A stretch of 64,000 nucleotides of DNA from Myxococcota bacterium (GTDB lineage: Bacteria > Myxococcota_A > Bradymonadia > UBA7976 > UBA1532), in contig CAUJDF010000044.1 of the NCBI GenBank assembly GCA_963169045.1, positions 620,001-684,000 of the forward strand, given 5' to 3'. The notes beneath the pieces were generated by a model, which had not been told where the DNA came from, ran no database searches, and worked only from the letters and a program-made list of their open reading frames with translations. The translations under genes and the position numbers were made by a program. Positions within the stretch are counted from its first letter, which is position 1. Every line of letters begins with the position of its first letter. Shown here piece by piece: positions 1 to 64,000 of the stretch.

Positions 1-228
1 GTCGACCAGCTCGCCCTTCTTGAAGAAGCCGAGCTCGGGCTTCGACGCGCGCTTCGCCGACTTGTCGCCGAAGCCCAGGATGAGCGCGGTGTAGCCGTCA
101 CGCTGCTCCGTGCGCTTGCCCAGGACCTTGTTGCCACGCGTGCTGACCACCGTCACCGGGATCTGCTGACCCTCGGCGGTGAAGATGGCGGTCATGCCGA
201 CCTTCTGTCCGAGAATGCCCTCGGCCAT
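1..228 (-). CDS. rplC: 50S ribosomal protein L3, N-terminal 76 residues (partial at window edge)
   Basis: The reverse strand from the ATG at 228 reads MAEGILGQKVGMTAIF and continues open for 76 codons to the left edge. This is the classic L3 N-terminus (GxKxGMTxIF), so the gene encodes the large-subunit protein that nucleates 23S rRNA folding. An AAAGGGG ribosome binding site lies just upstream. In the common S10 operon rpsJ directly precedes rplC. Here the upstream neighbour on the same strand is the unrelated GYF/TonB-like gene ending at 362, so rplC appears to head its transcription unit, unless rpsJ lies elsewhere. The rest of the gene and presumably the downstream ribosomal genes are outside the window. 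Confidence 0.93.
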   Translation of the reverse strand, partial: MAEGILGQKVGMTAIFTAEGQQIPVTVVSTRGNKVLGKRTEQRDGYTALILGFGDKSAKRASKPELGFFKKGELVD

Positions 229-319
229 GGGGAACCCCTTTCATGATTCGGGTTGCTGTTCGCGTCCTTTGTGGCGAGCGGCCCCCGTAGCACGGGGCAT
301 CGCCAGGACGCGGGGCGGC

Positions 320-348
320 ACTGTCGTGTACCCGCCCAGGGAAGTCAA
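320..348 (-). promoter_or_regulatory. Candidate sigma-70 promoter of the rplC transcription unit
   Basis: In the 133-bp gap upstream of rplC the reverse strand shows TTGACT (343-348), then 17 bp, then GACAGT (320-325). The -35 matches 5 of 6 consensus bases but the -10 only 3 of 6. TTGACT also occurs upstream of the zinc-ribbon gene at 38979 and of the peptide-transporter genes at 53816. A short inverted repeat (281-298) lies between this site and the start codon. Confidence 0.35.
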
Positions 349-361
349 GGATATCGGGAGG

Positions 362-2089
362 TCAGAGGGCGAAGGGCAGGTTGATCGACATCGGATCGCC
401 GCTGAACTGCGGGAAGGTGAAACCGCGGGCGACCCCTTCGACACAGCGGCCAACGTCGGTGCCGGCGAGCGGACCCGACGCCGTGGCTGAGCTGACGCGG
501 CCGTTCTTGCCGATGCTCAGGCGGACCGTGACCGTCCCGCTGGCGCCGGGCTGACGCTCTTTGCAGGCCTGGACCGCGCCGGCCTTCATCTTGACGACGC
601 GGAGGATGTCGGCGCGGTCGAGCTGCTCCGGCAGCATCGGATCGGCGGCGGCCGGCGCCGCGGCGGGCGCCGAGCCCCCCGCACGGCCAGCCGGCGCGCT
701 GCGCGTCCCCTTGCCATCGAGGGCGCCGAGGAGCTCGTCGACCTCCGAGCCACCACCGCCCGAGTTGCGGGCCGGTGCGGGCGGGGGCGTGGGCCTCGGC
801 GGCGGTTCGGCGACGGCCACCGCCGGCTGCCCGCCGGCGCGGGGCGCGTCCTCATCGTCGCCGCGCGGCCGGGTCTCGGCGCGCCGGGCCTGAGCAGCCG
901 GCCGGGCCGACTCGGCGGCGCGCGCCGCAGGACGCGGCGGCTCGGCGGGCTTCTCACCGGCCTTGGCGACCGCATCCTTCTCGGAGGCCTCGGACGCGGG
1001 CGCCGCCTCGGAGGTGGGCGCAGCGGCCTGCGACGGAGGCGGCGTCGCCTCCGAAGCGGGCGCCGGCGGCGGCGTCTCGCCACCCACGGCCACCGTCGCG
1101 GGCGTCTGGTCCTTGGCGTTCGCCGCGACGACCGGCTCTTCGCCCTTCTTGGACATCAGGACCGCCGCGAAGATCCCACCGCCGATGAGCAGACCGCACG
1201 CGACGATGGCGACGGCGATCGTCGTGGTGTTGCCGCGCTTGCGGCGCACGAGCGACGGCATCGCCGTCACCGGAGCGGGCGCGGAGGGCGCCATGACCGA
1301 CGGCCCGCCCCCGAACGCGTCATCGCCGCCACGGGCTGGCGCGCTGCCGCCCGGGCCCATCAGCGCCGAGATGTCGATCAGGCCGGAGCCCTCGCTGCCA
1401 CCGGTGTTCGAGACCGCCGGGCGGCTGGCGCTGCGGGGGCTCTCGGACGCGTCGGCCAGGCTGTCGAGGCTGAAGAGCACCGAGTTCTCGTTGCGCTGGT
1501 TGCGCAGCTGCGGCTCGGAGACCCGCGGGCCCGGAGGCTCCTCGTCGCGCCCGCCGAAGAGGCTCTCGGCGGGCGCCGACGGCACCGGCTCGTTGCGCGA
1601 GACGATGACGTCGTCGTCTCCCTCGTCCACCGAGGAGAAGACCGATGCCGGCTCTTCGATGGAAGCAGCGGCGCGATCGCTGCCGCCTGAAAAGAGGTGA
1701 GCGAACTCGGTGATGGCCGAGAGGCGAATCCAGTCGGACATGCCCTCGGCCCACGTGAACGAGTCGGCGTCGATCTCACCGCCGCGATAACGGCGCTCGA
1801 CGTCGGCCACGCTCAGCGGCCCCACCTGCTCGCGATTGACGACGACATACCAGATGGCATCGCTGGCGCCCGAGGTCTGGCCCTCAGGCGGCGCGAAGCC
1901 GACGACGCGCGTGGCCTCGTCCGATCCACCGTCCCGAGGTGCGCTCGCGCTCACCTCCGGACCCTGCGCGCCCGCCTTCACCACGATGACGTGCGAGCAC
2001 TTCTTGCAGCGGATCTTGAAGACCTTGTTGCGGACCTTGTCGTCGCTGATCTGGTACTTCGCCGCGCAGTTGTCGCAGACGATCCTCAT
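362..2089 (-). CDS. Zinc-ribbon / GYF / TonB-like envelope protein, AgmX (GltJ)-like
   Basis: A 575-residue protein. It has an N-terminal zinc ribbon with C5-x2-C8 and C28-x2-C31 (MJ0042 type) and a GYF_2-like domain at about 79-133 (WYV...VGPLS). A disordered Ser/Pro linker follows, then one membrane helix at 288-312, an Ala/Pro-rich periplasmic stretch, and an AgmX/PglI-type TonB-like C-terminal domain at about 485-575 (ACKERQPG...GRVSSATASG...FPQF). This is the architecture of Myxococcus AgmX/GltJ, whose cytoplasmic zinc ribbon and GYF domains bind MglA and whose periplasmic TonB-like end reaches the outer-membrane Glt proteins. The linker holds two short hydrophobic motifs, SVLFSLDSL (about 203-211) and GLIDISALM (about 236-244). 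A good promoter lies just upstream, so it may be expressed separately from the cluster behind it. The domain calls are firm; the functional equivalence to GltJ, rather than to an Nfs-type paralogue, is inferred. Confidence 0.85.
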   Translation of the reverse strand: MRIVCDNCAAKYQISDDKVRNKVFKIRCKKCSHVIVVKAGAQGPEVSASAPRDGGSDEATRVVGFAPPEGQTSGASDAIWYVVVNREQVGPLSVADVERRYRGGEIDADSFTWAEGMSDWIRLSAITEFAHLFSGGSDRAAASIEEPASVFSSVDEGDDDVIVSRNEPVPSAPAESLFGGRDEEPPGPRVSEPQLRNQRNENSVLFSLDSLADASESPRSASRPAVSNTGGSEGSGLIDISALMGPGGSAPARGGDDAFGGGPSVMAPSAPAPVTAMPSLVRRKRGNTTTIAVAIVACGLLIGGGIFAAVLMSKKGEEPVVAANAKDQTPATVAVGGETPPPAPASEATPPPSQAAAPTSEAAPASEASEKDAVAKAGEKPAEPPRPAARAAESARPAAQARRAETRPRGDDEDAPRAGGQPAVAVAEPPPRPTPPPAPARNSGGGGSEVDELLGALDGKGTRSAPAGRAGGSAPAAAPAAADPMLPEQLDRADILRVVKMKAGAVQACKERQPGASGTVTVRLSIGKNGRVSSATASGPLAGTDVGRCVEGVARGFTFPQFSGDPMSINLPFAL

Positions 2090-2142
2090 GAACGCGTCAC
2101 CCCCGGCAGCCAGCGGGTCGAGAGGGAGCCACCGAGTCCCGG

Positions 2143-2171
2143 ATTATAGATAGGGCCTGGTGGGGTCGCAA
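2143..2171 (-). promoter_or_regulatory. Sigma-70-type promoter for the AgmX/GltJ-like gene
   Basis: The reverse strand reads TTGCGA (2166-2171), 17 bp, then a perfect TATAAT (2143-2148), ending 53 bp before the ATG at 2089. It lies in the 198-bp gap after the small gene ending at 2288. This is the best -10 element seen in the window. Confidence 0.7.
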
Positions 2172-2287
2172 TCTTCGAGGCCGGCGCTCGCCGGACCCTG
2201 GCAGGTACAACGTCCGGAACCATGTCGGGATCTATGAAGCCCTCCGGTATCGGACGACGGCGGCCCCACGCGGACCGCGCGCGAAGG

Positions 2288-2548
2288 TCACCGCAGCGAA
2301 GAGTCCTTCGCCGTGGCCTTGAGAGAGGGCAGGAAGTCCTTCTTCAGCTTCAGCAGGCGCTCGAATTGCACCTTCTGACGCGCGTCGGTGAAGAGCACCT
2401 GCGGCTTCTTGTACTGGCCGTCGATCAACAGGTCGTCGAAGTTGTAGAACTTCGTCTTGTCGGTGGCGGCGGCGCCACCCGTCTGGGCCGCCGCAACGAG
2501 CGGGAACAGGACCACCGCCGCCACGAGAAGCATCCGCACGCTGCGCAT
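2288..2548 (-). CDS. Small secreted protein of the Glt-like cluster
   Basis: The chosen ATG at 2548 (MRSVRMLLVAAVV) follows a strong GGAGGAAG site and opens an 86-residue protein. A cleavable signal peptide (about residues 1-20, ending AAA-Q) precedes a basic, hydrophilic body with an FYNFDDLLIDGQ segment and a Lys/Leu-rich end. A longer reading from 2641 would add 31 residues without a signal. It sits 89 bp after the TPR lipoprotein gene and is probably in the same transcript. It could be a counterpart of the small periplasmic Glt proteins such as GltF, but I recognise no named domain and make no functional claim. Confidence 0.7.
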   Translation of the reverse strand: MRSVRMLLVAAVVLFPLVAAAQTGGAAATDKTKFYNFDDLLIDGQYKKPQVLFTDARQKVQFERLLKLKKDFLPSLKATAKDSSLR

Positions 2549-2637
2549 CGTCCACTTCCTCCGTTCTCCGGGGGAGAACGTGTACCGCCCCGCCCCCACT
2601 CTCGTTCGTCGAAGATGACAGGCGTCGAACCGGGACG

Positions 2638-4086
2638 TCAACCCGCGCCGCCGCCTTCGGTGGGGGCGGCGGCCCCGGCAGGCGCGGCAGCGCCGCCCGG
2701 CGCGGGCTCCTTCGCGGGCGCCGCGTCGCCGGCGGGCGTCGCGCCGGCTGCCGGCGCCGCCTGCCCCTCGCTCGCCGGCGCGGGGGCCGCGCCGTCGGCG
2801 GGCGGCGCCGCGTCCTCGGCAGGGTTGACGCCCTCACCACCAGCCGCCGGCTGCTCGCCACCGGCCGGCTTCTCGCCGGCAGGCATCTCGCCCCCTTCGC
2901 CGCCGCCCGTCTGCTTGGGCTGGAGCGTGTCGGCCTGCTCGAGGAACTGGATGGTGGCGTGCACTTTGTGGTCCGCCGCCGGCTTCGCGACGTCTCGGAA
3001 CTTCACGTAGTACGCGAGCGCCTTCTTCGGTTCGTTGAGCTGCTCTTCGTGGAGCTTGCCGAGCCGCAACAGCACCTCCGCGTTGCTGTCACGAACGGCG
3101 AGGCTCTCTTCATAGACCTTCGCGGCCTCCGGGTACTTCGCCGTGCCGTAGAGGCAGTTCCCCTCGCCCACCATCGCCTGGTAGTGCTTCGGGAACCGCG
3201 CCCGCACTGCCTGGAACTGCGCGAGCGCCGTTGGATAATCGAGCCAGTCGAGGTAGACGGACGCGACGTTGAGCCGCGCCTCGTCCATCGTCGCGTCGAG
3301 CGCGATCGCCTTCTCGAACTCGAGCACGGCGCGCGGCATGTCGCCCATCGCGAAGTGCGTCAAGCCCAAGTTGTTGTGGACCAGCGCGCGCCGCTCCTTG
3401 TTCTTGTCGAGGTCGCTCTTCTCACCCTCGTCGTAGCTGAGCGCCTTGGTGAACATCAGCAGCGCCAGCGGCAGCTTCTTCTGCTTGAGGTAGATGAGGC
3501 CCAGGTTGTTGATGGCGGGGACGTTCTTCGGCTGAACCGCGAGAACCTCCTTCACATAGCGCAGCGAGGTGTCGAAGTCGTTCTTGACCTGGTAGGCCGC
3601 TGCGAGGTTCGTGCGCGCCTCGAGGCTCTTCGTGTTGTTGCGGAGCACCGACTCGAACTCGGTGATCGCCGCCTGTGGATCCCCGCTGAGCAGCTTGGCC
3701 TTGCCGTATGCCAACGTGATGCCGTCGTCGGCGACCCCCTGCTTCAGGACGCGCTGGTACGCGCCCGCCGAGTCGGCGTACCGGCCCAGCTTCTCGTAGC
3801 TGTAGGCCAGGTCGAGCCACGCCACGACATACGCCGGATGAATTTTGACGGCCTCTTCGAAGGCGGTCGCCGCCGCAACGTAATCGGGCGGGCTCTGCTT
3901 GAGCGCCGTCGCGCCGGTCGCGAAGGCCTCGACGGCCTTCTGCGGCACGCCCTCGACGGGTTTGGCCTCGACCTTGTTGGCCTGCGGCTTCTCCGTCTGA
4001 GTGGCCGGCGCACCGCCGCACGCCGTAACGAAGGCCGCGACGGCCATCCCAAACAGCGGCCGAATGGTGCCGTGCACGCGGAACAT
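2638..4086 (-). CDS. TPR lipoprotein, GltE/AglT-like
   Basis: A 482-residue protein starting at the ATG at 4086, whose A is the last base of the preceding TGA (TGATG), so translation is coupled. A GTG one codon earlier is the alternative. The signal ends in FVTAC, giving lipidated Cys23. About residues 50-370 are tandem tetratricopeptide repeats (YEKLGRYADSAGAYQRVL, AIALDATMDEARLNVASVYL). The last ~95 residues are a Gly/Ala/Pro/Glu-rich disordered tail. The architecture fits GltE/AglT, the TPR lipoprotein of the periplasmic part of the Myxococcus gliding complex. The Nfs spore-coat export system has a similar lipoprotein, so the assignment is to the family, not the pathway. Likely anchored in the outer membrane facing the periplasm. 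Confidence 0.8.
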   Translation of the reverse strand: MFRVHGTIRPLFGMAVAAFVTACGGAPATQTEKPQANKVEAKPVEGVPQKAVEAFATGATALKQSPPDYVAAATAFEEAVKIHPAYVVAWLDLAYSYEKLGRYADSAGAYQRVLKQGVADDGITLAYGKAKLLSGDPQAAITEFESVLRNNTKSLEARTNLAAAYQVKNDFDTSLRYVKEVLAVQPKNVPAINNLGLIYLKQKKLPLALLMFTKALSYDEGEKSDLDKNKERRALVHNNLGLTHFAMGDMPRAVLEFEKAIALDATMDEARLNVASVYLDWLDYPTALAQFQAVRARFPKHYQAMVGEGNCLYGTAKYPEAAKVYEESLAVRDSNAEVLLRLGKLHEEQLNEPKKALAYYVKFRDVAKPAADHKVHATIQFLEQADTLQPKQTGGGEGGEMPAGEKPAGGEQPAAGGEGVNPAEDAAPPADGAAPAPASEGQAAPAAGATPAGDAAPAKEPAPGGAAAPAGAAAPTEGGGAG

Positions 4087-7000
4087 CACTGAGCCTCCTT
4101 GCCCGCGGGCGCGGCCGCCGGCTTCTCTGCCGGAGTCTTGTCAGCGGGGGCCGCCGCCGCGCTGGCGGGGGCGGGAGCCGGCGCGCCCGCCGCGGGCTGC
4201 GCCTGCGTCGCGGTCGTCGACGCGGGCGCGGCCGGCTTTGGCGCCTCGAGCTTGACCGAGGGATCCTCGACGAAGGTCGTCGAGAACATCGCCGGCACAG
4301 GCCACTCGGTGTTCACCGACGCGTCCTCGAGGATCGGGAAGGAGTCTGGGCTGAGCTTCACGAGCAGCGCGGCCGAGCGACGCGACCACTCGTTATACAC
4401 GTGGTTGTTGTGCGCGAGCTGCAGCGCGCGCCGGCTCGCTTCGATCGCCTTCTCGGCCAGCGGTGCGGCGCGGTCGTCGAGCTCGGCGCGGTAGACGACC
4501 TTCTCGTCCTCGGTGAGCTCCTCGGGGATCGGCAGGTCGAAAAGGCTCTGCGCGAACACGTTGAAGCTCTCGCCGATGCGGTACAGGGCCCCGGCGCTGA
4601 TGTCGTGCGCCTTGAAGTCGAGCACCTCGAAAAAGATCGTGCTCGCCTTCTCGAGCAGCTCGGCCTTCTTCGTCAGGCTCTTGCGCAGCACGCTGTCGGG
4701 GAACGCGACCTTGACGGCCTGGAAGTCGCCGTAGACGTACTCGCCCTCGAGGAAGCGGGCTTCGGCGGCCGCGCGGCGGGCGCGCTTGTCTTCCTGCTCG
4801 GCAGCGGGCAGACGCTTGTACGCCTTGACCGCCAGGTCGAGCTCGCGCGACGCGTCCTTGCGGGCGTCCTTGTCGCTGCGCGCCTGGAACACCTTCGCGC
4901 GGCGCAGATACACCTCGGGGACGAGCTTGCCCTGCGTCTTCGCGTACGTCTTGAGCCAGCCGTCATAGACCTTCAGCGCCTTGCCCCAGTCCTTCTTGGT
5001 CTCCTGGAGCTCAGCGATGCGCAGGTGCACGTCCGAGGTGTCGTCACGGTCCGGAAAGAGCGCGATGTACTTCTCGAAGATCGTGATCGCGGCGTCGGTC
5101 TGCTCGAGCGCCATGCGGATGGCGCCGGCGTTGTACAGCGCGTCGGCGATCTGCGACCGCTCCTCGGCCTCGGCCTTCGCCGCCTCGGGGTCCGCGGGGG
5201 CCGCGTCCCTGCCCTTCTGTCCCCGCTTGCCCTTGCCCGCGTCGAGCTTGATGTTGGCCATCTTCTCGAAGTAGGTGGCCGCCGTCTCGAACGCGGTCTG
5301 GCTCTCGTACAGGGCGCCGAGGACGAAGTGGGCCTCGATGGCCTGCGACGAGCCCGGGTAGCGCTTGATCACGCTCTCGTACAAATCGACGGCTTCGGTC
5401 GTCTTCTCCGCCTTCTCCTGGATGGCTGCGGCGTTGAAGAGCGCGATGCCGGCCTTCTCGTGCTTCGGGTATTCGTTGACGAACCGCAGCATCTCCGCGA
5501 CGGCCTTGTCGAGGAGCTCCGGGTTGTTCTCCTTCTTGCCCCGCTCGGCCAGCTCGGTCGCGTAGTTGTTGATCGAGATCGCGATGACGTTCTCGAGCTG
5601 CTGCTTGTTGAGGACGATGAAGTTCTTCCGCTGGAGCATGTAGCGGCCCCAGCGCTCCATCTGATCCCAGCGACGCAGGCGGTAGTTCGAGTCGAACAGC
5701 GTCGCGGCGGCGTGCCCCGCGAACTTGTGGCTCGGGTGATGCTCCATGATCACCTCGAGCCGCTTGATGCCTTCGCCGTAGTGACCCTTGTTGATGTAGA
5801 TCTCCGCCGCGCGGAACGAGACGAACGGGACTTCCTTGTCCTTCGGGTAGAGCGTGACGTAGTCCTCGCACGCCTTTACGAAGGCCGTCTCGGTCTCGTG
5901 GAGCGGGGCCTCGGGGATCGGCTTGAACTCCTTGTCATCCTTCTTCTCGACGAAGGTGACATCGGGTCCGTCGACCTTGCCCTTGCCCTTCTTCTTGTCG
6001 GACTCGCGCTCCGGCCGTGCAATCAGGCCGGCGTCGGCCATCTTCTCTTCGGCGGCGAGGATGACGGCGTAGGCCGCGTCGAGCGAGTACTTCCCCTTCG
6101 CGTCGCGCGTGTACACGCCCTTGTAGTGGGTGATGGCCTTGTCCCACTCCTTCGTCTGGAAGAAGTAGATCTCGGCCAGGAAGAACTCTTTCTCGTACAG
6201 GTCCTTCGCGTCGGGGAAGGCGGCGATGTACATCTCGTAGTACCCGGCGGCCTTCTTGTAGTACGCGTCAGCCTTCTCCAGGTTCTTGAGCTTCTCGAGC
6301 TCTTGAGCCTTGGTGTGGTACTGACCGATGAGCCAGTCGAGCTGTTCCGTTCGGAACTGGTTCGACCGCGTCATCGCCTCTTCGTCGCCCTTGTTGACCG
6401 TGTACCAGCTCGACTTCGGGTCGAAGACCTGGACGAAGCGGTTGATCACCTCGTCGGCCTTCTCGAGGTTCTCGAGCTTCTTGTAGGCGGCGACGATGTA
6501 GTCGGCGTACTCGGGGACCTTCTTCCCCTCTTTGTTCTGGGAGATCAGGTACTCGTAGACCGCGACCTCGTCGTCGGTCTTGTCCTGCTTGTTGTAGATC
6601 TTCGCGATCTTCTCGAGGTTCTCGGCCGCCAGCTCGTCGCCGCCGACCTTGCGGAAGTAGTCCCGCGCCTCCTTCCAGCCATCGTCGACCTCAGCGTAAG
6701 CCAGGTCGAGGGCGGAGTAGGCCTGCTGGGTCAGGTAGACCTTGCGCTTGTCGGCGCCCTTCTGCAGATCCACCACCTTCTGGAAGGCCTGGATCGACTC
6801 CCGGTACTCCTTCAGGTTGTAGTGGACGTAGCCGAGCTTGTAGAGCGCGTAGGGATACTGGTTGGACTTCTCGTCCTCGAGGACCTTGAGGTAGTTGGTC
6901 TTCGCGGCGAAGAGCAGGTCGTTCTCGAAGTAGTACTCGGCGACGGCCAGGTACGCCTGGGTGACGTACTTGGACTTGGGGTACTCCTTCGTCAGGCGCA

Positions 7001-7571
7001 GCATGTAGCTGGCGCCTTCCTTCTTCTTCTCGGCCTGGGTGAGACCGCGGCCGAGGTAGAACATGACCTCGTCGAGGCGCGCGTAGTTCGGGAACTCCTT
7101 GAGGAGCTTCTTGTACTCCTCGAGCGCCTTCGAGTAGTCGGGCTGCGGCTCCTCCGGCTTGGCCTTGAGCGTGCCGTTCAGGAAGGCCTCGTACTGCTTG
7201 TCGTAGTCCTTGCGCTGGAGGAAGTAGCGGTACTTCGCCTCTTCCCACTCCTTCTCCGCGATGCGGAAGAGGAGGTCCGCCTTGTTCTTGTAGAGCGGGT
7301 TCTTGTCGAGAATCGCCCGCATCTCACGGATCTGGCGCTGGCGCACCTCCGAGAGCTGCTTCTCCTTCTCGGCAACGAACTTCGCCCGCTCGTCGTCCTC
7401 GGCGGCCTGCAAGGCGGCGTCGCCACCCTTGTCTTCGGGCTTGAAGACGCCCTTGGCCGCCTTCTCGCCCGTCTCCAGGGCGTCCGCCTGCTTGCCCTGC
7501 TGGGCGAAGGCGGGCGCTCCGGAGAAGGAGACGGCCAGCGCCACCGTCAAGCATCGGAGGGAGTTCTTCAT
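4086..7571 (-). CDS. Large periplasmic TPR protein, GltD/AgmU-like
   Basis: The ATG at 7571 (MKNSLRCLTVALAVSFS) gives a clean signal peptide ending AFA-Q and a protein of 1161 residues. The ORF extends 20 codons further upstream but that stretch is Arg-rich and signal-less. Nearly the whole length is helical repeats of TPR/TolA-binding style with very high Lys/Glu/Tyr content (YKLGYVHYNLKEYRESIQAF). A Pro/Ala tail covers about the last 60 residues. Size and repeat content match AgmU/GltD (about 1200 residues), a periplasmic scaffold of gliding focal adhesions, and its paralogue NfsD. It starts 17 bp after the GltC-like gene and its stop overlaps the start of the TPR lipoprotein gene. Confidence 0.82.
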   Translation of the reverse strand: MKNSLRCLTVALAVSFSGAPAFAQQGKQADALETGEKAAKGVFKPEDKGGDAALQAAEDDERAKFVAEKEKQLSEVRQRQIREMRAILDKNPLYKNKADLLFRIAEKEWEEAKYRYFLQRKDYDKQYEAFLNGTLKAKPEEPQPDYSKALEEYKKLLKEFPNYARLDEVMFYLGRGLTQAEKKKEGASYMLRLTKEYPKSKYVTQAYLAVAEYYFENDLLFAAKTNYLKVLEDEKSNQYPYALYKLGYVHYNLKEYRESIQAFQKVVDLQKGADKRKVYLTQQAYSALDLAYAEVDDGWKEARDYFRKVGGDELAAENLEKIAKIYNKQDKTDDEVAVYEYLISQNKEGKKVPEYADYIVAAYKKLENLEKADEVINRFVQVFDPKSSWYTVNKGDEEAMTRSNQFRTEQLDWLIGQYHTKAQELEKLKNLEKADAYYKKAAGYYEMYIAAFPDAKDLYEKEFFLAEIYFFQTKEWDKAITHYKGVYTRDAKGKYSLDAAYAVILAAEEKMADAGLIARPERESDKKKGKGKVDGPDVTFVEKKDDKEFKPIPEAPLHETETAFVKACEDYVTLYPKDKEVPFVSFRAAEIYINKGHYGEGIKRLEVIMEHHPSHKFAGHAAATLFDSNYRLRRWDQMERWGRYMLQRKNFIVLNKQQLENVIAISINNYATELAERGKKENNPELLDKAVAEMLRFVNEYPKHEKAGIALFNAAAIQEKAEKTTEAVDLYESVIKRYPGSSQAIEAHFVLGALYESQTAFETAATYFEKMANIKLDAGKGKRGQKGRDAAPADPEAAKAEAEERSQIADALYNAGAIRMALEQTDAAITIFEKYIALFPDRDDTSDVHLRIAELQETKKDWGKALKVYDGWLKTYAKTQGKLVPEVYLRRAKVFQARSDKDARKDASRELDLAVKAYKRLPAAEQEDKRARRAAAEARFLEGEYVYGDFQAVKVAFPDSVLRKSLTKKAELLEKASTIFFEVLDFKAHDISAGALYRIGESFNVFAQSLFDLPIPEELTEDEKVVYRAELDDRAAPLAEKAIEASRRALQLAHNNHVYNEWSRRSAALLVKLSPDSFPILEDASVNTEWPVPAMFSTTFVEDPSVKLEAPKPAAPASTTATQAQPAAGAPAPAPASAAAAPADKTPAEKPAAAPAGKEAQ

Positions 7572-7588
7572 GTGCGGCAACCCGTGGA

Positions 7589-9547
7589 TCACTCGGCGGC
7601 GGCCGAGGCGTCGGCGGGGGGAGCCCCGCACTTGTCGGTGAGCCGGCTGCGATAGCTGTTGATCTCGTCGGCCCAGAACTCACCCTCGAAGGGCCACGTC
7701 TGGTACTTGTCGCCGACGAAGATGGTGGCGGCCTTCTGGGCCTCCGCCGTGTCCTTCAGCTCTGCATTGCCGGCGTCTTCGAGCTCCTTGGCGAGCACGT
7801 TGCCGGCGGCCTCGTCGATCTCGATGCGCACTTCGGACAGCTTGATCTCGAGCTCGGTCAGCTCCTGATCCAGCCCCTGCAGGAGCTGGTTGATCTTGAT
7901 GCCGAGCGCGATCGTGCCTTCCTTGTGGCGGTTCTCGACGGTCCGGAGCAGCTCCTGCGACAGCTTGTCGCCGAAGCGGCCGTGCTCCTTCTTGATGCGC
8001 GCGACCTCGCGGCGATAGGCCGTGACGGTCGTGTACAGGTCGTGGAACTCCTCGTTGGCGAGGACGGCTTTGCGCAGCAGTCCAGGCACCTCGACGCCCT
8101 TGGTCGTCTGTCCGAGCACGAAGGCCCGATACAGCGCCTCGGGGGTCGGATACTCGGCGAGGAACGTCGCCAGCGGCTTCTTCAGCGCCAGGTAGCGACC
8201 CTCGACGCGCTTGATCGACGAGTGCGCGAACTCGAAGTGACAGGTGTTCATGTACACCGCCGCCTCGAGGAGCTGCGTGTCGGGGAGGTAGGAGCTCTCC
8301 CAGTCGGGACCGTCGAGGGTGTGGAAGATGCCGAGCCCGCGCCCCACGTCCCCCTTGAGGAAGTAGGACCAGCCCGCCTCGTGGAGCGCGTTCACGTAGC
8401 TCGTCGAGTCCGAAGGCACCTTTCGGTAGTAGAAGATGGCCACGTCGAACAGGCCGACGGTGTACGAGATGCGTGCCAGCGCCAGGTAGGCGAGGTGCGC
8501 GATGCGCGGCTCGTTCTTGGCGTTGGAGGCGACGACCGCCTCCTGGAAGTTCTTCGCGGCGCCGAGGAGCTTGAGGTTCCGCTCGTCGGAGTCGTCGTCG
8601 CCAGCCTCCTGGACGCCGAGCAGGCCCAGCAGGTACTGGGCCTCGCCGTAGTCGGCACCATCGGCACTGACCGTGCCGAGGTACTTCTTTGCCTCGTCGG
8701 CGCGGTTGTAGTCGAAGAAGAACTTGCCGAGGAAGTAGTTGTAGCTGTCCTGGAACGCCTTCGGCGCGTTGCCCACGAAGTAGTTCGTCAGCGCCTCGAG
8801 CGTGACCGGGTTGTACGCGATCTCGCGCGTGCACTTGCGCAGGCCCTCGAACGCGGGAATGAACACCTCGCTCTCGGAGCCAGCGCCGACGAGCTCGTGG
8901 TAGATCTCCGCAGCGTTGCCATAGAGCCGCAGCGCGAAGAGGCTGTCGGCGAGCCCCAGCTTCGCCTGCAGGCCGCTCGGCTTCTTGGGATCGACGCTGT
9001 CGAGAAACTCGCGAAACAGGCGGGCGGCCTTGTAGTAGTCGCCGTCCTCCTGCGCGTCACGAGCGCCGGCGAGCGCGTCGGCGATGCGACGCTTCTCCTC
9101 CGCGTTCATGCGCTCGCGCTCCTGCTCGGCGGCGCGTCGGGCGGCCTCGCGGATGCGCTCCTCTTCCTCGAGCGCGTTCTTCGCCGACTCCTCCTCGTTG
9201 CGCATGCGCGTGAGATCGTCGACGGGCGCCTTCTCGGGGGCGGGCTCCGGCGCCGGCTCGGGGGCGGGCGCGGCGGTGGCGCCGCTGCCCTTGGCCATCA
9301 TCTGTTCGATGACGGCCTTGGGAACGCCGGCGGCCTCGAGGTTCTTGAGGTCGTCGACCGTGAGGTTGAACGACGCGCCGGTGCTCTGCAGCGTCTGGAC
9401 GATGACCGCCGGGGGCAGCCCCGACTTGTGCATCTGGATGACGTTGTCGACCGAGATCGCGAGGGCGGAGGTCGTGGACAACAGGAGGGCGAGGACCCCC
9501 CCGGCCACACCGCTCGCGAACCGACCGCGGTGCTTCCGTGGTTTCAT
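7589..9547 (-). CDS. Periplasmic TPR/coiled-coil protein, GltC-like
   Basis: A 652-residue protein with an N-terminal signal (about residues 10-30, ALLLSTTSALA). A short helical module at about 31-88 (VDNVIQMHKSGLPPAVIVQTL) is followed by a Pro/Ala/Glu linker and a charged coiled coil at about 120-160 (EEERIREAARRAAEQERERM). The rest is mostly TPR-like helices, ending in a second coiled coil. Length and order resemble GltC of the Myxococcus gliding machine, where it accompanies the GltA/GltB barrels. The gene lies 18 bp behind the barrel gene here, which supports the call. The exact homologue and direct partners are inferred. Confidence 0.75.
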   Translation of the reverse strand: MKPRKHRGRFASGVAGGVLALLLSTTSALAISVDNVIQMHKSGLPPAVIVQTLQSTGASFNLTVDDLKNLEAAGVPKAVIEQMMAKGSGATAAPAPEPAPEPAPEKAPVDDLTRMRNEEESAKNALEEEERIREAARRAAEQERERMNAEEKRRIADALAGARDAQEDGDYYKAARLFREFLDSVDPKKPSGLQAKLGLADSLFALRLYGNAAEIYHELVGAGSESEVFIPAFEGLRKCTREIAYNPVTLEALTNYFVGNAPKAFQDSYNYFLGKFFFDYNRADEAKKYLGTVSADGADYGEAQYLLGLLGVQEAGDDDSDERNLKLLGAAKNFQEAVVASNAKNEPRIAHLAYLALARISYTVGLFDVAIFYYRKVPSDSTSYVNALHEAGWSYFLKGDVGRGLGIFHTLDGPDWESSYLPDTQLLEAAVYMNTCHFEFAHSSIKRVEGRYLALKKPLATFLAEYPTPEALYRAFVLGQTTKGVEVPGLLRKAVLANEEFHDLYTTVTAYRREVARIKKEHGRFGDKLSQELLRTVENRHKEGTIALGIKINQLLQGLDQELTELEIKLSEVRIEIDEAAGNVLAKELEDAGNAELKDTAEAQKAATIFVGDKYQTWPFEGEFWADEINSYRSRLTDKCGAPPADASAAAE

Positions 9548-9565
9548 GCGTCGCCGCTCCTTGGT

Positions 9566-10375
9566 CTACAGCAGGAAGCCGACGCCCAGCGAGAGCTCCA
9601 CGGGCTTGGAGACGCCGCCGCGCGCCTTCTCGAAGAACATGTGCCGATACTCGGTGCGCACGTTGAACGAGTCGGTGAGGAACCACCGAAAGCCGGCGGC
9701 GATGTTCGCCGCGGGCTTGCGCACCTCGTTCTGCTGGAAGTTGTCGCCCGGCGTCCGCTCCGTCTTGTGGACGAGGCCCGCCCCGAGACCGATGTAGGTA
9801 TCGAAGTGGGTCAGCTTCGCGCCGAGCAGGCTGATCTTGCCGTAGATCGGCGACCAGAGCAGGTCAACGTGGTAATAAAACTGAATGATCTCCTCGATGT
9901 CGGCCTCCTTCAGGCCGATCGCGGGATCAGTCTTGAGGAACTCGGTCAGGCCGGTGTCCTGGTTGAGCGCATAGGCGAAGGAGGCCTCGACGTCGAAGGA
10001 CTCCGAGATGTGGTACCCGATGCGGCCGCCGAGCGGGTAGTAGACGATGAAGTCGTCGTTCGGGATCGTCGACCCGAAGAGCGTGAACTCGAGGCGGCCG
10101 TCCTTCTCGAACAGCCGCTTCTGCACGACCTCGATCTCGCGCTGCTGGCCCCAGATCTCGGCCAGGTCTCCCTCGAGCTCCTTCTCGGCCTTCGTCGCGG
10201 TGTCATCGGACACCTCATCGGCCGCTGGCGCCGCCTCCGACGCTCCGCTCGACTCCGACGACGGCGCAGCAGCCTCCGTCCCCCCGCCCTCGGCAGGCGG
10301 GTTGTCCTGCGCGTGGGCGGTCCCCATCGAAACCAGCGCGGCCAGCGCCGCGAACAGGAACCCGTCCTTCTTCAT
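9566..10375 (-). CDS. Outer-membrane beta-barrel protein (GltA/GltB/GltH-like)
   Basis: The start at 10375 (MKKDGFLFAALAALVSMG) is preferred because a GGGGAG site lies 10 bp upstream; a Met seven codons earlier abuts that site too closely. A signal peptide (ends AHA-Q) precedes an acidic, coiled segment (about 25-85: Ser/Ala/Glu-rich, then KAEKELEGDLAEIWGQQ). The rest alternates as amphipathic strands (LEFTLFGS, VYYPLGGRIGYH, VDLLWSPIYGKI, FNVRTEYRHMFF) and ends LSLGVGFLL, a typical barrel terminus with hydrophobic last residues. 'Outer membrane beta-barrel domain' proteins of this kind are the GltA/B/H class. It lies between the VWA lipoprotein (17 bp) and the GltC-like gene (18 bp). Confidence 0.82.
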   Translation of the reverse strand: MKKDGFLFAALAALVSMGTAHAQDNPPAEGGGTEAAAPSSESSGASEAAPAADEVSDDTATKAEKELEGDLAEIWGQQREIEVVQKRLFEKDGRLEFTLFGSTIPNDDFIVYYPLGGRIGYHISESFDVEASFAYALNQDTGLTEFLKTDPAIGLKEADIEEIIQFYYHVDLLWSPIYGKISLLGAKLTHFDTYIGLGAGLVHKTERTPGDNFQQNEVRKPAANIAAGFRWFLTDSFNVRTEYRHMFFEKARGGVSKPVELSLGVGFLL

Positions 10376-10392
10376 GGAGGTCATGCTCCCCG

Positions 10393-11685
10393 TCATTTCT
10401 TGTAGAACCAGAGGCGCGAGTCCCGGGTCTGGGCATTCACGTCGCGGGACAGGGCCATCGGGGCCGAAGCGGTGTTGCCGCCGAGGGTGACGCTGAGCTC
10501 CGACGTCAGGAGGTAGCCTCCGGGCGTGAACGCGCCGGCGCCGAGACCCGTCTGGACGTTGAGCCGCCAGGTGCCGACCACCCGGTTGCGCAGGATGGTG
10601 GGCAGGTCGCCGTTCGCCGTGAACTCCGTGGCATCACGAAGGAAAATGTACTCGCCCCCCGTCCGGCAGGCGAGATCGGCGTACTTCGCGTTGTGACCGC
10701 GAGGCCACGAGAGCGGCGCCACCGCCGCTGAAGGAGGCACCTGCAGGTGGACGACGATCACCGGGATCGGCGCCGGCACGCTCTCGCCATCGACCGTGCG
10801 GCGGTGGTTGGCGAACTTCTCGGTGACGCTCTCGATCGTGACGCCTTCCGGCGAGGTGTCGCCGGTCTCGGTGCCATCGGTGAAGACGACCACCACCGGG
10901 TTGAGGTCGGCGTTGCCGGCGAAGTCGATGATGCGGGTGAGCGCCTGGTCGAGCGCGTGCGCCAGCGGCGTACCGCCCTCGGGCTGATTGATGTCCAGCT
11001 GGTTGAGGGCCTCTTCGGTGACGCTGCGGTTGCGGCTCGGCTCCGCCTGATTGATGTCGGCGAACTCGCGGTTGAACGGCAGCAGCGAAACGTAGTCGCC
11101 CTCGGGCAGCTCGGCGATGAAGTCGCGGAAGAACACGATGCGCTGGTCGCCGAGATCGCTGGCGCGCGTCGTGTCGACGTTGCCCGTGATCGGATCGAGG
11201 CCGATGAGGCTGCCCGACTGATCCATGAGCAGGACGATGAGCCGGTCGTCGTCCTTGCGCTCCGCACCGCCCGACCACAAGAACTTGAGAGCGTCGGGGT
11301 TGAGACCCACGGGGAGACGGACGCGCTCCTGGCCCTCGGTCTCGCCGTCGTTCTCGGCGAGGCCCTGCTTGCCCATGAGCTCGCCGGGGTCGGTGCCCGC
11401 AGGGTTGTCGACGAAGCGGAAATCGCTGTAGGTGAGCAGGTCGCCGACCTTGCCGGACTCGCCGCTGATGCGGTCGTCGGGCAGCAGCGCCGAGTCCTCG
11501 TCGAGCAACATGACCGACATCTCGACGTTGGTCAGGTTGTCGTTCTCGGGCGCCTTGCAGGCGCCGGGCACGAGCACTCGGGAGAAACTCAGCCGCTGCG
11601 AGTCCAGTCCCACCGTCGAGTCGCATCCCGCCAGCAGCAGGACGGCAGCGCCCCAGAGGCTCCGGGCCGGTCTTCGGTCGCGCAT
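10393..11685 (-). CDS. VWA-domain lipoprotein, CglB-like adhesin candidate
   Basis: A 430-residue protein with lipobox LLLAGC (Cys21) and a von Willebrand factor A domain at about 148-345. The metal-ion-dependent adhesion site is complete: DQSGS (D155, S157, S159), Thr239 in GGTPLAHAL and Asp270 in FTDGT. A beta-rich C-terminus follows (about 370-430). CglB of Myxococcus xanthus is a VWA lipoprotein of about 416 residues that is exposed at gliding focal adhesions and works with the GltA/B/H/K barrels. Finding a VWA lipoprotein as first gene of a Glt-like operon supports the same role. It diverges from the HYDIN-like lipoprotein array across 184 bp. The VWA call is firm; CglB equivalence is inferred from size, lipidation and context. 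Confidence 0.83.
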   Translation of the reverse strand: MRDRRPARSLWGAAVLLLAGCDSTVGLDSQRLSFSRVLVPGACKAPENDNLTNVEMSVMLLDEDSALLPDDRISGESGKVGDLLTYSDFRFVDNPAGTDPGELMGKQGLAENDGETEGQERVRLPVGLNPDALKFLWSGGAERKDDDRLIVLLMDQSGSLIGLDPITGNVDTTRASDLGDQRIVFFRDFIAELPEGDYVSLLPFNREFADINQAEPSRNRSVTEEALNQLDINQPEGGTPLAHALDQALTRIIDFAGNADLNPVVVVFTDGTETGDTSPEGVTIESVTEKFANHRRTVDGESVPAPIPVIVVHLQVPPSAAVAPLSWPRGHNAKYADLACRTGGEYIFLRDATEFTANGDLPTILRNRVVGTWRLNVQTGLGAGAFTPGGYLLTSELSVTLGGNTASAPMALSRDVNAQTRDSRLWFYKK

Positions 11686-11869
11686 CGAGAGTACTTCCCC
11701 TCCGGGTCCGGGCGTATTCCGTGAAGGCTGGATTTAAGCGAGGGGGGGCTGCTATACCCGAGTGAAAATTTTTGCACTGCATCGACACGGGGGCCGCCCC
11801 AAGTATGGCGGCGTGGGGTCGAGCGGCCCGTCGAACGCGGTGCCGGTGTCCATCTCAAAGGAGCTTTCG

Positions 11870-13978
11870 ATGTTGAATCTGGGGGGAATGAGGTGGCTCG
11901 CCGGCCTGACCGCCGCCGGCCTCTTCCTCGTCGGTTGCGGTGACGACGGCATCAAGTCGAGCACGACCGCGAGACTGGCCGCCGATCCGAGCGCGTTCGT
12001 GTTTCCCAAGCTCGGACTGGGACAGAACGTCGACCGGACCGTGACGATTCGCAACGAGGGCGAGGGCGACCTCGTCATCAAGAAGATCAAGCCCGACTAC
12101 CAGCTCGACAAGGAGTTCCGCCTCGGCTACCGCAAGGCGGACGATGCCACCATCTACGATGGCATCGGCGCCGAGGGTGAGGACCACTTCGCCGAGCAAG
12201 GCCTCTATCCGCTCGTCGTCCCGGGCGGCGGATCGCTCGACCTGGTCCTCAACTACAAGCCCGCCGACGAGATCGCCGACGGCGGCAAGCTGGTGCTCGA
12301 CACCAACGTCGACGACAACTTCGAGATCGCCATCCGCATCGCCAACGTCGGCGCCGAGATCAACGTCTCGCCGACCACGCTCGACTTCGGCCGCGTGCCC
12401 GCCGGCGAGAGCAAGACGCTCGAGGTGACGGTCACCAATCTCGGCCAGGTGGAGCTCGACGTCACCGGCATCCTGGTCAACGGTTCCCAGGAGTTCCAGC
12501 CGCGCATCGACGGCAAGGATCCGCGCCGCGTGCCCGAAGTGCTCCAGAACCCCGACAAGGAGGGCGCTCAGGGCCTCGGCGCCGGCAAGTCCTTCACGAT
12601 CGAGGTGACCTACTCGCCCGCGGTCGAAGGCCCGGACCGCGCCGAGATGCAGATCGCCAGCAGCGACCCCAACCGTCCCGGGATCAAGGTGAACCTCACC
12701 GCCAACGGCGCGACGCCCTGCCTGAAGGTCGTCCCGGCGGCGGTGGAGTTTCCGTCGAGCCTCGTGAACCGCGTCGACTCGCGACAGTTCACCATCGAGA
12801 GCTGCGGCGGCGAAGCCCTCGAGATCTACGGCATCGACGCCATCGATGGCCCCGACGGCGGCGACGCGTTCAAGGTCGACGAGGAGTCCCTCCCCTCGTT
12901 CCCGGCGGTGCTCCCCGCGGCCGAAGCCGGACAGGCCCCGCCGAGCCGCGCCATCGGGGTCACGTTCGAGCCGCGCGAGCAGCGCATCTACAACGGCGCG
13001 ATCGGGATCATCAGCAACGATCCCACCGGCGAGCCGATGGTCGAGGGCGAGACGACGCGCTATCTCCGCCGCGTCAGCCTGCTGGGTCGTGGCGTGCTCA
13101 ACGCCTGCCCCCAGGCCCGTCCCGTCCAGGACGAGTTCAACGTCCAGCCGCTCGACGTGATCGCCCTCGACGGCGGCGCCTCGATCGACCAAGACGGCCC
13201 GATGAACAAGCCGGTCGAGTATGAGTGGGTCGTGCTCTCGTCGCCCGAAGGCTCGTTGTCGGTGCCGGGCGAGGCCCTCCTGAACCCCGGCGACCCGGCC
13301 CTCGGCGTCCGCGACGACGACAAGAGCACGCCGACCGCGGTGTTCTGGGCCGATCTCGTCGGCACCTATACCCTCGAGCTGCGGGTCCGCGACAACCTCG
13401 GTCTGGGCCCGGATCAGTGCGAGACGGCGGTGGCAACGGTCACCATCGTGGCCAAGCCGGAGCAGGCCATCCACGTGCAGCTGGTGTGGCGGACGCCCAA
13501 CGACCCGGACGTGACCGACACCGAGGGCACCGACCTCGACCTGCACCTCCTGCACCCGAACGCCGAGGGCTGGTTCACGGCGCCGTACGACTGCTACTAC
13601 TACAACCCGACGCCGGACTGGGGTCAGCTCGACAACCCCGACGACGACCCGTCGATCGACATCGACGACATCAACGGCAACGGGCCCGAGAACATCAGCC
13701 TGACGAACCCGGAGAACACGACGACGCTCGGCGCGCCGTACATCGTGGGTGTTCACTACTACCGCAGCGCGGATCGTCGCACCGGCTTCGACTTCGGCCC
13801 GAGTTTTGCCAAGGTGCGCATCTTCATCAACGGCAACCTCTCCTGGGACTTCAGCGCCGATGGCGACCCGGGGGAGAAGCAGATGGAGGCCGAGGACCAC
13901 TTCTGGGACGTGGCCGACATCCAGTGGCCGTCGGGCGAGGTCCGCAAGCGCGACCGGTACTATCAGCAGCGTCCCTGA
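11870..13978 (+). CDS. HYDIN-like (choice-of-anchor D) lipoprotein 1
   Basis: The start at 11870 has an AAAGGAG site 7 bp upstream; the ORF is open 36 codons further but without a signal. The 702-residue protein has lipobox LFLVGC followed by acidic residues. It contains about three immunoglobulin-like ASPM-SPD2-Hydin/choice-of-anchor-D repeats (FPKLGLGQNVDRTVTIRNEG, LDFGRVPAGESKTLEVTVTN). A PKD-like segment follows (YEWVVLSSPEGS...TYTLELRVRDNLG). The C-terminal domain carries conserved acidic motifs (TDLDLHLLHP, DDPSIDIDDINGNGPEN). It is the first of four related genes on the same strand. Such proteins are common on myxobacterial surfaces and are thought to be structural or adhesive; the exact job is unknown. 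The acidic C-terminal motifs could bind calcium. Confidence 0.85.
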   Translation: MLNLGGMRWLAGLTAAGLFLVGCGDDGIKSSTTARLAADPSAFVFPKLGLGQNVDRTVTIRNEGEGDLVIKKIKPDYQLDKEFRLGYRKADDATIYDGIGAEGEDHFAEQGLYPLVVPGGGSLDLVLNYKPADEIADGGKLVLDTNVDDNFEIAIRIANVGAEINVSPTTLDFGRVPAGESKTLEVTVTNLGQVELDVTGILVNGSQEFQPRIDGKDPRRVPEVLQNPDKEGAQGLGAGKSFTIEVTYSPAVEGPDRAEMQIASSDPNRPGIKVNLTANGATPCLKVVPAAVEFPSSLVNRVDSRQFTIESCGGEALEIYGIDAIDGPDGGDAFKVDEESLPSFPAVLPAAEAGQAPPSRAIGVTFEPREQRIYNGAIGIISNDPTGEPMVEGETTRYLRRVSLLGRGVLNACPQARPVQDEFNVQPLDVIALDGGASIDQDGPMNKPVEYEWVVLSSPEGSLSVPGEALLNPGDPALGVRDDDKSTPTAVFWADLVGTYTLELRVRDNLGLGPDQCETAVATVTIVAKPEQAIHVQLVWRTPNDPDVTDTEGTDLDLHLLHPNAEGWFTAPYDCYYYNPTPDWGQLDNPDDDPSIDIDDINGNGPENISLTNPENTTTLGAPYIVGVHYYRSADRRTGFDFGPSFAKVRIFINGNLSWDFSADGDPGEKQMEAEDHFWDVADIQWPSGEVRKRDRYYQQRP

Positions 13979-14002
13979 GAGAGACGTTGCGAGGCCGAGC
14001 CT

Positions 14003-14035
14003 ACGACCCCGTCCGCGATCGCGCGGCGGGGTCGT
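14003..14035 (+). terminator. Strong hairpin between HYDIN-like genes 1 and 2
   Basis: The sequence forms a near-perfect stem: nine pairs (ACGACCCCG with CGGGGTCGT), a single T bulge, five more pairs (CCGCG/CGCGG) and an ATCG loop. It is followed by CCCGTTTCC rather than a clean T run. It lies 24 bp after the stop of gene 1. It could be an attenuating or partial terminator, or an mRNA-stabilising 3' hairpin that sets different expression of the two genes. Confidence 0.6.
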
Positions 14036-14072
14036 CCCGTTTCCTGGTGCCCGCACCGAGCGAGGGAATGTC

Positions 14073-16142
14073 ATGGGGCGTTGGATTCGATGGAGCCTGC
14101 TGGCGGTGGTCCTGGGCGCGACGCCAGCCGGCATCGTCGGTTGCGATGACGGCGTGAACGTCTCGCAGACGCCGGCGCTGCAGTTCGCGCCGCCGGAGTT
14201 CCGCTTCCCGAAGCTTCAGCCGGGGCAGTCGATCGTCCGGGAGGTCATCGTGACGAACGGTGGCTCGGGCGACCTGTTCCTCGGTGATCTCCGCCTCGAG
14301 GATGACTCGACGGCCGGCGAGTTCGAGCTGTTCGTCCGCAGCGACGACGGGCAGCTCGGCAGCGTCCCTTCCGAGTTGACGCTGCCGGGCGACGGTGACC
14401 AGCGCCTGGTGCTCGCCGTCCGCTACAGCCCCACCGATCCCGACGCGACGCCCGACCGCGGCGCAGTGCGCATCCGCACCAACGATGCCAACAGCGAGGA
14501 CGTCTCCATCCCCGTCACCAGCGGCGACATCGGGGCAGAGATCCTCGTGAGCCCGCGCACGCTCGACTTCGACTCCGTCGAGGCCGGGCAGACCGGCGTC
14601 GAGCAGGTGACCATCACCAACCTCGGCCAGGTGGAGCTGGTGATCAGCCGCCTCGACGTGAGCGGCAGCCAGGACTTCGGCGCCCGCTTCCAGGACCGGA
14701 ACGTCACCGGCGATCTGGGCGAGAACCCGCTCGTCGTCCCCCAGGGCGAGTCGATCGTGCTCGACGTGACCTACGCGCCGCCCTCGCTCGGTCCCGATAC
14801 CGCCGAGTTGAAGATCTCGAGCAACGACGCGGCGCGTCCGACGGTCGTCGTCAATCTGCGCGCGAACGGCGCGGCGCCGTGCATTCAGGTCGCGCCGGAG
14901 ACGGTCGACTTCGGCTCCGCGTTGATGGTGCCGGGCACCGACGTCGAGACGCCCAACACACGTCCCCTCGTCATCGAGAGCTGCGGGACGACCCCGCTGC
15001 GCGTGACCGGGCTCGCGATCGAGAACGACGACGGCACCTTCCGGGTCCTCACCGAGCTCACGCCCGACGATGAGACCGGCGCGCTCTTCGAGCTCCCGGC
15101 GCGCGACCCGGAAGCGCCGGCGCTGCCGAGCCGCGACCTGCAGATCGGGTTCTGGCCGGTGGAGACGCGCGCGTACGGCAATCGACTGCTGATCACGAGC
15201 AATGCCAGCGACGAGCCCTTCCCCGTCGACCTGTTCGGACGCGGCGTCGACAACGCCTGCCCCATCCCGGCAGCGCGCGAGACCGATCTGCACGTCCAGC
15301 CCCTCGACATCATCACCCTCGACGGCACGCCCTCGAGCGATCCGGGTGGCGAGGTGCGCAAGTGGCGCTGGACGGTCGTCGATCGTCCCCAGGGCAGCGT
15401 CAGCGTGCCGGTTGAATCGTTCACCGATGCACGACGCCCCGCCGACGGCGGCGAGCCCGACGAAGAGACGACGCCCCAGGCCCTGTTCTTCGTCGACCTG
15501 GCGGGCCAGTACACGATCGAGCTGCAGGTCATCGACAACCTCGGGCAGACGAGCTGCGAGCCCAAGGCGGTCGAGCGCGTGGTGATCGACGCCGTGCCCG
15601 ACAAGGACCTGCACGTCCAGCTCGTCTGGTCGACGCCCGAGGATCCGGACGAGACCGACAGCAGGGGCACCGACGTCGACCTGCACGTGCGGCATCAGAA
15701 CGCCGGAGAGTTCTGGAGCGACAGCACCTGGGACTGTTACTTCCGCAACGTCAACCCCGACTGGGGCGCCCAGGGCGACGTCGTCGACAATCCGAGCCTC
15801 GACATCGACGACACGAACGGCGCGGGGCCGGAGAACGTCAACCTCTCTCGTCCGGAGCCGGGTGTCACGTACGACATCGGCGCCGTCTACTTCCGCTCCG
15901 AGAGCACCTTCGGCGATCCGGAGCGCGATCCGCGCCAGGAGCACCTGAGCCTCGTGACGGTGCGTGTCTATGCCAAGGGCGAGCTCCTCGCCGAGTGGGT
16001 GGACCGCGAGCTCGAGCGCGTGGCCCAGCTCTGGTGGGTGGCCAGCGTCGAATGGTGCGACGACGCCTCCCGCTGCCCGGTGGTGGTTCCGCGCGACGAG
16101 GTCTTCGAGGAAGGCCAGTACCAGACGGCCGCGTCTCCTTGA
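14073..16142 (+). CDS. HYDIN-like (choice-of-anchor D) lipoprotein 2
   Basis: A 689-residue paralogue of the previous protein, starting at the ATG at 14073 behind GAGGGAA. The lipobox is AGIVGC. Order: three choice-of-anchor-D repeats (FPKLQPGQSIVREVIVTNGG; LDFDSVEAGQTGVEQVTITN), a PKD-like segment (WRWTVVDRPQGS), and the same C-terminal domain (TDVDLHVRHQ, NPSLDIDDTNGAGPEN). Identity to gene 1 is visible throughout, so the pair arose by tandem duplication. In both, the segment between PKD and C-terminal domain includes an LHVQLVW or IHVQLVW strand. Predicted lipid-anchored, outer-membrane or surface location. Confidence 0.85.
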   Translation: MGRWIRWSLLAVVLGATPAGIVGCDDGVNVSQTPALQFAPPEFRFPKLQPGQSIVREVIVTNGGSGDLFLGDLRLEDDSTAGEFELFVRSDDGQLGSVPSELTLPGDGDQRLVLAVRYSPTDPDATPDRGAVRIRTNDANSEDVSIPVTSGDIGAEILVSPRTLDFDSVEAGQTGVEQVTITNLGQVELVISRLDVSGSQDFGARFQDRNVTGDLGENPLVVPQGESIVLDVTYAPPSLGPDTAELKISSNDAARPTVVVNLRANGAAPCIQVAPETVDFGSALMVPGTDVETPNTRPLVIESCGTTPLRVTGLAIENDDGTFRVLTELTPDDETGALFELPARDPEAPALPSRDLQIGFWPVETRAYGNRLLITSNASDEPFPVDLFGRGVDNACPIPAARETDLHVQPLDIITLDGTPSSDPGGEVRKWRWTVVDRPQGSVSVPVESFTDARRPADGGEPDEETTPQALFFVDLAGQYTIELQVIDNLGQTSCEPKAVERVVIDAVPDKDLHVQLVWSTPEDPDETDSRGTDVDLHVRHQNAGEFWSDSTWDCYFRNVNPDWGAQGDVVDNPSLDIDDTNGAGPENVNLSRPEPGVTYDIGAVYFRSESTFGDPERDPRQEHLSLVTVRVYAKGELLAEWVDRELERVAQLWWVASVEWCDDASRCPVVVPRDEVFEEGQYQTAASP

Positions 16143-16252
16143 GCCACCGGCGCAGGCCGTCTCTACCGTCTCTCACGACGGATCACATGCTTGTCGGCGC
16201 GGGCCGGCCGTTGTTATCGTTCGGGGCTTCTCCGGCTCCGTGGGGTGGGGTC

Positions 16253-19200
16253 ATGTCCATGAACGTTCGCGTGCTCGGGCTGCTCGCGGCCACCGTCGCC
16301 GCCTTCGCGACGACCGCCTGCAGCGACGATGGCGGCACCGGCGGCATTCGCACCAGCCAGTATCCCGATCTGGAGGCGGCGCCCGATCCCCTCCTCTTCG
16401 AGGTGGTTCCCATCGGGCAGAGCACGCAGCGCATCCTGACGCTGAAGAACGTGGGTGGCGGCGCGCTGCAGGTCACGCGTGTCGATTTCTCGAATTCGCT
16501 GGACACACGCGAGTTCACGAAGTCTCACCCCGAGGTGCCCTTCATCGTCGACGCGGACGAACGCGTCGAGATCCGCGTCGACTACAGCCCGCGTGATCCC
16601 GGCACGGATCGCGGCGAGCTGATCATCGAGAGCAACGATCCGCGGGACGGGACGACGGAGGTCCGCATCCTCTCGGCGCTCTCCCGGAGCGACCTGTTGG
16701 TCGAACCGGTCGAGCTCGCCTTCGGACGCATTCCCACCGGCCAGACGAAGGCCCTCTCGACGCGGATCACCAACCTCGGCACGATCGAGGTCCCCATCAC
16801 CGACGTGAAGCTCGCGGACGACTCGTCGGCGGACTTCACGATCACCGCCGGGGCCGATGCCCGCCCCTCCCTCGGGCAGGGCGACCGTCTCGAGGTCGAA
16901 GTGACGTACACGCCGCGCGGCATCGATCGCGACCTGGGGACGCTCGTCGTCTCCACCGGCGACGCCCAGCGGCCGCAGATTCTGGTGCCGCTCAGCGGCG
17001 AGGAACCCAGCCCCGAGATCGCCACGTCGCCGGAGGCGATCATCTTCGGCGCGATCGACCAGGGCGCGGAGGCCGAACAGCCGTTGGTCATCCTCAACGA
17101 GGGCAGCGCGACGCTCGAGATCACGTCGTTGGCCTTCGGCGCGGCGCCTCCTGGCATCAACGACCAGTTCGCGCTCGAAGACGCGCCGGAGCTGCCGCTG
17201 GCGCTCGAGCCGGGCGACGAGCACGTGTTGCTCGTTCGTTACCATCCGCAGGCCGACGGCATTCACGACACGTCGCTCGTCATGCGCAGCAACGATGTGG
17301 ACGAGCCGATCTACACCGTACCGATTCGCGCGCGTGTTCGGCGTCCCTGCATCCAGGTCGCGCCGGAGTCGATCAACCTCGGACGCGTCGCGCTCGGCGT
17401 CGACAGTCAGCGCGCGCGCCTCCGGGTGCTCAATTGTGGTGAGCTGCCGCTGCGCCTCGAGGACGTGACGCTGGCCGGCGACGACGGGTTCCAGTGGGCC
17501 GCCACCGGCGCGAACCCGATCGGCCTCGAGCTCGCGCCGCTGGACTTCAACGAGATCGAGGTCTGGTACCACAACGCCGACCTCGCCGACGGACAGCCGG
17601 CAGACGCGACGCTCACGGTGCGCAACAACACGCCCGACACGCCCGTAGTCGAGGTGCCGCTGGGTGTGCTCGGGGGTGGCGCGCCGAGCTGCGACCTGCT
17701 GCTGCTGCCGAATCGCGTGGACTTCGGCCTGGTGTCGCGCGGCAGCATCCGCACTCGCAGCCTCGACGTGCTGAACCGCGGCACCGGTCACTGCGACGTG
17801 ACGGCGCAGCGCATCGACGCGCTCATCCCGATCCCCGGCTTCGTGCCGCCCTTCATCATCACGCGTCCCCTCGCCAACCAGCGGGTCGCGCCGGGGCAGC
17901 GCACGCCGATCGAGGTCACGTACCGGCCGGCGCTGTTCGCCGCGGACTCGGCGTTGCTGACCGTCGCGTTCCACGATCCGTTCCGCAACGAGGACCGCCA
18001 GGTCCAGGCCCAGCTCAACGGGGTCTCGGGCGAGAGCAACATCGAGGTCATCCCCGAGCAGCTCGACTTCGGGCAGGTCACGGCGCGCGAGTGCGCCTCC
18101 CAGACGGAGCGTGTCACCGTCTACAACACCGGCATCGTCGACCTCTGCATCAGCGACGTGCAGCTCGAAGGGCCGAACTGCGACGAGTTCTTCATCGTCG
18201 ACCGTCCCGTCGCCAACCAGGACGGCTGCATCCTCGTGACGCGTCGCACGCCCGCCGAGGTGCACCTCACGTACGAGCCGGCGGATCTCGGCGACGACGA
18301 GTGCTTCCTGGTGTTCGAGTCTGACGCGAGCGACCAGCCGCAGCTGCGCGTGCCGCTCTTCGGCGAAGGCATCCGCGACCGGCGCCAGGTCGACGAGTTC
18401 GTACAGTCGAGCGGCCAGACCGTCGACATCCTCTTCGTCGTCGACAACTCCGGCTCGATGGGCGAGGAGCAGGACAACCTCGGCGCGAACTTCGCCCAGT
18501 TCATCGCCGGCGCCCAGCAGTTTCAGAACGACTTCCAGATCGGGATCGTCACCACCGACCTCGACAACCCCAACCAGTCCGGCAAGCTGCAGGGCAACCC
18601 GCGCATCCTCCGCCGGGGGCCGGACGTCGAAGCGCGGTTCCGCGACTCCGTCGACGTGGGCGTCAACGGCGCCGGCTCTGAGTACGGACTCGAGGCGGCG
18701 AAGAAGGCGCTCTCCAACCCGCTCGCCTTCGACACCGGCACGCCCTGCCGCGCCGACAACGAGTGCGTCGCGCCCGACAGCTGCGTCGAGGGCTTCTGTG
18801 GGGGTCACAACCGCGGCTTCGTTCGCGAGGCGGCGGCCCTCGTCCTCGTCTTCCTCAGCGACGAGGAGGACCAGTCGCCCTCGCAGCTGGACTTCTACGT
18901 GGACTTCTTCAAGAACATCAAGGGGTTCCGCAACGAGGCCCAGTTCAAGGCGAACGTGATCGTGGGCGCGCGGAACGGCCAGGCGGAGGCGTGCGAGAGC
19001 CCGAATGGCGTCGCCGATGCAGGCCGGCGCTACGTCGAGGTCGCACAGCGTACCAACGGCGCGGTCTACAGCATCTGCGACGCCAACTTCGGCGCCAGCC
19101 TGCGCGAAATCGGCCAGTCGGCCTTCGGCCTGCCGGTGCAGTTCTTCCTGACGCGTCCGGCCATCGGCGCGACGGTTCGCGTCTCCGTCGACGGCCAGCC

Positions 19201-19324
19201 GGTCAACGACGGCTGGGCGTTCGATCAGGACAGCAACTCCGTGATATTCGAGCAGGACCGGGTGCCGCGCGCCGGCAGCCGCATCCGCGTCGAGTACGAG
19301 GCGCAGTGCTTCCCACGCCACTGA
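16253..19324 (+). CDS. HYDIN-like lipoprotein 3 with VWA domain
   Basis: A 1023-residue protein starting at the ATG at 16253 behind GGGGTGGGG; a second ATG follows two codons later. The lipobox is FATTAC. About six choice-of-anchor-D repeats fill residues 30-715 (LFEVVPIGQSTQRILTLKNV, LAFGRIPTGQTKALSTRITN, LDFGQVTARECASQTERVTV). A von Willebrand A domain starts near residue 724 with the MIDAS motif DNSGS, and a Cys-rich insert (CRADNECVAPDSCVEGFC) sits within it. The end is a short beta domain (VRVSVDGQPVNDGWAF) and a final Cys. Compared with genes 1 and 2, the PKD and acidic C-terminal domain are replaced by VWA. A metal-dependent surface binding role is the reasonable inference. Confidence 0.87.
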   Translation: MSMNVRVLGLLAATVAAFATTACSDDGGTGGIRTSQYPDLEAAPDPLLFEVVPIGQSTQRILTLKNVGGGALQVTRVDFSNSLDTREFTKSHPEVPFIVDADERVEIRVDYSPRDPGTDRGELIIESNDPRDGTTEVRILSALSRSDLLVEPVELAFGRIPTGQTKALSTRITNLGTIEVPITDVKLADDSSADFTITAGADARPSLGQGDRLEVEVTYTPRGIDRDLGTLVVSTGDAQRPQILVPLSGEEPSPEIATSPEAIIFGAIDQGAEAEQPLVILNEGSATLEITSLAFGAAPPGINDQFALEDAPELPLALEPGDEHVLLVRYHPQADGIHDTSLVMRSNDVDEPIYTVPIRARVRRPCIQVAPESINLGRVALGVDSQRARLRVLNCGELPLRLEDVTLAGDDGFQWAATGANPIGLELAPLDFNEIEVWYHNADLADGQPADATLTVRNNTPDTPVVEVPLGVLGGGAPSCDLLLLPNRVDFGLVSRGSIRTRSLDVLNRGTGHCDVTAQRIDALIPIPGFVPPFIITRPLANQRVAPGQRTPIEVTYRPALFAADSALLTVAFHDPFRNEDRQVQAQLNGVSGESNIEVIPEQLDFGQVTARECASQTERVTVYNTGIVDLCISDVQLEGPNCDEFFIVDRPVANQDGCILVTRRTPAEVHLTYEPADLGDDECFLVFESDASDQPQLRVPLFGEGIRDRRQVDEFVQSSGQTVDILFVVDNSGSMGEEQDNLGANFAQFIAGAQQFQNDFQIGIVTTDLDNPNQSGKLQGNPRILRRGPDVEARFRDSVDVGVNGAGSEYGLEAAKKALSNPLAFDTGTPCRADNECVAPDSCVEGFCGGHNRGFVREAAALVLVFLSDEEDQSPSQLDFYVDFFKNIKGFRNEAQFKANVIVGARNGQAEACESPNGVADAGRRYVEVAQRTNGAVYSICDANFGASLREIGQSAFGLPVQFFLTRPAIGATVRVSVDGQPVNDGWAFDQDSNSVIFEQDRVPRAGSRIRVEYEAQCFPRH

Positions 19325-20844
19325 TGAGGGTGCCCGTGTCGAGCCGAAATCTGCTCCTGGGTCTGTTCACGCTCGTCGCCGCCACCGGTTGCGGCGAAGA
19401 GATCGTCGCGCGCGAGTCGAACGAGATCTTCCTCGACCCGCCGTCGTCGCTGACCTTCGCGCGCGTGCCCGTCGGCCAGACGGACCAGCGCATCATCAAG
19501 ATCTCGCAAGGCGGCGAGACGGACCTCGTGGTCTCCGACATCCGGATCGCGGGCTTCGAGCAGTGTGACTTCAAGAAGAACCCGCAGGCGGACCAGGACC
19601 CCGCGTGTGAGTTCTACATCTCCGAGTCGCCCATGCCCTCGTGGGATGGCAACGAGTTCGAAGAGCTCGTGATGACGAAGGGCACCTTCCGCCAGGTCGT
19701 CGTCGCCTACCGGCCCACGATGCTCACGCCGCCGCCGCCGACGCAGCTCATCGTGAACAGCAACGTCCGCGACAAGGAAGAGCTGACGATCGACCTCTCG
19801 GTGCTCACGGCGCAGCCCCGCATCGCGACGACCGACGGCGAGACGAGCGTCTCGTTCGCGGGCACGATGGGCTCGCAGAACAAGACGATCGGCATCCGCA
19901 ACGTCGGTACGGGCACGCTCGTCGTCACTGACGTCCAGCTGCGGCCGGGGTCGGCGCAGTTCCGCGACGACGAGTTCCGCGTCGAGCCGCTGTCCGGGCT
20001 GCCGTGGAACGTCGACGAGAACGGCGTGAACGAGGTCCGGATCACCTACACGCCGCTCGACGAGCACGACGACCGGGCGACGCTCGTCTTCTTGAGCAAC
20101 GACGCCCAGGCGCCCGAGTTCGCGGTGACGCTCACTTCGGTGCCCGTCACGAGCCAGCTCGTGATCGCGCCGAACCCGGTGGTCTTCGGAGAGACCAACG
20201 TCAACGAGACGAAGCGGGTCGCGGTGAGCTTCACCAACGTCGGGCTCCGCAACCTCAACGTCCTCGGCCTGACCATCGAGCAGGGCGGCGCCACCGAGGA
20301 CTACAAGCTCGACAATGACCAGCCCCGGAGCTTCCAGCTCCGTGCCGGCACCAGCAAGGACGTCGACGTCATCTACAAGCCGCTGAGCGCCGAGGGCAGC
20401 GATGCGACGCTCGTGGTGCGCACCGACGCCGACAACGTCGCGCAGGGCGAGACGGGCGAGCTGCGCGTGCCACTCCGGCGCAGCGTGACCGGTCTCGGTC
20501 CCCTGCTCGGCATCGATCCGCCACGGGTCGACCTGAGCGACGTGGCCCCCGGGGCGTCGGAGACGGTCGAGCTGACGTTGAGCAACGAGGGTGACGGGCC
20601 GCTGAACGTGACGGCGATCCGCTTCACCGGCGAGCAGGATGCGCCCGAGCCGGTGAGCGATCCCGAGTTCACGGTGTCCGGCGGCGGCGAGCCGACCGTG
20701 ATCGCGCCCGGAGAGGCGCATACCGTCGAGGTGACTTTCAGCCGCGGCGCCGACGACCGCAACGCCCACCTCGGGACGCTGGTGGTCGAGAGCGACGCCC
20801 CCACGAGCCCCGATCTGGTCCGGTTCATCGCCGAGGCCCTCTGA
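19324..20844 (+). CDS. HYDIN-like (choice-of-anchor D) lipoprotein 4
   Basis: The ATG overlaps the stop of gene 3 (TGATG), so the two are translationally coupled. The 506-residue protein has lipobox VAATGC and four to five choice-of-anchor-D repeats with nothing else recognisable (LTFARVPVGQTDQRIIKISQ, VVFGETNVNETKRVAVSFTN, VDLSDVAPGASETVELTLSN). It lacks the PKD, acidic C-terminal and VWA parts of its neighbours. Coupling to the VWA-bearing gene suggests the two products act together, perhaps as a stalk or spacer protein beside the VWA-bearing one. Confidence 0.85.
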   Translation: MRVPVSSRNLLLGLFTLVAATGCGEEIVARESNEIFLDPPSSLTFARVPVGQTDQRIIKISQGGETDLVVSDIRIAGFEQCDFKKNPQADQDPACEFYISESPMPSWDGNEFEELVMTKGTFRQVVVAYRPTMLTPPPPTQLIVNSNVRDKEELTIDLSVLTAQPRIATTDGETSVSFAGTMGSQNKTIGIRNVGTGTLVVTDVQLRPGSAQFRDDEFRVEPLSGLPWNVDENGVNEVRITYTPLDEHDDRATLVFLSNDAQAPEFAVTLTSVPVTSQLVIAPNPVVFGETNVNETKRVAVSFTNVGLRNLNVLGLTIEQGGATEDYKLDNDQPRSFQLRAGTSKDVDVIYKPLSAEGSDATLVVRTDADNVAQGETGELRVPLRRSVTGLGPLLGIDPPRVDLSDVAPGASETVELTLSNEGDGPLNVTAIRFTGEQDAPEPVSDPEFTVSGGGEPTVIAPGEAHTVEVTFSRGADDRNAHLGTLVVESDAPTSPDLVRFIAEAL

Positions 20845-20934
20845 CGGCTTCGTCCTCGGGCATCGAAGTGGATCCAATCCGCTGCGTCCACCGCTGATGG
20901 CGCCTGCCGCGGCCGCTACACTGGCCGCCTGCCG

Positions 20935-21492
20935 ATGACCCGACTCGCCGAACATGAAGCCCTGCTGGCGAAGGTAGACGCCTTCGTCGCCCGCGCCGAG
21001 GCGGTCCAGCGCCCATGGCTGCGCTGCGGCCGCGGCTGCGACGCCTGCTGTCGCACCGCACGGACGGCGTGGTCGGTCGAGGTCGAGCACGTCGCCCGCT
21101 ACGTCGGCGGCCTCGCGCCCGAGCGCCGGGCGGCGCTCGAGGCGCGCCGCGCCGATCCGGCGGTCGCCGCGGGACGCCGCTGCGTCTTCCTCGACCCCGA
21201 CGGCGCCTGCGCCGTGTATGCCGCCCGCCCGATCATCTGCCGGACCCACGGGCCGCTCGTGACCAGCACCGCCACCGGCCCGATGTGGTGCGAGCTGAAC
21301 TTTCCCGGCGAGGCGCCGGCGCAGGTCCCGGCCCTGGTGCCCGCCGACGCGGTGCTCGATCTCGAGAAGCTCGACGCGCTGCTGGCGCTCGTGAACCGGC
21401 GATTCCTGGCGTCCGGCGGGGGTCCCGAGCGGCGGCCCTTGACCGACGCCCTCGACCTGCCCACCGCGGGCGGAGACGAAAATGCGCCCTGA
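20935..21492 (+). CDS. YkgJ-family cysteine-cluster protein
   Basis: A 185-residue soluble protein with the family signature. C31-x3-C35-x2-C38-C39 occurs near the start (CGRGCDACC), then RRCVFLD, the GAC...VYAARPIICRTHG segment, and no transmembrane helix. YkgJ proteins are thought to bind metal, zinc or an iron-sulfur cluster, through these Cys residues; their role is not settled. No Shine-Dalgarno sequence is visible. A TACACT -10-like element (20917-20922) ends 12 bp before the ATG, so the mRNA leader is probably very short. The gene overlaps the next lipoprotein gene by 11 bp. Confidence 0.85.
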   Translation: MTRLAEHEALLAKVDAFVARAEAVQRPWLRCGRGCDACCRTARTAWSVEVEHVARYVGGLAPERRAALEARRADPAVAAGRRCVFLDPDGACAVYAARPIICRTHGPLVTSTATGPMWCELNFPGEAPAQVPALVPADAVLDLEKLDALLALVNRRFLASGGGPERRPLTDALDLPTAGGDENAP

Positions 21493-22717
21493 GCTCCGAT
21501 GGTTCCTGTGCGCGCTGATCGCTGGCTGCGGCGGCGGAGGCGATGGCGGCGGCGGCGGCGACGACGCGGGGTCGGGCGACGCCGCGCCGGACGCCGCGAC
21601 GGACGCAGACGCCGAAGTGACCGAGGATGCCGCGCCACCCATCGCGCTGCAGGTCGTCCCCGGGGATCTCGTCTATGCCGAGGGCGCGCCCGGCGACTTC
21701 GCGTCGGTCCACCTCTTCAGCGCTACGGCCTCGGGCGACGAGCGCCACCGTATCACGCGCAATGCCGGCGGCTGGACGTTCGCCGCGGTCGGCCCGGATC
21801 CGCGCTTCGTCGCCGCCGTGCGCCACGAGGACGCCAACGCCGACGGCCGTCCCGACGCGAACGGCCGGCGCGCCGTGTGGGTGATCGACGTGCAATCGCA
21901 CGACGAGTATCCGGTGACGCCCGCCGAGTGCGACGCCGGCATCGGCGGCGTCGGCTGGCGCGACGATGTGCGCATCCTGCTGGCGATGCGCTGCGGCGAC
22001 GAGCCCTCGGCGGTCTACCTCGTCAACCGCGACAACCGTGGGCGCGAGCGCGACAATCTGCTCCGGATCAGCGACCACGAGGAGCCGGTCCGCGACGTCT
22101 TCTCCGCAGTCGGCACTCCCCTGTACACCTACGTCGTCGACACGCGGGCCTGCGAGGGCGACGCCTGCGTCACCAAGCCGCAAGTGTGGCTGGCGGACCA
22201 CGACGCACCCGCGAGGTGCCGCGTGACCGACGGCGATCCGGGCCTGCGCGACGTGGGGCGCGCCGACGTGCGCGTCGGCGACCACCACCCGGCCTTCAAC
22301 GGCGACCTGACGAAGGTCGTCTTCAGCCGCAACGTCGCCGGCAAACCCGCGGGCCCGGAGGGGCACCTGGACCTGTTCCGCGTGGGCCTCGATCTGGGCG
22401 CGCTGTATTCGGGTCAGGCCACCTGCGGGCGGCCCTCGAGCCTCGAGCGGCTCTCCGACGCGTTCATCGAGGACGCCTACGACGTACCGGGGGGCGGCCG
22501 CGTCGCCGGAGACGAACGATACCCGGAGGCAGCCGCCGGCCGTGCGCCCCCAGGCGCGATGTTGTTCACGGCCGAGGCCCGCGACGGCGAGCGAACACTG
22601 CAGCAGGTCTTCACCACCGACGTCGACGGCAGCAAGCAGGCCCTGACCCCGGCGCGGCGGGCCGGCGGATACGGCCGCTGGATCGTCGAGCGCTACACGC
22701 GGTCCGCCGGGCAGTGA
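21482..22717 (+). CDS. Beta-propeller (TolB/PD40-like) lipoprotein
   Basis: A 411-residue protein. The start at 21482 lies inside the end of the YkgJ gene. It has a short signal with ALIAGC lipobox, then a poly-Gly and Asp/Ala-rich linker to about residue 60. The rest has repeated strands with Asp-box-like texture (FAAVGPDPRFVAAVRHEDAN, HHPAFNGDLTKVVFSRNVAG) resembling the PD40/TolB propeller, including asides such as DANADGRPDANGRR. Likely outer-membrane lipoprotein facing the periplasm or surface. No specific function is recognisable. It ends 4 bp before the convergent gene at 22722. Confidence 0.75.
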   Translation: MRPELRWFLCALIAGCGGGGDGGGGGDDAGSGDAAPDAATDADAEVTEDAAPPIALQVVPGDLVYAEGAPGDFASVHLFSATASGDERHRITRNAGGWTFAAVGPDPRFVAAVRHEDANADGRPDANGRRAVWVIDVQSHDEYPVTPAECDAGIGGVGWRDDVRILLAMRCGDEPSAVYLVNRDNRGRERDNLLRISDHEEPVRDVFSAVGTPLYTYVVDTRACEGDACVTKPQVWLADHDAPARCRVTDGDPGLRDVGRADVRVGDHHPAFNGDLTKVVFSRNVAGKPAGPEGHLDLFRVGLDLGALYSGQATCGRPSSLERLSDAFIEDAYDVPGGGRVAGDERYPEAAAGRAPPGAMLFTAEARDGERTLQQVFTTDVDGSKQALTPARRAGGYGRWIVERYTRSAGQ

Positions 22718-22721
22718 GACG

Positions 22722-23441
22722 TCACTTCGGCGGTACAACCACGCGGTAGCTCAGCTCGGCGGCCCCCAGCAGGTAGGGGCTGCGGCTCCCGGCCGCCTGG
22801 TTGTTGTAGAGGAAGACCGTCACGTCGGTCGGCGTCTTCTTTCGTTTGTCGGGCTCCGGCAACGCGAACGCCACGTCCCACTTTTCGGGGCGGAGCAGGC
22901 CGGCGGCGTCGGCGCGTGGCGGCGCATAGCGTGCCAGCACCGGCCGCTCCCCGACGGCCATCGTGACGAAGCAATTCACGCCGTCGCCGCCGGCGCCGTG
23001 CAGCAGCGTGAGCACCGCCTCGCGCGCCTCGGCCGGCACCTGGAAGGTCAGGCGCAGCGTCGCGCCCGGATCGATCTGGTAGGCGCCCTCGACCGGCTGG
23101 GCCGGCCCGTTGAACGTCACATGCGGCCCGTTCGAGCCGATGCGGCCGCCGCGCAGGTCGACCGAGAGCGTCTGCGGAGGTCCAAGCTCGGGGATGCCCA
23201 CGATCGGGTCGACGTTGGAGGTCATCGCCTCCTCGTTCTGGCGCTTGGCGCACAAGCGCGCCTCGTAGTCGCAGCTCAGCTCGCAGTCGCGCGGCTTCGT
23301 CAGGTCCTCCGCGCAGTGCTCGACGCAGACCTCGTGCTCGCTCCGGCACACGCCTCGCCCGCCGCCCGTCCCGACCAGCGCGGCGCAGCCGAAGCCCGCC
23401 ACCGCGCACCCAAGCGCCAGCCACACCGCGGCCCTGCCCAC
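22722..23441 (-). CDS. Uncharacterised lipoprotein with N-terminal Cys-rich segment
   Basis: A 239-residue protein with signal peptide and lipobox AGFGC (about Cys19). A Cys-rich stretch at about 30-70 has a CRSEHEVCVEHCAEDL pattern with regular C-x(3-6)-C spacing. A beta-rich domain from about 80 to the end (VDLRGGRIGSNGPHVTFNGP, ATLRLTFQVP) looks like a jelly-roll or carbohydrate-binding-like fold, but I cannot name a family. It diverges from the BNR gene across 54 bp and meets the beta-propeller gene tail to tail. Function unknown. Confidence 0.7.
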   Translation of the reverse strand: MGRAAVWLALGCAVAGFGCAALVGTGGGRGVCRSEHEVCVEHCAEDLTKPRDCELSCDYEARLCAKRQNEEAMTSNVDPIVGIPELGPPQTLSVDLRGGRIGSNGPHVTFNGPAQPVEGAYQIDPGATLRLTFQVPAEAREAVLTLLHGAGGDGVNCFVTMAVGERPVLARYAPPRADAAGLLRPEKWDVAFALPEPDKRKKTPTDVTVFLYNNQAAGSRSPYLLGAAELSYRVVVPPK

Positions 23442-23495
23442 AACGAACCCCGTCTGCTAGCCTGTCCGCCTGGATTCTTGATCAACGGGAACGCA

Positions 23496-24806
23496 ATGAC
23501 ACGCCTAGCGTGGTGTCTGCTCGCTGCGGCGATGCCGGCAGCCGCCCTCGCCCACAACGGCATCCCCCGCGTCGTCGAGATTCGCTTCCCGCCGCAGCGT
23601 CCCGGCGAGGTGTGGGCCGTCACGGACGACCTGGGGCTGGTCGTCCACGCCGAGGGCGCCAACCGGTGGCTCTGCGGCTCGGCCATCCGTCCCGATCCCA
23701 TCCTGCGCGGCATGGCGCCGGTCGACGCGAGCGGCGCCACCTGGCTCGCCGCCAGCGTGCACGGGCTCTTCCGTAGCGAGGACGCCGGCTGCGCGTTCGC
23801 GCTGGTGGACGGGCCGCTGCAGCAGCACGTCCCCGCGCGGGTCGTGACCCGGCCCGATCTCCCAGGAGAGGTGCTCGTCACCACCGAGACGATCGGCCTC
23901 GCCAATGACGTCTTCCTGAGCGAGGACGCCGGTCGGACGTGGCGTGCCGCCGGCCTCGCGATCGAGGGTCGCATCCGTCCGCCGCTCCTCCGCGCGCAGG
24001 CCAATCCGGACGTCGTCTACGTCGCGCACGCCGACGGGGCCGCCCGCAGCGTCGACGGCGGCCGGACGTTCCGGCCCATGACGCTGGGTCCCCCCGCCCT
24101 CGGCGTGCTGCCAGAGGAGTTCTACCTGCTCGGCGACCGGCCCATGGACGCCGACGAGGTCTACGCCACGATCGAGCGGTTCCCGAACTCGATCGTCGTG
24201 CGGTCGCGTGACGGCGGCGCGACCTGGGAGCCGGTCCTCGAGATGGAGGACGTGCCCGATACGCTGTCCTTCGACCGCGAGGGGCGACGCGGTCTGATCG
24301 TGACGCCGTTCGTCGGCGTGTTCCGGACGGACGACGGCGGCGAGACGTGGGCGCACGAGCCGCAGCCGCCGGTCGACCTGCTCGGGTGCGTGACGCGCGA
24401 GCCCGCGTCCGACCGGCTCTGGGGATGCACCGACACGGCGTTCATGGGACCGTGGGTGCTCGGCTACAGCGACGACTTCGGTGTGAGCTGGACGCCGGTG
24501 CTGACGTCGTTCCCGGAGCTCGACGGGCCGATGGAGTGCCCGGCGGAGAGCGCCTCGGCGCGCGCGTGCCAGGGCCTGTGCCCGACGGTCACGTTGCCCG
24601 CCGCCTGCACCGACGACGCCGGTCCGCCCGAAGTCGACGCCGCCGTCGACGCCGGCCCGCCGCCGCCCGATGGCGGCCCGGACGTCGACGCACTGCCGGA
24701 GGGGGGCGGCGGGGGCGGCGGCGGATGCGACGTCTCGGGGAACGCCCTCCCCCTGCTGCCGTGGTTCCTCCTCCCCTTCTTCCGGCGGCGCCGACAATCG
24801 ACTTGA
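23496..24806 (+). CDS. BNR/sialidase-like propeller protein with MYXO-CTERM-like tail
   Basis: A 436-residue exported protein. The start at 23496 follows ACGGGAA; the longer upstream ORF is antisense to the neighbour. Signal peptide ends ALA-H. Several BNR/photosystem-II-stability-like repeats with the typical S-x-D-x-G-x-T-W pattern follow (SEDAGRTWRA, SVDGGRTFRP, SRDGGATWEP, TDDGGETWAH, SDDFGVSWTP). An Asp/Pro/Gly linker leads to a tail with Cys411, a hydrophobic stretch 416-428 and four arginines 429-432. That tripartite tail (Cys motif, helix, Arg cluster) is the MYXO-CTERM layout, which directs C-terminal processing and surface display in myxobacteria. The substrate bound by the propeller is unknown. 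Confidence 0.8.
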   Translation: MTRLAWCLLAAAMPAAALAHNGIPRVVEIRFPPQRPGEVWAVTDDLGLVVHAEGANRWLCGSAIRPDPILRGMAPVDASGATWLAASVHGLFRSEDAGCAFALVDGPLQQHVPARVVTRPDLPGEVLVTTETIGLANDVFLSEDAGRTWRAAGLAIEGRIRPPLLRAQANPDVVYVAHADGAARSVDGGRTFRPMTLGPPALGVLPEEFYLLGDRPMDADEVYATIERFPNSIVVRSRDGGATWEPVLEMEDVPDTLSFDREGRRGLIVTPFVGVFRTDDGGETWAHEPQPPVDLLGCVTREPASDRLWGCTDTAFMGPWVLGYSDDFGVSWTPVLTSFPELDGPMECPAESASARACQGLCPTVTLPAACTDDAGPPEVDAAVDAGPPPPDGGPDVDALPEGGGGGGGGCDVSGNALPLLPWFLLPFFRRRRQST

Positions 24807-24855
24807 CACCGTCAACGCGGTGACACCCCCGCGAAGGCGGCAACATCATACGGGC

Positions 24856-27800
24856 ATGAACGCGCCGCATGCCCTCGGAATCCTCGGCCTCGTCGTCACC
24901 GGCATCGCCATCGGCTGCGGCGCCGGGCCCCGGCCGCCGGCCTCCGCCACGGCCGCGTCCGAGGAGGGCCCGGAGGCGCGCGCCCAGGCGTGCCTCGACC
25001 GCCTCACCGCGGACGCCGCCGATCTGGCGGCCCAGGCGTGCTATCGCGAGGCGCTCACCCGGCTCGGCCGCCGGGACGAGGTCATCGGCCGCGCGGCGGC
25101 GGCGCGCGCGCTGCGGACGGGCGATCCGCGGACGTGGTACGTCGAGGCGCTCGCGCGCCTCGGACCCTTCCCCGTGCAGGCGCGCCGCATGCTCGAGCAG
25201 TGCGTCGATCGGTTCACCGGCGACGGTCTTTGCGCCATCGGCATGGCACACCTGCTCCTCCTGCAGGACGACGCCGCCTCCGCGGCGATGTACGCCGAGC
25301 GCGCCAAGGCCGCCGACTCGCCGCCCGCCCTCCGCCTGGCGATCGAAGCCCGCGTCGCGGCGGCGATGTCCCAGCCCGAGCGGGCGCTACAGGCCGCCGA
25401 AGCGGCGGTGGCAGCCGACGCGGCGTCGCCGGCGGCGTGGGTGGCGATGACGGAGGCGCGCATCGCCGCCGGGCAGCCGGACGAGGCGAGCGCCGCCGCC
25501 GATCGCGCCGCCTCGCTGTCCCCGGACGCGCCCGAGCCTCAGTTCGCCCGCGGCCGCGTCCGCCTCATGCTCGGCGACGCGCCGGGCGCCGTCGGCGCGT
25601 TGACCGCCGCGCTGGCCGCCGACGACCAGTTCCACCCGGGCCGGCGAGCGCTCGCCCAGGCCCTCCTCGGCAGCGGCCGGCCCGAGGCCGCCGCCCGCCA
25701 CCTCGAGTGGCTCGTCGAGCACTTCCCGGACGAGACGCCGTACGTCATCGATCTCGGGGAGGCCCTCCTCGAGGCGGGTCAGGCGGGCCGCGCCCTCGGC
25801 TGGGCGACCCTGGCGCTGGCGAAGAGCCCCGACGATGTCGACGCGCTGACGCTCCGCGCCCGCGCCCTCATCCGGGTCGGGCAGCTCGAGGAGGCCATGG
25901 CGCTGCGCCCGCGTCTGTATGCCGACGGCCCGAGCGTCGATCGCCGCATCGCCATCGCCCGCGCGCTCGCGCGGAGCGGTCGGCCCGAGCTCGCCGAGGC
26001 GGAGTTCGCCGAGGCCGTCGCCGCCGAGCCGGGCGCCGAGGACGTCTGGCGCAACTACGCAGGCTGGCATCTCACGGAGGGCCGCGCCGACCGTGCCATC
26101 GCGGTGCTCGAGCAGGCCGTGGAGGTGCTGCCCGAAGCCCCGCTGCTCCGCTTCGACCTCGCGGGCGCCCGCGAGCGCGCCGGCGACCGCGACGGCGCCC
26201 GCGCGGCGATGAAGCGAGCGGCAGCGCTCGATCCCAACGATCCCGACTACGAGGATGAGCTGGCGCGCCTCGAGTTCGTCTCGGGCGAGGTCGACCACGC
26301 GGTCGATCGCTGGCAACGACTCGCGCAGCGCTGGCCCCAGGCCGATCGCGCGCGCGTGCGCCTGAGCCTCGCGCTGCGCATGCTCGGCCGGCACGCCGAG
26401 GCCACCACCCTGCTGTCCGAAGTGGCGAAGCGTCACCCCGACGATCCCGAGCTGCTCATGCGGCTCGGCGAGGCGATGTTGCTGGCCGGCAACAAGACCG
26501 AAGCGGTGCCCGTGCTCGAGCGGGCGCTCGCGCGCGGTGCGGAGGACAGGTCGGTGCGCCCGCTGTTGGCCGCCGCGCAGGCCGACACCGGCGCCTTCGA
26601 TGCGGCGGACCGCAACTTCCGCAAGGCGCTCGAGGGCGATCCCGGCAACCGGCCGCTGCGGCTCACGTACGCGCGCTTCCTCGAGGCGCGGCGCCAGCCG
26701 GAGGCGGCCGAGAAGCAGTACGCCGCGCTGCTGTCGCGCGATCCGGACGACGCAGGCGCCGCCGAGGCCCTGCGCCGGCTGCTCGGCGACGATCCGAACG
26801 CCGAGAGGCGCATGGCCGACACGCGCGTGCGGCGCGCCGCCGCCGCCGATCCCGAGCTCGCGAAGCTCGCGGCGCGGGCCCCGAGCGGGCCCGTGGCCGA
26901 AGGCGCCCTCGGCGCCGTCCTGCGCGACGAGCGCTACGTCACCGTCGACGCGAAGGGCGTCGCCTCCATCCGCATGGTGCGCAGCATCCTCGTGCGGCAC
27001 CCGCTCGGCGTCGACCGCTACACCGAGACGTCGGTCTCCTTCCACGACGGCCGCCGGCCGACGATCGTGCGCGCCCGGACGCTGACGCCCGACGGCCAGG
27101 AGATCCCCCTGCGGGACGACGACGTCCGCGTCGTCGACCCGCACGACGGGACGCCGCTCTACGGCGACACGCGCCGGCTCGTCCTGCGGTTCCCGCGCCT
27201 CGAGCCGGGGGCGATCGCCGACTACGAGGTGGAGATCCCGCGGCCGCAGGCGGAGGCGCTCGGGGTGTGGTGGGACGCCTACGTCCTCGGCAACGTCGAC
27301 CCGACGGTGCGCGTGCGCTACCAGCTCTCGGTCCCGGAGGGCGCCGCGCACAGCGTGGCGGCGCCCGGTCTCCCCGAGCCCGAGCGCGCGACCGGCGACG
27401 GCCGCGTGCGCCTGACCTGGACGCGCATGGACCTGCCCGCCTTCGACCTCGGCGCGCCCGGCGGGCCGGAAAGGGGCGCGGTGCCCGCGGTCTACGCCTC
27501 GGGCCACCGGTCCTGGGGCGAGGTGGACGCCTGGTACCACCGCCTCTTCGCGCCCGCGGCGACGGCGGACGAAGGGGTGCGCCAGCGCGCTCGCGAGGTC
27601 ACGAAGGACGCGCGGACCCGCCGCGAGCGCGTCGCCGCCGTCTACCAGTTCGTCGAGCACCACGTGCGCTACCTGGGGCTCGAGCTGGGCATCGAGGCGT
27701 ACCGGCCGCGCGCCGCCGCGCTCACGCTGGCCCGCGGCGTCGGCGACTGCAAGGACATGACCGCCCTGATGGTGGCCATGTTGGACGCGATCGGCATCCC

Positions 27801-29550
27801 GGCATACCCCGCGCTCATCCGCCCGTGGGACCAGGGTCCCTTCATCGAGACGCACCCCTCTCCGGGCCAGTTCAGCCACGTGCTGTTGTATGTGCCCGAT
27901 CCGGAAGGCGATTTGTGGCTCGACGCCACCTCGGGCATGGGCACGGTCACGGCGGTCCCCGACGTCCTGCGCTTGCGCAAGGCGTTCGTCGTCGACGGCG
28001 AGGGTGGCAGGCTCGTCGGCGTGCCCGGCGGCGACGCGGACGTCTCCCGCCTCGAGGAGGAGGCCCTCTACCGCCTGCAGCCCACCGGCGGCGGCGAACT
28101 GTCCACCACGGTCCGCCTCACCGGCGACTCGGCCGGCGAGCTCCGGCAGCGGCTGCTGGCGCTCGACGAGGAGGAGCGCAAGGCCTTGCTCGGCGCGCCG
28201 GGATACGTCCTCGGCGGCACGCGCAGCCCCACCGCCCTCCAGGTCGGCGGGCTCGACGACCCCGGCGCGCCCGTCGTCGTGACCGCGCGCCTGAAGCACC
28301 CCGATCTCGTCGGCGTGCGGCTCGACGGCGGGCTCGTCCTGCCGTTCTTCGTCGACGTCATCGCGCGCGGTCCGCTGCCGGTCATCCGCGACGGACACCA
28401 CGTCCCCAGCCCGCGCACCTATGCTCGGCGCCTGCGGATCGAGGTGCCGGCGGGCTACCGCTTCGCGTGGCAGCCGCTCACCTACGACGGCGGCGACCAG
28501 ACCGTGCGGCTGCGGGTGCGCGAGACCCGCGAGGCGCGGGCGACGGTCATCGAGACGCGCGTCGTGGTGCGCGGCTCGACGCGCTCGGCCGAGAACGCCG
28601 TCTCGCTGGAGTCGGCGCTGCTCGAGGCGAGCCACCGGCTCGAGGAGAGGCTCGTCATGCTACCGGGCGACGACTTCGATCCGGTGGCCCTGCTGCGGGC
28701 GATCGTCGCCGAAAAGCCCGAGGATCCGCGTCTTTGGACGCTGCTCGGCCGCTCGCTGCTCGAGCGCTCCCGGCTCACGGACGCGATCGAGGCGCTCCAG
28801 ACGGCGTGGCGCCTCGGCCCCGGCGACGTCCAGACGGGAGCGCTGCTCGGCACGGCGCTGCTGCGCGCGGAGCGGTTCGAACAGGCGTTCGACACCTTCC
28901 GCGAGCTGGCGGCGCTGCCCGATCCGCCAACCGAGGTGTTCCTGGCGCTCTCGGGCCTGCATCTGCGGGCGCAACGGCCGGAACAGGCGCTCGGCGCGCT
29001 GCGCGAGGGCGTGTCGCGGCGACCGGCGGACGCCGAGCTCGGGCGGCGCCTGCTCGTGACCCTCACCGCGGCGGGGCGCCACGAAGAGGCGCTCGCCGAG
29101 GCGCGTAAGCAGGCGCGGCAGCGGCCGGACGATGCCACCGTGCAGGCGCTCCTCGGCGATCTCGCGTCCAACCACGGCGAGCACGAGACCGCCGAGTCGG
29201 CGTACCGCGCGGCGCTGAAGGCCATGCCGAACGACGCCCGCGTCGTGAACAACCTGGCGTGGATGCTGCGCGAGGTGCCCGCGCGTCGGACCGAGGCCCT
29301 GGCCCTCGCGCGCCGCGCCGTGGAGCTCGACCCGAAGATGCCCGCTGCCTGGGACACGCTGGCGGAGCTGCTCTTCCTCGGCGGCGATCCGCAGGCCGCG
29401 CTCGAAGCCATCGACCGCGCGCTGGCCCTGCAGCCCGTCGACCGGAGCGCCTATGAGGCGCGTCGGCGGCAGTACGAGTCGCGCGGCGCGCTCAAGCCTC
29501 GAGGCGACGCGCCAGCCGCGGCGCCAGCAGGGCCAGCGCCAGCGCCGTGA
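24856..29550 (+). CDS. Giant TPR / DUF3857 / transglutaminase-like / TPR lipoprotein
   Basis: A 1564-residue protein with lipobox AIGC near residue 21. Residues about 40-650 are tetratricopeptide repeats. A DUF3857-like beta domain covers about 695-880 (ILVRHPLGVDRYTETSVSFH). A transglutaminase-like domain follows, with Cys965 in GVGDCKDM, His1008 in FSHVLL and Asp1023 in WLDATSG, an intact Cys-His-Asp triad. A further beta domain and more TPRs occupy about 1285-1540. DUF3857-transglutaminase proteins are widespread and mostly uncharacterised, with suggested roles in protein processing or cross-linking in the envelope. The start at 24856 gives the signal peptide. A TTGACA lies 47 bp upstream, but I find no matching -10 element. 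It overlaps the convergent permease gene by 59 bp at the 3' end. Confidence 0.87.
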   Translation: MNAPHALGILGLVVTGIAIGCGAGPRPPASATAASEEGPEARAQACLDRLTADAADLAAQACYREALTRLGRRDEVIGRAAAARALRTGDPRTWYVEALARLGPFPVQARRMLEQCVDRFTGDGLCAIGMAHLLLLQDDAASAAMYAERAKAADSPPALRLAIEARVAAAMSQPERALQAAEAAVAADAASPAAWVAMTEARIAAGQPDEASAAADRAASLSPDAPEPQFARGRVRLMLGDAPGAVGALTAALAADDQFHPGRRALAQALLGSGRPEAAARHLEWLVEHFPDETPYVIDLGEALLEAGQAGRALGWATLALAKSPDDVDALTLRARALIRVGQLEEAMALRPRLYADGPSVDRRIAIARALARSGRPELAEAEFAEAVAAEPGAEDVWRNYAGWHLTEGRADRAIAVLEQAVEVLPEAPLLRFDLAGARERAGDRDGARAAMKRAAALDPNDPDYEDELARLEFVSGEVDHAVDRWQRLAQRWPQADRARVRLSLALRMLGRHAEATTLLSEVAKRHPDDPELLMRLGEAMLLAGNKTEAVPVLERALARGAEDRSVRPLLAAAQADTGAFDAADRNFRKALEGDPGNRPLRLTYARFLEARRQPEAAEKQYAALLSRDPDDAGAAEALRRLLGDDPNAERRMADTRVRRAAAADPELAKLAARAPSGPVAEGALGAVLRDERYVTVDAKGVASIRMVRSILVRHPLGVDRYTETSVSFHDGRRPTIVRARTLTPDGQEIPLRDDDVRVVDPHDGTPLYGDTRRLVLRFPRLEPGAIADYEVEIPRPQAEALGVWWDAYVLGNVDPTVRVRYQLSVPEGAAHSVAAPGLPEPERATGDGRVRLTWTRMDLPAFDLGAPGGPERGAVPAVYASGHRSWGEVDAWYHRLFAPAATADEGVRQRAREVTKDARTRRERVAAVYQFVEHHVRYLGLELGIEAYRPRAAALTLARGVGDCKDMTALMVAMLDAIGIPAYPALIRPWDQGPFIETHPSPGQFSHVLLYVPDPEGDLWLDATSGMGTVTAVPDVLRLRKAFVVDGEGGRLVGVPGGDADVSRLEEEALYRLQPTGGGELSTTVRLTGDSAGELRQRLLALDEEERKALLGAPGYVLGGTRSPTALQVGGLDDPGAPVVVTARLKHPDLVGVRLDGGLVLPFFVDVIARGPLPVIRDGHHVPSPRTYARRLRIEVPAGYRFAWQPLTYDGGDQTVRLRVRETREARATVIETRVVVRGSTRSAENAVSLESALLEASHRLEERLVMLPGDDFDPVALLRAIVAEKPEDPRLWTLLGRSLLERSRLTDAIEALQTAWRLGPGDVQTGALLGTALLRAERFEQAFDTFRELAALPDPPTEVFLALSGLHLRAQRPEQALGALREGVSRRPADAELGRRLLVTLTAAGRHEEALAEARKQARQRPDDATVQALLGDLASNHGEHETAESAYRAALKAMPNDARVVNNLAWMLREVPARRTEALALARRAVELDPKMPAAWDTLAELLFLGGDPQAALEAIDRALALQPVDRSAYEARRRQYESRGALKPRGDAPAAAPAGPAPAP

Positions 29551-30484
29551 TCGCCACGGGCGCCCAGGCCGCCAGCGCCGGCGGCAGATCTCCCGCGCGC
29601 GCCGCGAGCTCCCCCACCCGCAACACCCAATAGGCCCCACCCACCGTCGCCGCCGCAGCCAGGGTGGCCCACGCGCCGCCGAGTGCGCCGCCGAGGAGCG
29701 CGCCGAGGATCGCCCACAGCGGCGCCAGCGCCGGCATCGCCCAGCGCCGATGCCAGACGAAGCGGTGGTGCGGTCCGTCGCCGAGCGCGGCGCTCGGCGT
29801 GGCGTTGGGCGGCCCCAGCATGCCGAGGCGGCGCCCGAGACCGCCATCGGCGAGGCGGACGGTGGCCACGCCGACCTGCACGCGCAGGTCGGGCCCCCAA
29901 AGCCGCACGTCCTGCAGCTCGACGTGCAGCGATCCGCCCTCGATGCGCGCGCGTACGCCCTCCGCGCGCAGGAGCATGACCCGACCCGCGCCCGCCGGCA
30001 GCGCGGCCCACGCCGGACGGCCCGCCAACACCCCCCCGCCGGGCAGCGCCACCGCGCGCTCCCCCGCCTCGAAGGCGCCGGCGGCGACCGCCAGCGCCAC
30101 GTCCCGCAGCGCCGCCACCGCCCGCGGCGCCGGCTCGCGCGCGATGACCGCCGCCGCGCCGCCGAGCGCCAGGCCGAGGAGCGCCGCCGGCGCCAGGCCG
30201 CCGACCGGACCGCCCGCGAGCGCCGCGCGCGCCAGCAGGAAGCCCTCGGCGCGCAGGCGTCCGTATGCGAGGCCCGCCCCGAGGAGCGCCCCGAGGGGGA
30301 GGAGCGCCTCGGCGAGCACGAGCCCGCCCAGGCCGAGCGCCCGCGCCCACGGTGTTCGCTCGAGGCCGCCCGCGGCGAGGAGCACCTCGCGGAGCTGCCC
30401 CACCTGGCCCGCGAGGAGGAGCACCGCCAGGCCCGCAAGCGCGAGCGCCGTCGAGCGCAAGAGCTCCCGCCAGACGGCGCTCAC
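29492..30484 (-). CDS. LptF/LptG (YjgP/YjgQ)-family permease
   Basis: A 330-residue membrane protein. There are three membrane helices near the N-terminus (about 12-30, 48-75, 90-113), a beta-rich periplasmic domain (about 120-235) and three C-terminal helices (about 250-325). The junction HHRFVWHRRWAMPALAPLWA, just before the C-terminal helices, is the conserved 'H-R-R-hydrophobic-P' segment of LptF/LptG. Those permeases extract LPS from the inner membrane as an LptFG-LptB2 complex. Only one such gene is present here and it is somewhat short and very Ala/Gly/Leu-rich, so it could be LptF, LptG or a divergent paralogue. It lies 72 bp after purD on the same strand. Confidence 0.8.
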   Translation of the reverse strand: MSAVWRELLRSTALALAGLAVLLLAGQVGQLREVLLAAGGLERTPWARALGLGGLVLAEALLPLGALLGAGLAYGRLRAEGFLLARAALAGGPVGGLAPAALLGLALGGAAAVIAREPAPRAVAALRDVALAVAAGAFEAGERAVALPGGGVLAGRPAWAALPAGAGRVMLLRAEGVRARIEGGSLHVELQDVRLWGPDLRVQVGVATVRLADGGLGRRLGMLGPPNATPSAALGDGPHHRFVWHRRWAMPALAPLWAILGALLGGALGGAWATLAAAATVGGAYWVLRVGELAARAGDLPPALAAWAPVAITALALALLAPRLARRLEA

Positions 30485-30556
30485 GGCTCTAGGTGCGGCG
30501 AGGCCGCCCCCACGCCGCGGGCGGCCGCTCGACGAGGTCGCGGCGGCATCGCCGGA

Positions 30557-31822
30557 TCAACGACCGCGCGCGCGGTGGCCGATGTCGCGGCGAAAGTGCA
30601 GGCCGGGCCAGCGCAGGTGACCGACGGCGGCGTAGCAAGCGTCGAGCGCGGCCCCGAGGTCGGTCGCGCGGGCGGTCACGCCCAGCACGCGCCCGCCAGC
30701 CGTCACGACGCGGCCGTCGACCTCCCGCGTCCCGGCGTGGAGCACCCGCACGCCCGGCACGGCCGCGGCATCGTCGAGGCCGGCGATCGGATCTCCGAGG
30801 CGCGGCTCGGCGGGATAGCCCTCCGCGGCGACGACGACGCAGGCCGCGGCGCCGGTGCCGAAGCGCAGCGCGTCGGGCTTCAGCCGGCCGTCGGCGGCGT
30901 CGGCGAACGCGGCGGCGAGGTCGCCGTCGGCGAGCTCCAGCAGGACCTGCGCCTCGGGATCGCCGAGGCGGGCGTTGAACTCCAATACTTTCGGGCCGTT
31001 GCGCGTGAGCATCAGCCCGGCGTAGAGGAAGCCGACGAACGGCGCGCCGCGCTGCCGCATCACCGCCAGGACCGGCTCGATGACGCCGCGGCGGACGGCC
31101 TCGAGCGCGGCGCCGTCGAGGGCGGGCGCCGGCGCGTAGGCGCCCATGCCGCCGGTGTTGGGCCCCGTGTCGCCCTCGCCGACGCGCTTGTGGTCCTGGG
31201 CGGGCGGAAAGCACACCGCGCGCTCGCCGTCGCAGAGCGCGATGACGCTGACCTCCTCGCCCTCGAGCGTCTCCTCGAGGACGACGCGTCCACCGCCGAA
31301 GCGTCGGTGCTCGAGCATCTCGCGGACCGCGCCCTCGGCGATCGCGCGCGTCGGGGCCACGACCACGCCCTTGCCCGCGGCGAGGCCGTCGGCCTTCACC
31401 ACGACCGGGCCGTCCGGCAACGCCGCCAGCGCCGACGCCAGGTCGTCATGGACCGACCAGGCGGCGGTCGGCACGCCCGCTAGATCCATGATCTCCTTGG
31501 CGAATGCCTTGCTGCCCTCGAGGCGCGCGGCCTCGGCGCTGGGTCCGAGCACCCGCAGGCCCGCCGCGTGGAAGCGATCGGCGAGGCCGGCGACGAGCGG
31601 CGCCTCGGGACCCACCACCGTAAGCCCGACGCCCTCGGCCCGAGCGAGCGTGAGCAGGCCGAAGGCGTCGGAGGCGGCCACCGGGGCGACGCGGCAGCGC
31701 GGCTCGCGCGCGATGCCGGGGTTGCCGGGCGCCGCGATGACCCCGTCGACCGTCGGACAACGCGCCAGCGCCGCCGCGAGCGCGTGCTCGCGACCGCCTC
31801 CGCCGACGACGAGGACCTTCAT
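30557..31822 (-). CDS. purD: Phosphoribosylamine-glycine ligase
   Basis: A 421-residue ATP-grasp enzyme that joins glycine to phosphoribosylamine in purine synthesis (cytoplasm). Visible family landmarks are the N-terminal [21 protein letters not shown], the ATP-grasp lysine segment [11 protein letters not shown], the PurD signature [12 protein letters not shown] and [11 protein letters not shown]. Length is normal. The ATG at 31822 shares its first base with the purH stop (TGATG), so purH and purD are translationally coupled, a common bacterial arrangement. Confidence 0.97.
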
Positions 31823-33390
31823 CAGTGCCGGAAGTGGCGCGTGGCGGTGAACAGCATCGCCAGGCCGAGGCGGTCGGCGGCGGCGACGACCTCTTCGTCG
31901 CGGACGCTGCCGCCGGGCTGGACGACCGCCGTGGCGCCCGCCTCGGCCACCACCTCGAGCCCGTCGGCGAACGGGAAGAAGGCGTCGCTGGCGACGACGG
32001 CGCCCCGCAGGTCGTGTTGGGCGTCGCGCGCCTTGCTCACGGCGATGCGGCACGAGTCGACGCGGCTCATCTGGCCCGCGCCGACGCCGAGCAGCCCCCC
32101 ATCGCGGGCGAAGACGATCGCATTGGACTTGACGTGACGCGAGACGCGCCAGGCGAAGTCGAGCGCGCGCCGCTCCGCGTCCGTCGGCTGCCGCCTGGTG
32201 ACGACGTTGGCCGCGGACAGGTCGTCCCGCGCGCCGTCGTTCGTCTGCGCCAGCAGGCCGCCGGCGACGCTGCGCAGATCGAGCCGCCGGGGGGCGCCGG
32301 GCCACGGGCGAAGCGCCAACAGGCGTAGGTTCTTCTTTCGCGTCAGCGCGTCGAGCGCCGCCGGCGCAAACCCCGGCGCGATGATCGCCTCGAGGAAGAT
32401 CTCGGCGAGCAGGTCGGCCGTCTCGGCGTCGACCTCGCGGTTGAAGGCCACGATGCCCCCGAAGGCGCTCGTCGGATCCGTCGCCCACGCGCGCCGCCAG
32501 ACCGACGCCAGCGGCTCGTCGGCGGCCCCCTCGGCGGCGCCGCACGGGTTGGTGTGCTTGATCACCACCGCGCCGGGCGCCTGAAGGTCGAGCGCGAGGC
32601 CGAGCGCCGCGTCGAGGTCGAGCAGATTGTTGTAGGAGAGCTCCTTGCCGTGAAGCTGCTCGGCCCGAGCCAACGAGGGATGGTCGGCGGGCGTCGGCAG
32701 CGCGTAGAACGCCGCCTGCTGGTGCGGGTTCTCGCCGTAGCGCAGCGTCGCCACCCGCGTGCCTTCGAGCACCAGCGGATCGGGCATGGCGTCGCTGCCG
32801 CCGATGTGCGACCCCATCCAAGTGGCGATCGCCGCGTCGTAGGCCGCCGTATGCCGGAAGGCCTTGACCGCGAGGGCCCGCCGCAGCTCGAGGTCGATGC
32901 CGCCGCCGGCGGCGGCCTCGGCGACGCGGGCGTAGTCGGCCGGGTCGACGACGACGGTCGTGTGGGCGTGGTTCTTGGCGGCGGCGCGGACCATCGCCGG
33001 ACCGCCGATGTCGATCTGCTCGACCGCGTCGTCGAACGCCACGTCGGGGCGCGCCACGGTCTGGCGGAACGGGTAGAGGTTGACCACGACGAGGCCGATG
33101 GGATCGATGCCGTGGGCGCGGGCGGTCTCACGGTCTTCGGCCAGGTCCCAGCGGCCGAGGATGCCACCGTGGATGCGCGGGTGGAGCGTCTTCACCCGGC
33201 CGTCGAACACCTCGGGAAAGCCCGTGACCTCGGAGACGGACGTCACCGTCAGCCCCGCGTCGCGCAACAGCTTCGCCGTGCCGCCGGTGCTGAGGAGCTC
33301 CACGCCGGCGTCGGCCAGCGCGCGCGCCAGCTCGACGACGCCGGTCTTGTCGGCGACTGAGAGCAAGGCGCGATGGGGCATGACGTTCAT
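31822..33390 (-). CDS. purH: Bifunctional AICAR transformylase / IMP cyclohydrolase
   Basis: A 522-residue enzyme that catalyses the last two steps to IMP. The N-terminal cyclohydrolase (MGS-like) domain is seen in [28 protein letters not shown] and [14 protein letters not shown]. The C-terminal formyltransferase domain shows [13 protein letters not shown] and the catalytic Lys-His pair in [13 protein letters not shown]. The start at 33390 is set by a GGAGG site 7 bp upstream; a second Met lies three codons in. A TTGACC-17-TATCCT promoter lies directly upstream, and the Shine-Dalgarno sequence falls within a short hairpin. Confidence 0.97.
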
Positions 33391-33396
33391 CGGATG

Positions 33397-33416
33397 GCCT
33401 CCGCAAAAATGGAGGC
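33397..33416 (-). promoter_or_regulatory. Hairpin sequestering the purH ribosome binding site
   Basis: On the reverse strand GCCTCC and GGAGGC pair across an eight-base loop (ATTTTTGC). The 3' arm contains the GGAGG that serves purH. The predicted transcription start falls near the 5' arm, so the hairpin would sit at the extreme 5' end of the mRNA, or be incomplete if transcription starts a few bases later. No purine riboswitch core is visible. Confidence 0.4.
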
Positions 33417-33417
33417 G

Positions 33418-33446
33418 AGGATAGGCGCCGGGTCGATGCTGGTCAA
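33418..33446 (-). promoter_or_regulatory. Sigma-70-type promoter of purHD
   Basis: The reverse strand has TTGACC (33441-33446), a 17-bp spacer and TATCCT (33418-33423), ending 27 bp before the purH ATG. It occupies the 74-bp gap behind the sigma-like gene. Confidence 0.7.
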
Positions 33447-33464
33447 CGGGCGCGCGCGCAGGCG

Positions 33465-33917
<453 letters not shown>

Positions 33918-34175
33918 CCGCTTCTCCTTGCGTCGCGAATCGGGCGGCGGCCCGGGAGCGAACTCCGAGCCGGGCGTCTGCCTGACCGCTTCCTGCCTCA
34001 GTCCCTTCAAGTCTCAGCCCCCCGGGCCCGCCCGCCGCATCTGTCTGGGCAAGGGACGTTCGGGCCCATCAGCCGGTTTTCCGAGCCATTCAGCACGGAC
34101 GAGGACCTGCTACGGACCGTACGCCACGTGTTCGGAGGAGTAACACGACGGATTCCGAAAGTTCAACGCCCTCTT

Positions 34176-35429
34176 TCAAGGCTCGGGGGCCAGGAAGAGG
34201 TAGAGCGCGGCTCCGAGCAGGCCGGCGGAGAGGCCGAGGGAAACGTCGGTCACGACGGCCTGATGGCGGGCCTCGTCCCGCGCGCGGCGGGCGCCCTCGG
34301 CGGTGCGCGCGCCGCGGAATTCGGCCTCCGCGTCGAGCGCGCCCAGGCCATAGACGAGCCCGACGCCGGCCAGCGCGGCGCCGGCGCCCAGGGCCGTCCA
34401 GCCCCACAGCCGGCGCCCGTCGTTGGCGGGCGCGTCGAATTCCGCCGGCCAGAGGATCGAAGCCACCTCCGCGCGCGGCCCGTCGGACGGCACCGCGTCC
34501 CCGCACAGGCGCCCCAGCGCCCGCCAGCCCTCGGTCTGCGAGGGACCGGCGGCGCGCCGGGCGCCGACGACCTCGCGAGCGGAGGCCGAGAGGCGGGCCA
34601 CCAGCACGCGCCCATCGTCGGTCGCAACCGCGACGCACACCCCGTCGCCCTCGCCGGCGGCCTGGAGCCGGGCCGCCGCCGACCAGCCCGCGTCGGCGTC
34701 GGGGCGGAGCAGCGTCCCCCGCAGGGCCTCGCGCGCGGGCACGGCGTCGAGCTCGAGCTGCACGACCTGCGCCCCCTGCGCGAGGTCGACGTCCCGCGTG
34801 CGCCCGCCCACGCGCACACGCACCGTGGCGGGCGGGAGGCCCTCGAGCGCGACCGGCGTCCGCCCCGCCGGTACGCCATTGAGGCGCACCTCGACGCCCG
34901 ACGGCCGGGAGCGGACGTCGAGCCTCGCCTGCATCTGCGGTCGAAGGCGCTCCCGGAGGGCGTCGAGACGGCGCTGCACCGCCGGCGGGGGCGGCGCGGC
35001 GCCCGCGGGGAAACCCGGCAACGCCTTCAACGCCCGCTCGAGGACGCGGTCGGCGTCGGCCTGACGGCCGAGCGCGGCGCGCACCTGGGCCAGCAGAAGG
35101 ACCGCACGCGTGGCCGCGCCCGCATCGGCCAGCGCAGACGCGTGATCGAGCCAGCGCTCGGCAGCGCCGGCCAACGCCTTCTCGGCCGCCGTCATCCGGC
35201 CCTCGAGATACGCCCGCTCCCCGGCGGCCAGGGATGCCGCCGCCGGCTCGAGATCGGGCGACGCGGCGGCCGTCTCCGCCGGCGGGGCCAGGTCGGCGAC
35301 GCCGAGCGCGAAGGCGCGCTCGGCGTCGTCGGGGAGGGATGCGCCCGGCGCGGCGACCACCGGACCCGCCACCGGTGCGGCCCACGCGCGGGTCGCCAGC
35401 AGTCCCAGGAGGAGCGGCGCCCGCGACAT
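34176..35429 (-). CDS. PEGA-domain exported protein
   Basis: A 417-residue protein with a cleavable signal (LLLGLLATRAWAA-P) and an Ala-rich helical region at about 40-155. A PEGA-type beta domain covers about 168-235 (LDVRSRPSGVEVRLNGVPAGRTPVALEGLP). A further domain of unclear type follows, and the C-terminus has two hydrophobic helices at about 345-365 and 390-413. PEGA domains are found in surface-layer and envelope proteins. The ATG lies one base after the stop of the upstream SRPBCC gene, so they are co-transcribed. Function unknown. Confidence 0.8.
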   Translation of the reverse strand: MSRAPLLLGLLATRAWAAPVAGPVVAAPGASLPDDAERAFALGVADLAPPAETAAASPDLEPAAASLAAGERAYLEGRMTAAEKALAGAAERWLDHASALADAGAATRAVLLLAQVRAALGRQADADRVLERALKALPGFPAGAAPPPPAVQRRLDALRERLRPQMQARLDVRSRPSGVEVRLNGVPAGRTPVALEGLPPATVRVRVGGRTRDVDLAQGAQVVQLELDAVPAREALRGTLLRPDADAGWSAAARLQAAGEGDGVCVAVATDDGRVLVARLSASAREVVGARRAAGPSQTEGWRALGRLCGDAVPSDGPRAEVASILWPAEFDAPANDGRRLWGWTALGAGAALAGVGLVYGLGALDAEAEFRGARTAEGARRARDEARHQAVVTDVSLGLSAGLLGAALYLFLAPEP

Positions 35430-35430
35430 G

Positions 35431-35859
35431 TCAGCCCCGACGCTCGGCCTCGCGCTTGAAGGCCTCGAGGTTGGCGGGCAGCGTGAACTGGATCAGCTTG
35501 TTGGAGACGGAGCGCGGCACGAAGCCGGAGAGCTCGACGTCGAGGGCATACTCGGCGCGGGTGCGACCGTCGGGCAGCGCCTCGAGCCGCCACCCGCCCG
35601 TCATCGCCTTCATCATGTCGCCCTGGACGAGCGTCCACCGAACCGAGCGACCGGGCACCCCTTCGAGATCGAGGGTGTAGCGGAGCTTGCGGGCCACCGA
35701 CAGCTCGAACTCGACACGCCAGCGGTCCCCCTCGCGCTGCACGATGCGCGCGGCACTCTGGTTGGGGACGAACGCCGGATAGGACTCGAAGTCCGTGATC
35801 AGGTCGTAGAGCTGGTCCGGTCGGACGTCGATGTCGATGGACTGCCGGGCCTCTGCCAT
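35431..35859 (-). CDS. SRPBCC (RatA/Coq10-like) lipid-binding-fold protein
   Basis: A 142-residue soluble protein with the start-domain pattern of the RatA/Coq10 family: DVRPDQLYDLITDFESYPAFVP near the start, WTLVQGDMMKAMTGGWRL in the middle, and a C-terminal helix SNKLIQFTLPANLEAFKREA. The ATG at 35859 has a GGAGGGG site. Such proteins bind hydrophobic ligands such as quinones, and some act as RatA-type ribosome association factors; which applies here is unknown. It lies between the Kdo transferase (58 bp) and the PEGA gene. Confidence 0.82.
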   Translation of the reverse strand: MAEARQSIDIDVRPDQLYDLITDFESYPAFVPNQSAARIVQREGDRWRVEFELSVARKLRYTLDLEGVPGRSVRWTLVQGDMMKAMTGGWRLEALPDGRTRAEYALDVELSGFVPRSVSNKLIQFTLPANLEAFKREAERRG

Positions 35860-35917
35860 GCCGTCGTCCCCTCCGCTGGGCCGTTTCGGGCGACTGTAGC
35901 AGCGCCCGCGAGACGGA

Positions 35918-37000
35918 TCATGGTTCTCGGTCGAGCAGCGGCAACAGGGCCGCGAGGTGACGCGCCGTCGCGCCGCGGAGCGCCTCCAGCGCGGGGCGGG
36001 GATCGGGCGAAGGGGCGTCGCGAAGTCGTGCCGCCATCGCGAACGCCGTCGGCCAGTCGGCCACGGGCCACGCGCCCCGGCCGGCGAGCGCTGCCGCCTC
36101 CTCGGCGACGTTGCCCGTGCGGGGGCCATGCACCACCGGCAGGCCGTGGGCGGCGGGCTCGACGAGCGTCTGCCCCTCCCGGGCGCCGAACGTGCCGCCG
36201 ACGACCGCGACGCGGCCGAGCGCGTAGGCGGCGGCCAGCTCACCCATCGTGTCGAGGACGATCCAGCGGGCGTCGTGCGGGCAGGGTCCACCGCTGCGCC
36301 GGTGCGCGCGCACGCCGAGGCGACGCGCGGCGGCGAGGACGGCGTCGGTCCGCCCCGGATAGCGCGGCGCCACGAGCGCGGCGAGGCCGCTCTTGGCGAG
36401 GGCCGGCAGCGCAGCCGGTTCTTCGTCCGCATGGAGGGAGCCGACCACCACGTCCACCGCGCCGACCGCCGCCCGGAGCGCCTCGGTGGGGAGCGGCGCG
36501 GCGGCCGCGACCCCGTCGTGCTTGGCGTTGCCGTGTACGCGCACGCGCTCGGGGGGCACGCCGAGGGCGACCGCCGCCTCGGCGTCCGCGGATGCCCGCG
36601 CGCAGAACAGGGTCAGGCGCTGCATCGAGGGACGCAGCAAGTGTCTGATCCGAAAGGACTTTCTCGTGAGGTGACCGTCGACGACGACGACCGGGACGCG
36701 GGCGCGGGCGCAGGCAGCGATCCAGGCGGGCCAGACCTCGAGATACTCGAGGACGACGAGCCGCGGCGCGACGCGGCGCAGCGCGAGGTGCGGGAGGGGC
36801 GGGACGTCGAGGGGCGGCCGCGCGAACGGCACGCCGGGGAGCACGCGCCCGGCCATGGCGCGGCCGGTCGAGGTCCAGGCGGTCAGCAGGAGGCGCAGAT
36901 CCGGCCGCGCCGCCCGAAGGGCTTCGCCGAGCGGCGCCAGCGCGCGCACGTCGCCCGCCGACGCGCCGTGCAGCCACACGTCGGCCCGCGACAGGCTCAC
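35918..37000 (-). CDS. waaA: 3-deoxy-D-manno-octulosonic acid (Kdo) transferase-like protein
   Basis: The GTG at 37000 overlaps the preceding stop (GTGA) and opens a 360-residue GT-B glycosyltransferase. WaaA landmarks: WLHGASAGDVRALAPL at the start, PRYPGR, VLDTMGELAAAYALG and VVGGTFGAREGQTLVEPAAHGLPVVHGP. It would add Kdo to lipid A precursor at the inner membrane. Two oddities stand out. The usual N-terminal membrane anchor (about 40 residues) is missing. The catalytic Glu of the SxGE motif is Asp17 here (SAGD). It may be an active variant, a paralogue with another acceptor, or rely on a different membrane contact. The upstream gene is a membrane protein translated in coupling with it. Confidence 0.85.
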   Translation of the reverse strand: MSLSRADVWLHGASAGDVRALAPLGEALRAARPDLRLLLTAWTSTGRAMAGRVLPGVPFARPPLDVPPLPHLALRRVAPRLVVLEYLEVWPAWIAACARARVPVVVVDGHLTRKSFRIRHLLRPSMQRLTLFCARASADAEAAVALGVPPERVRVHGNAKHDGVAAAAPLPTEALRAAVGAVDVVVGSLHADEEPAALPALAKSGLAALVAPRYPGRTDAVLAAARRLGVRAHRRSGGPCPHDARWIVLDTMGELAAAYALGRVAVVGGTFGAREGQTLVEPAAHGLPVVHGPRTGNVAEEAAALAGRGAWPVADWPTAFAMAARLRDAPSPDPRPALEALRGATARHLAALLPLLDREP

Positions 37001-38979
37001 GGAACGACGACGGCCGCGCGGACCAGGGGCACCGTCAGGCTCTCGCCGGCGCGCGTCGTGTAGGCGCGGGTGCCGGCGAGCGTGCCGGCCATCTCGACGC
37101 GGTCGCCGGGCTCCACCGCCACCCCCGGCACCTCGACCCAGACGAGGCAGCCGCCCGCCGCGCGGCACGTCACGACCTGCACGTGGTCGACGCCGCCATC
37201 GCCGCGGCGGACGTCGAGCACCTCGCCGACGATGCGCACGCGGCGTCCCCGCGTGGCGTCGGACTTCAGGGCCGCGTAGGCGGGCGTCGGCGGCGCGCCG
37301 GCGAGGAAGTCGCGCACGCGGGCCCGCGCCTCGGCCTTGCGCAGACGCTCCTGTTCGGGCGAGAGGCGCTCGACGTTGATCTCGGCCTGCGCGACGCGGT
37401 GTCCTCGGGCATGGACCTCGAGGGCCAGCGTCCGCGGGCCCTCCGCGTCGAGCGCGGTGGTGAGCTCGAACTCGCCGGCCGGGTCCGCGGTGACCGCCAC
37501 CTCGCCGAGCCGGACCTCGGCACCGGGGACGGTGCGGCCACGAACGCGCACTCGATCGAGGGCGCGGGCCCAACCGTGCGGCGGCGCGAGGAGCACGACC
37601 GGGGTGGCGGGCAGCGGCAGGCGGAGCGACTCGACGAACGCGCGGGACTCGCCGGCGGGACCGGTGAGCGTCAAACGGATCGGCACGTCCAGCTCCGTCG
37701 CATCGGTGCCGGTCAAGGCGGCGAGCTGCGGTCCGGGATCGATCTCGACGCGGAAGCGGCCCGGACCGGCGGCCAGCACGGTGGCGCCCTCGACGGCGGG
37801 CGTCCAGCCGTCGAAGACCTCGAGGACGAAGGCGACCGGCACGCCGGCATGCGGCGGCTCCATCGGGGGCGCGACGAATCGGTAGTAGACGACGACGTTG
37901 AGGGTGAGCAGGCGCTCGTCGCCGCCGTCGCGTGGGCGGACGCGAAGCGGGATGGGGTTCTCGCCGACGCGGGTGTCCGCCACCGGCACGGCGAAGGTGA
38001 CGGTGGCGTCCCCGTCGATGGGGCTCGTCCCGCCCGGGTGGACGACGTCGGCGGGCTCGGTGGCGCGGACGCCGGCCGCGATCTCGAGGCGGTCGTCGAG
38101 GCGGCGCACACGCACCTCGCCGGCCAGCTCCGCGCGGAAGGCGAGGCGCTCGCGGATCAGCAGGGCGGCGGCGACGGCGGCGACGAGGCCGGCCAGCACG
38201 AGGAGCGCGAGGGCGCGGCGCGTGCGGGTGCGCGCGGCGCGGCTCTGCTCTTCGGCGACGGCGGCGGCGATGCGCGCGGCGGCGTAGCGCTCGGCGGCGT
38301 CGCGGTCGGCGGGCGTCTCCGTCGGCGTCGCGGCGGGCGTGGGCTGCGCCGGCGCGGCGGCTTGCGCGGGCTGCGCCGGCGCGGCGGCTTGCGCGGGCTG
38401 CGCCGGCGCGGCGGCTTGCGCGGGCTGCGCCGGCGCGGCGGCTTGCGCGGGCTGCACCGGCGCGGCGGCTTGCGCGGGCTGCACCGGCGCGGCGGGCGCA
38501 GGCTGCCCTGAGGCGGCGCTCGGCGCAGGCATCGCCCGCACGGCTGCCGACGGCGAGGCGGAAGGCCCCAGCTGCCGGTCGGGCGCGCGGGACGCGTTCG
38601 CCAGGCGCGGCTCCCGCGCCGGCCCCCCTTGGATCGTACGGCCGGGCGCGGCATCGGGCGGCACCGGGCTCGGCATCCCGAACAGCGTCCGCGACGCCTC
38701 CGCCTCCTCGGCCTTCGGCGCCACCGGGCTCGGCACTCCGAACAGCGTCCGCGACGGCGCGTCGTCGGCGGGCGAGGGCGACTCGACCGCCGGCGGGAGG
38801 ACAGGCGCGCCGGGGGACGTGCGGCCCAGCGGGTCGTCGTTGTCGAAGCCGCCACTCGGCGCCCGCAGCGGGCTCGGCAGGCCGAAGAAGGTGCGCGCCG
38901 GGGCCGTCGAGACGCCGCAGGCCGGGCAGCGATCGGCGTCGGCGGGGAGTTCCGTTCCGCAGGCGCCGCAACGCTCCAT
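36997..38979 (-). CDS. Zinc-ribbon single-pass membrane protein with Pro/Ala repeats
   Basis: A 660-residue protein. It has an N-terminal zinc ribbon (C4, C7, C18, C21) and a disordered region with three copies of an RT(L/F)FG(L/V/M)PSP motif at about 29-106. A Pro/Gln/Ala repeat block at about 160-212 is encoded by 27-bp tandem repeats. An Arg-rich segment and one membrane helix (about 256-275) follow. The remainder is beta-sandwich domains (EVRVRRLDDRLEIAAGVRA, LRLPLPATPVVLLAPPHGWA) and a C-terminal OB-fold-like domain (about 585-660: IVGEVLDVRRGDGG). Topology implies a cytoplasmic zinc-ribbon half and a large periplasmic half, as in the AgmX-like protein at 362-2089. Its stop overlaps the Kdo transferase start. 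Function unknown. Confidence 0.8.
   Translation of the reverse strand: MERCGACGTELPADADRCPACGVSTAPARTFFGLPSPLRAPSGGFDNDDPLGRTSPGAPVLPPAVESPSPADDAPSRTLFGVPSPVAPKAEEAEASRTLFGMPSPVPPDAAPGRTIQGGPAREPRLANASRAPDRQLGPSASPSAAVRAMPAPSAASGQPAPAAPVQPAQAAAPVQPAQAAAPAQPAQAAAPAQPAQAAAPAQPAQAAAPAQPTPAATPTETPADRDAAERYAAARIAAAVAEEQSRAARTRTRRALALLVLAGLVAAVAAALLIRERLAFRAELAGEVRVRRLDDRLEIAAGVRATEPADVVHPGGTSPIDGDATVTFAVPVADTRVGENPIPLRVRPRDGGDERLLTLNVVVYYRFVAPPMEPPHAGVPVAFVLEVFDGWTPAVEGATVLAAGPGRFRVEIDPGPQLAALTGTDATELDVPIRLTLTGPAGESRAFVESLRLPLPATPVVLLAPPHGWARALDRVRVRGRTVPGAEVRLGEVAVTADPAGEFELTTALDAEGPRTLALEVHARGHRVAQAEINVERLSPEQERLRKAEARARVRDFLAGAPPTPAYAALKSDATRGRRVRIVGEVLDVRRGDGGVDHVQVVTCRAAGGCLVWVEVPGVAVEPGDRVEMAGTLAGTRAYTTRAGESLTVPLVRAAVVVP
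38342..38500 (-). repeat. 27-bp in-frame tandem repeat, five full copies plus one partial
   Basis: Contiguous 27-bp units (GGCTGCGCC GGCGCGGCG GCTTGCGCG on the plus strand) begin at 38342, 38369, 38396, 38423 and 38450, with a degenerate sixth unit from 38477. The first four are identical; the last two carry a shared G-to-A change. They encode nine-residue units of the type PAQPAQAAA. Copy number is likely to vary between strains. Confidence 0.9.
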
Positions 38980-39082
38980 CAGCTTCCCATCGTCGTCGAA
39001 CGCCCGGGGCCGACCCGTTCCCGGCGAGTTTCGACGAGCCCCACGGTCGAGTCAATCCGGGCCCGCCTCGCAGTCCCCGGCG

Positions 39083-39111
39083 TTGAGGCCCGGCTGGACG
39101 GCCGGTATCCT
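39083..39111 (+). promoter_or_regulatory. Promoter of the M23 peptidase gene, probably leaderless
   Basis: TTGAGG (39083-39088), 17-bp spacer, TATCCT (39106-39111). The -10 ends 7 bp before the GTG at 39119, so transcription should begin at or next to the start codon. No Shine-Dalgarno sequence could be used. The -10 is identical to that of purH. Confidence 0.6.
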
Positions 39112-39118
39112 CGCGCCC

Positions 39119-39955
39119 GTGCCGATTCGATCGATCGCTCCGGCCGCCCTCCTCACGGTGGCCGCGCTCCGGGCCGGGGCGGCCTCGCCGCCACCCTCGA
39201 CCTGGACGACATATCTCGACGCGGTCGAGCGTTCGATGGCCGACGCACGCTCGCCCGAGCGCCTGCGCGCGCTTTCCGACGCCCTGCGGGCCCGCCGCGA
39301 CGAGGCGCTCGCCGCCGGTCCGGTCGATGCCGGCACGGTCCGACGCAGCGCCCTGCTCGTCGCGCGGCTCGAGTCACTGCTCGTCGCCTGGGAGCATCCG
39401 CCGCCGGCGACGGCGCGCACGCCCGTCGATCCGGAGGGGCCGCTGATCGTCCTCGACGGCGACCGCGACGTCGTCGCCGAGCCCGCCGCCGGCGAGGCGG
39501 ACGGATCGCCCGCGGTCGATGGCACGGCCTTCGTCTTCACCTGGCCCGTGGACGACGTGCGACCGACGTCCGGCTTCGGCCCGCGGCTGGACCCGCTGAG
39601 GCGCACCTGGTCGTTCCACGCCGGCGTCGACCTCGCGGGTCCCCGCGGCGCTCCCGTGCGCGCCGCCGGTTCCGGCCGCGTCGTCTTCGCCGGTTGGCGC
39701 GACGACGGATGCGGCAACACCGTGGTCGTCCGCCACGGCGCCGAGTTTCGGACGGAGTACTGCCACCTGGCGTCGATCGACGTCGCCGCCGGCGATCGGG
39801 TCGGCGCGGGCCAGCGCCTCGGCGGCATCGGCTCCACTGGCCGCAGCACCGGCAATCACCTGCACTGGACGGCGCGCCTCGGTGGCCGCGCCTTCGATCC
39901 CACCGACCTCCCAGGAAGAAGCAGCGATGCGCTTGCCGAATCGAGCCAGGACTGA
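39119..39955 (+). CDS. M23-family (LytM-type) metallopeptidase
   Basis: A 278-residue exported protein starting at GTG 39119, with a signal peptide (SIAPAALLTVAALRAGAAS). A helical segment at about 30-100 precedes the catalytic domain at about 140-270. The zinc ligands are present: His167 and Asp171 in FHAGVD, and the H-x-H pair His247/His249 in GNHLHW. The GSGRVVFAGWRDDGCGNTVVV strand is typical of the family. An active peptidoglycan endopeptidase in the periplasm is likely. The gene overlaps the cytochrome gene by 29 bp and diverges from the zinc-ribbon gene across 139 bp. Confidence 0.9.
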   Translation: MPIRSIAPAALLTVAALRAGAASPPPSTWTTYLDAVERSMADARSPERLRALSDALRARRDEALAAGPVDAGTVRRSALLVARLESLLVAWEHPPPATARTPVDPEGPLIVLDGDRDVVAEPAAGEADGSPAVDGTAFVFTWPVDDVRPTSGFGPRLDPLRRTWSFHAGVDLAGPRGAPVRAAGSGRVVFAGWRDDGCGNTVVVRHGAEFRTEYCHLASIDVAAGDRVGAGQRLGGIGSTGRSTGNHLHWTARLGGRAFDPTDLPGRSSDALAESSQD

Positions 39956-41456
39956 ACGAAGGGGCTGGTGGCCGTGGCTGCTGGCGCTGCTGCTCGCGGG
40001 CTGCGGTGGCGCGGCCACGGGCGCCGACGGCACCGACGGCGAGCCGCGACTGCTGGTCATCTCGTCACTCAACGGGTACGTCGAGCCCTGCGGCTGCACG
40101 ATCGACCTGCTGCTCGGCGGGATCGATCGCATCGCGACGATCGTCGCCGAGGAGCGCGCCCGCGGTCCGACGGCAGTGGTGGTCGTCGGCCCGCACCTCT
40201 TCGGCGGCGCCGTCGAGCCACACATGGTCGGCCAGGAGGAGGCCAAGGCGCGCCTCATCGCCCGCAGCCTCGCGGCGATGGGCGTGGACGCGGTCGTGCC
40301 CACCGCCGCGGAGCTCGCGCGGGGCCCCGACTTCTACCGGGCGCTCCGTACCGAATGGCCGCTGACCGACGTGACGGCCAACGTGCCGCTCGGCGCCGGG
40401 CGCATCGTCGCGCTCGGCACGCTGAAGGTGGGCCTCTTCGGACTCGCCGATCCAGCGGCGCCGCCGGGACCGATGGGGGCGGCGACCGATCCGGAGTCGG
40501 CGGCGAGGGCGGCGTCGGAGACGTTGCGGGCCGCCGGCGCCAGCGTCGTCGTCGCGCTCGGCGCCCTCCCCCGACCGACGCTGCGCCGTCTCGCCCAGAG
40601 CGTCCCCGGCGTCGACCTCTGGGTCCTCGGGCACGAGCCGCACGAGGAACCCCAGGTCTCCCCCGCCCTCAACACCTTCGTCGTCGAGGCGGGCGACCGC
40701 GGCCGCAACGTCGGGCGCATCGTGCTGCACGACGCCGCGCGTCCCGGGCCGCTGACGGATCCGGCGGGCGAGCGCGCCCGGAAGATCAAGGCGCTCTCGC
40801 TGCAGATCAAGATGCGAAACGACCTGTTCCAGCGGACGCGCAGCCCGGACCTTGAAGCGTCGATCGCCAGCCTCGAGGCGGAACGCGCGGCCCTCGAGCA
40901 GGCGCCCGCGGAGAAGGCCGGCAAACGGCTCGAGTACACGCTGGTGCCGGTCGCGAAGGAGATCGAGCCCCGGAGCGAGCTCGCCGGCTGGCTCGCCGAC
41001 TACAACGAACAGCTGAAGGCCATCAACCTCGCCGCCGCCGGGGAAGCGCCGCCCGTCCCGCCCGGCGGCAGCGGCTATGCGGGCGGCGCCGCCTGCGTCG
41101 ACTGCCACATCGACGCCGACGACGTCTGGAAGGACACCCCGCACGCGAAGGCTTGGGACACGCTGGTCAAGGCCGGCAAGACCTTCGACGCGGAGTGCGT
41201 CTCCTGCCACGTGACCGGCTGGCGGCAGCCGGGCGGCGCGGTGCTCGGACGCCTGAACAACCTCGAGAACGTCCAGTGCGAGGTCTGCCACGGCCCCGGG
41301 CAGGTGCACGTCGCGAGCGGCGGCGACGATGCGTCGACGTCCCGCACGGTGCCCGAGGCGGTCTGCGTGCAGTGCCACAACAAGCAGCACAGCCCCAAGT
41401 TCGACTACGCGACCTACCTGCCCCGGGTCCTGGGGCCCGGGCACCAGCGAAAATGA
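39927..41456 (+). CDS. Phosphatase-like / tetraheme cytochrome c lipoprotein
   Basis: A 509-residue protein with lipobox LLLAGC (Cys26). The N-terminal half (about 40-290) looks like a metallophosphatase/5'-nucleotidase-type domain (VISSLNGYVEPCGCTIDLLLGG; VDLWVLGHEPHEE). The middle is coiled coil (about 290-335). The C-terminal part has four c-type heme sites, C390-VDCH, C424-VSCH, C451-EVCH and C480-VQCH, in a cytochrome c-554-like arrangement. Expected to be a periplasmic-side lipoprotein moving electrons. The canonical metal ligands of the phosphatase fold are largely missing, so that half may be structural. The start at 39927, inside the peptidase gene, follows AGGAAG. Confidence 0.88.
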   Translation: MRLPNRARTERRGWWPWLLALLLAGCGGAATGADGTDGEPRLLVISSLNGYVEPCGCTIDLLLGGIDRIATIVAEERARGPTAVVVVGPHLFGGAVEPHMVGQEEAKARLIARSLAAMGVDAVVPTAAELARGPDFYRALRTEWPLTDVTANVPLGAGRIVALGTLKVGLFGLADPAAPPGPMGAATDPESAARAASETLRAAGASVVVALGALPRPTLRRLAQSVPGVDLWVLGHEPHEEPQVSPALNTFVVEAGDRGRNVGRIVLHDAARPGPLTDPAGERARKIKALSLQIKMRNDLFQRTRSPDLEASIASLEAERAALEQAPAEKAGKRLEYTLVPVAKEIEPRSELAGWLADYNEQLKAINLAAAGEAPPVPPGGSGYAGGAACVDCHIDADDVWKDTPHAKAWDTLVKAGKTFDAECVSCHVTGWRQPGGAVLGRLNNLENVQCEVCHGPGQVHVASGGDDASTSRTVPEAVCVQCHNKQHSPKFDYATYLPRVLGPGHQRK

Positions 41457-41464
41457 GTCAGTGA

Positions 41465-43804
41465 TTACTGGCCCTTGAGCGCGAGGCGCAGCACGCCCTG
41501 CGTCGTGAGGACCCACCGGCCCCCCCGCTCGTCGAAGAGGATCTGCTTCACGGCGCCCGGTACGCGCTCGTCGCCGGCCCGCACCTCGCTCCACCGTCCG
41601 TCGGCGTGGCGCCACAGGCCGCTCTCGGTGCCGACCCACACCTCGCCCTGCGCGTCGACGGCCACGCTGAGGATGCGATCGTCCGTCTTCGGCCGGCCCA
41701 CCGAGACCCAGCGATCGGCGGCGAGGTAGCCGAGACCCTCGAGCGTCGCCGCCCAGACGCGGCCCTGCCGGTCGAGCGCCACGTCGAGCACGAAGTCGCT
41801 GTCGACGAAGTCGTTCTCGTCGAAGACCGACACGCTGCCGCCGGCGAGTCGGACGAGGCCACCGTTGGTGCCGAGGTACATCACGTCGCCCGCCGGGGCG
41901 CGGACCACCGCGTTCACCCAGTCGCTCGTCGGGGCCGCGTCCTCGGCGTCGGGCTCGTCCGCCGCCTCGCCGCCCGGGGACGGCCACGTCTCGAGCTTGT
42001 CGACCGTGGCCGGGATGCGCGCCAGGCCGGCGCCGCGCCGCTGCCCGCGCTCGTCGAGCCGGAAGAGCGGGAAGGTGAGCGTGCCGCGGTCGTCGAACGC
42101 CAGCGCGCCGGCGCGGGGCACGCCCTCGAACGGCAGGGGCACTTCACCGAGCGCGCTGAAGGCGCCGCCCGCCGCGCCCTTCAGCACGCGCAGCGTCTTC
42201 CCACCGGCCGGCCAGGCCACGACCCACACCTGATCGAACGGATCGACCGCCGCGGTGAGCGCCTGGACCGCCGGCTCGTCGGCGACCGTCCACGTGGACC
42301 AGCCCGCCGCCGACCAGCGCAGCAGGCGGTTCGTGTTGGCCGCGACGATGACGCCGCCCTTCCGGTCGGGTGCCAGGCGCGCGTCCTCGATGCCCGAGGA
42401 GAGCGTCAGCGACACGAAGCGGCCGCGCTGCGCGCCGCGGACGGCGAGCACGCCGCGGTGCGCCAGCGCGTACCACGCCGTCCCGTCGGCAGTCGACGTC
42501 CGCGCCGTCACCTCGGCCCCGGCGGGCACGCCGCTGGGGTAGTTGCGCAGCGCGAACACGGGCGCCGCCCCGGGCGCGCCCCGCTCCGTCGCGGCGGCCC
42601 GCCGGACGGGGATCAAGCGAGTCGTGACCCGCGGCTCGTCGGGCGAGGTCACCGGCGGTGGCATCGGAACGGGCGGCGGCATCGGCACCGCCGGCGTCGT
42701 GGAGGCGCTGCCGCCCGCGGCCTGGCGCAGCTCCGCCGCGAGCCCGGCGGGGGCCGCCGCCTCAGCCGCGGGCTTCGGCGGCGCGGCGGGTGGCGCATCG
42801 GCGGGCGCGGACGCGGGCGCGGCGGCCACCGCGGGCGCGGACGCGGGCGCGGGCGCGGCGGCCACCACGGTCGCCGGCGGCTCGGGCACGGCCGGCGCGC
42901 CGAGGGGCCGGACCCGCGACGCCTCGGCCAGCGTCGGCGCGCCACCCGGCTGCGGCGGCGCGGGCTCGAGCGCCCACGACGCGGCGCCGGCCTCGACGAC
43001 GATCCGCGCGTCGATCGGCGTGGCGGCGGTCAACGTGCCGGCGATCCCGGAGAGGGCGTAGGTGAACCAGCGTCCCTCGTCCCACAGGGAGACGTGGGTC
43101 GCGGCCGCGGGCTCGGCGCACGTCACGGCCCTGCGCCCCTCGCCGCCGAACCGGACGGACCGGACGCGATTGCCGCAGAGCCCCTGCCCGCTGGTGTGTT
43201 CGACGAGCGCCTCCTCGCCGACGGCGACGAGCCCCTGCCCGTCGGTCGCCGCCCACACGCCGCCGTCGGGCGCGACCTCGAGCTCCCGCACGCGCAGCGT
43301 CGCGGAAACGACCTCCACGCGGCCCCCGTCGGCGCGCGCGAGCCCGCGCGGCAGGCCCACCCACACGCCGCCGGCGGCGCGCGGCGCCAGCGCCGTGACC
43401 CCACCTGTCAGCGGCGCCACGGCGAGTCGCTCCCATCCCCTGCCCGGCGCGCGCCACGCGAGGCCGCTCGGCAGCCCCACGTAGAGCGTGCCGTCCGCGG
43501 CCTCCGCGAGGCTCGTCGCGTCGCCGCCCGGCGCGTCCGACCCCGCCTCCGCCTGAAAGCTGCCGGTCGCCCGGTCCCACGAGACGAGGCCATCGGCGGT
43601 GATTCCCCACACTCGCGCCGGGGTGACGCGTAATACGCGGATGCGCTCCAGATCGGAGTAGGCCTCCCACGGCGCGGCGGCGGCGCTCACCGGAGCGGCG
43701 GCGGCGCTCACCGGAGCGGGGGCGGCGACCCCAGCGGGAGGCGGCGCCGAGCCGCAGCCGACGAAGAGTACCTGGACGAGCGGAACCAGCGCGCGGCGCG
43801 ACAT
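41465..43804 (-). CDS. Beta-propeller (two-component-regulator propeller-like) lipoprotein
   Basis: A 779-residue protein with lipobox LFVGC (about Cys17) followed by a duplicated PVSAAAA linker. Propeller blades recur through the protein (RVWGITADGLVSWDRATG, GGVWVGLPRGLARADGG, GGVWAATDGQGLVAVGEE; GEVWVGTESGLWRHADG at the end), matching the reg_prop/NHL style. The centre (about 290-400) is an Ala/Pro-rich disordered stretch, so there are probably two propellers joined by a linker. Lacking any kinase or DNA-binding part, it is not a sensor kinase itself. It meets the cytochrome gene tail to tail and diverges from the TPR gene across 298 bp. Confidence 0.78.
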   Translation of the reverse strand: MSRRALVPLVQVLFVGCGSAPPPAGVAAPAPVSAAAAPVSAAAAPWEAYSDLERIRVLRVTPARVWGITADGLVSWDRATGSFQAEAGSDAPGGDATSLAEAADGTLYVGLPSGLAWRAPGRGWERLAVAPLTGGVTALAPRAAGGVWVGLPRGLARADGGRVEVVSATLRVRELEVAPDGGVWAATDGQGLVAVGEEALVEHTSGQGLCGNRVRSVRFGGEGRRAVTCAEPAAATHVSLWDEGRWFTYALSGIAGTLTAATPIDARIVVEAGAASWALEPAPPQPGGAPTLAEASRVRPLGAPAVPEPPATVVAAAPAPASAPAVAAAPASAPADAPPAAPPKPAAEAAAPAGLAAELRQAAGGSASTTPAVPMPPPVPMPPPVTSPDEPRVTTRLIPVRRAAATERGAPGAAPVFALRNYPSGVPAGAEVTARTSTADGTAWYALAHRGVLAVRGAQRGRFVSLTLSSGIEDARLAPDRKGGVIVAANTNRLLRWSAAGWSTWTVADEPAVQALTAAVDPFDQVWVVAWPAGGKTLRVLKGAAGGAFSALGEVPLPFEGVPRAGALAFDDRGTLTFPLFRLDERGQRRGAGLARIPATVDKLETWPSPGGEAADEPDAEDAAPTSDWVNAVVRAPAGDVMYLGTNGGLVRLAGGSVSVFDENDFVDSDFVLDVALDRQGRVWAATLEGLGYLAADRWVSVGRPKTDDRILSVAVDAQGEVWVGTESGLWRHADGRWSEVRAGDERVPGAVKQILFDERGGRWVLTTQGVLRLALKGQ

Positions 43805-44102
43805 CGCGATCTCCCGTGGCGGAGCGGCACCGCCGGTTTGCTACCACAGGCGTCCCGTGGCAACAACGACGCGCTGCCCCCGCACGATAACACCGGACTC
43901 GAAACGTGACCGATCCCGAGCCCATAAGTAGTCTTGTCGCCAGACGCAGCGCATCGGCCGGCGGCGTGATCCGTTCCCATCCGGCACGGGCAGGCCGGCA
44001 GAGCGCCCGGCCGACGAGGCGCCCCGGGCGCAGCGGGTCGGACCGGCGCGACGCGAGAGGCAGGCGAGGAACACCCCGAGTGACGGTCGGGCACCCCGCA
44101 GG
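43805..44102. other. Divergent intergenic region (298 bp)
   Basis: This is the longest gap between genes in the window. It separates divergent starts at 43804 and 44103, so both promoters should be here. I find no convincing -35/-10 pair on either strand; CATAAG (plus, about 43923) and TAGCAA (minus, about 43840) are isolated -10-like words. No small ORF or structured RNA is apparent. Confidence 0.5.
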
Positions 44103-46160
44103 ATGAACCTGCGACGATTTCATGCGTGTCAGGCCCTCATCGGCCTGCTCGTGGCGCTCGCCCTCGCGCCTGGGACGGCGCGCGCCCAGGCGGTGCCGAC
44201 GCGCGACGCGTTGATCGCCGAGCTGCGCGGGCTCGCGCGCCGCCTCGCCGACGAGCGCGATCGGCTCGAGGACGCCACGCCCGACGCCGACTCGCTGGCG
44301 GACGCCGTGGGCCGCGCCCAGCTCGCCATGCTCGACGAGGACCACGTCCGCGCGGTGGTGATCCTCACCGGGGCGGTGGCCCGCCCGGGCGCCGAGCGCC
44401 ACCCCGGCTACGGCGACGCGCTGGCCCACCTCGGCGACGCCCTCTGGCGGGCCGGCCTGCGCACGTCCGGCCTGGCGCGCATGCGCGAGTCCCTGGGCCA
44501 TCTGCGCCTGCCCACGGCGTACCGACGCACCCTGGCGGTGTACATCGAGCGCGCGGCGCTCACCGAGCCCCTCGAAGGCGTGCGCGCGCAGTGGCGGCGC
44601 TACCAGGAGCTGCGCGGCGACGGCCCGCTCGAGGCCGACGACCGCGCCATCCGTTACGCGTACGGGAAGGCGCTCTACCACGGCGGCGCGGTGACGGAGG
44701 CCGAGGCCCTGTTCCGCGCCATCGAGCCCGGCGACCCGTACCACCTGCAGGCGACGTACTTCCTCGGCGTGGCCGCCCTCGGCCGCGGCGAGCAGCTGGC
44801 GGCGCGGAAGGCCTTCGAGGAGGCGCTGGCGGCCTGGAGGCGAACGGCGCCCGATCCGCCCTCGGCGGAGGCGGCCCGCCTCGACGTCGAGCCGCCGTCG
44901 CGGGGCGGATTCTCCTTGAAGATCGACCCGATCGACGCGGAAGAGGGCGAGGCGACCGCGCCGGACGAGGCCGAGCGCCGGCGGAGGAGGATGGGCGAAG
45001 CGATCCACCTCGCGCTGGGCCGGCTCGCCGCCGCCCGCGGTGAATACGCCGACGCCTGGCGGTGGTACCGGGGCGTGCCGCCGGGCAGCCCCGACTTCCC
45101 GGCGGCGCTGGCCGAGGCGACGCAAGTGCTCGCGATGCGCGGCGAGTCCGCGTGGGCGGCGCGCTTCGTCGACCAGCTGCTCGCGGGGCGCGGCGACGAC
45201 GCCTCCGCCGCGCGGCTCGGCCTTTGGAAGGCGCAGCTGCTGGCCCAGGCGAGCCGCTTCGACGAAGCGCGGGCGGCCTACGCCGCGCTCGAGGCCCAGC
45301 TGCGGCGACGCGACGACGAGCTGGAGACGGCGCGCGTTCCCGAGGATCGCCTGTTCGGCGAGGAGGTGCTGGCCTGGAGCACGCCCGCGCTCGCCCGCCG
45401 CACCCGCGACGTCGAGGCCGAGATGTTCGCGCAGTCCGAGGCGCTGCAGGAGTGCCGCGACATGGTCGACGTGCTGGCCGCCACGCTGGCCGACAGCGCC
45501 TCGCTGCCCGCCGTCCAGCGCGCCCGGGTCTTGCGGGCAGAGCTCGGCCACCACCTGGACGCCTTCCTCGACCGCCTGGCCCGAGCGGAGTCCCTCGCGC
45601 GCGGCGAAACCCCGACCGGCACTTACGGCGACGGGCCGGAAGCCTCGCTGGCCGACGTCGCCCGCATCCGGGAGAGCGCCGAGCGCCTGTCGGCCCGCCT
45701 TGCGCGCTTCGAGGCGCGCCTCACCGACCGGGAGCGGGCCATCCGGCAGCGCGCCGGCGCCGTCCTCGCCGAGGAGCGGCCGGCGCTCGAGGCCCTTCAG
45801 GCTCAGCTCGGGCACGAGGAGCGCCGCGCCCGCCTGCTCGCCGGCGCCATGCGCGGCACGGCCCTCGAGAACGTGGAGACCTACGCCGCCGCGGCGCTCT
45901 TCGGCCAGGTCGACATCGCCTGGTGGGAGAAGGAGGCCGTGTCTCGCCAGATCGCCGCTGCGCTCGAGGAGAAGGCGCAGGTCCTCGCGAGCTACGCGGC
46001 CGCCATTCGCGCGGACGCCGCGAGCGAGCCGCCGCCCGCCGTGCTCGGCGAGCAAGCTGCGGCGGCGCCCGCCGGCGAGGCCGAAGCGCCCGCCGGCGAG
46101 GCCGAAGCGCCCGCCGGCGAGGCCGAAGCGCCCGAAGCCGAGATCTCGGACGAGAAGTAG
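44103..46160 (+). CDS. Exported TPR/coiled-coil protein
   Basis: A 685-residue protein with signal peptide (ALIGLLVALALAPGTARA-Q). TPR-like helices fill about 60-420 (DALAHLGDALWRAGLRTSGLARMRES; YHLQATYFLGVAALGRGEQ). A coiled-coil region at about 490-640 is rich in Arg/Glu/Ala. The C-terminus has a threefold PAGEAEA repeat encoded by 21-bp units. No enzymatic motif is visible. Periplasmic location and a scaffold role are inferred from the fold only. Its end faces the oppF end across 16 bp. Confidence 0.78.
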   Translation: MNLRRFHACQALIGLLVALALAPGTARAQAVPTRDALIAELRGLARRLADERDRLEDATPDADSLADAVGRAQLAMLDEDHVRAVVILTGAVARPGAERHPGYGDALAHLGDALWRAGLRTSGLARMRESLGHLRLPTAYRRTLAVYIERAALTEPLEGVRAQWRRYQELRGDGPLEADDRAIRYAYGKALYHGGAVTEAEALFRAIEPGDPYHLQATYFLGVAALGRGEQLAARKAFEEALAAWRRTAPDPPSAEAARLDVEPPSRGGFSLKIDPIDAEEGEATAPDEAERRRRRMGEAIHLALGRLAAARGEYADAWRWYRGVPPGSPDFPAALAEATQVLAMRGESAWAARFVDQLLAGRGDDASAARLGLWKAQLLAQASRFDEARAAYAALEAQLRRRDDELETARVPEDRLFGEEVLAWSTPALARRTRDVEAEMFAQSEALQECRDMVDVLAATLADSASLPAVQRARVLRAELGHHLDAFLDRLARAESLARGETPTGTYGDGPEASLADVARIRESAERLSARLARFEARLTDRERAIRQRAGAVLAEERPALEALQAQLGHEERRARLLAGAMRGTALENVETYAAAALFGQVDIAWWEKEAVSRQIAAALEEKAQVLASYAAAIRADAASEPPPAVLGEQAAAAPAGEAEAPAGEAEAPAGEAEAPEAEISDEK
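46068..46130 (+). repeat. 21-bp in-frame tandem repeat, three copies
   Basis: Three direct copies of GCGCCCGCCGGCGAGGCCGA plus a closing A encode (A)PAGEAE-type units at the end of the TPR protein. They are exact, so recent slippage is likely. Confidence 0.8.
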
Positions 46161-46176
46161 GCGCCCCGAAGGGCCC

Positions 46177-47207
46177 TCAGTCGTAGAGGTGGCAGGCCAC
46201 GAAGTGGCCGTCGCCGCGGTCCTTGAGGGCGGGCTCCTCCTTCACGCAGCGATCGGCGATCTGGGGGTTCGCGCGCCTGGCCGGACAGCGCGTGTGGAAG
46301 CGGCAGCCCGTCGGCGGCTTGATCGGGCTCGGCACGTCGCCCTCGAGGACGATGCGCGTACGCTTGTCCTCGACGCTCGGGTCGGGAATGGGCACCGCCG
46401 AGATCAGCGCCCGCGTGTACGGGTGCTGCGGGTCGTCATAGACCGCCTTGTAGTCGGCCAGCTCGACGATCTTGCCCAGGTACATCACCGCGATGCGGTC
46501 CGAGATGTGCCGCACGGCGGCCAGGTCATGGGCGATGAACAGGTAGGTGAGCCCCAGCTCCTGCTGCAAGTCCTCGAGAAGATTCATGATCTGTGCCTGG
46601 ATGGACACATCCAGGGCCGAGATCGGCTCGTCGCAGACGATGAACTTCGGGTTGGTCGCCAGCGCTCGCGCGATGCCGATACGCTGGCGCTGACCGCCCG
46701 AGAACTCGTGGGGATAACGGCGGACGTACTGCGGGTTGAGGCCGCAGCGCGCCATCAGCGCCTGGACGCGCTCCTGCAGCGCCCGCTTGTCGCGCTCGAG
46801 CGCGTGCGTGACGATCGGCTCGGCGATGATGTCGCCCACCGTCATGCGCGGGTTCAGGCAGGCGTACGGGTCCTGGAAGATCATCTGCATGTGACGGCGA
46901 TACGGGAACAGGCCCGCGTCGCCCTTCACCTGCGTCAGATCGGTGCTCTCGAAGTGCACCTGGCCGCCCGTGGGTCGGTAGAGCTGCAGGATGGCCCGGC
47001 CGGTCGTCGACTTGCCGCACCCCGACTCGCCCACGAGCCCCAGCGTCTCGCCCGGTCGCACGTCGAACGACACGCCGTCGACCGCGCGCACCGTCCCCAC
47101 CCGCTTGCGCAGCAGGCCCTTGTAGATGGGGAAGTGCATCTGGAGCCCGTCGACGCGCAGCAGCGACGTGGAGGGGACCGAATTCGGCGTCTCTTTGGCG
47201 AGGGCGT

Positions 47208-47211
<4 letters not shown>
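46177..47211 (-). CDS. oppF: Oligopeptide ABC importer, ATPase subunit OppF
   Basis: A 344-residue ATPase. A TTG start at 47211 is chosen because it overlaps the oppD stop (TTGA) and has GGAGGT 6 bp upstream; the next internal ATG would cut into the first beta-strand. Walker A is GESGCGKS, the signature FSGGQRQR, and the Walker B region [12 protein letters not shown]. The C-terminal oligopeptide/dipeptide extension has the Cys pattern GCRFHTRCP...ADRC. It pairs with OppD on the cytoplasmic side of the importer. Sixth and last gene of the operon. Confidence 0.95.
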
Positions 47212-48203
<992 letters not shown>

Positions 48204-48206
48204 GGC

Positions 48207-49493
48207 TCAGTCCTTCCGCACCTGCGGGTCGAGGGCGTCGCGCAGGCCGTCACCCAGGAAGTTCAACGAGAGCAGGGTGATCGCGAGGGCGGCGCCCGGA
48301 AAGACGATCAGCCAGGGATACTCGCGGAACGCCTGGGCGCCGTCCGACGCCAGCGATCCCCACGAGGCGTACGGCGCCTGAACGCCGAGGCCGAGGAACG
48401 ACAGGAAGGCCTCCTCGAGCATGACCGCCGGCACCGTCAGCGTGGAGTACACGATGATAGGGCCGAGCGCGTTGGGGATGAGGTGCCGGAAGATGATCTT
48501 GGCCTTCGACACGCCGATGGCGCGCGCGGCCTCGACGAACTCGCGACTCTTCAGGGTGATGACCTGGCCGCGCACGATGCGGCTCATCGTCAGCCACTGC
48601 ACCGCGCCGAGCGCCAGGAACAGCAGGTACAGCTTCGCGTCGCCCGGAAGCTCCTGGAAGATCACCATCAGCAGGATGACCAGGAACATGAAGGGCAGGC
48701 CGTACATGATGTCGACGAAGCGCATCATGAGGTTGTCGACGCGGCCGCCGAAGTAACCGGCGGTCGCGCCCCAGATGATGCCGATCCAGAAGCTGACCAT
48801 CGTGGCGATGAAGCCAACGGCCAGCGACACGCGGGCGCCCATCACCACGCGGGTGAGCAGGTCGCGACCGAGCGCGTCGGTGCCGAACCAGTGGGTCTGC
48901 GGCACGGGCGTGCCGGGGAACTCCGACGCGGACATGCCCTTGTCCTTGTCGGCGTCGTACTTGCGGATGAAGTCGCGCGCCTCGTCGTCGGGCATGAGCG
49001 CCGTGATCTCGGCCGCCTCTTCGAGATGGACGCTGCCGTTCCCGTCGGCGTCCATCTGCGCCAGCGTCTCCTGGGCGCTGTCGCGGAAGAGGTTGATCGG
49101 CGCCTCGCCGAGCTCGGCGGCGTCGAGGGCGCCGTCGCCGTTGCCGTCCAGCAGGCGGAACTCGAGCCGGCTCATCTCGGCCGCGAGCTCGAAGCGGTCG
49201 ATCTTGCCGTCGGCGTCTGCGTCGATCTCGCCGAATCGCGCCTTGGCCCCCTCGTCGAGCCGGTAATGCTCCTGCGGGATGCTGCGGGCGCCGATCGGCT
49301 TCGTCGCGTGCTCGAGGTGCTGCTCGTCGAAGGTGAACCGCGTCACGTAGCGGCTGATGAGGCCGAAGCCGAGGGCGCACAGCGCCATCAGCGCCACGAC
49401 GACCGCGCCGGCCATCGCGGCCCGGTTGCGGAGCAGCCGCTTCCAGGCGTCGGCCCAGAGACTGGTCCCCTTCTCGAGGTGCTGCTCAGTCAT
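48207..49493 (-). CDS. oppC: Oligopeptide ABC importer permease OppC with four EF-hands
   Basis: A 428-residue permease, about 125 longer than the usual ~300. TM1 lies at about 27-49. The normal permease core resumes at about 198 (THWFGTDALGRDLLTRVVMGAR), with TM2-TM6 and the cytoplasmic coupling (EAA) loop EAARAIGVSKAKIIFRHLIPNALGP split over about 318-343. Between TM1 and TM2, on the periplasmic side, residues 88-192 contain four EF-hand loops: D91-E102, D116-E127, D148-E159 and D180-E191. The reading frame is continuous and codon use matches the neighbours, so this is not a chimeric assembly artefact by appearance. The gene overlaps oppB by 8 bp. Calcium control of transport is a plausible inference. 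Confidence 0.95.
   Translation of the reverse strand: MTEQHLEKGTSLWADAWKRLLRNRAAMAGAVVVALMALCALGFGLISRYVTRFTFDEQHLEHATKPIGARSIPQEHYRLDEGAKARFGEIDADADGKIDRFELAAEMSRLEFRLLDGNGDGALDAAELGEAPINLFRDSAQETLAQMDADGNGSVHLEEAAEITALMPDDEARDFIRKYDADKDKGMSASEFPGTPVPQTHWFGTDALGRDLLTRVVMGARVSLAVGFIATMVSFWIGIIWGATAGYFGGRVDNLMMRFVDIMYGLPFMFLVILLMVIFQELPGDAKLYLLFLALGAVQWLTMSRIVRGQVITLKSREFVEAARAIGVSKAKIIFRHLIPNALGPIIVYSTLTVPAVMLEEAFLSFLGLGVQAPYASWGSLASDGAQAFREYPWLIVFPGAALAITLLSLNFLGDGLRDALDPQVRKD
48918..49232 (-). other. EF-hand calcium-binding insert inside OppC
   Basis: The insert spans residues 88-192. Loop 1 is DADADGKIDRFE and loop 2 DGNGDGALDAAE; loop 3 is DADGNGSVHLEE and loop 4 DADKDKGMSASE. Loops 1-3 have every canonical ligand (positions 1, 3, 5, 12), Gly at 6 and a hydrophobic residue at 8. 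Loop 4 keeps the ligands but has Lys at 6. Spacing of 25, 32 and 32 residues fits two paired EF-hand lobes or two extracellular-calcium-style pairs. Confidence 0.93.
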
Positions 49494-50430
49494 AGCTCAC
49501 CCGCGGATCGAGCACCGTGTACAGGACGTCCACGATGAGGTTCAGGACGACGAGCAGCGCCGAGTAGAGGACGATCGTGCCGAGCACCAGCGGGTAGTCG
49601 CGGTTGAAGGCCGAGGCGACGAAGTGTGTGCCCAGCCCGGGGATGTTGAAGATCTTCTCGATCACCACCGAGCCGGTGAGCATGCCGGCGAAGGCCGGTC
49701 CGAGGAAGCTGACCACCGGAATGACCGCGCCCTTGATCGCGTGCCGCGCCACGACGACCGTCTCGCTCAGGCCCTTGGCGCGCGCGGTGCGGATGTAGTC
49801 CTGCCGGATGATCTCGAGCATGCCGCTGCGCGTGAGGCGCGCGATGTAGGCGGCGTAGTAGACGCCGAGCGTCAGGCTCGGCAGCAGGCTGCTCTTGAAA
49901 TGGCCCCAGATGCCCTTCTCGAGCCCGTTCCAGCCCGCCGCGTCGAACCAGCGCAGCTTGATCGCGAAGAGCACGATCAGCAGCGGCGCGAGCACGAAGT
50001 TCGGGATGGACACGCCCGCCATGGCCGTCGTCATGGCGCCGTAGTCCTCCCAGCGGTTCTGGCGGAGGCCGGCGATGAGCCCGGCGCTGAGGCCGAGCAT
50101 CACCGCCACGATCATCGCCTGGAAGCCGAGGACGAGCGAGACGGGGAGGCCTTCGGCCAGGATCTCGTTCACCGTGCGGTCGGGGTACTTCATCGAAGGG
50201 CCGAAGTCGCCCTTCAGCACGATGGAGTCCATCTGCCGCAGGTATTGCTCCCAGAGGGGCTTGTCGAGGTGGTACTTCGCCTCGATGTTCCGCTTCACCT
50301 CGTCGGGGAGCTTGCGGTCGGCGTCGAAGGGGCCGCCGGGAGCGACCTTCATCACGAAGAACGACGCCGTGATGATGATCAGGATGACCCCGACCGAGCT
50401 CAGCAGGCGTTTGACGATGTACTGGAACAT
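49486..50430 (-). CDS. oppB: Oligopeptide ABC importer permease OppB
   Basis: A 314-residue permease of normal length with six predicted helices. The N-terminus is the typical MFQYIVKRLLSSVGVILIII, and the coupling loop is YIRTARAKGLSETVVVARHA, followed by IEKIFNIPGLG. It forms the translocation pore with OppC. The ATG shares its A with the stop of the binding-protein gene (TAATG). Unlike OppC it has no insert. Confidence 0.96.
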   Translation of the reverse strand: MFQYIVKRLLSSVGVILIIITASFFVMKVAPGGPFDADRKLPDEVKRNIEAKYHLDKPLWEQYLRQMDSIVLKGDFGPSMKYPDRTVNEILAEGLPVSLVLGFQAMIVAVMLGLSAGLIAGLRQNRWEDYGAMTTAMAGVSIPNFVLAPLLIVLFAIKLRWFDAAGWNGLEKGIWGHFKSSLLPSLTLGVYYAAYIARLTRSGMLEIIRQDYIRTARAKGLSETVVVARHAIKGAVIPVVSFLGPAFAGMLTGSVVIEKIFNIPGLGTHFVASAFNRDYPLVLGTIVLYSALLVVLNLIVDVLYTVLDPRVSYD

Positions 50431-52127
50431 TACTGCGCGATGGTGAAGAAGCGCGACGGGTGGATGCCCTGGAGGTGGGACTGATAGCCCTTCAGCCAGG
50501 GCTTCACCATGTCGTGCTTCACGTAGAAGTAGATCGGGAGCGCGGGCAGCTCCTTCGCGAAGAGCTCCTCGGCCTGTCGGAGGAGATCGAACCGCTTGTT
50601 GGGGTCCGCTTCTTTCCGCGCGTCGGCGATCAACCGGTTGAACTCGGGGTGGTCCCAGTTCGTGTGGTTGTTGCTGTTGGGGCCTTCCCAGAGGTCGAGG
50701 AAGGTCATCGGGTCGAGGTAGTCACCGATCCAGGCGCCGCGGGAGACCATGTACTCCTTGGCATTCAGCTTCTTGAGGAGGACCTTCCACTCCATGTTGT
50801 CGAGGTCGCACTCGATGCCGAGGTTGTTCTTCCACTCCTGCTGGATGAACTCGGCGATGAGCTTGTGGCCCTCGAGCGTGTTGTAGCTGATCTGGAACCG
50901 CGGGAAGCCCTTGCCCTCGGGGAAGCCCGCCTCGGCCAGCAGCTTGCGCGCCTGGTCGGGGTCGTACTCGCTGCCCTTCGCCGGCTTGTACCCGAGCTCC
51001 TCGAGCTTCGGGTGCACGATCGAAGTGGCCGCCTCCTGGCCGCCCTTCACCACGAACTTGCCGATCTTCTCCTTGTCGATGGCCAGGCTGAGCGCCTGGC
51101 GCACCTTCGCGTCGTTGAACGGCGGCTTCGCGGTGTTGATGTAGTAGTAGTAGACCCCGAGGTACGGGCTCGACTTCAGCTCGGGGTTCTTCTCCTTGAG
51201 GTACCGCGGCAGCACCGACTCCGGCACCTTGCTCTCCAGGTAGTCGAGCTGGCCGGCCAGGTACATGTTGTGCGCGGGCTGGTTCTCCTGGGTGATGTGG
51301 AAGACCACCTTGTCGAAGGGGATCTTGTCCTTGTCCCAGTAGTGCTCGTTCTTGACGGCGATGATGTGCTGCTGGCTCTTCCACTCGGTGACCTTCCACG
51401 GGCCGTTCGAGACGATGTTCTCGGGGCGGGCCCACTGGTCGCCGTGCTTGTCGATCACGTGCTTCGGCACGGGCGCCATCGTGTAGAAGGCGGTGAGCTG
51501 CTGGAAGTACGGGATCGGGCCGACGAGCTTCACCTGCAGGGTGTAGTCGTCGGTCGCCTTCACGCCCACCGCGTCGCGCAGCTTGTCGCGATCGGGGCCT
51601 TCCTTCGACTCGTTGTACTCCTTGCCGCCCTGCAGCACCCACAGGAAGCTCGCGTAGCGCGAGGCCGTCTTCGGATCGAGCGTGCGCTTCCAGGAGTACT
51701 CGAAGTCGCGGGCCGTGACCGGCTGGCCGTCGGACCACTTCGCGTTCTGGCGCAGCTTGAACGTGACCGTCAGGCCGTCGGGCGACGTCTCCATCGTCTC
51801 GGCGACGCCGGGCAGCCACTCCTTGTGGTTGGGTCCGTACTGGAACAGGCCCTCGAAGGTGTCGTGACAGACCTGGCCGCCCTCGGACTCACTGATGAGG
51901 TTGGGGTCGAGGTACTCGGGCTCGCCCAGGCTGCGGTGGAAGACCCGCGCGTCCTTCTCTTCGCGCGCCTGGCCGGCCTCCGTCGCGGGCGCCTTGGCGC
52001 CCTGGGCCTTCGAGCCGGGCGCGGCACCGCTCGACGGCGCGGGCGTGTCGGACGGCTTGTCGCCACAGGCGGCGAAGAAGAGCGCGAGCAGGCCGAGGAC
52101 GGCGCGACGCGTGGCGGTGTGCTTCAT
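50430..52127 (-). CDS. Peptide-binding lipoprotein (OppA-like), second copy
   Basis: A 565-residue family 5 solute-binding protein with lipobox FFAAC and a low-complexity linker. The body shows the family pattern FHRSLGEPEYLDPNLISESE, then FKLRQNAKWSDGQPVTARDFEYSWKR and a WIGDYLDPMTFLDLWEG segment. It captures peptides and delivers them to OppBC. It is clearly related to the gene upstream (52152-53816), sharing domain order and the DP-x-TFLD-x-W motif, and likely arose by duplication with later specificity change. It lies 24 bp behind that gene. Confidence 0.93.
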   Translation of the reverse strand: MKHTATRRAVLGLLALFFAACGDKPSDTPAPSSGAAPGSKAQGAKAPATEAGQAREEKDARVFHRSLGEPEYLDPNLISESEGGQVCHDTFEGLFQYGPNHKEWLPGVAETMETSPDGLTVTFKLRQNAKWSDGQPVTARDFEYSWKRTLDPKTASRYASFLWVLQGGKEYNESKEGPDRDKLRDAVGVKATDDYTLQVKLVGPIPYFQQLTAFYTMAPVPKHVIDKHGDQWARPENIVSNGPWKVTEWKSQQHIIAVKNEHYWDKDKIPFDKVVFHITQENQPAHNMYLAGQLDYLESKVPESVLPRYLKEKNPELKSSPYLGVYYYYINTAKPPFNDAKVRQALSLAIDKEKIGKFVVKGGQEAATSIVHPKLEELGYKPAKGSEYDPDQARKLLAEAGFPEGKGFPRFQISYNTLEGHKLIAEFIQQEWKNNLGIECDLDNMEWKVLLKKLNAKEYMVSRGAWIGDYLDPMTFLDLWEGPNSNNHTNWDHPEFNRLIADARKEADPNKRFDLLRQAEELFAKELPALPIYFYVKHDMVKPWLKGYQSHLQGIHPSRFFTIAQ

Positions 52128-52151
52128 GGCGGCGACCCCTTGGGAGCAGGG

Positions 52152-53816
52152 TTACTTGCTGATGTACTTCGCGGGGTGCAGGTCGAGGAGCTGCGGCTCG
52201 AAGCCCTTCACCGCGGGGTTGATCAGGAACGCGCGGGCATAGTGCTTGATCGGGACGACCGGACCGCGGTCGAGCAGGATCGCCTCCGCCTGGGCCAGGA
52301 GCGCGGAGCGCCTCGCGGCGTCGGGCTCGTGATCGGCCTTCTCGATCAGCCCGTCGTACTCCTTGTCGGACCAGCCCGTGTTGTTGTTGCCGTTCCCCGT
52401 CGTCCACATGTCGAGGAACGTCTTCGGATCGTGGTAGTCGCCGATCCACCCGGAGCGGGAGACGTCGTAATCGATCTCCTGCTGGCTCTTCAGGTAGACC
52501 TTCCACTCCTGATTCACGAGCTCGACGTTGATCTTCAGGTGGCGCGTCCACATCTGCTGGATCATCTCCGCCACCTTTTTGTGGTTCTCGTCGGTGTTGT
52601 AGAGGATGCGCAGCGTGGGGAAGTCCTTCCCCTCGGGGAAGCCCGCTTGCGCCAGCAGCTCGCGCGCGCGGTCGGGATCGAAATCGAAATCGCCCTTGGC
52701 CGCCGTGTAGCCGTCCATCTTCGGGACAAAACTGCTGGCGGGCGTGAAGCCGCTCTTCACGACCTTGACGATCCCCTCGCGGTCGACGGCGAGGTTCAGG
52801 GCCTTGCGAACGGTGTTGTTCTTCAGGACCGGGTGCTGGACGTTGATGCGGTAGAAGTAGATGCCGAGGTAAGGCTCTTCTTTGTAATCCTTGCGCTGCG
52901 ACAGCGTCGCCATCTTGATCGATGGCAGGTTGACGGAGCCCGTCCAGTCGAGCTTGCCCGCCTCATACATGTTGATGGCGGTCGTGTTCTCCTGGATGGG
53001 CAGCACGACGACCTTCGCCAGCTTCACGTTCGCCGCGTCCCAGTACTGATCGTTCTTGACCAGGACCACGTTCTTGTTCGGCACCCACTCCGAGAGCTTG
53101 AAGGCGCCGTTCGAAACCATGTTCTCGGGGCGCGTCCACTGGTCGCCCTTGGCCTCGACCGTCTTGCGGTGGGCGGGGCGAAACGTGTGGTGGGCACAGA
53201 GCTCGAGGAAGTAGGGGGCGACGTACTCGAGCTTCACCTCGAGGGTGCGGTCGTCGAGGGCCTTCACGCCGACGGACTTCGGATCCTTGTTGGCCCCCTG
53301 GGTGAAGGCGCGGCCGCCCTGCAGGATCCAGAGCTGCTCCGCGTAGGGGCTGGCGGTGGCGGCGTCGAGGACGCGCAGCCAGGACCACTCGAAGTCGTGG
53401 GCGGTGACCGGGTCGCCGTTCGACCACTTCGCGCCCTCGCGCATGGTGAAGGTGTAGGTGCGGCCGTCCTCGGAGACCTTCCAGGACTCGGCGGCGGCGG
53501 GGACGACGGGCCCCTCGCCCTTCGCGTACTCGACGAGCCCCTCGAAGAGGTTCATGCCGACGGCGAACTCGTTGACGCCGCGCATCTTGCCGACGTCGAG
53601 CGTCTCCGGCTCGCCACCGATGGCGAACACGAAGGTGTCGGCGGGCGTCTCGAAGGCCGTTTCGTTCTTGGGCGCGGGCTCGCCCGGAGGCGCCTTCTTC
53701 GCCTCGCCGGCCGTGGTCGCCGTCGCGGGACCGGCTTTGTCGCCACCGCCACTGGAGGAGCAGGCCGCGAGGAGGAGCAGGAAGGCGGCGAGCGGCGCGG
53801 CGGGGCGTCGGGACAC
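52152..53816 (-). CDS. Peptide-binding lipoprotein (OppA-like), first gene of the importer operon
   Basis: A 554-residue family 5 solute-binding protein. The GTG at 53816 is preferred because GGAGGT lies about 6 bp upstream and it opens a signal ending LLLAAC. After a Ser/Gly/Ala linker come FAIGGEPETLDVGKMRGVNE, FTMREGAKWSNGDPVTAHDF, and the end segment SGWIGDYHDPKTFLDMWTTG. Together with the next gene it gives the importer two different receptors. The upstream sequence has a TTGACT -35-like element. Confidence 0.93.
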   Translation of the reverse strand: MSRRPAAPLAAFLLLLAACSSSGGGDKAGPATATTAGEAKKAPPGEPAPKNETAFETPADTFVFAIGGEPETLDVGKMRGVNEFAVGMNLFEGLVEYAKGEGPVVPAAAESWKVSEDGRTYTFTMREGAKWSNGDPVTAHDFEWSWLRVLDAATASPYAEQLWILQGGRAFTQGANKDPKSVGVKALDDRTLEVKLEYVAPYFLELCAHHTFRPAHRKTVEAKGDQWTRPENMVSNGAFKLSEWVPNKNVVLVKNDQYWDAANVKLAKVVVLPIQENTTAINMYEAGKLDWTGSVNLPSIKMATLSQRKDYKEEPYLGIYFYRINVQHPVLKNNTVRKALNLAVDREGIVKVVKSGFTPASSFVPKMDGYTAAKGDFDFDPDRARELLAQAGFPEGKDFPTLRILYNTDENHKKVAEMIQQMWTRHLKINVELVNQEWKVYLKSQQEIDYDVSRSGWIGDYHDPKTFLDMWTTGNGNNNTGWSDKEYDGLIEKADHEPDAARRSALLAQAEAILLDRGPVVPIKHYARAFLINPAVKGFEPQLLDLHPAKYISK

Positions 53817-53882
53817 GGGGCACCTCCGGTGGGTGTCTTGGTCGCCCGGGCGGAAGGGTCCGGGCCCAGGGCAGACGGGCGT

Positions 53883-53909
53883 CTTACAACAGCGGCCCGG
53901 GTCAGTCAA
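53883..53909 (-). promoter_or_regulatory. Candidate promoter of the peptide importer operon
   Basis: On the reverse strand TTGACT (53904-53909) is followed 15 bp later by TGTAAG (53883-53888), 66 bp before the GTG at 53816. The -35 is good, the -10 matches 4 of 6, and the spacer is short. Confidence 0.35.
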
Positions 53910-53920
53910 GGCCGGGGGGA

Positions 53921-53950
53921 TTGCCATCCTCGGGGCGCTTCTGCTAGACA
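53921..53950 (+). promoter_or_regulatory. Candidate promoter of the Cys-rich lipoprotein gene, near-leaderless
   Basis: TTGCCA (53921-53926), 18-bp spacer, TAGACA (53945-53950). The -10 ends 9 bp before the ATG at 53960 and no Shine-Dalgarno sequence is present in the gap, so the transcript should carry almost no leader. Confidence 0.45.
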
Positions 53951-53959
53951 TCGCGACCC

Positions 53960-54265
53960 ATGCGCAGCCTCCCCTTCGCCCTGCTGGCGCTGCTGTTCGC
54001 GGCGTGCGGCGCCGAGATCGGCGACGAGTGCAGCACCAACGCCGAGTGCGGCCAGGGGCGCTTCTGCGACCGGGCCTCGCGCGCCGGATACTGCACGGTC
54101 TCGCCGTGCACCGCCGACAGCTGCCCCGAGAACTCGGTCTGCGTCGAGTTCGAAAACCGACAGACTTTCTGCATGGCCCTGTGCGACAATTCCGGAGATT
54201 GTCGCGGGGGTTACTTCTGCGACGACGAGACCGCGGCCGCGCCGTTCTGTCGCGAGAAGCCCTGA
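53960..54265 (+). CDS. Small cysteine-rich lipoprotein
   Basis: A 101-residue protein with signal and lipobox LLFAAC. About 12 cysteines follow at short regular spacing (DECSTNAECGQGRFC, SPCTADSCPENSVC, CMALCDNSGDCRGGYFC), which must form disulfides in the periplasm or on the surface. The pattern resembles Cys-rich mini-modules in two larger proteins of this window (16253-19324 and 56661-57254). Function unknown. The cNMP-binding gene follows after 28 bp. Confidence 0.8.
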   Translation: MRSLPFALLALLFAACGAEIGDECSTNAECGQGRFCDRASRAGYCTVSPCTADSCPENSVCVEFENRQTFCMALCDNSGDCRGGYFCDDETAAAPFCREKP

Positions 54266-54293
54266 GGAGCGCGCCGCGTCCGGGGAGGTGAAC

Positions 54294-54776
54294 GTGACCA
54301 CCCAACCGCCCGCGCTCGACGCGGTGCCCACGCCCGCCTTCCTACAGTCCGTCCCCGTCTTCGGCGGCCTCAACGAGGACGAGTACGCGCTGCTGGCGCG
54401 CTACCTGCGCCGCGAGCGCGTCCCCGGCGGCACCGTCGTCGTGCGCGAGGGCGAGCTGGCCAAGGAGATGTACGTCGTCGTCCAGGGGAGCGTCGAGGTG
54501 CTCAAGCACGACCGCCTCATGACGACGCTGGGCCCCGGCCAGTGCTTCGGCGAGATGGCGCTGATCGACATCCAGCCGCGCTCGGCGACCGTCCGGACGA
54601 CCGAGGGCACGGACCTGCTGGTGCTCGGCTTCGACGACCTGGTGCGCATCTACAACCGCAACCTCCCGATGTACACGCTGATCGTGCTCAACATCGCGCG
54701 CGAGATCTCGCGACGGCTGCGCGACGCCAACCGCCGCATCGTCGACCTCGGGCACGACGAGATCCCGCACACCTAG
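54294..54776 (+). CDS. Cyclic-nucleotide-binding domain protein
   Basis: A 160-residue protein starting at GTG 54294 with GGAGG 5 bp upstream; a GTG two codons earlier is the alternative. It is one CAP_ED/cNMP domain (about 18-130) with the phosphate-binding cassette CFGEMALIDIQPRSATV, including the Arg that contacts the cyclic phosphate, so ligand binding is plausible. There is no DNA-binding domain: the C-terminus is a helix (IAREISRRLRDANRRIVDLG). A stand-alone regulatory subunit acting on an unknown partner is the simplest reading. Confidence 0.87.
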   Translation: MTTQPPALDAVPTPAFLQSVPVFGGLNEDEYALLARYLRRERVPGGTVVVREGELAKEMYVVVQGSVEVLKHDRLMTTLGPGQCFGEMALIDIQPRSATVRTTEGTDLLVLGFDDLVRIYNRNLPMYTLIVLNIAREISRRLRDANRRIVDLGHDEIPHT

Positions 54777-54783
54777 CCTTCCT

Positions 54784-56661
54784 GTGTCCCGACTCCTCTG
54801 GCTTCTGGCGTTCATGGCCGCGTGCGACGGCGCGGTGCCCGACCCGGAGGGCGCGGTGCTCGCGCCGCCGATCCTCGAGGCGGCGCACACCGACGTGCTC
54901 GTTCCGGGCGGACGCCTGTGGCTGGTCGGCGACGGCTTCCTGGCACCGCCGGCGGGCGACGTGCGCGTGCGGCTCGAAGGCGTGGTGGACGGGCACGCCG
55001 CGGGGGTGACGCTGATCCCCGCCGAGATCGAGGCGACCCGGCTCGGGATCGAGGTCGACGCGGCGCTCGCGCGGCTCTTCGAGGACGCCCCCGGCCGGTT
55101 CGTCGGGTCGGCGACCGTCATCGTGCGGCCGGCGGACCAGCCGGTGGACCTCACCGCGTCGACGCCCCTCGAGCTGCGCTTCGCGCCGTTCGTCGCGCCG
55201 GCGCTGACCTCCGTCGGCGAGCCCAACGTGGCGCCGGGCGCCCTGCTCGTCGTGCGCGGCGACGGGCTGCTCGACGAGGGCGAGGGGGTGACGACGCTGG
55301 TGCTCGAGGGCACCTTCCAACCGGACGACGGGCCGGCGCGCGACGTGTCCGGCGGGCGGCTGCGGGTGCGCAAGGGCGCGAGCCGGCGAGAGGGCGAGGC
55401 CTTCCTCGACCACGGGCTGTTCGGCATCCACCCCGGATCGTTCGAGGGCCTGGCCTGGATCGAGTCGGTGGCCGCCGATGGGACGAGCCGCGTGAGCGAG
55501 GCCCTCGATCCCGTGCGACTGCGGCAGCAGGCGCCCGCCGTCGAAGCGGTCGGGCCTCGACGGGCGGCGCGCGGTCAGATCGTCACGGTGCGCGGGCGCG
55601 GCATGCTGCCGAACGATCCGGCGCGTGAGACGGCGACGCTGTTGCGCGCAGAGGGCACCTTCGTGCCGGCGGACGGCGGACCTCCGGTCGACCTCGGCGG
55701 GCCGCGGGCGCTGAAGCTGCTGCCGGAGACGTGGATCGACGACACCGAGGTGCGCGTCGCCCTGCGCACGCGGTTCGATCCGGCCACCGGCTCGCTGACC
55801 GGCCTGGGGAGCCGGGCCGGCCAGTTCCGGGGCACGCTCGCCGTCGAGATCCTGGCGGGGCGGGACCGCTTCGCGGCGGCGCCCGTGCCCTTCGCGTTCG
55901 AGATCGCGCCGCCGACACAGCAGGTCTACCTCGAGTACCAGCCGGGCTTCACCGAGGGGCTGGCGCTGTTCGGCCTGCTCGGGGCGGAGAAGGCGGTGCG
56001 CGACCGCGTGCTGGCGGTCTGCCGGCGCGACTACGCCGGGGTGCGCGTGGAGTTCAACGAGATCCCGCCGGCGGGCTGGGCCGAGTTCCTGACGGTGGAG
56101 ATCGGGGGGCGCGACCCCAACGGGCGGGCGCTGCTCGGCCTCGACAACACGCCGGAGAAGGACGACGGCAACCTGCGCCTCGACGAGCTGCTGGGCGGCC
56201 GCAACGCCGAGACGGAGGCGGCGGGCGCGTTGCCGTTCGGCGGCATCTTCCTCGACTCGTTCCTCTCCCTGTCGCCGGACGCGGCGGAGCCGGCGGTCAT
56301 CGCATCGCCTCGATTCGACGACATTTTCGGCGCGTTCAGCCCGGCGCTGGCGCCGGAGGCCGCGGCGCCGTTCGGTCCTGGCGAGCGGGCGACGGGGCCG
56401 CGGCAGGCGCGCGTGGCCGAGGCGGCCAGGGTGCTCGGCAACCTCGTCGGCTCGACGATCACCCACGAGGTGGGGCACGCCCTGGGACTGGCGCGCGGGG
56501 TCGACGGCGTGCACAATTCCGGCGACCTCGAACGGGAAATCATGGATCGCGGCGAGGACCGGCCCTTCTGCGAGCGCGCGGAGCTCGACGGCTGCGGGCC
56601 GGCGACCTTTCAGGGCGAGAACCGGGCGTACCTGCAGTCGATCCTGGGAGACGGGCCTTGA
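54784..56661 (+). CDS. Lipoprotein with TIG-like repeats and a zincin metallopeptidase domain
   Basis: A 625-residue protein from GTG 54784, 7 bp after the previous stop, with lipobox FMAAC. About residues 25-380 hold three beta-rich, IPT/TIG-like repeats (VLVPGGRLWLVGDGFL, NVAPGALLVVRGDGLL, RRAARGQIVTVRGRGML). The C-terminal part is a zincin domain with HEVGH (H561, E562, H565) followed by ALGL and a Met-turn-like IMD (M587). In metzincins the third ligand is usually at H-E-x2-H-x2-G-x2-H/D; here that position is Arg, and His577 is the next candidate. It may be an active protease with altered spacing. The DUF192 gene overlaps its stop (TGATG). Confidence 0.8.
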   Translation: MSRLLWLLAFMAACDGAVPDPEGAVLAPPILEAAHTDVLVPGGRLWLVGDGFLAPPAGDVRVRLEGVVDGHAAGVTLIPAEIEATRLGIEVDAALARLFEDAPGRFVGSATVIVRPADQPVDLTASTPLELRFAPFVAPALTSVGEPNVAPGALLVVRGDGLLDEGEGVTTLVLEGTFQPDDGPARDVSGGRLRVRKGASRREGEAFLDHGLFGIHPGSFEGLAWIESVAADGTSRVSEALDPVRLRQQAPAVEAVGPRRAARGQIVTVRGRGMLPNDPARETATLLRAEGTFVPADGGPPVDLGGPRALKLLPETWIDDTEVRVALRTRFDPATGSLTGLGSRAGQFRGTLAVEILAGRDRFAAAPVPFAFEIAPPTQQVYLEYQPGFTEGLALFGLLGAEKAVRDRVLAVCRRDYAGVRVEFNEIPPAGWAEFLTVEIGGRDPNGRALLGLDNTPEKDDGNLRLDELLGGRNAETEAAGALPFGGIFLDSFLSLSPDAAEPAVIASPRFDDIFGAFSPALAPEAAAPFGPGERATGPRQARVAEAARVLGNLVGSTITHEVGHALGLARGVDGVHNSGDLEREIMDRGEDRPFCERAELDGCGPATFQGENRAYLQSILGDGP

Positions 56662-57254
56662 TGCGCCTCGCGTTGCTGATCGTGCTGGTCCTCTCGGCGT
56701 GCTCCGGTGAAGCCGCCGACGCGAAGGCGCCGGCGCCGGCGACGACGGCCCCGGCCTGCCGCCACGACCAGGACTGCACCGGCGCGTGGAACCCCGGCGT
56801 CGACGGCTGCGGCCCTGTCGATCGGTGCGTCGAGGGCGCCTGCCGCGTGCCGGCGGCGATCACCGGCGTCGCCGACGCGACGACGGGTCGCATCGCGTTC
56901 GCGACACCCGCCGGCGAGAAGGCGTACGGCGTCGAGCTGGTCTCGCACCCCTTCGAGACCGCGCGCGGCCTGATGTGCCGCGACGCGATGAAGCCCGACT
57001 GGGGCATGCTCTTCCTGCTCGAGACGCGGGTGCAGCGGTTCTGGATGAAGAACACGCTCATCCCGCTCGACATGATCTTCCTCGACGACGCGTGGAAGGT
57101 CGTGGGCGTGGTGAGCGGCGCGCAGCCGCGCACGCTGACGAGCCGCGGGGTCGACGCCCCCTCCCGCTACGTCCTCGAGCTCGTCGACGGCGAGGCGGCC
57201 CGCGCCGGCATCGCCGCCGGCGTGCAGGCCCGCTTCTATCCGCCACGCCGATGA
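56661..57254 (+). CDS. DUF192 lipoprotein with N-terminal Cys-rich module
   Basis: A 197-residue protein with lipobox VLSAC. A Cys-rich module at about 33-62 (CRHDQDC...CGPVDRCVEGAC) precedes a DUF192 domain at about 75-195. The domain shows all its landmarks: TARGLMCRDAMKPDWGMLF, FWMKNTLIPLDMIFLD and the C-terminal LVDGEAARAGIAAG. DUF192 proteins are small exported proteins of unknown biochemical role. Translation is coupled to the preceding protease gene. It ends 1 bp before the convergent PilZ gene. Confidence 0.87.
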   Translation: MRLALLIVLVLSACSGEAADAKAPAPATTAPACRHDQDCTGAWNPGVDGCGPVDRCVEGACRVPAAITGVADATTGRIAFATPAGEKAYGVELVSHPFETARGLMCRDAMKPDWGMLFLLETRVQRFWMKNTLIPLDMIFLDDAWKVVGVVSGAQPRTLTSRGVDAPSRYVLELVDGEAARAGIAAGVQARFYPPRR

Positions 57255-57255
57255 A

Positions 57256-57648
57256 TCAGCCGCGGCCGGCGACCAGTCGACGGTAGAGCGCTTCCCCGAG
57301 GTGCGAGACCATGAGGTCGTCGACGACCGTGCGCAACGCGCGGCGCTCGTCGTCGTCGTCGAAGAGCAGCTCGACGCCCATCCCGGGCACCTCTTCGCTG
57401 CCCTCGGCGGGCGTGCCGACGATCCGACGGACGATTCCGCGCAGACTGAGCGGTTCTGGCAGGTTCGGTAGCTCCAACGTGAACAGGCACTCGGTGCCGA
57501 CCGGGAGAGGATGACCGGTGCGAACGAACAGCCCGCCCCCCGAGAGATCGCGGGTGAAGTCGGCGATGAACGCGTTGAGGCGCCGGTACTCGACCTTGAT
57601 CTCGATCGGAAGCCGCGCGTGCGCGCGCTGCTGACGTTCGTCGGCCAT
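57256..57648 (-). CDS. PilZ-domain protein
   Basis: A 130-residue single-domain protein starting at ATG 57648 (MADERQQRAHARLP). An upstream in-frame Met (57720) would add 24 residues of no recognisable kind. The c-di-GMP-binding residues are present: R-x3-R in QRAHAR and the D-x-S-x3-G motif in DLSGGGLFV. This suggests a working c-di-GMP receptor. Such proteins regulate motility, exopolysaccharide or surface behaviour in myxobacteria. It starts 14 bp from the divergent membrane-peptidase gene, so the two promoters must overlap or lie inside the genes. Confidence 0.88.
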   Translation of the reverse strand: MADERQQRAHARLPIEIKVEYRRLNAFIADFTRDLSGGGLFVRTGHPLPVGTECLFTLELPNLPEPLSLRGIVRRIVGTPAEGSEEVPGMGVELLFDDDDERRALRTVVDDLMVSHLGEALYRRLVAGRG

Positions 57649-57662
57649 GACCGCAGGCTCGC

Positions 57663-59981
57663 ATGGCGTCGGGCCCGCGCGCAAAGAACGTTGCACACCC
57701 ATTGAACCTCCGACCGACACGCTTCGACCTCGCCTGGGGCGCGGTCCTCCTGGCCTGCGCCGCGGGGCTCTGCTTCGTGCCCCTCTTCAACCTGCTCGCG
57801 TACGAGTTTGCGTTCGCGATGGCGCTGCCGGTGACGATCGCCGCGGGATCCATCGGGCTGCGGACTGCGCGGCGCCTCGGGCCGTCCGAGGCCCTGCTGG
57901 CCGCGCGCCGCGCCGCCGGGCACGCGCTGGCGCTGGCGGCGGTGCCGCTCGTGCCGATCACGCTGAACATGCTGCGCGTCCGCAACTGCAACTACACCGA
58001 AGGACTGACGTTGTACGCGCTGCTGCCGGGCCTGGCGGCGGTGGTGGGCGCGCTGTGGGGCACGGCGTGCGGGCTCTTCTCGCCGCGCCGCGGGGGCTGG
58101 CTCTACGCGGCGGTGGTGCTCGGCAGCATCGTCATGGCCGTCGCCGCCTTCTGGACGCAGCCGCCGATCGACGCGTTCAACGCCTTCCTCGGGTACTACC
58201 CGGGCTCCCTGTACGACGAGGTGATCCCGCTCGACGACCGGCTGCTCTGGTCGCGGGCCGAGGATCTGGCGTGGGCCTTCGCGGCGATGGCCGCGGCGAT
58301 GGCGCTGCGGCGGCCGGCGGGCGCGAATGCCCGGCGGCGCTACGCTTGGGGGTTCCTGACGCTGCTGGCGGTGCTCGCCGTCCGACTGACGGCGACGGCG
58401 CACGATGTCCACCGGAACGCGGGTCACATCCAGATCGCGCTCGGCGGCCGGTACGAGGCGCCCGGCCTCGTGGTCTACCACCCGAAGGCCTGGCCGGCGG
58501 AGAGCGTGGCCGATCTCGCGCTCGAGCTGCGTTTCGCGCTCGGCGAGCTCGAGGCGTTCTTCGGGGTGAAGCCGTCGGGCCCCGTCGAGGCTTACCTGTA
58601 CCCCGACGAGCGGACGAAGAAGCGGCTGATGGGCGCCGGCGGCACGCGCATCGCGAAGCCGTGGCAGCGCGCCATCCACGTCCACGCGCCGGCAATCGGG
58701 CAGGAGGTGCTGCGGCACGAGCTGGCGCACGTCGTGGCCGCCGAGATCGCCGATCCACCCCTGCACGTCAGCCTCTACAACGGGTTCATCCCCCACCCCG
58801 GCCTGATCGAAGGCGTGGCGGTGGCGGCGACGTGGGACGGCGGCCGCCTCGACCCGCACCAGTGGACGGCGGCGATGCGGCGCATCGGCGTGGCGCCGAA
58901 GATCGAGCACGTGATGCAGCCGGACGGCTTCCTCACGAGCAACTCGCGGGCGGCGTACACATTGTGCGGCTCCTTCGTGCGCTACCTGCGCGAGAAGGCC
59001 GGCAGCGAGGTGCTGGCGCGCGTGTACCGCACCGGGACGTTCGACGCCGACGGCGACGCGTCCTTCGACTCGCTGGTGAGCGGGTGGAGCGCGCACGTGG
59101 ACGCGCAACCGCTGAGCGAGGGCGCGCTGGCGATGGCACAGGTGCGCTTCGACCGGCCGGCGATCTTCGGGAAGGTGTGCGCGCACGAGGTGGCGGCCCT
59201 GTGGGACCTGGCGGAGGGCAGCGAAGGGCGCGGCGAGTTCGTGGCGGCGCTGGCGCGTGTGGACGAGATCCTCGGGCACGTGCCGAAGGACGCGGACGCG
59301 GCGCTCCACCGGGCACAGCTGCAGTACCGCACGGGCGACGTCGAGGGTGCGCGCGCGACGGCGGCGATCGTCGCCGAGCGCCAGGACGTCGGCATCGCCC
59401 GGCGGGCGCGGGCACGGGAGTGGCTCGCCGACCTCGACGGGCTGGAGGGCCGGCTCGAGGCCGCGCGCGACGCGTACGGCAGCGCGCTGAAGACGGCGTT
59501 CGACCGCGCGCAGGAGCGGCGGCTGGCGGTGAAGCTGGCGGCGCTCGAAGCGGGCGAGGCCGGGCGGGAGGTGTTGAAGCTGCTGGCCGCGCCGCCCGGT
59601 GGCGATGGGGCCGACGCGGTCTTCGCACGGGTGCGCGAGCTGCGCCCGGACTGGGCCGTCGGCCGCTATCTGCTGGGTCGGCGCCAGGTGCAGAAGCGCG
59701 CATGGGAGGCGGGCGCGGAGACGCTGCGGGGCGCGCTGGCGGCAGGGCTGCAGCCCCCCGCCCTGCGGCTCGAAGCCGAGCGGCTCCTCGCCGAGGCGCT
59801 GTTCAGCCGGAGGCGCTACGCCGAGGCGGCCATCGCGTTCGCCACGCTCGCCGAGCGGACGGACCTGGGCCTCGACCGCGGCGAGTCGGAGACGCTGCGC
59901 ACCTGGTCGCGCCGCGCTCGTTTCTTCGAGGCGCATCGCGACGCGCCGCCGCCGACGACGACGGCCGCCGCCGGACGCTGA
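57663..59981 (+). CDS. Membrane protein with gluzincin-like peptidase and TPR-like domain
   Basis: A 772-residue protein. Six to seven membrane helices occupy about residues 20-240. A peptidase-like domain follows with HELAH (H352, E353, H356) and a downstream Glu383 in LIEGVAVAA, the gluzincin (peptidase MA-like) ligand arrangement. The C-terminal ~270 residues are TPR-like helices (AALHRAQLQYRTGDVEGARAT; RYLLGRRQVQKRAWEAGAETL). The membrane part anchors the protease domain, probably facing the periplasm. Substrates are unknown. Confidence 0.8.
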   Translation: MASGPRAKNVAHPLNLRPTRFDLAWGAVLLACAAGLCFVPLFNLLAYEFAFAMALPVTIAAGSIGLRTARRLGPSEALLAARRAAGHALALAAVPLVPITLNMLRVRNCNYTEGLTLYALLPGLAAVVGALWGTACGLFSPRRGGWLYAAVVLGSIVMAVAAFWTQPPIDAFNAFLGYYPGSLYDEVIPLDDRLLWSRAEDLAWAFAAMAAAMALRRPAGANARRRYAWGFLTLLAVLAVRLTATAHDVHRNAGHIQIALGGRYEAPGLVVYHPKAWPAESVADLALELRFALGELEAFFGVKPSGPVEAYLYPDERTKKRLMGAGGTRIAKPWQRAIHVHAPAIGQEVLRHELAHVVAAEIADPPLHVSLYNGFIPHPGLIEGVAVAATWDGGRLDPHQWTAAMRRIGVAPKIEHVMQPDGFLTSNSRAAYTLCGSFVRYLREKAGSEVLARVYRTGTFDADGDASFDSLVSGWSAHVDAQPLSEGALAMAQVRFDRPAIFGKVCAHEVAALWDLAEGSEGRGEFVAALARVDEILGHVPKDADAALHRAQLQYRTGDVEGARATAAIVAERQDVGIARRARAREWLADLDGLEGRLEAARDAYGSALKTAFDRAQERRLAVKLAALEAGEAGREVLKLLAAPPGGDGADAVFARVRELRPDWAVGRYLLGRRQVQKRAWEAGAETLRGALAAGLQPPALRLEAERLLAEALFSRRRYAEAAIAFATLAERTDLGLDRGESETLRTWSRRARFFEAHRDAPPPTTTAAAGR

Positions 59982-60001
59982 GGCGACGGGGCGGCGCGCA
60001 A

Positions 60002-60030
60002 TTGACACGCCTGCGGCGCCCGCACAAGAT
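60002..60030 (+). promoter_or_regulatory. Candidate sigma-70 promoter of the NTF2-like lipoprotein gene
   Basis: A perfect TTGACA (60002-60007), 17-bp spacer, and CAAGAT (60025-60030) lie 78 bp before the ATG at 60108, in the 126-bp gap after the membrane peptidase gene. Confidence 0.5.
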
Positions 60031-60107
60031 GCGCGCGGAATATGCGACGCTGCGGCCTCCGTTGCTGGCTGGCGTCGGCGGCAATCCGAGAGCTCCGGAG
60101 GGGCGGC

Positions 60108-60584
60108 ATGCGTTCGTTGTTCGCGCGCGGCGCGCTGGTGTTTGGGCTGGCGCTGTCCGCCTGCGGTCCCAACTACATCCGCGGCACCAAGATCGAGGCG
60201 ACGCCCGAGAAGCAGGCGCTCGCCGATCTCGTCGAGCGCTACCGCCAGGCCGTGGAACAGCGTGATCTCGACGCCATCGAGCGGCTCGCCAGCAACGACT
60301 ACTACGAGAACGGCAGCACGACCGAAGAGCCTGCCGACGATTACGACTTCAACGGCCTCGTGAAGGTCCTTCGCGACCTGAAGGAGAAGCTGAAGGCCGT
60401 GAAGTACCAGATCGACATCACCGACATCACGGTGCTCGGCGAGCAGGCCACGGTCGATTACGAGTACCGCAGCCAGTTCCTCTTCGCGAGCGGCGAGCAG
60501 GACCGCTGGGAGACCGCCAACGACCGCAACCGCTTGACGTTCAAGCGCGAGAACGGTCAGTGGCGCGTCATCTCGGGGCTCTGA
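60108..60584 (+). CDS. NTF2-like-fold lipoprotein
   Basis: A 158-residue protein starting at the ATG at 60108 with a GGAGGGG site; the longer upstream ORF lacks a signal. The lipobox is ALSAC. The mature part (about 30-158) has the alpha-then-beta pattern of SnoaL/NTF2-like domains: ALADLVERYRQAVEQRDLDA, then strands ending LTFKRENGQWRVISGL. Typical of small envelope lipoproteins of unknown role. It ends 3 bp before the convergent giant TPR gene. Confidence 0.82.
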   Translation: MRSLFARGALVFGLALSACGPNYIRGTKIEATPEKQALADLVERYRQAVEQRDLDAIERLASNDYYENGSTTEEPADDYDFNGLVKVLRDLKEKLKAVKYQIDITDITVLGEQATVDYEYRSQFLFASGEQDRWETANDRNRLTFKRENGQWRVISGL

Positions 60585-60587
60585 CCG

Positions 60588-63500
60588 TCAGGCTTCCACG
60601 AGGCCGGGTGACGGGCCGACGCTGCGCATGAGCTCGTGGCAGGGGCCGCCGAAGGCGAAGCGGTAGAGGTCGGCGATCGCCGGCGACTTCTCGAGCAACT
60701 CGGCGAAGGCCTCCGGACCGGCGACGCGAAGGCCCCGCACCGCCTCCTCCTCGCGCTGCAAGAGCGCGATCGCGCGCGCCAGATCGCCCGACAACACGAA
60801 GCCGACGCGGTTGGCGGTCCGACGGACGGCGTCCGCCCAGTCATCGAACGCGCGGGGTCCCGAGGCGATGACCGGGCCCGCCAGCTGGACCAGCGCGTCG
60901 AGCTGGGCGCCGTCCAGGCGTTCGATCAGGAATTCTGCCCAGAATCCGAGACGTTCCGGGTCCGCGCCCGCATCGATGGCCCACGTGGCGCCCTCGTCGG
61001 GGAGCGCCAGCGCGACGGCGGCGCCGAAGAAGGCGCGCGCCTCCTCGGCGGGGACGAAGGCGGCGAGGACGGCCGGGCCGCGCGTGAGCTCGATGGCGCG
61101 GGCCAGAAGGAAGCGGCGCTCGGCCTCCGCGAGCCCGTGGGCGAGGCCGCCACCGGCGACGAGCTCCGGCGGATCGAGGCGCGCGAGGCTGATCGTCCGG
61201 TCGTCGGTGTGGCTGAGCCACAGCTTGCGGCGGCCGAGGTCGAGCGCCCGCGCGAGCTCGTCGGCCGCCTCCGCCAGCGGCGGGTGGAGCACCGCGGCGG
61301 GCTCGCCGGGGACGTCGCGCGAGACACCGAACAGCGGCGCGAGGTGCGCGCCGACCCACTCGTGGAGCGTCCGCGCCAGCAATCCCGCCGGCTGCCGCAG
61401 CGACGGGTCGGCCACGAGCTCGGCGCGCTGCGTGGCGTCGGGCGCCGACGCCGAGGGCGCGTCGAACGGCCCGGACTGCGCGCGCGCGAGCTCCGCCTCC
61501 TCGCGCGTCGACTGCTTCAGCATCACGAGCAGGCGCAAGGGGGTGACCGACCAGTCGCCGCGCCCGGCGGCGCGATAGAGCGCCACCAGGTCGCGCAGGG
61601 CTTCGGGGTCCCCCGGCCGGCCGCGCAGGTAGGCGAGCCGGTGCCGGATGGCCCGCTCGATGTGGTCGGCGTCGCCGGGCGCGTGCACCGCGCGCTGCGC
61701 CAGCTCGCCATACAGCGCCGCGAGCGCCGCGCGCGCCTCGAGGTGGTGCGGATCCGCCGCGAGGACCTCCTCATAGACCTCGAGCGCGCCGGCCACGTCG
61801 CCCCGATCACGCAGCGCGAGGCCGAGCAGCTCGAGGATGGGCAGTCGGGCGGGGCCCGGCGTGCCGGTGATGCCCTCCCACAGGCGGCGCAGGGACTGGC
61901 GCTGCGCGTCGGCCGGCGCGTCGTCGAGCGTCGCGAGGAGGCCACGCGCGGCGGGCAACAGCAGCGGCGACCGGTCGATCGCCCGCAGGAACGCCGCCTG
62001 CGCTGCGGCGCCGTCGCCCCGGCGGCGATGAATCTCGCCGGCGGCGCAGAACAGCTCGGCGGCACGATTGGGATCGGGCTCGTCCACGAGCAGGCGCTCG
62101 ATCAGCGCGAGGGCCGGCTCGAGGCGCTGCTGCTCGCGGTAGAGCGCCAGGACGCGCTCGAGGAGCGAGCGCTCGTCGAGGCCCTCGGCGATGGCGCGAT
62201 CGTAGAAGCTCAACGCGCGCGCGGGTTTGCCGAGGCGGGTCTCCGCGATGAGACCGGCGGCCATGAGCGCCACGCCGCGCAGGCGGGGGTCGTCGATCGC
62301 GGCGGCGAGCTTCTCGCGCAGACGCAGCGCCGCCTCCCAACGGCCGGCCCGCTCCTGTACGTTCGCGAGCGCCTCCAGCGCCTCGACCCGCGTCTCCGGC
62401 GCGAGCGCCGCCGCCTCGAAGTGGCGGACGGAGCGCTCTTCGTCGCCGGCGGCGCGGAACGCCCTCGCGCGGCGGAGATGCTCGGCGGCCTTGCGCGCCG
62501 CGGCCTCGGACTCGGTCGCGCCTTCGGGCGCGGGCGGCAGCGTGGGCACGCGTTCGTAGATCACCGCGGCCTCGGCCAGCTCGCCGACGGCGGTCAGCGC
62601 CGTCGCCAGCGTCCAGGCGATGTCCTCGCGATCCGGTGCGTACCGGTGGGCGTCGCGCAGGCAGGCCATCGCCCCGGCCACGTCGCCCTCGTCGCGCGCG
62701 GCGTGCGCGCGATCGAGCTGGACGGCGGCCATCAGCGGGGCCAGGCGCTCGGTCTCCCCCAGCTCGAGGCGCGAGGCCAGGTGTCCCGCGAGCGCGTCGA
62801 GGGCCGGCACGTCGCCGCGGCTGCGCGCGAGCTCGACGAGCGCCTCGAGCGCCGCGACGCAGCCGGGATCGGCGTCGACCGCCGCCGAGAAGGCCGCGAC
62901 CGCCGCGTCGACGTCGCCGCGCTGGTCGTGGTGCAGGGCGCCCAGCGCGCAGAGCGCGGCGGCCCGCGCCGGTCCGGTGGCGCCGGCGGCGCGCGCCTCG
63001 TGCTGGCGCGCGAGCAGGTCCCAGTCGTGGTGGGCCTCGGCGAAACGCGCGACAGCGGCGCTCGCGTCGGCGTGGCCGGGCGCGCGCTCGAGCACCGCCT
63101 GCCACACCGCGACGGCGGCGTCGGCCGCGCCGAGCTTCTCGAGCTCGCGCGCGCCGGACACGATGTCCGCGACGTCGGCGCCGGCGGCCGACTGGCCGAG
63201 CAGGGCCTCGCGCAGGGCCGCGGCGTCGTGCGCCCGCACCGCCAGCGCCCGCAGACGGGCCAGGAGCTCCGCGTGGACGGGCGCCGTCGCCAGGGCCTCG
63301 CGCAGCGTCTTCATCGCGGCGTCCACCCGGAAGAGGCGGTCCGCCTGCAAGTCCGCCAGGCGCAGCGCCCAGCCGGTGCGATCGGTGTCGTCGCCGAGGA
63401 GCGGCGGGCCGTGGCGCTCGAGCAGCGCGACCAGATCCGCGAAGCGCTGTTCGCCCTCGAGGAGCGCGGCCACGTCGCGGGCCAGCTCGAGGTCGCCGGG

Positions 63501-64000
63501 ACGCAGGTCCAGCGCACGCGCCAGCGCCGCCCGCGCCTTCTTGCGGTTGCCGAAGCGATCGCGCGCGGTGCGGCCCAGCAGCACGAGCACATCGGGCAGC
63601 CGGTCGGGATCGGCCACCGCCGCGCTGCGCTCCGCCGCGGCCAACAGCTCGTCGTGGGCGCCGGCTTCGTCGGCCAGCCGCGCGAGATCGAAGAGGAGGT
63701 CGACGTCCTCGGGGAGCTCGGCCGCGACGCGCGCGAGCAGGCGCAGGGCCTCGCGCGGGCGCTCGAGGTGCCGGCGCATCACCTCGGCGCGCCGCCGCAG
63801 CAGCGTACGGCGGCCTTCGGCGTCGTCGCGGTCGAGCTGATGCAGCCGACGGTCGAGCGCCTGCGAGAGACGCTCCCACTCGCCGCGGGCTTCGAGCGTG
63901 TCGGCCAGCGCCTCGAAGGCGTCGCGGTCGGTGGGCCGGATCGCCAGGAGGCGCTGGAACACAGCCTCGGCCTTGTCGGTGCGGCCGAGCTTGTCGCGGT
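60588..64000 (-). CDS. Giant TPR-repeat protein, C-terminal 1137 residues (partial)
   Basis: The reading frame is open from the right edge (it still reads RDKLGRTDKAEAVFQRLL, itself a TPR) to the stop at 60588. At least 1136 residues are tetratricopeptide repeats followed by a non-repeat C-terminal domain of about 280 residues (LSHTDDRTISLARLDPPELV, VGFVLSGDLARAIALL). Myxobacteria encode many very long TPR proteins of this kind. The N-terminus and any signal peptide lie outside the window. Function unknown. Confidence 0.82.
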   Translation of the reverse strand, partial: RDKLGRTDKAEAVFQRLLAIRPTDRDAFEALADTLEARGEWERLSQALDRRLHQLDRDDAEGRRTLLRRRAEVMRRHLERPREALRLLARVAAELPEDVDLLFDLARLADEAGAHDELLAAAERSAAVADPDRLPDVLVLLGRTARDRFGNRKKARAALARALDLRPGDLELARDVAALLEGEQRFADLVALLERHGPPLLGDDTDRTGWALRLADLQADRLFRVDAAMKTLREALATAPVHAELLARLRALAVRAHDAAALREALLGQSAAGADVADIVSGARELEKLGAADAAVAVWQAVLERAPGHADASAAVARFAEAHHDWDLLARQHEARAAGATGPARAAALCALGALHHDQRGDVDAAVAAFSAAVDADPGCVAALEALVELARSRGDVPALDALAGHLASRLELGETERLAPLMAAVQLDRAHAARDEGDVAGAMACLRDAHRYAPDREDIAWTLATALTAVGELAEAAVIYERVPTLPPAPEGATESEAAARKAAEHLRRARAFRAAGDEERSVRHFEAAALAPETRVEALEALANVQERAGRWEAALRLREKLAAAIDDPRLRGVALMAAGLIAETRLGKPARALSFYDRAIAEGLDERSLLERVLALYREQQRLEPALALIERLLVDEPDPNRAAELFCAAGEIHRRRGDGAAAQAAFLRAIDRSPLLLPAARGLLATLDDAPADAQRQSLRRLWEGITGTPGPARLPILELLGLALRDRGDVAGALEVYEEVLAADPHHLEARAALAALYGELAQRAVHAPGDADHIERAIRHRLAYLRGRPGDPEALRDLVALYRAAGRGDWSVTPLRLLVMLKQSTREEAELARAQSGPFDAPSASAPDATQRAELVADPSLRQPAGLLARTLHEWVGAHLAPLFGVSRDVPGEPAAVLHPPLAEAADELARALDLGRRKLWLSHTDDRTISLARLDPPELVAGGGLAHGLAEAERRFLLARAIELTRGPAVLAAFVPAEEARAFFGAAVALALPDEGATWAIDAGADPERLGFWAEFLIERLDGAQLDALVQLAGPVIASGPRAFDDWADAVRRTANRVGFVLSGDLARAIALLQREEEAVRGLRVAGPEAFAELLEKSPAIADLYRFAFGGPCHELMRSVGPSPGLVEA

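Follow-up and report, generated by a model that had tools for sequence, protein, structure and literature searches.

Do a Glt-like operon and an array of HYDIN-type lipoprotein genes that diverge from one short intergenic region together build a single envelope machine, and if so, of what kind? The question is raised by a stretch of 64,000 nucleotides (G000:C44:620001-684000, hereafter the window) from a Myxococcota bacterium whose genome comprises 9.0 Mb in 109 contigs. Here we describe the gene products of the two blocks, the extent to which the blocks are linked across the phylum, and a conserved DNA element that lies between them, before weighing what the encoded proteins might do.

Composition of the two gene blocks

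The left block is an operon of seven genes on the minus strand (362-11685) which, read 5' to 3', codes for L1, an OMP_myx_plus barrel, a GltC-like protein, a large TPR protein, a GltE-like protein, a small protein (s6) and a GltJ-like protein. The right block (11870-20844, plus strand) codes for R1-R4, four lipoprotein-like proteins that contain HYDIN/ASH/choice-of-anchor-D domains. The two blocks diverge, as stated in the preliminary description of this DNA, from a single region of 184 bp, the gap between L1 and R1 (11686-11869).

Within the left block, the GltJ-like protein (362-2089, minus strand), which is kept across the order, combines a Zn-ribbon (MJ0042; Pfam Zn_ribbon_4), a GYF_2 domain, a transmembrane segment and a TonB-like C-terminal tail, and so displays the Zn-ribbon, GYF and AgmX/PglI C-terminal tail by which GltJ is recognised. 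It matched NCBIfam gliding_GltJ with an E-value of 6e-56 and 191 bits, short of the equivalog cut-off of 450. Scores for its partners likewise fell under the respective cut-offs: 176 bits (cut-off 450; E 2e-51) against gliding_GltC for the GltC-like periplasmic TPR protein (7589-9547, minus strand), which carries an extra N-terminal DNVIQMHKSGLP domain and belongs to a clade of its own, and 58 bits (cut-off 225; E 1e-15) against gliding_GltE for the GltE-like TPR lipoprotein (2638-4086, minus strand). The GltA/GltB-like outer-membrane beta-barrel (9566-10396, minus strand) scored 115 bits against TIGR04565, above the cut-off of 60. A large secreted TPR protein (4086-7571, minus strand), co-conserved with the operon and in a position like that of GltD/GltI, matched TPR families and, at 107 bits, tol_pal_ybgF. 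Orthologues with identities of up to 92% across the conserved part show that the 117-codon open reading frame at 2288-2641 is a real gene; its start, as set from those orthologues, probably lies at 2548, to give the small conserved secreted protein s6 (2288-2548, minus strand; KTKFYNFDDLLIDGQYKKP). This gene sits after GltE in most Glt-like loci, and a Pfam search returned no family match for its product. Taken together, the clustered GltC-, GltE-, TPR-, barrel- and TonB-tail proteins place the operon in the Glt/Nfs-type superfamily.

AglRQS and GltG do not lie in the same cluster as these genes. None of the block proteins is a full-length GltG, the one match being a weak one to its tail in the GltJ-like protein, and there is no ExbB-family gene in the window, the nearest being at C44:770924. 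The genome as a whole contains seven ExbB-type matches, one of which, on contig C79, is followed by an ExbD/TolR-like gene.

The first gene of the left operon had been described as encoding a VWA lipoprotein, and this holds for L1 (10393-11685, minus strand), which has a lipobox (LLLAGC), a mature N-terminus reading CDSTVGLD and a VWA domain (Pfam VWA_2, E 4e-6). An alignment of 13 L1 orthologues revealed that the MIDAS residues D155, S157, S159, T239 and D270 are unchanged, that cysteines 43 and 340 are invariant and that the mature N-terminus is CDSTVGLD or nearly identical to it. In an AlphaFold model (pLDDT 83) the VWA domain (about 146-370) is inserted between two beta-rich parts. In a VIA-align comparison some 180 residues of the model matched VWA folds with Z-scores of 17-19; these folds included TFIIH-subunit chains, integrin I domains (Z 17-18) and the mussel byssus protein PTMP1, and BatB was a further fold match. 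L1 has the VWA fold together with the MIDAS DxSxS, T and D that define the VWA/MIDAS adhesin fold. The residue at +2 of L1 is an invariant Asp. Since Asp at this position in Escherichia coli lipoproteins is an inner-membrane retention signal, placement of L1 at the surface of the outer membrane is not assured.

On the right, R1 (11870-13978) and R2 (14073-16142), both on the plus strand, are paralogous lipoproteins, each made up of three Ig-like (HYDIN/ASH) domains, a PKD domain and a C-terminal beta domain. In the AlphaFold model of R1 (pLDDT 87, pTM 0.53), Ig-like domains follow one another in a chain that also includes a PKD-like domain; the best fold matches were ciliary central-pair (HYDIN/CFAP-type) and CEP192 chains, and these VIA-align matches do not reach the C-terminal beta domain (534-700). 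R3 (16253-19324, plus strand) has HYDIN repeats, with HYDIN chains in the PDB as counterparts, and a C-terminal VWA domain with the motif DNSGSM, so that the third gene on the right does encode a HYDIN-VWA lipoprotein, as had been proposed. R4 (19324-20844, plus strand) is a HYDIN-repeat lipoprotein. A profile search identified relatives of R1/R2 in 180 of 284 genomes, and R-type lipoproteins were also found away from Glt genes.

Linkage of the blocks within and beyond the order

The preliminary description had named co-occurrence of the two blocks across genomes as its test, with unlinked blocks in related genomes counting against it. We found the divergent L1-R1 pair in 14 of the 16 genomes of the order, in both of its families. 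The two genomes without the pair are 77% (G004) and 81% (G011) complete, and L1 homologues are present in 15 of the 16. An unbroken series of genes from GltJ through R4 is present in the window and in five further genomes (G005, G006, G007, G013 and G014), while G010 lacks R3 and R4 and G009 has no detectable R4. As a control we used dapF, whose position next to GltJ is conserved in the second family of the order as well, which indicates that local synteny to the left of the block is generally high there. Synteny confined to the order is for this reason weak evidence, and linkage within the order was rejected as proof in its own right. The genes on the right flank, R5-R9, are conserved in the first family only.

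Outside the order, profiles were used to find relatives of GltC and of R1/R2, and loci of about 20 kb were annotated. GltC relatives with the extra N-terminal domain occur in many families of the phylum, and a gene order of VWA, barrel (one or two), GltC, large TPR, GltE and s6 recurs phylum-wide. Here the L1-like matches are weak (24-93 bits), and were accepted because of their operon position, their lipobox and an N-terminal CDSTA/CDTVA motif that turns up across the phylum; several of those in families f3 and f5 lack the MIDAS DxSxS. Genes for related VWA/MIDAS proteins also lie immediately upstream of barrel-GltC in a Bdellovibrio sp. as well as in further Glt operons.

This analysis revealed R1/R2-type genes that diverge from the adjoining VWA gene in 15 sampled genomes from six families (f12, f35, f37, f38, f41 and f44), all of which lie outside the class. 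R3-like HYDIN-VWA genes come next in f35, f37 and f44, and in 12 f12-like loci R-type genes either flank the operon or are found downstream, after s6. Of the flanking genes, dapF, the sigma-54 activator gene and R5-R8 are all absent from these loci outside the order, and R9 has a single weak match of 51 bits, which argues that it is the block that is conserved and not its neighbourhood. There is no adjacent R gene in 19 loci of f3, f4, f5, f7 and f16, each covering at least 8.5 kb upstream, and the R-type genes of f3, f4 and f5, where fetched, lie elsewhere; the modules are thus separable. Lujinxingia, too, has the operon with no R genes next to it. With 14 of 16 genomes in the order and six families outside the class, the pairing of L1 and R1 is more than chance, and the blocks are linked in related genomes.

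Phylogenetic trees of GltC and of the R proteins were built as quick searches, in which some forks stay open. The GltC of the window type forms a clade separate from the one that holds a Bdellovibrio sp. copy and the host's own canonical-like GltC, which scores 414-415 bits against gliding_GltC, just below the cut-off of 450, and is found with GltE and GltG in a canonical Glt locus 98 kb away (GltC at C44:728k). Mapped onto the GltC tree, the linked and unlinked states require four changes. In the R tree, the duplication that gave R1 and R2 arose within the order, the linked R genes of the remaining families group in a single clade, and the unlinked genes of f3-f5 branch as the sister group of the order's own. 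These patterns fit vertical descent in which some lineages have lost the linkage, and linkage may instead have been gained.

A locus-specific element between the blocks

At 184 bp, the gap in the window is the shortest of 14 such intergenic regions, the others measuring 329-630 bp. These regions barely align, except that AGTGAAAAWWNTTGCACY was found in 13 of the 14; in the window, the element is an 18-bp imperfect palindrome, AGTGAAAATTTTTGCACT, at 11761-11778 (plus strand). This 18-mer has a single exact match in each of 13 genomes of the order, at this locus in every case and in constant orientation relative to R1; the remaining 44 genomes of the class have none. Allowing one mismatch gave 12 scattered extra matches, compared with 4 for a reversed control pattern. 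The 18-mer was not seen in the loci examined outside the order.

Two identities for the element were considered and set aside. As the start of a leader peptide (GTG AAA AAA ..., MKK...) it was rejected because the downstream frames are not conserved and, in G013, a stop follows after 7 codons. Nor, by eye, does it contain the GG-N10-GC of a sigma-54 promoter. An element of the type TTGACA-N17-TAGCAA precedes L1 on the minus strand in most first-family relatives, and one on the plus strand is present in several; the shorter gap of the window has neither. Scans of the 184-bp gap for sigma-70 promoters and terminators, and an Rfam search of the window, returned nothing. The most plausible reading of the 18-mer is that of an operator, or part of a promoter, common to both blocks. 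A shared element of this kind makes joint control likely, and the two blocks are likely to be co-regulated.

Discussion

Because the two blocks have stayed linked over deep bacterial evolution and have in common a DNA element that is unique in the genome, they probably build one envelope machine. A single adhesive apparatus was what the preliminary description had suggested; conserved linkage and the locus-specific element support one co-regulated system, and the five families in which linkage is missing show that it is not universal. The proposal that this system is a Glt/Nfs-type trans-envelope complex, paralogous to gliding Glt, that has VWA and Ig-like stalk lipoproteins of its own, is under joint regulation and is served by a motor in trans, is one that we regard as evenly poised.

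In such a complex, one regulator would bind the 18-bp palindrome, and both blocks would be read from the divergent region. The GltJ-like protein, lying across the inner membrane, would receive force or a switching signal from the cytoplasmic side, and the periplasmic GltC-, GltD- and GltE-like TPR proteins would pass it to the barrel. The complex would have its own outer-membrane lipoproteins, namely L1 as a small VWA/MIDAS protein, R3 as a large VWA protein on a HYDIN stalk, and R1, R2 and R4 as Ig-like stalks, all of which the barrel would keep at the surface. There, the MIDAS domains could bind a ligand under load, whether a prey cell, the substratum or the cell's own polymer, with the motor provided in trans, as Agl is for Nfs. 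We infer each of these features, from control by a regulator and a physical complex to surface exposure, force coupling and adhesion. An adhesive role is the most likely reading, as suggested by MIDAS-bearing VWA domains, Ig-like stalks and the analogy with CglB and CglD; Glt itself keeps the VWA adhesin CglB (PMC13104615). Prey contact would be a reasonable guess at the ligand, since the cultured Bradymonadales, a sister order in the same class, are contact-dependent gliding predators (PMC7188933). More tentatively, and with somewhat less conviction than we attach to the complex as such, the locus may represent a third, unnamed type of Glt-family machine, old within the phylum and distinct from both gliding Glt and spore Nfs: a force-coupled envelope complex with two MIDAS lipoproteins, one of them on a HYDIN-like Ig stalk, that would be switched as a unit by a locus-specific operator and would possibly grip prey.

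Other readings make different sense of the same genes. The complex might handle polymer, moving or anchoring a surface polysaccharide or protein coat to which the Ig-like and VWA lipoproteins, rather than gripping prey or substratum, would bind. Nfs, a Glt paralogue that transports the spore-coat polymer using the borrowed Agl motor (PMC3858216), offers a precedent, and the Ig chain of R1 also resembles S-layer domains (Z about 8, within the common range); however, no polysaccharide genes were seen among the block genes, and the contact-dependent gliding predation of Bradymonadales fits adhesion better (PMC7188933), which leaves us thinking polymer handling unlikely. We think it slightly less probable still that the blocks are mere neighbours, two separate systems which shared regulation or slow rearrangement has kept adjacent and which have no complex in common. 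The missing linkage in f3, f4, f5, f7 and f16 speaks for this, as does the conservation of dapF on the left within the order, but the same divergent layout recurs outside the class without the flanking genes, and f12 has R genes downstream of the operon as well. A role in surface display, with the barrel and the Glt-like periplasmic proteins moving L1 and R1-R4 across the outer membrane as clients that bear no force, would account for a lipoprotein gene beside the barrel at the head of the operon and for several lipoprotein families on either side of it. We consider this improbable, given that homology to Glt/Nfs points to force transduction, and that the cytoplasmic Zn-ribbon and GYF domains of the GltJ-like protein suggest switching, not export.

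Comparison with known systems

The Glt system of Myxococcus xanthus (GltA-K with AglRQS) shares with the locus homologues of GltC, GltE, GltJ and the barrel, and a trans-envelope layout of TPR, TonB-like and barrel proteins; the VWA lipoproteins CglB and CglD work with it (PMC4488436, PMC13104615). The locus differs in having scores for GltC, GltE and GltJ that are all below the equivalog cut-offs and a separate GltC clade, so that we do not claim membership of gliding Glt; it also lacks GltG and a motor, and encodes VWA and HYDIN lipoproteins of its own. The sporulation complex Nfs (NfsA-H) is similar in being a motor-less Glt paralogue encoded in one cluster with its motor in trans, as is proposed for the locus, but has no GltI/J/K paralogues (PMC3858216), whereas the locus includes a GltJ-like gene.

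The C-terminal VWA of R3 aligns with residues 630-910 of CglD, a partial match to the NCBIfam family (E 2.5e-12, 45 bits, cut-off 400), whereas its N-terminus consists of HYDIN repeats. NF033763, tried as a family for CglB, proved to be TraB. The VWA subtype of the Bdellovibrio MIDAS-family adhesin Bd0875, which is required for prey invasion (PMC11003981), is found both in R3 and in the VWA proteins upstream of a Bdellovibrio sp. Glt operon, with a match in the VWA segment alone (39-51 bits, cut-off 700). R1-R4 share Ig-like domains with HYDIN/ASH proteins but are bacterial lipoproteins, not ciliary ones, and no functional relation is implied.

For copies of the Glt core found beyond the motile myxobacteria, Luciano et al. 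(2011) described a complex whose function was unknown (PMC3169522). The locus connects one such Glt-like clade with particular lipoproteins, of VWA and HYDIN type, and with one cis-element, and thereby provides a concrete, testable list of partners. Should these partners make up one machine, then VWA surface adhesins would belong to the ancestral equipment of Glt-type systems and would not be a late addition for gliding.

The shared intergenic region and a conserved small protein

The gap between L1 and R1, the divergently transcribed first genes of the Glt-like operon and the lipoprotein array (window 11686-11869), spans 184 bp. The corresponding gaps of relatives measure 329-630 bp, and most of them contain TTGACA elements that are missing here. 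This shortness may reflect either a genuine deletion or an assembly effect. Within the gap lies an 18-bp imperfect palindrome (11761-11778) that exact-match counts across the genomes of the class identify as locus-specific: 13 genomes of the order carry one exact match each, and no other was found anywhere in the class. The gene s6 (2288-2548), coding for a small secreted protein that matches no known family, ranks with the best-conserved members of the block (identity up to 92%); across the phylum, most Glt-like loci have it next after GltE. Elsewhere in the window, genes for an oligopeptide-type ABC transporter (family 5 solute-binding protein, permease and likely ATPase) occupy 47208-53951.

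Related genes and clusters elsewhere

In the single-contig f3 genome G017, four R-type HYDIN-PKD lipoprotein genes stand in tandem (L302, contig C1), apart from any Glt gene. In other Glt operons, one of them from a Bdellovibrio sp. MAG, the gene directly upstream of barrel-GltC codes for a VWA protein whose subtype is that of the Bdellovibrio MIDAS adhesin (L297, 6700-8736; L299, 6939-8975; L292, 6076-7749). We also observed an f12-type myxococcotal Glt locus (L250) on a contig titled Klebsiella pneumoniae (MAG MaH-04nov19-278), a title that looks wrong. The genome under study itself carries three additional Glt-like clusters, on C44 (718000-737900; L091), C69 (L092) and C3 (L093), of which L091 is the nearest to the canonical Glt gliding machinery (GltC 415, GltG 399 and GltE 150 bits).

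Follow-up and report, generated by a model that had tools for sequence, protein, structure and literature searches.

Four EF-hand loops between TM1 and TM2 of an OppC-type peptide permease in a lineage of Myxococcota

Few transporters are as widespread as the peptide ABC importers, whose permease subunits are built to much the same plan. What does a domain with four EF-hand loops do on the periplasmic side of such a permease? The question is raised by a 64,000-nucleotide stretch of DNA (the window) on contig G000:C44 of a 9.0 Mb Myxococcota genome assembled in 109 contigs. The open reading frame list and Pfam searches of the window revealed a minus-strand operon, oppA-oppA-oppB-oppC-oppD-oppF, running from 53795 to 46177. 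It comprises two tandem oppA genes encoding SBP_bac_5 binding proteins (52152..53795, start not fixed, and 50430..52127), oppB (49486..50430), oppC (48207..49493), and the ATPase genes oppD (47208..48203) and oppF (46177..47211, start not fixed). Peptide import is predicted for this operon from the OppC_N and BPD_transp_1 domains, the gene order, and the fold of OppC. The same genome encodes a second OppC-like permease (L002, contig C42) with a different, 92-residue loop that lacks EF-hands.

The 428-residue oppC product is an intact oligopeptide permease, and between its TM1 and a GTDxxGRD segment lie four EF-hand loops. Pfam placed OppC_N, with TM1, at residues 11-50 (49344..49463, minus strand like all features below; predicted helices at 12-22 and 24-41) and BPD_transp_1 at residues 238-427, both over cut-off, and a phmmer search of the PDB matched E. 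coli OppC at 5.6e-80. The AlphaFold2 model superposed on E. coli OppC (8z21_B) with a Z of 29.0 and an rmsd of 2.0 over 278 aligned residues, and the core from TM2 to TM6 is encoded at 48210..48860. The NCBIfam equivalog cut-offs were missed (OppC PRK15406, 299.9/433 bits; Opp3C, 302.5/450 bits; Opp4C, 295.5/350 bits), so we assign the protein to the OppC family and give it no equivalog name.

The insert forms a domain at residues 81-192 (48918..49253), as delimited by AlphaFold2 and Pfam, and contains EF1 (DADADGKIDRFE; residues 91-102, 49188..49223), EF2 (DGNGDGALDAAE; residues 116-127, 49113..49148), EF3 (DADGNGSVHLEE; residues 148-159, 49017..49052), and EF4 (DADKDKGMSASE; residues 180-191, 48921..48956). 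EF1 to EF3 possess all canonical ligands and Gly at position 6; EF4 has the ligands at positions 1, 3, 5, and 12 with Lys at position 6. Each loop is 12 residues long with ligands at positions 1, 3, 5, and 12, and sequence and model place helices on both sides. Pfam detected EF-hand_1, EF-hand_5, EF-hand_6, and EF-hand_7 in the region 85-192, with EF-hand_1 (3.2e-13) and EF-hand_7 (2.3e-11) both over their cut-offs, and residues 110-178 matched calmodulin in the PDB (phmmer, best 4.9e-8). When the 156-residue loop was shuffled 2000 times, 0.16 loose EF loops were expected compared to the four observed (p 0.0005), and 0.005 strict loops compared to three, a number that never arose in the shuffles. 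The loop is also strongly acidic (34 D/E, 17 K/R). A preliminary description of this DNA had reported four EF-hand loops at residues 88-192 (48918-49232), three of them fully canonical, in the periplasmic TM1-TM2 loop of a full OppC; the Pfam, phmmer, and shuffling results and the positions of OppC_N, BPD_transp_1, and the EF-hands bear this out, and its coordinates were correct. As it had also stated, the OppB of the operon, judged by eye, has no such insert, and none in its scoop. The ligand pattern and the fold predict that the insert binds calcium. EF-hands of lanmodulin carry Pro at loop position 2, and lanthanide binding of that kind was considered and rejected: Pro occupied this position in 0 of 140 loops, and the LanM match (26.2/135 bits) was below cut-off.

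AlphaFold2 modeling of the window OppC with an alignment of 51 OppC sequences, from which L061 and some near-duplicates were left out, gave a mean pLDDT of 90.9 and a pTM of 0.87. Within residues 71-190 the pLDDT was mostly 93-98 per ten-residue block, with dips to 72 (131-140) and 86 (161-170); the insert modeled alone with 20 sequences gave 85.6. Among the matches listed, the EF2-EF3 part superposed on calmodulin C-lobes and parvalbumin with Z values of 7.3-8.2 over 55-74 residues. A Z of 7-8 is middling by itself, and the sequence evidence agrees with it, so that sequence and model together place an EF-hand fold at this position. The whole four-hand arrangement matched known structures poorly (TM <=0.37 by query among the 50 matches listed). 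Bridge residues in the predicted secondary structure (97-98/187-188 and 123/155) suggest a nested pairing of EF1 with EF4 and of EF2 with EF3.

Of 377 genomes sampled from the phylum, 57 encode an EF-hand OppC, amounting to 58 sequences (L116 and L117 being cut by contig ends) in 13 family codes; at E <= 1e-60, an OppC match was present in 109 of the 377. The 39 places with E <= 1.1e-100 all align from residue 173 or earlier and thus include EF sequence, and the counts leave unread 19 places, of which 18 are weak (E >= 1.4e-65, aligned only from residue 194) and one is a contig-edge fragment (G185:C274). Relatives with a named group are mostly Myxococcota or Bradymonadales, and they include Lujinxingia vulgaris TMQ2 (L016 = G033), an isolate that belongs to the same class as the window's genome; three single-contig genomes (G007, G086, and G145) also have the domain. 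Seven of the 13 sampled genomes of the window's own family gave no OppC match at E <= 1e-60. Family f15 keeps the long loop with only EF4 clearly canonical, and L102/L020 show no canonical loop by regular expression, yet Pfam still detects EF-hands in them. Across the relatives the strict EF pattern matched 91 times compared to 0.15 expected; about 10 of the 140 loose matches are no real loops (type DISYDHRSYDGD, second clade) and are excluded by the strict pattern. In counts made without EF loci L014, L021/L119, L095, L170, L188, L189, and L192, none of 90 distinct short TM1-TM2 loops (14-32 residues) and none of four loops of 54-109 residues (L002, L051, L167, and L168) had an EF motif, and of 51 loops of 154-250 residues 50 were of the EF lineage and one, from a Treponema (L061), lacked EF-hands. 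An EF-hand family search of the window's genome, with 150 of 341 candidates scored, gave two sub-cut-off matches, one of them this oppC.

Outside the phylum, no EF-hand OppC was seen among 598 genomes from the phyla of five other relatives (149, 46, 5, 249, and 149), 165 of which had an OppC match (91, 10, 3, 28, and 33, respectively), a verdict reached mostly from the alignment start and, for 17 loci, from the sequence itself. The cut-off was 1e-50 in the first sample and 1e-75 in the other four, values that leave out distant paralogues; the sequences read do not include those of eight Spirochaetota places (query start 171-177; frames <=374 residues).

Among the 31 distinct class-level inserts, canonical ligands at positions 1, 3, 5, and 12 were found in 25 for EF1, 29 for EF2, 17 for EF3, and 22 for EF4. 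Mean entropy in these inserts was 0.99 bits in the 16 ligand columns versus 2.56 bits in the 24 non-ligand loop columns (Mann-Whitney p 2.3e-7), the ligand positions being by far the better conserved. Judging by the degenerate loops of Lujinxingiaceae-type sequences, calcium need not be bound at every site. Asp occupies EF4 position 1 in 57 of 58 sequences, and the last ligand position is E in 55 and Q in three, followed by [FYA]xGxP, seven residues, and the G(T/S/A/C)D motif. The resulting linker (48885..48920) is exactly 12 residues long in 58/58 EF sequences and in 0/100 control OppC proteins; this contrast is partly built in because most controls have short loops, and its informative part is the constancy within the EF set. 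The linker ends at the GTDxxGRD segment leading into TM2 (residues 204-211, 48861..48884), where G204, D206, G209, and R210 are invariant in 51 OppC rows, so EF4 is registered to the membrane segment that enters TM2. This constancy, kept while the loop varies from 154 to 250 residues, is the strongest hint of mechanical coupling. In family f3, two cysteines stand at the same columns in 16/16 full-length inserts and 0/15 others, and this pair would fit a disulfide, as expected in an oxidizing periplasm.

A quick tree built from the core only (GTDxxGRD to the end) needs three changes of the EF label, and its starred branches force one. When 29 EF rows were constrained to one clade against 32 others, with four long-branch EF rows (L170, L145, L172, and L189) left out, the resulting tree beat the free quick search by 3.69 log units (p-AU 0.589). 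Since this one-clade tree is not rejected, the data allow a single acquisition after which the middle part grew and shrank; a single origin, judged from these sequences, is neither rejected nor proven.

What, then, might the domain do? The reading we prefer, held tentatively and as not quite an even call, is a periplasmic domain stiffened by calcium and rigidly attached to the permease, where it guides or receives OppA. In this reading a four-EF-hand, calmodulin-like domain has taken the place of the periplasmic TM1-TM2 loop and belongs to the permease architecture of a large Myxococcota lineage. Periplasmic calcium, probably near saturation, would stiffen it; EF4, probably paired with EF1, would form a base locked 12 residues from the GTDxxGRD segment entering TM2, and EF2 with EF3 an outer, more variable pair. 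Above the pore, the domain would most likely dock or guide OppA, much as the maltose-binding protein is docked by MalF-P2. In E. coli DppABCDF, according to the accessible part of its description, DppA caps DppB and DppC, two permeases that differ in their TM1-TM2 regions (PMC12136057), so by analogy the OppC loop should adjoin the docking site. In AlgQ2, likewise from the accessible part of the source, the binding protein bears an EF-hand-like calcium site that meets the transporter from that protein's side (PMC5717064). On these two grounds we place a docking or guide domain ahead of the other readings considered below, and the retention of the domain in many relatives in the phylum suggests that calcium shapes how the pump meets its peptide-delivery protein. 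Counted against OppA docking are the contact described for E. coli in the same partial source, namely the DppB scoop entering the DppA cleft, with no contact by the DppC loop described there (PMC12136057), the incomplete ligands of EF3 (14/31 sequences) and EF4 (9/31), and the absence of a canonical loop by regular expression in L102/L020.

The neighborhoods of the EF-type genes bear on which binding protein could be received. We searched 16 of them with the window's opp genes and two flanking genes. At E 1e-10, a threshold too strict to catch a highly divergent second oppA, there was one oppA match in 12 neighborhoods, two in L200 and L201, and none in L205, which is cut by a contig end, and L212; oppD and/or oppF matches followed oppC in 13 of 16 (exceptions L205, L209, and L214). 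Tandem oppA genes were thus confined, among the loci examined, to the window's family (f1), which gives no support to the earlier suggestion that the insert clamps one of the two binding proteins.

That the domain is instead a stable, acidic, calcium-folded decoration of an insert-tolerant loop, with no role in transport, is possible though doubtful. Long OppC loops without EF-hands do occur at the same place in Planctomycetota (L185-L187), Spirochaetota (L175, L179, L182, and L190), and one Pseudomonadota genome (L196), and as these are of several unlike kinds the loop seems, from the sequences, to be a general site for inserted segments. The insert also evolves fast: in 17 of 18 pairs its dN exceeded that of the core by a factor of approximately four to eighteen (in the remaining pair the core showed no amino-acid change), and the window protein and L087 share 53% identity in the insert and 88% in the core, a rate that would count against docking as well. 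Against mere decoration stand the ligand conservation, the EF4 register fixed in all EF sequences, the retention across 13 family codes, and purifying selection outside f1, where the insert omega was 0.03-0.21 in 14 pairs (some with dS over 1); in four pairs within f1 it was 0.37-0.85, at a GC that makes synonymous change difficult to estimate.

EF-hands are common calcium switches, and the domain could also be a gate in which their occupancy tilts the EF4-GTDxxGRD unit and opens or blocks OppA docking, so that import follows external calcium. The fixed register of EF4 with the TM2 entry and the conserved ligands would suit a gate, but periplasmic calcium tracks the external level, which in saline habitats is high, so that only weak sites could serve a sensor; the incomplete ligands of EF3 and EF4 also speak against it, and we consider it unlikely. 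Less likely still is a fuller version, a calcium-gated importer in which the nested EF domain locked to the TM2 entry switches OppA docking and makes peptide uptake in a predatory or scavenging Myxococcota lineage depend on periplasmic calcium, as a permease-side counterpart of AlgQ2-type sites, with a lipoyl-like segment of the OppB scoop in sister families as a second element. A paper that describes Bradymonadales as predators living in saline habitats contains, in the accessible part of its main text, neither "calcium" nor "permease" (PMC7460792).

The OppB segments invoked here were found in the second EF clade, where the scoop has approximately 70 additional residues that look lipoyl-like by eye (L209:7094-8248, L210:7586-8740, L211:4139-5254 on the minus strand, L214:6205-7356, and L215:6476-7639); Pfam Biotin_lipoyl scored 22.9 bits on L211 compared to a cut-off of 22.1, 19.2 on L209, and 14.0 on L214, with no match on L210 and L215. 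In f3 loci the scoop has cysteine-bearing extra residues, and in Lujinxingiaceae-type loci (L202:5987-7018 on the minus strand, L203, and L213) a cysteine-containing insert of roughly 40 residues. Such gains by the OppB scoop in sister lineages, together with the strongly acidic loop, would also agree with an envelope anchor, a calcium-loaded domain tying the transporter to peptidoglycan, a lipoprotein, or an outer-membrane peptide receptor rather than to OppA. We regard this as quite improbable, as the comparison of the 16 neighborhoods with the window's opp genes and two flanking genes revealed no partner gene, the flanking genes not being found beside the relatives' operons; such a comparison can show only genes that the window contains.

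Finally, although the genome is an assembly in many contigs, an assembly chimera or annotation error is next to impossible, as 56 other sampled genomes have this domain in the same position, including the three single-contig genomes and L. vulgaris TMQ2; this retention excludes both the chimera and the absence from all relatives that the preliminary description had named as grounds for doubt.

The preliminary description knew of no characterized importer of this type, and our literature search, with most subscription journals outside its reach, likewise found no title or abstract describing an EF-hand domain in an ABC importer permease. The accessible part of a review of bacterial calcium proteins mentions no such importer (PMC10574481), and in that of PMC7438024 BPD_transp_1 and EF-hand both occur, EF-hand only in a reference. 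A conserved calmodulin-like domain whose register to a membrane helix is fixed would represent a bacterial calcium-binding module integrated in the core of an importer, and it makes it possible to test whether nutrient import is under the control of external calcium. The TM1-TM2 loop of OppC also emerges as a place where lineages insert different segments.

The OppABCDF and DppABCDF systems (E. coli 8z21 and 8z1v; M. tuberculosis 8j5q and 8wd9) share with the window operon OppC_N and BPD_transp_1, the operon order oppA-B-C-D-F, and the core fold, whereas their OppC/DppC chains compared here, of 273-302 residues, lack the approximately 130 extra periplasmic residues of the window OppC. The EF2-EF3 part superposes on the EF-hand pairs of calmodulin and parvalbumin, but the likely pairing in the window protein is nested (1:4, 2:3) and not 1:2, 3:4. 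In the maltose importer, too, a type I permease has a large inserted periplasmic domain, MalF P2, which holds the binding protein; it lies in another loop (TM3-TM4), has another fold, and involves no calcium. SCaMC mitochondrial carriers likewise have an EF-hand domain fused to a transporter (4n5x, among the structure matches listed), but they are eukaryotic and otherwise unrelated transporters with a cytosol-side sensor at the N-terminus. Closest in its use of calcium is the binding-protein cluster of AlgQ2, FusA, and Smon0123, which, as far as its sources are accessible, resembles the window in having a calcium site near the interface of binding protein and permease of an ABC importer; there the EF-hand-like site belongs to the binding protein, whereas in the window a predicted four-EF-hand domain belongs to the permease.
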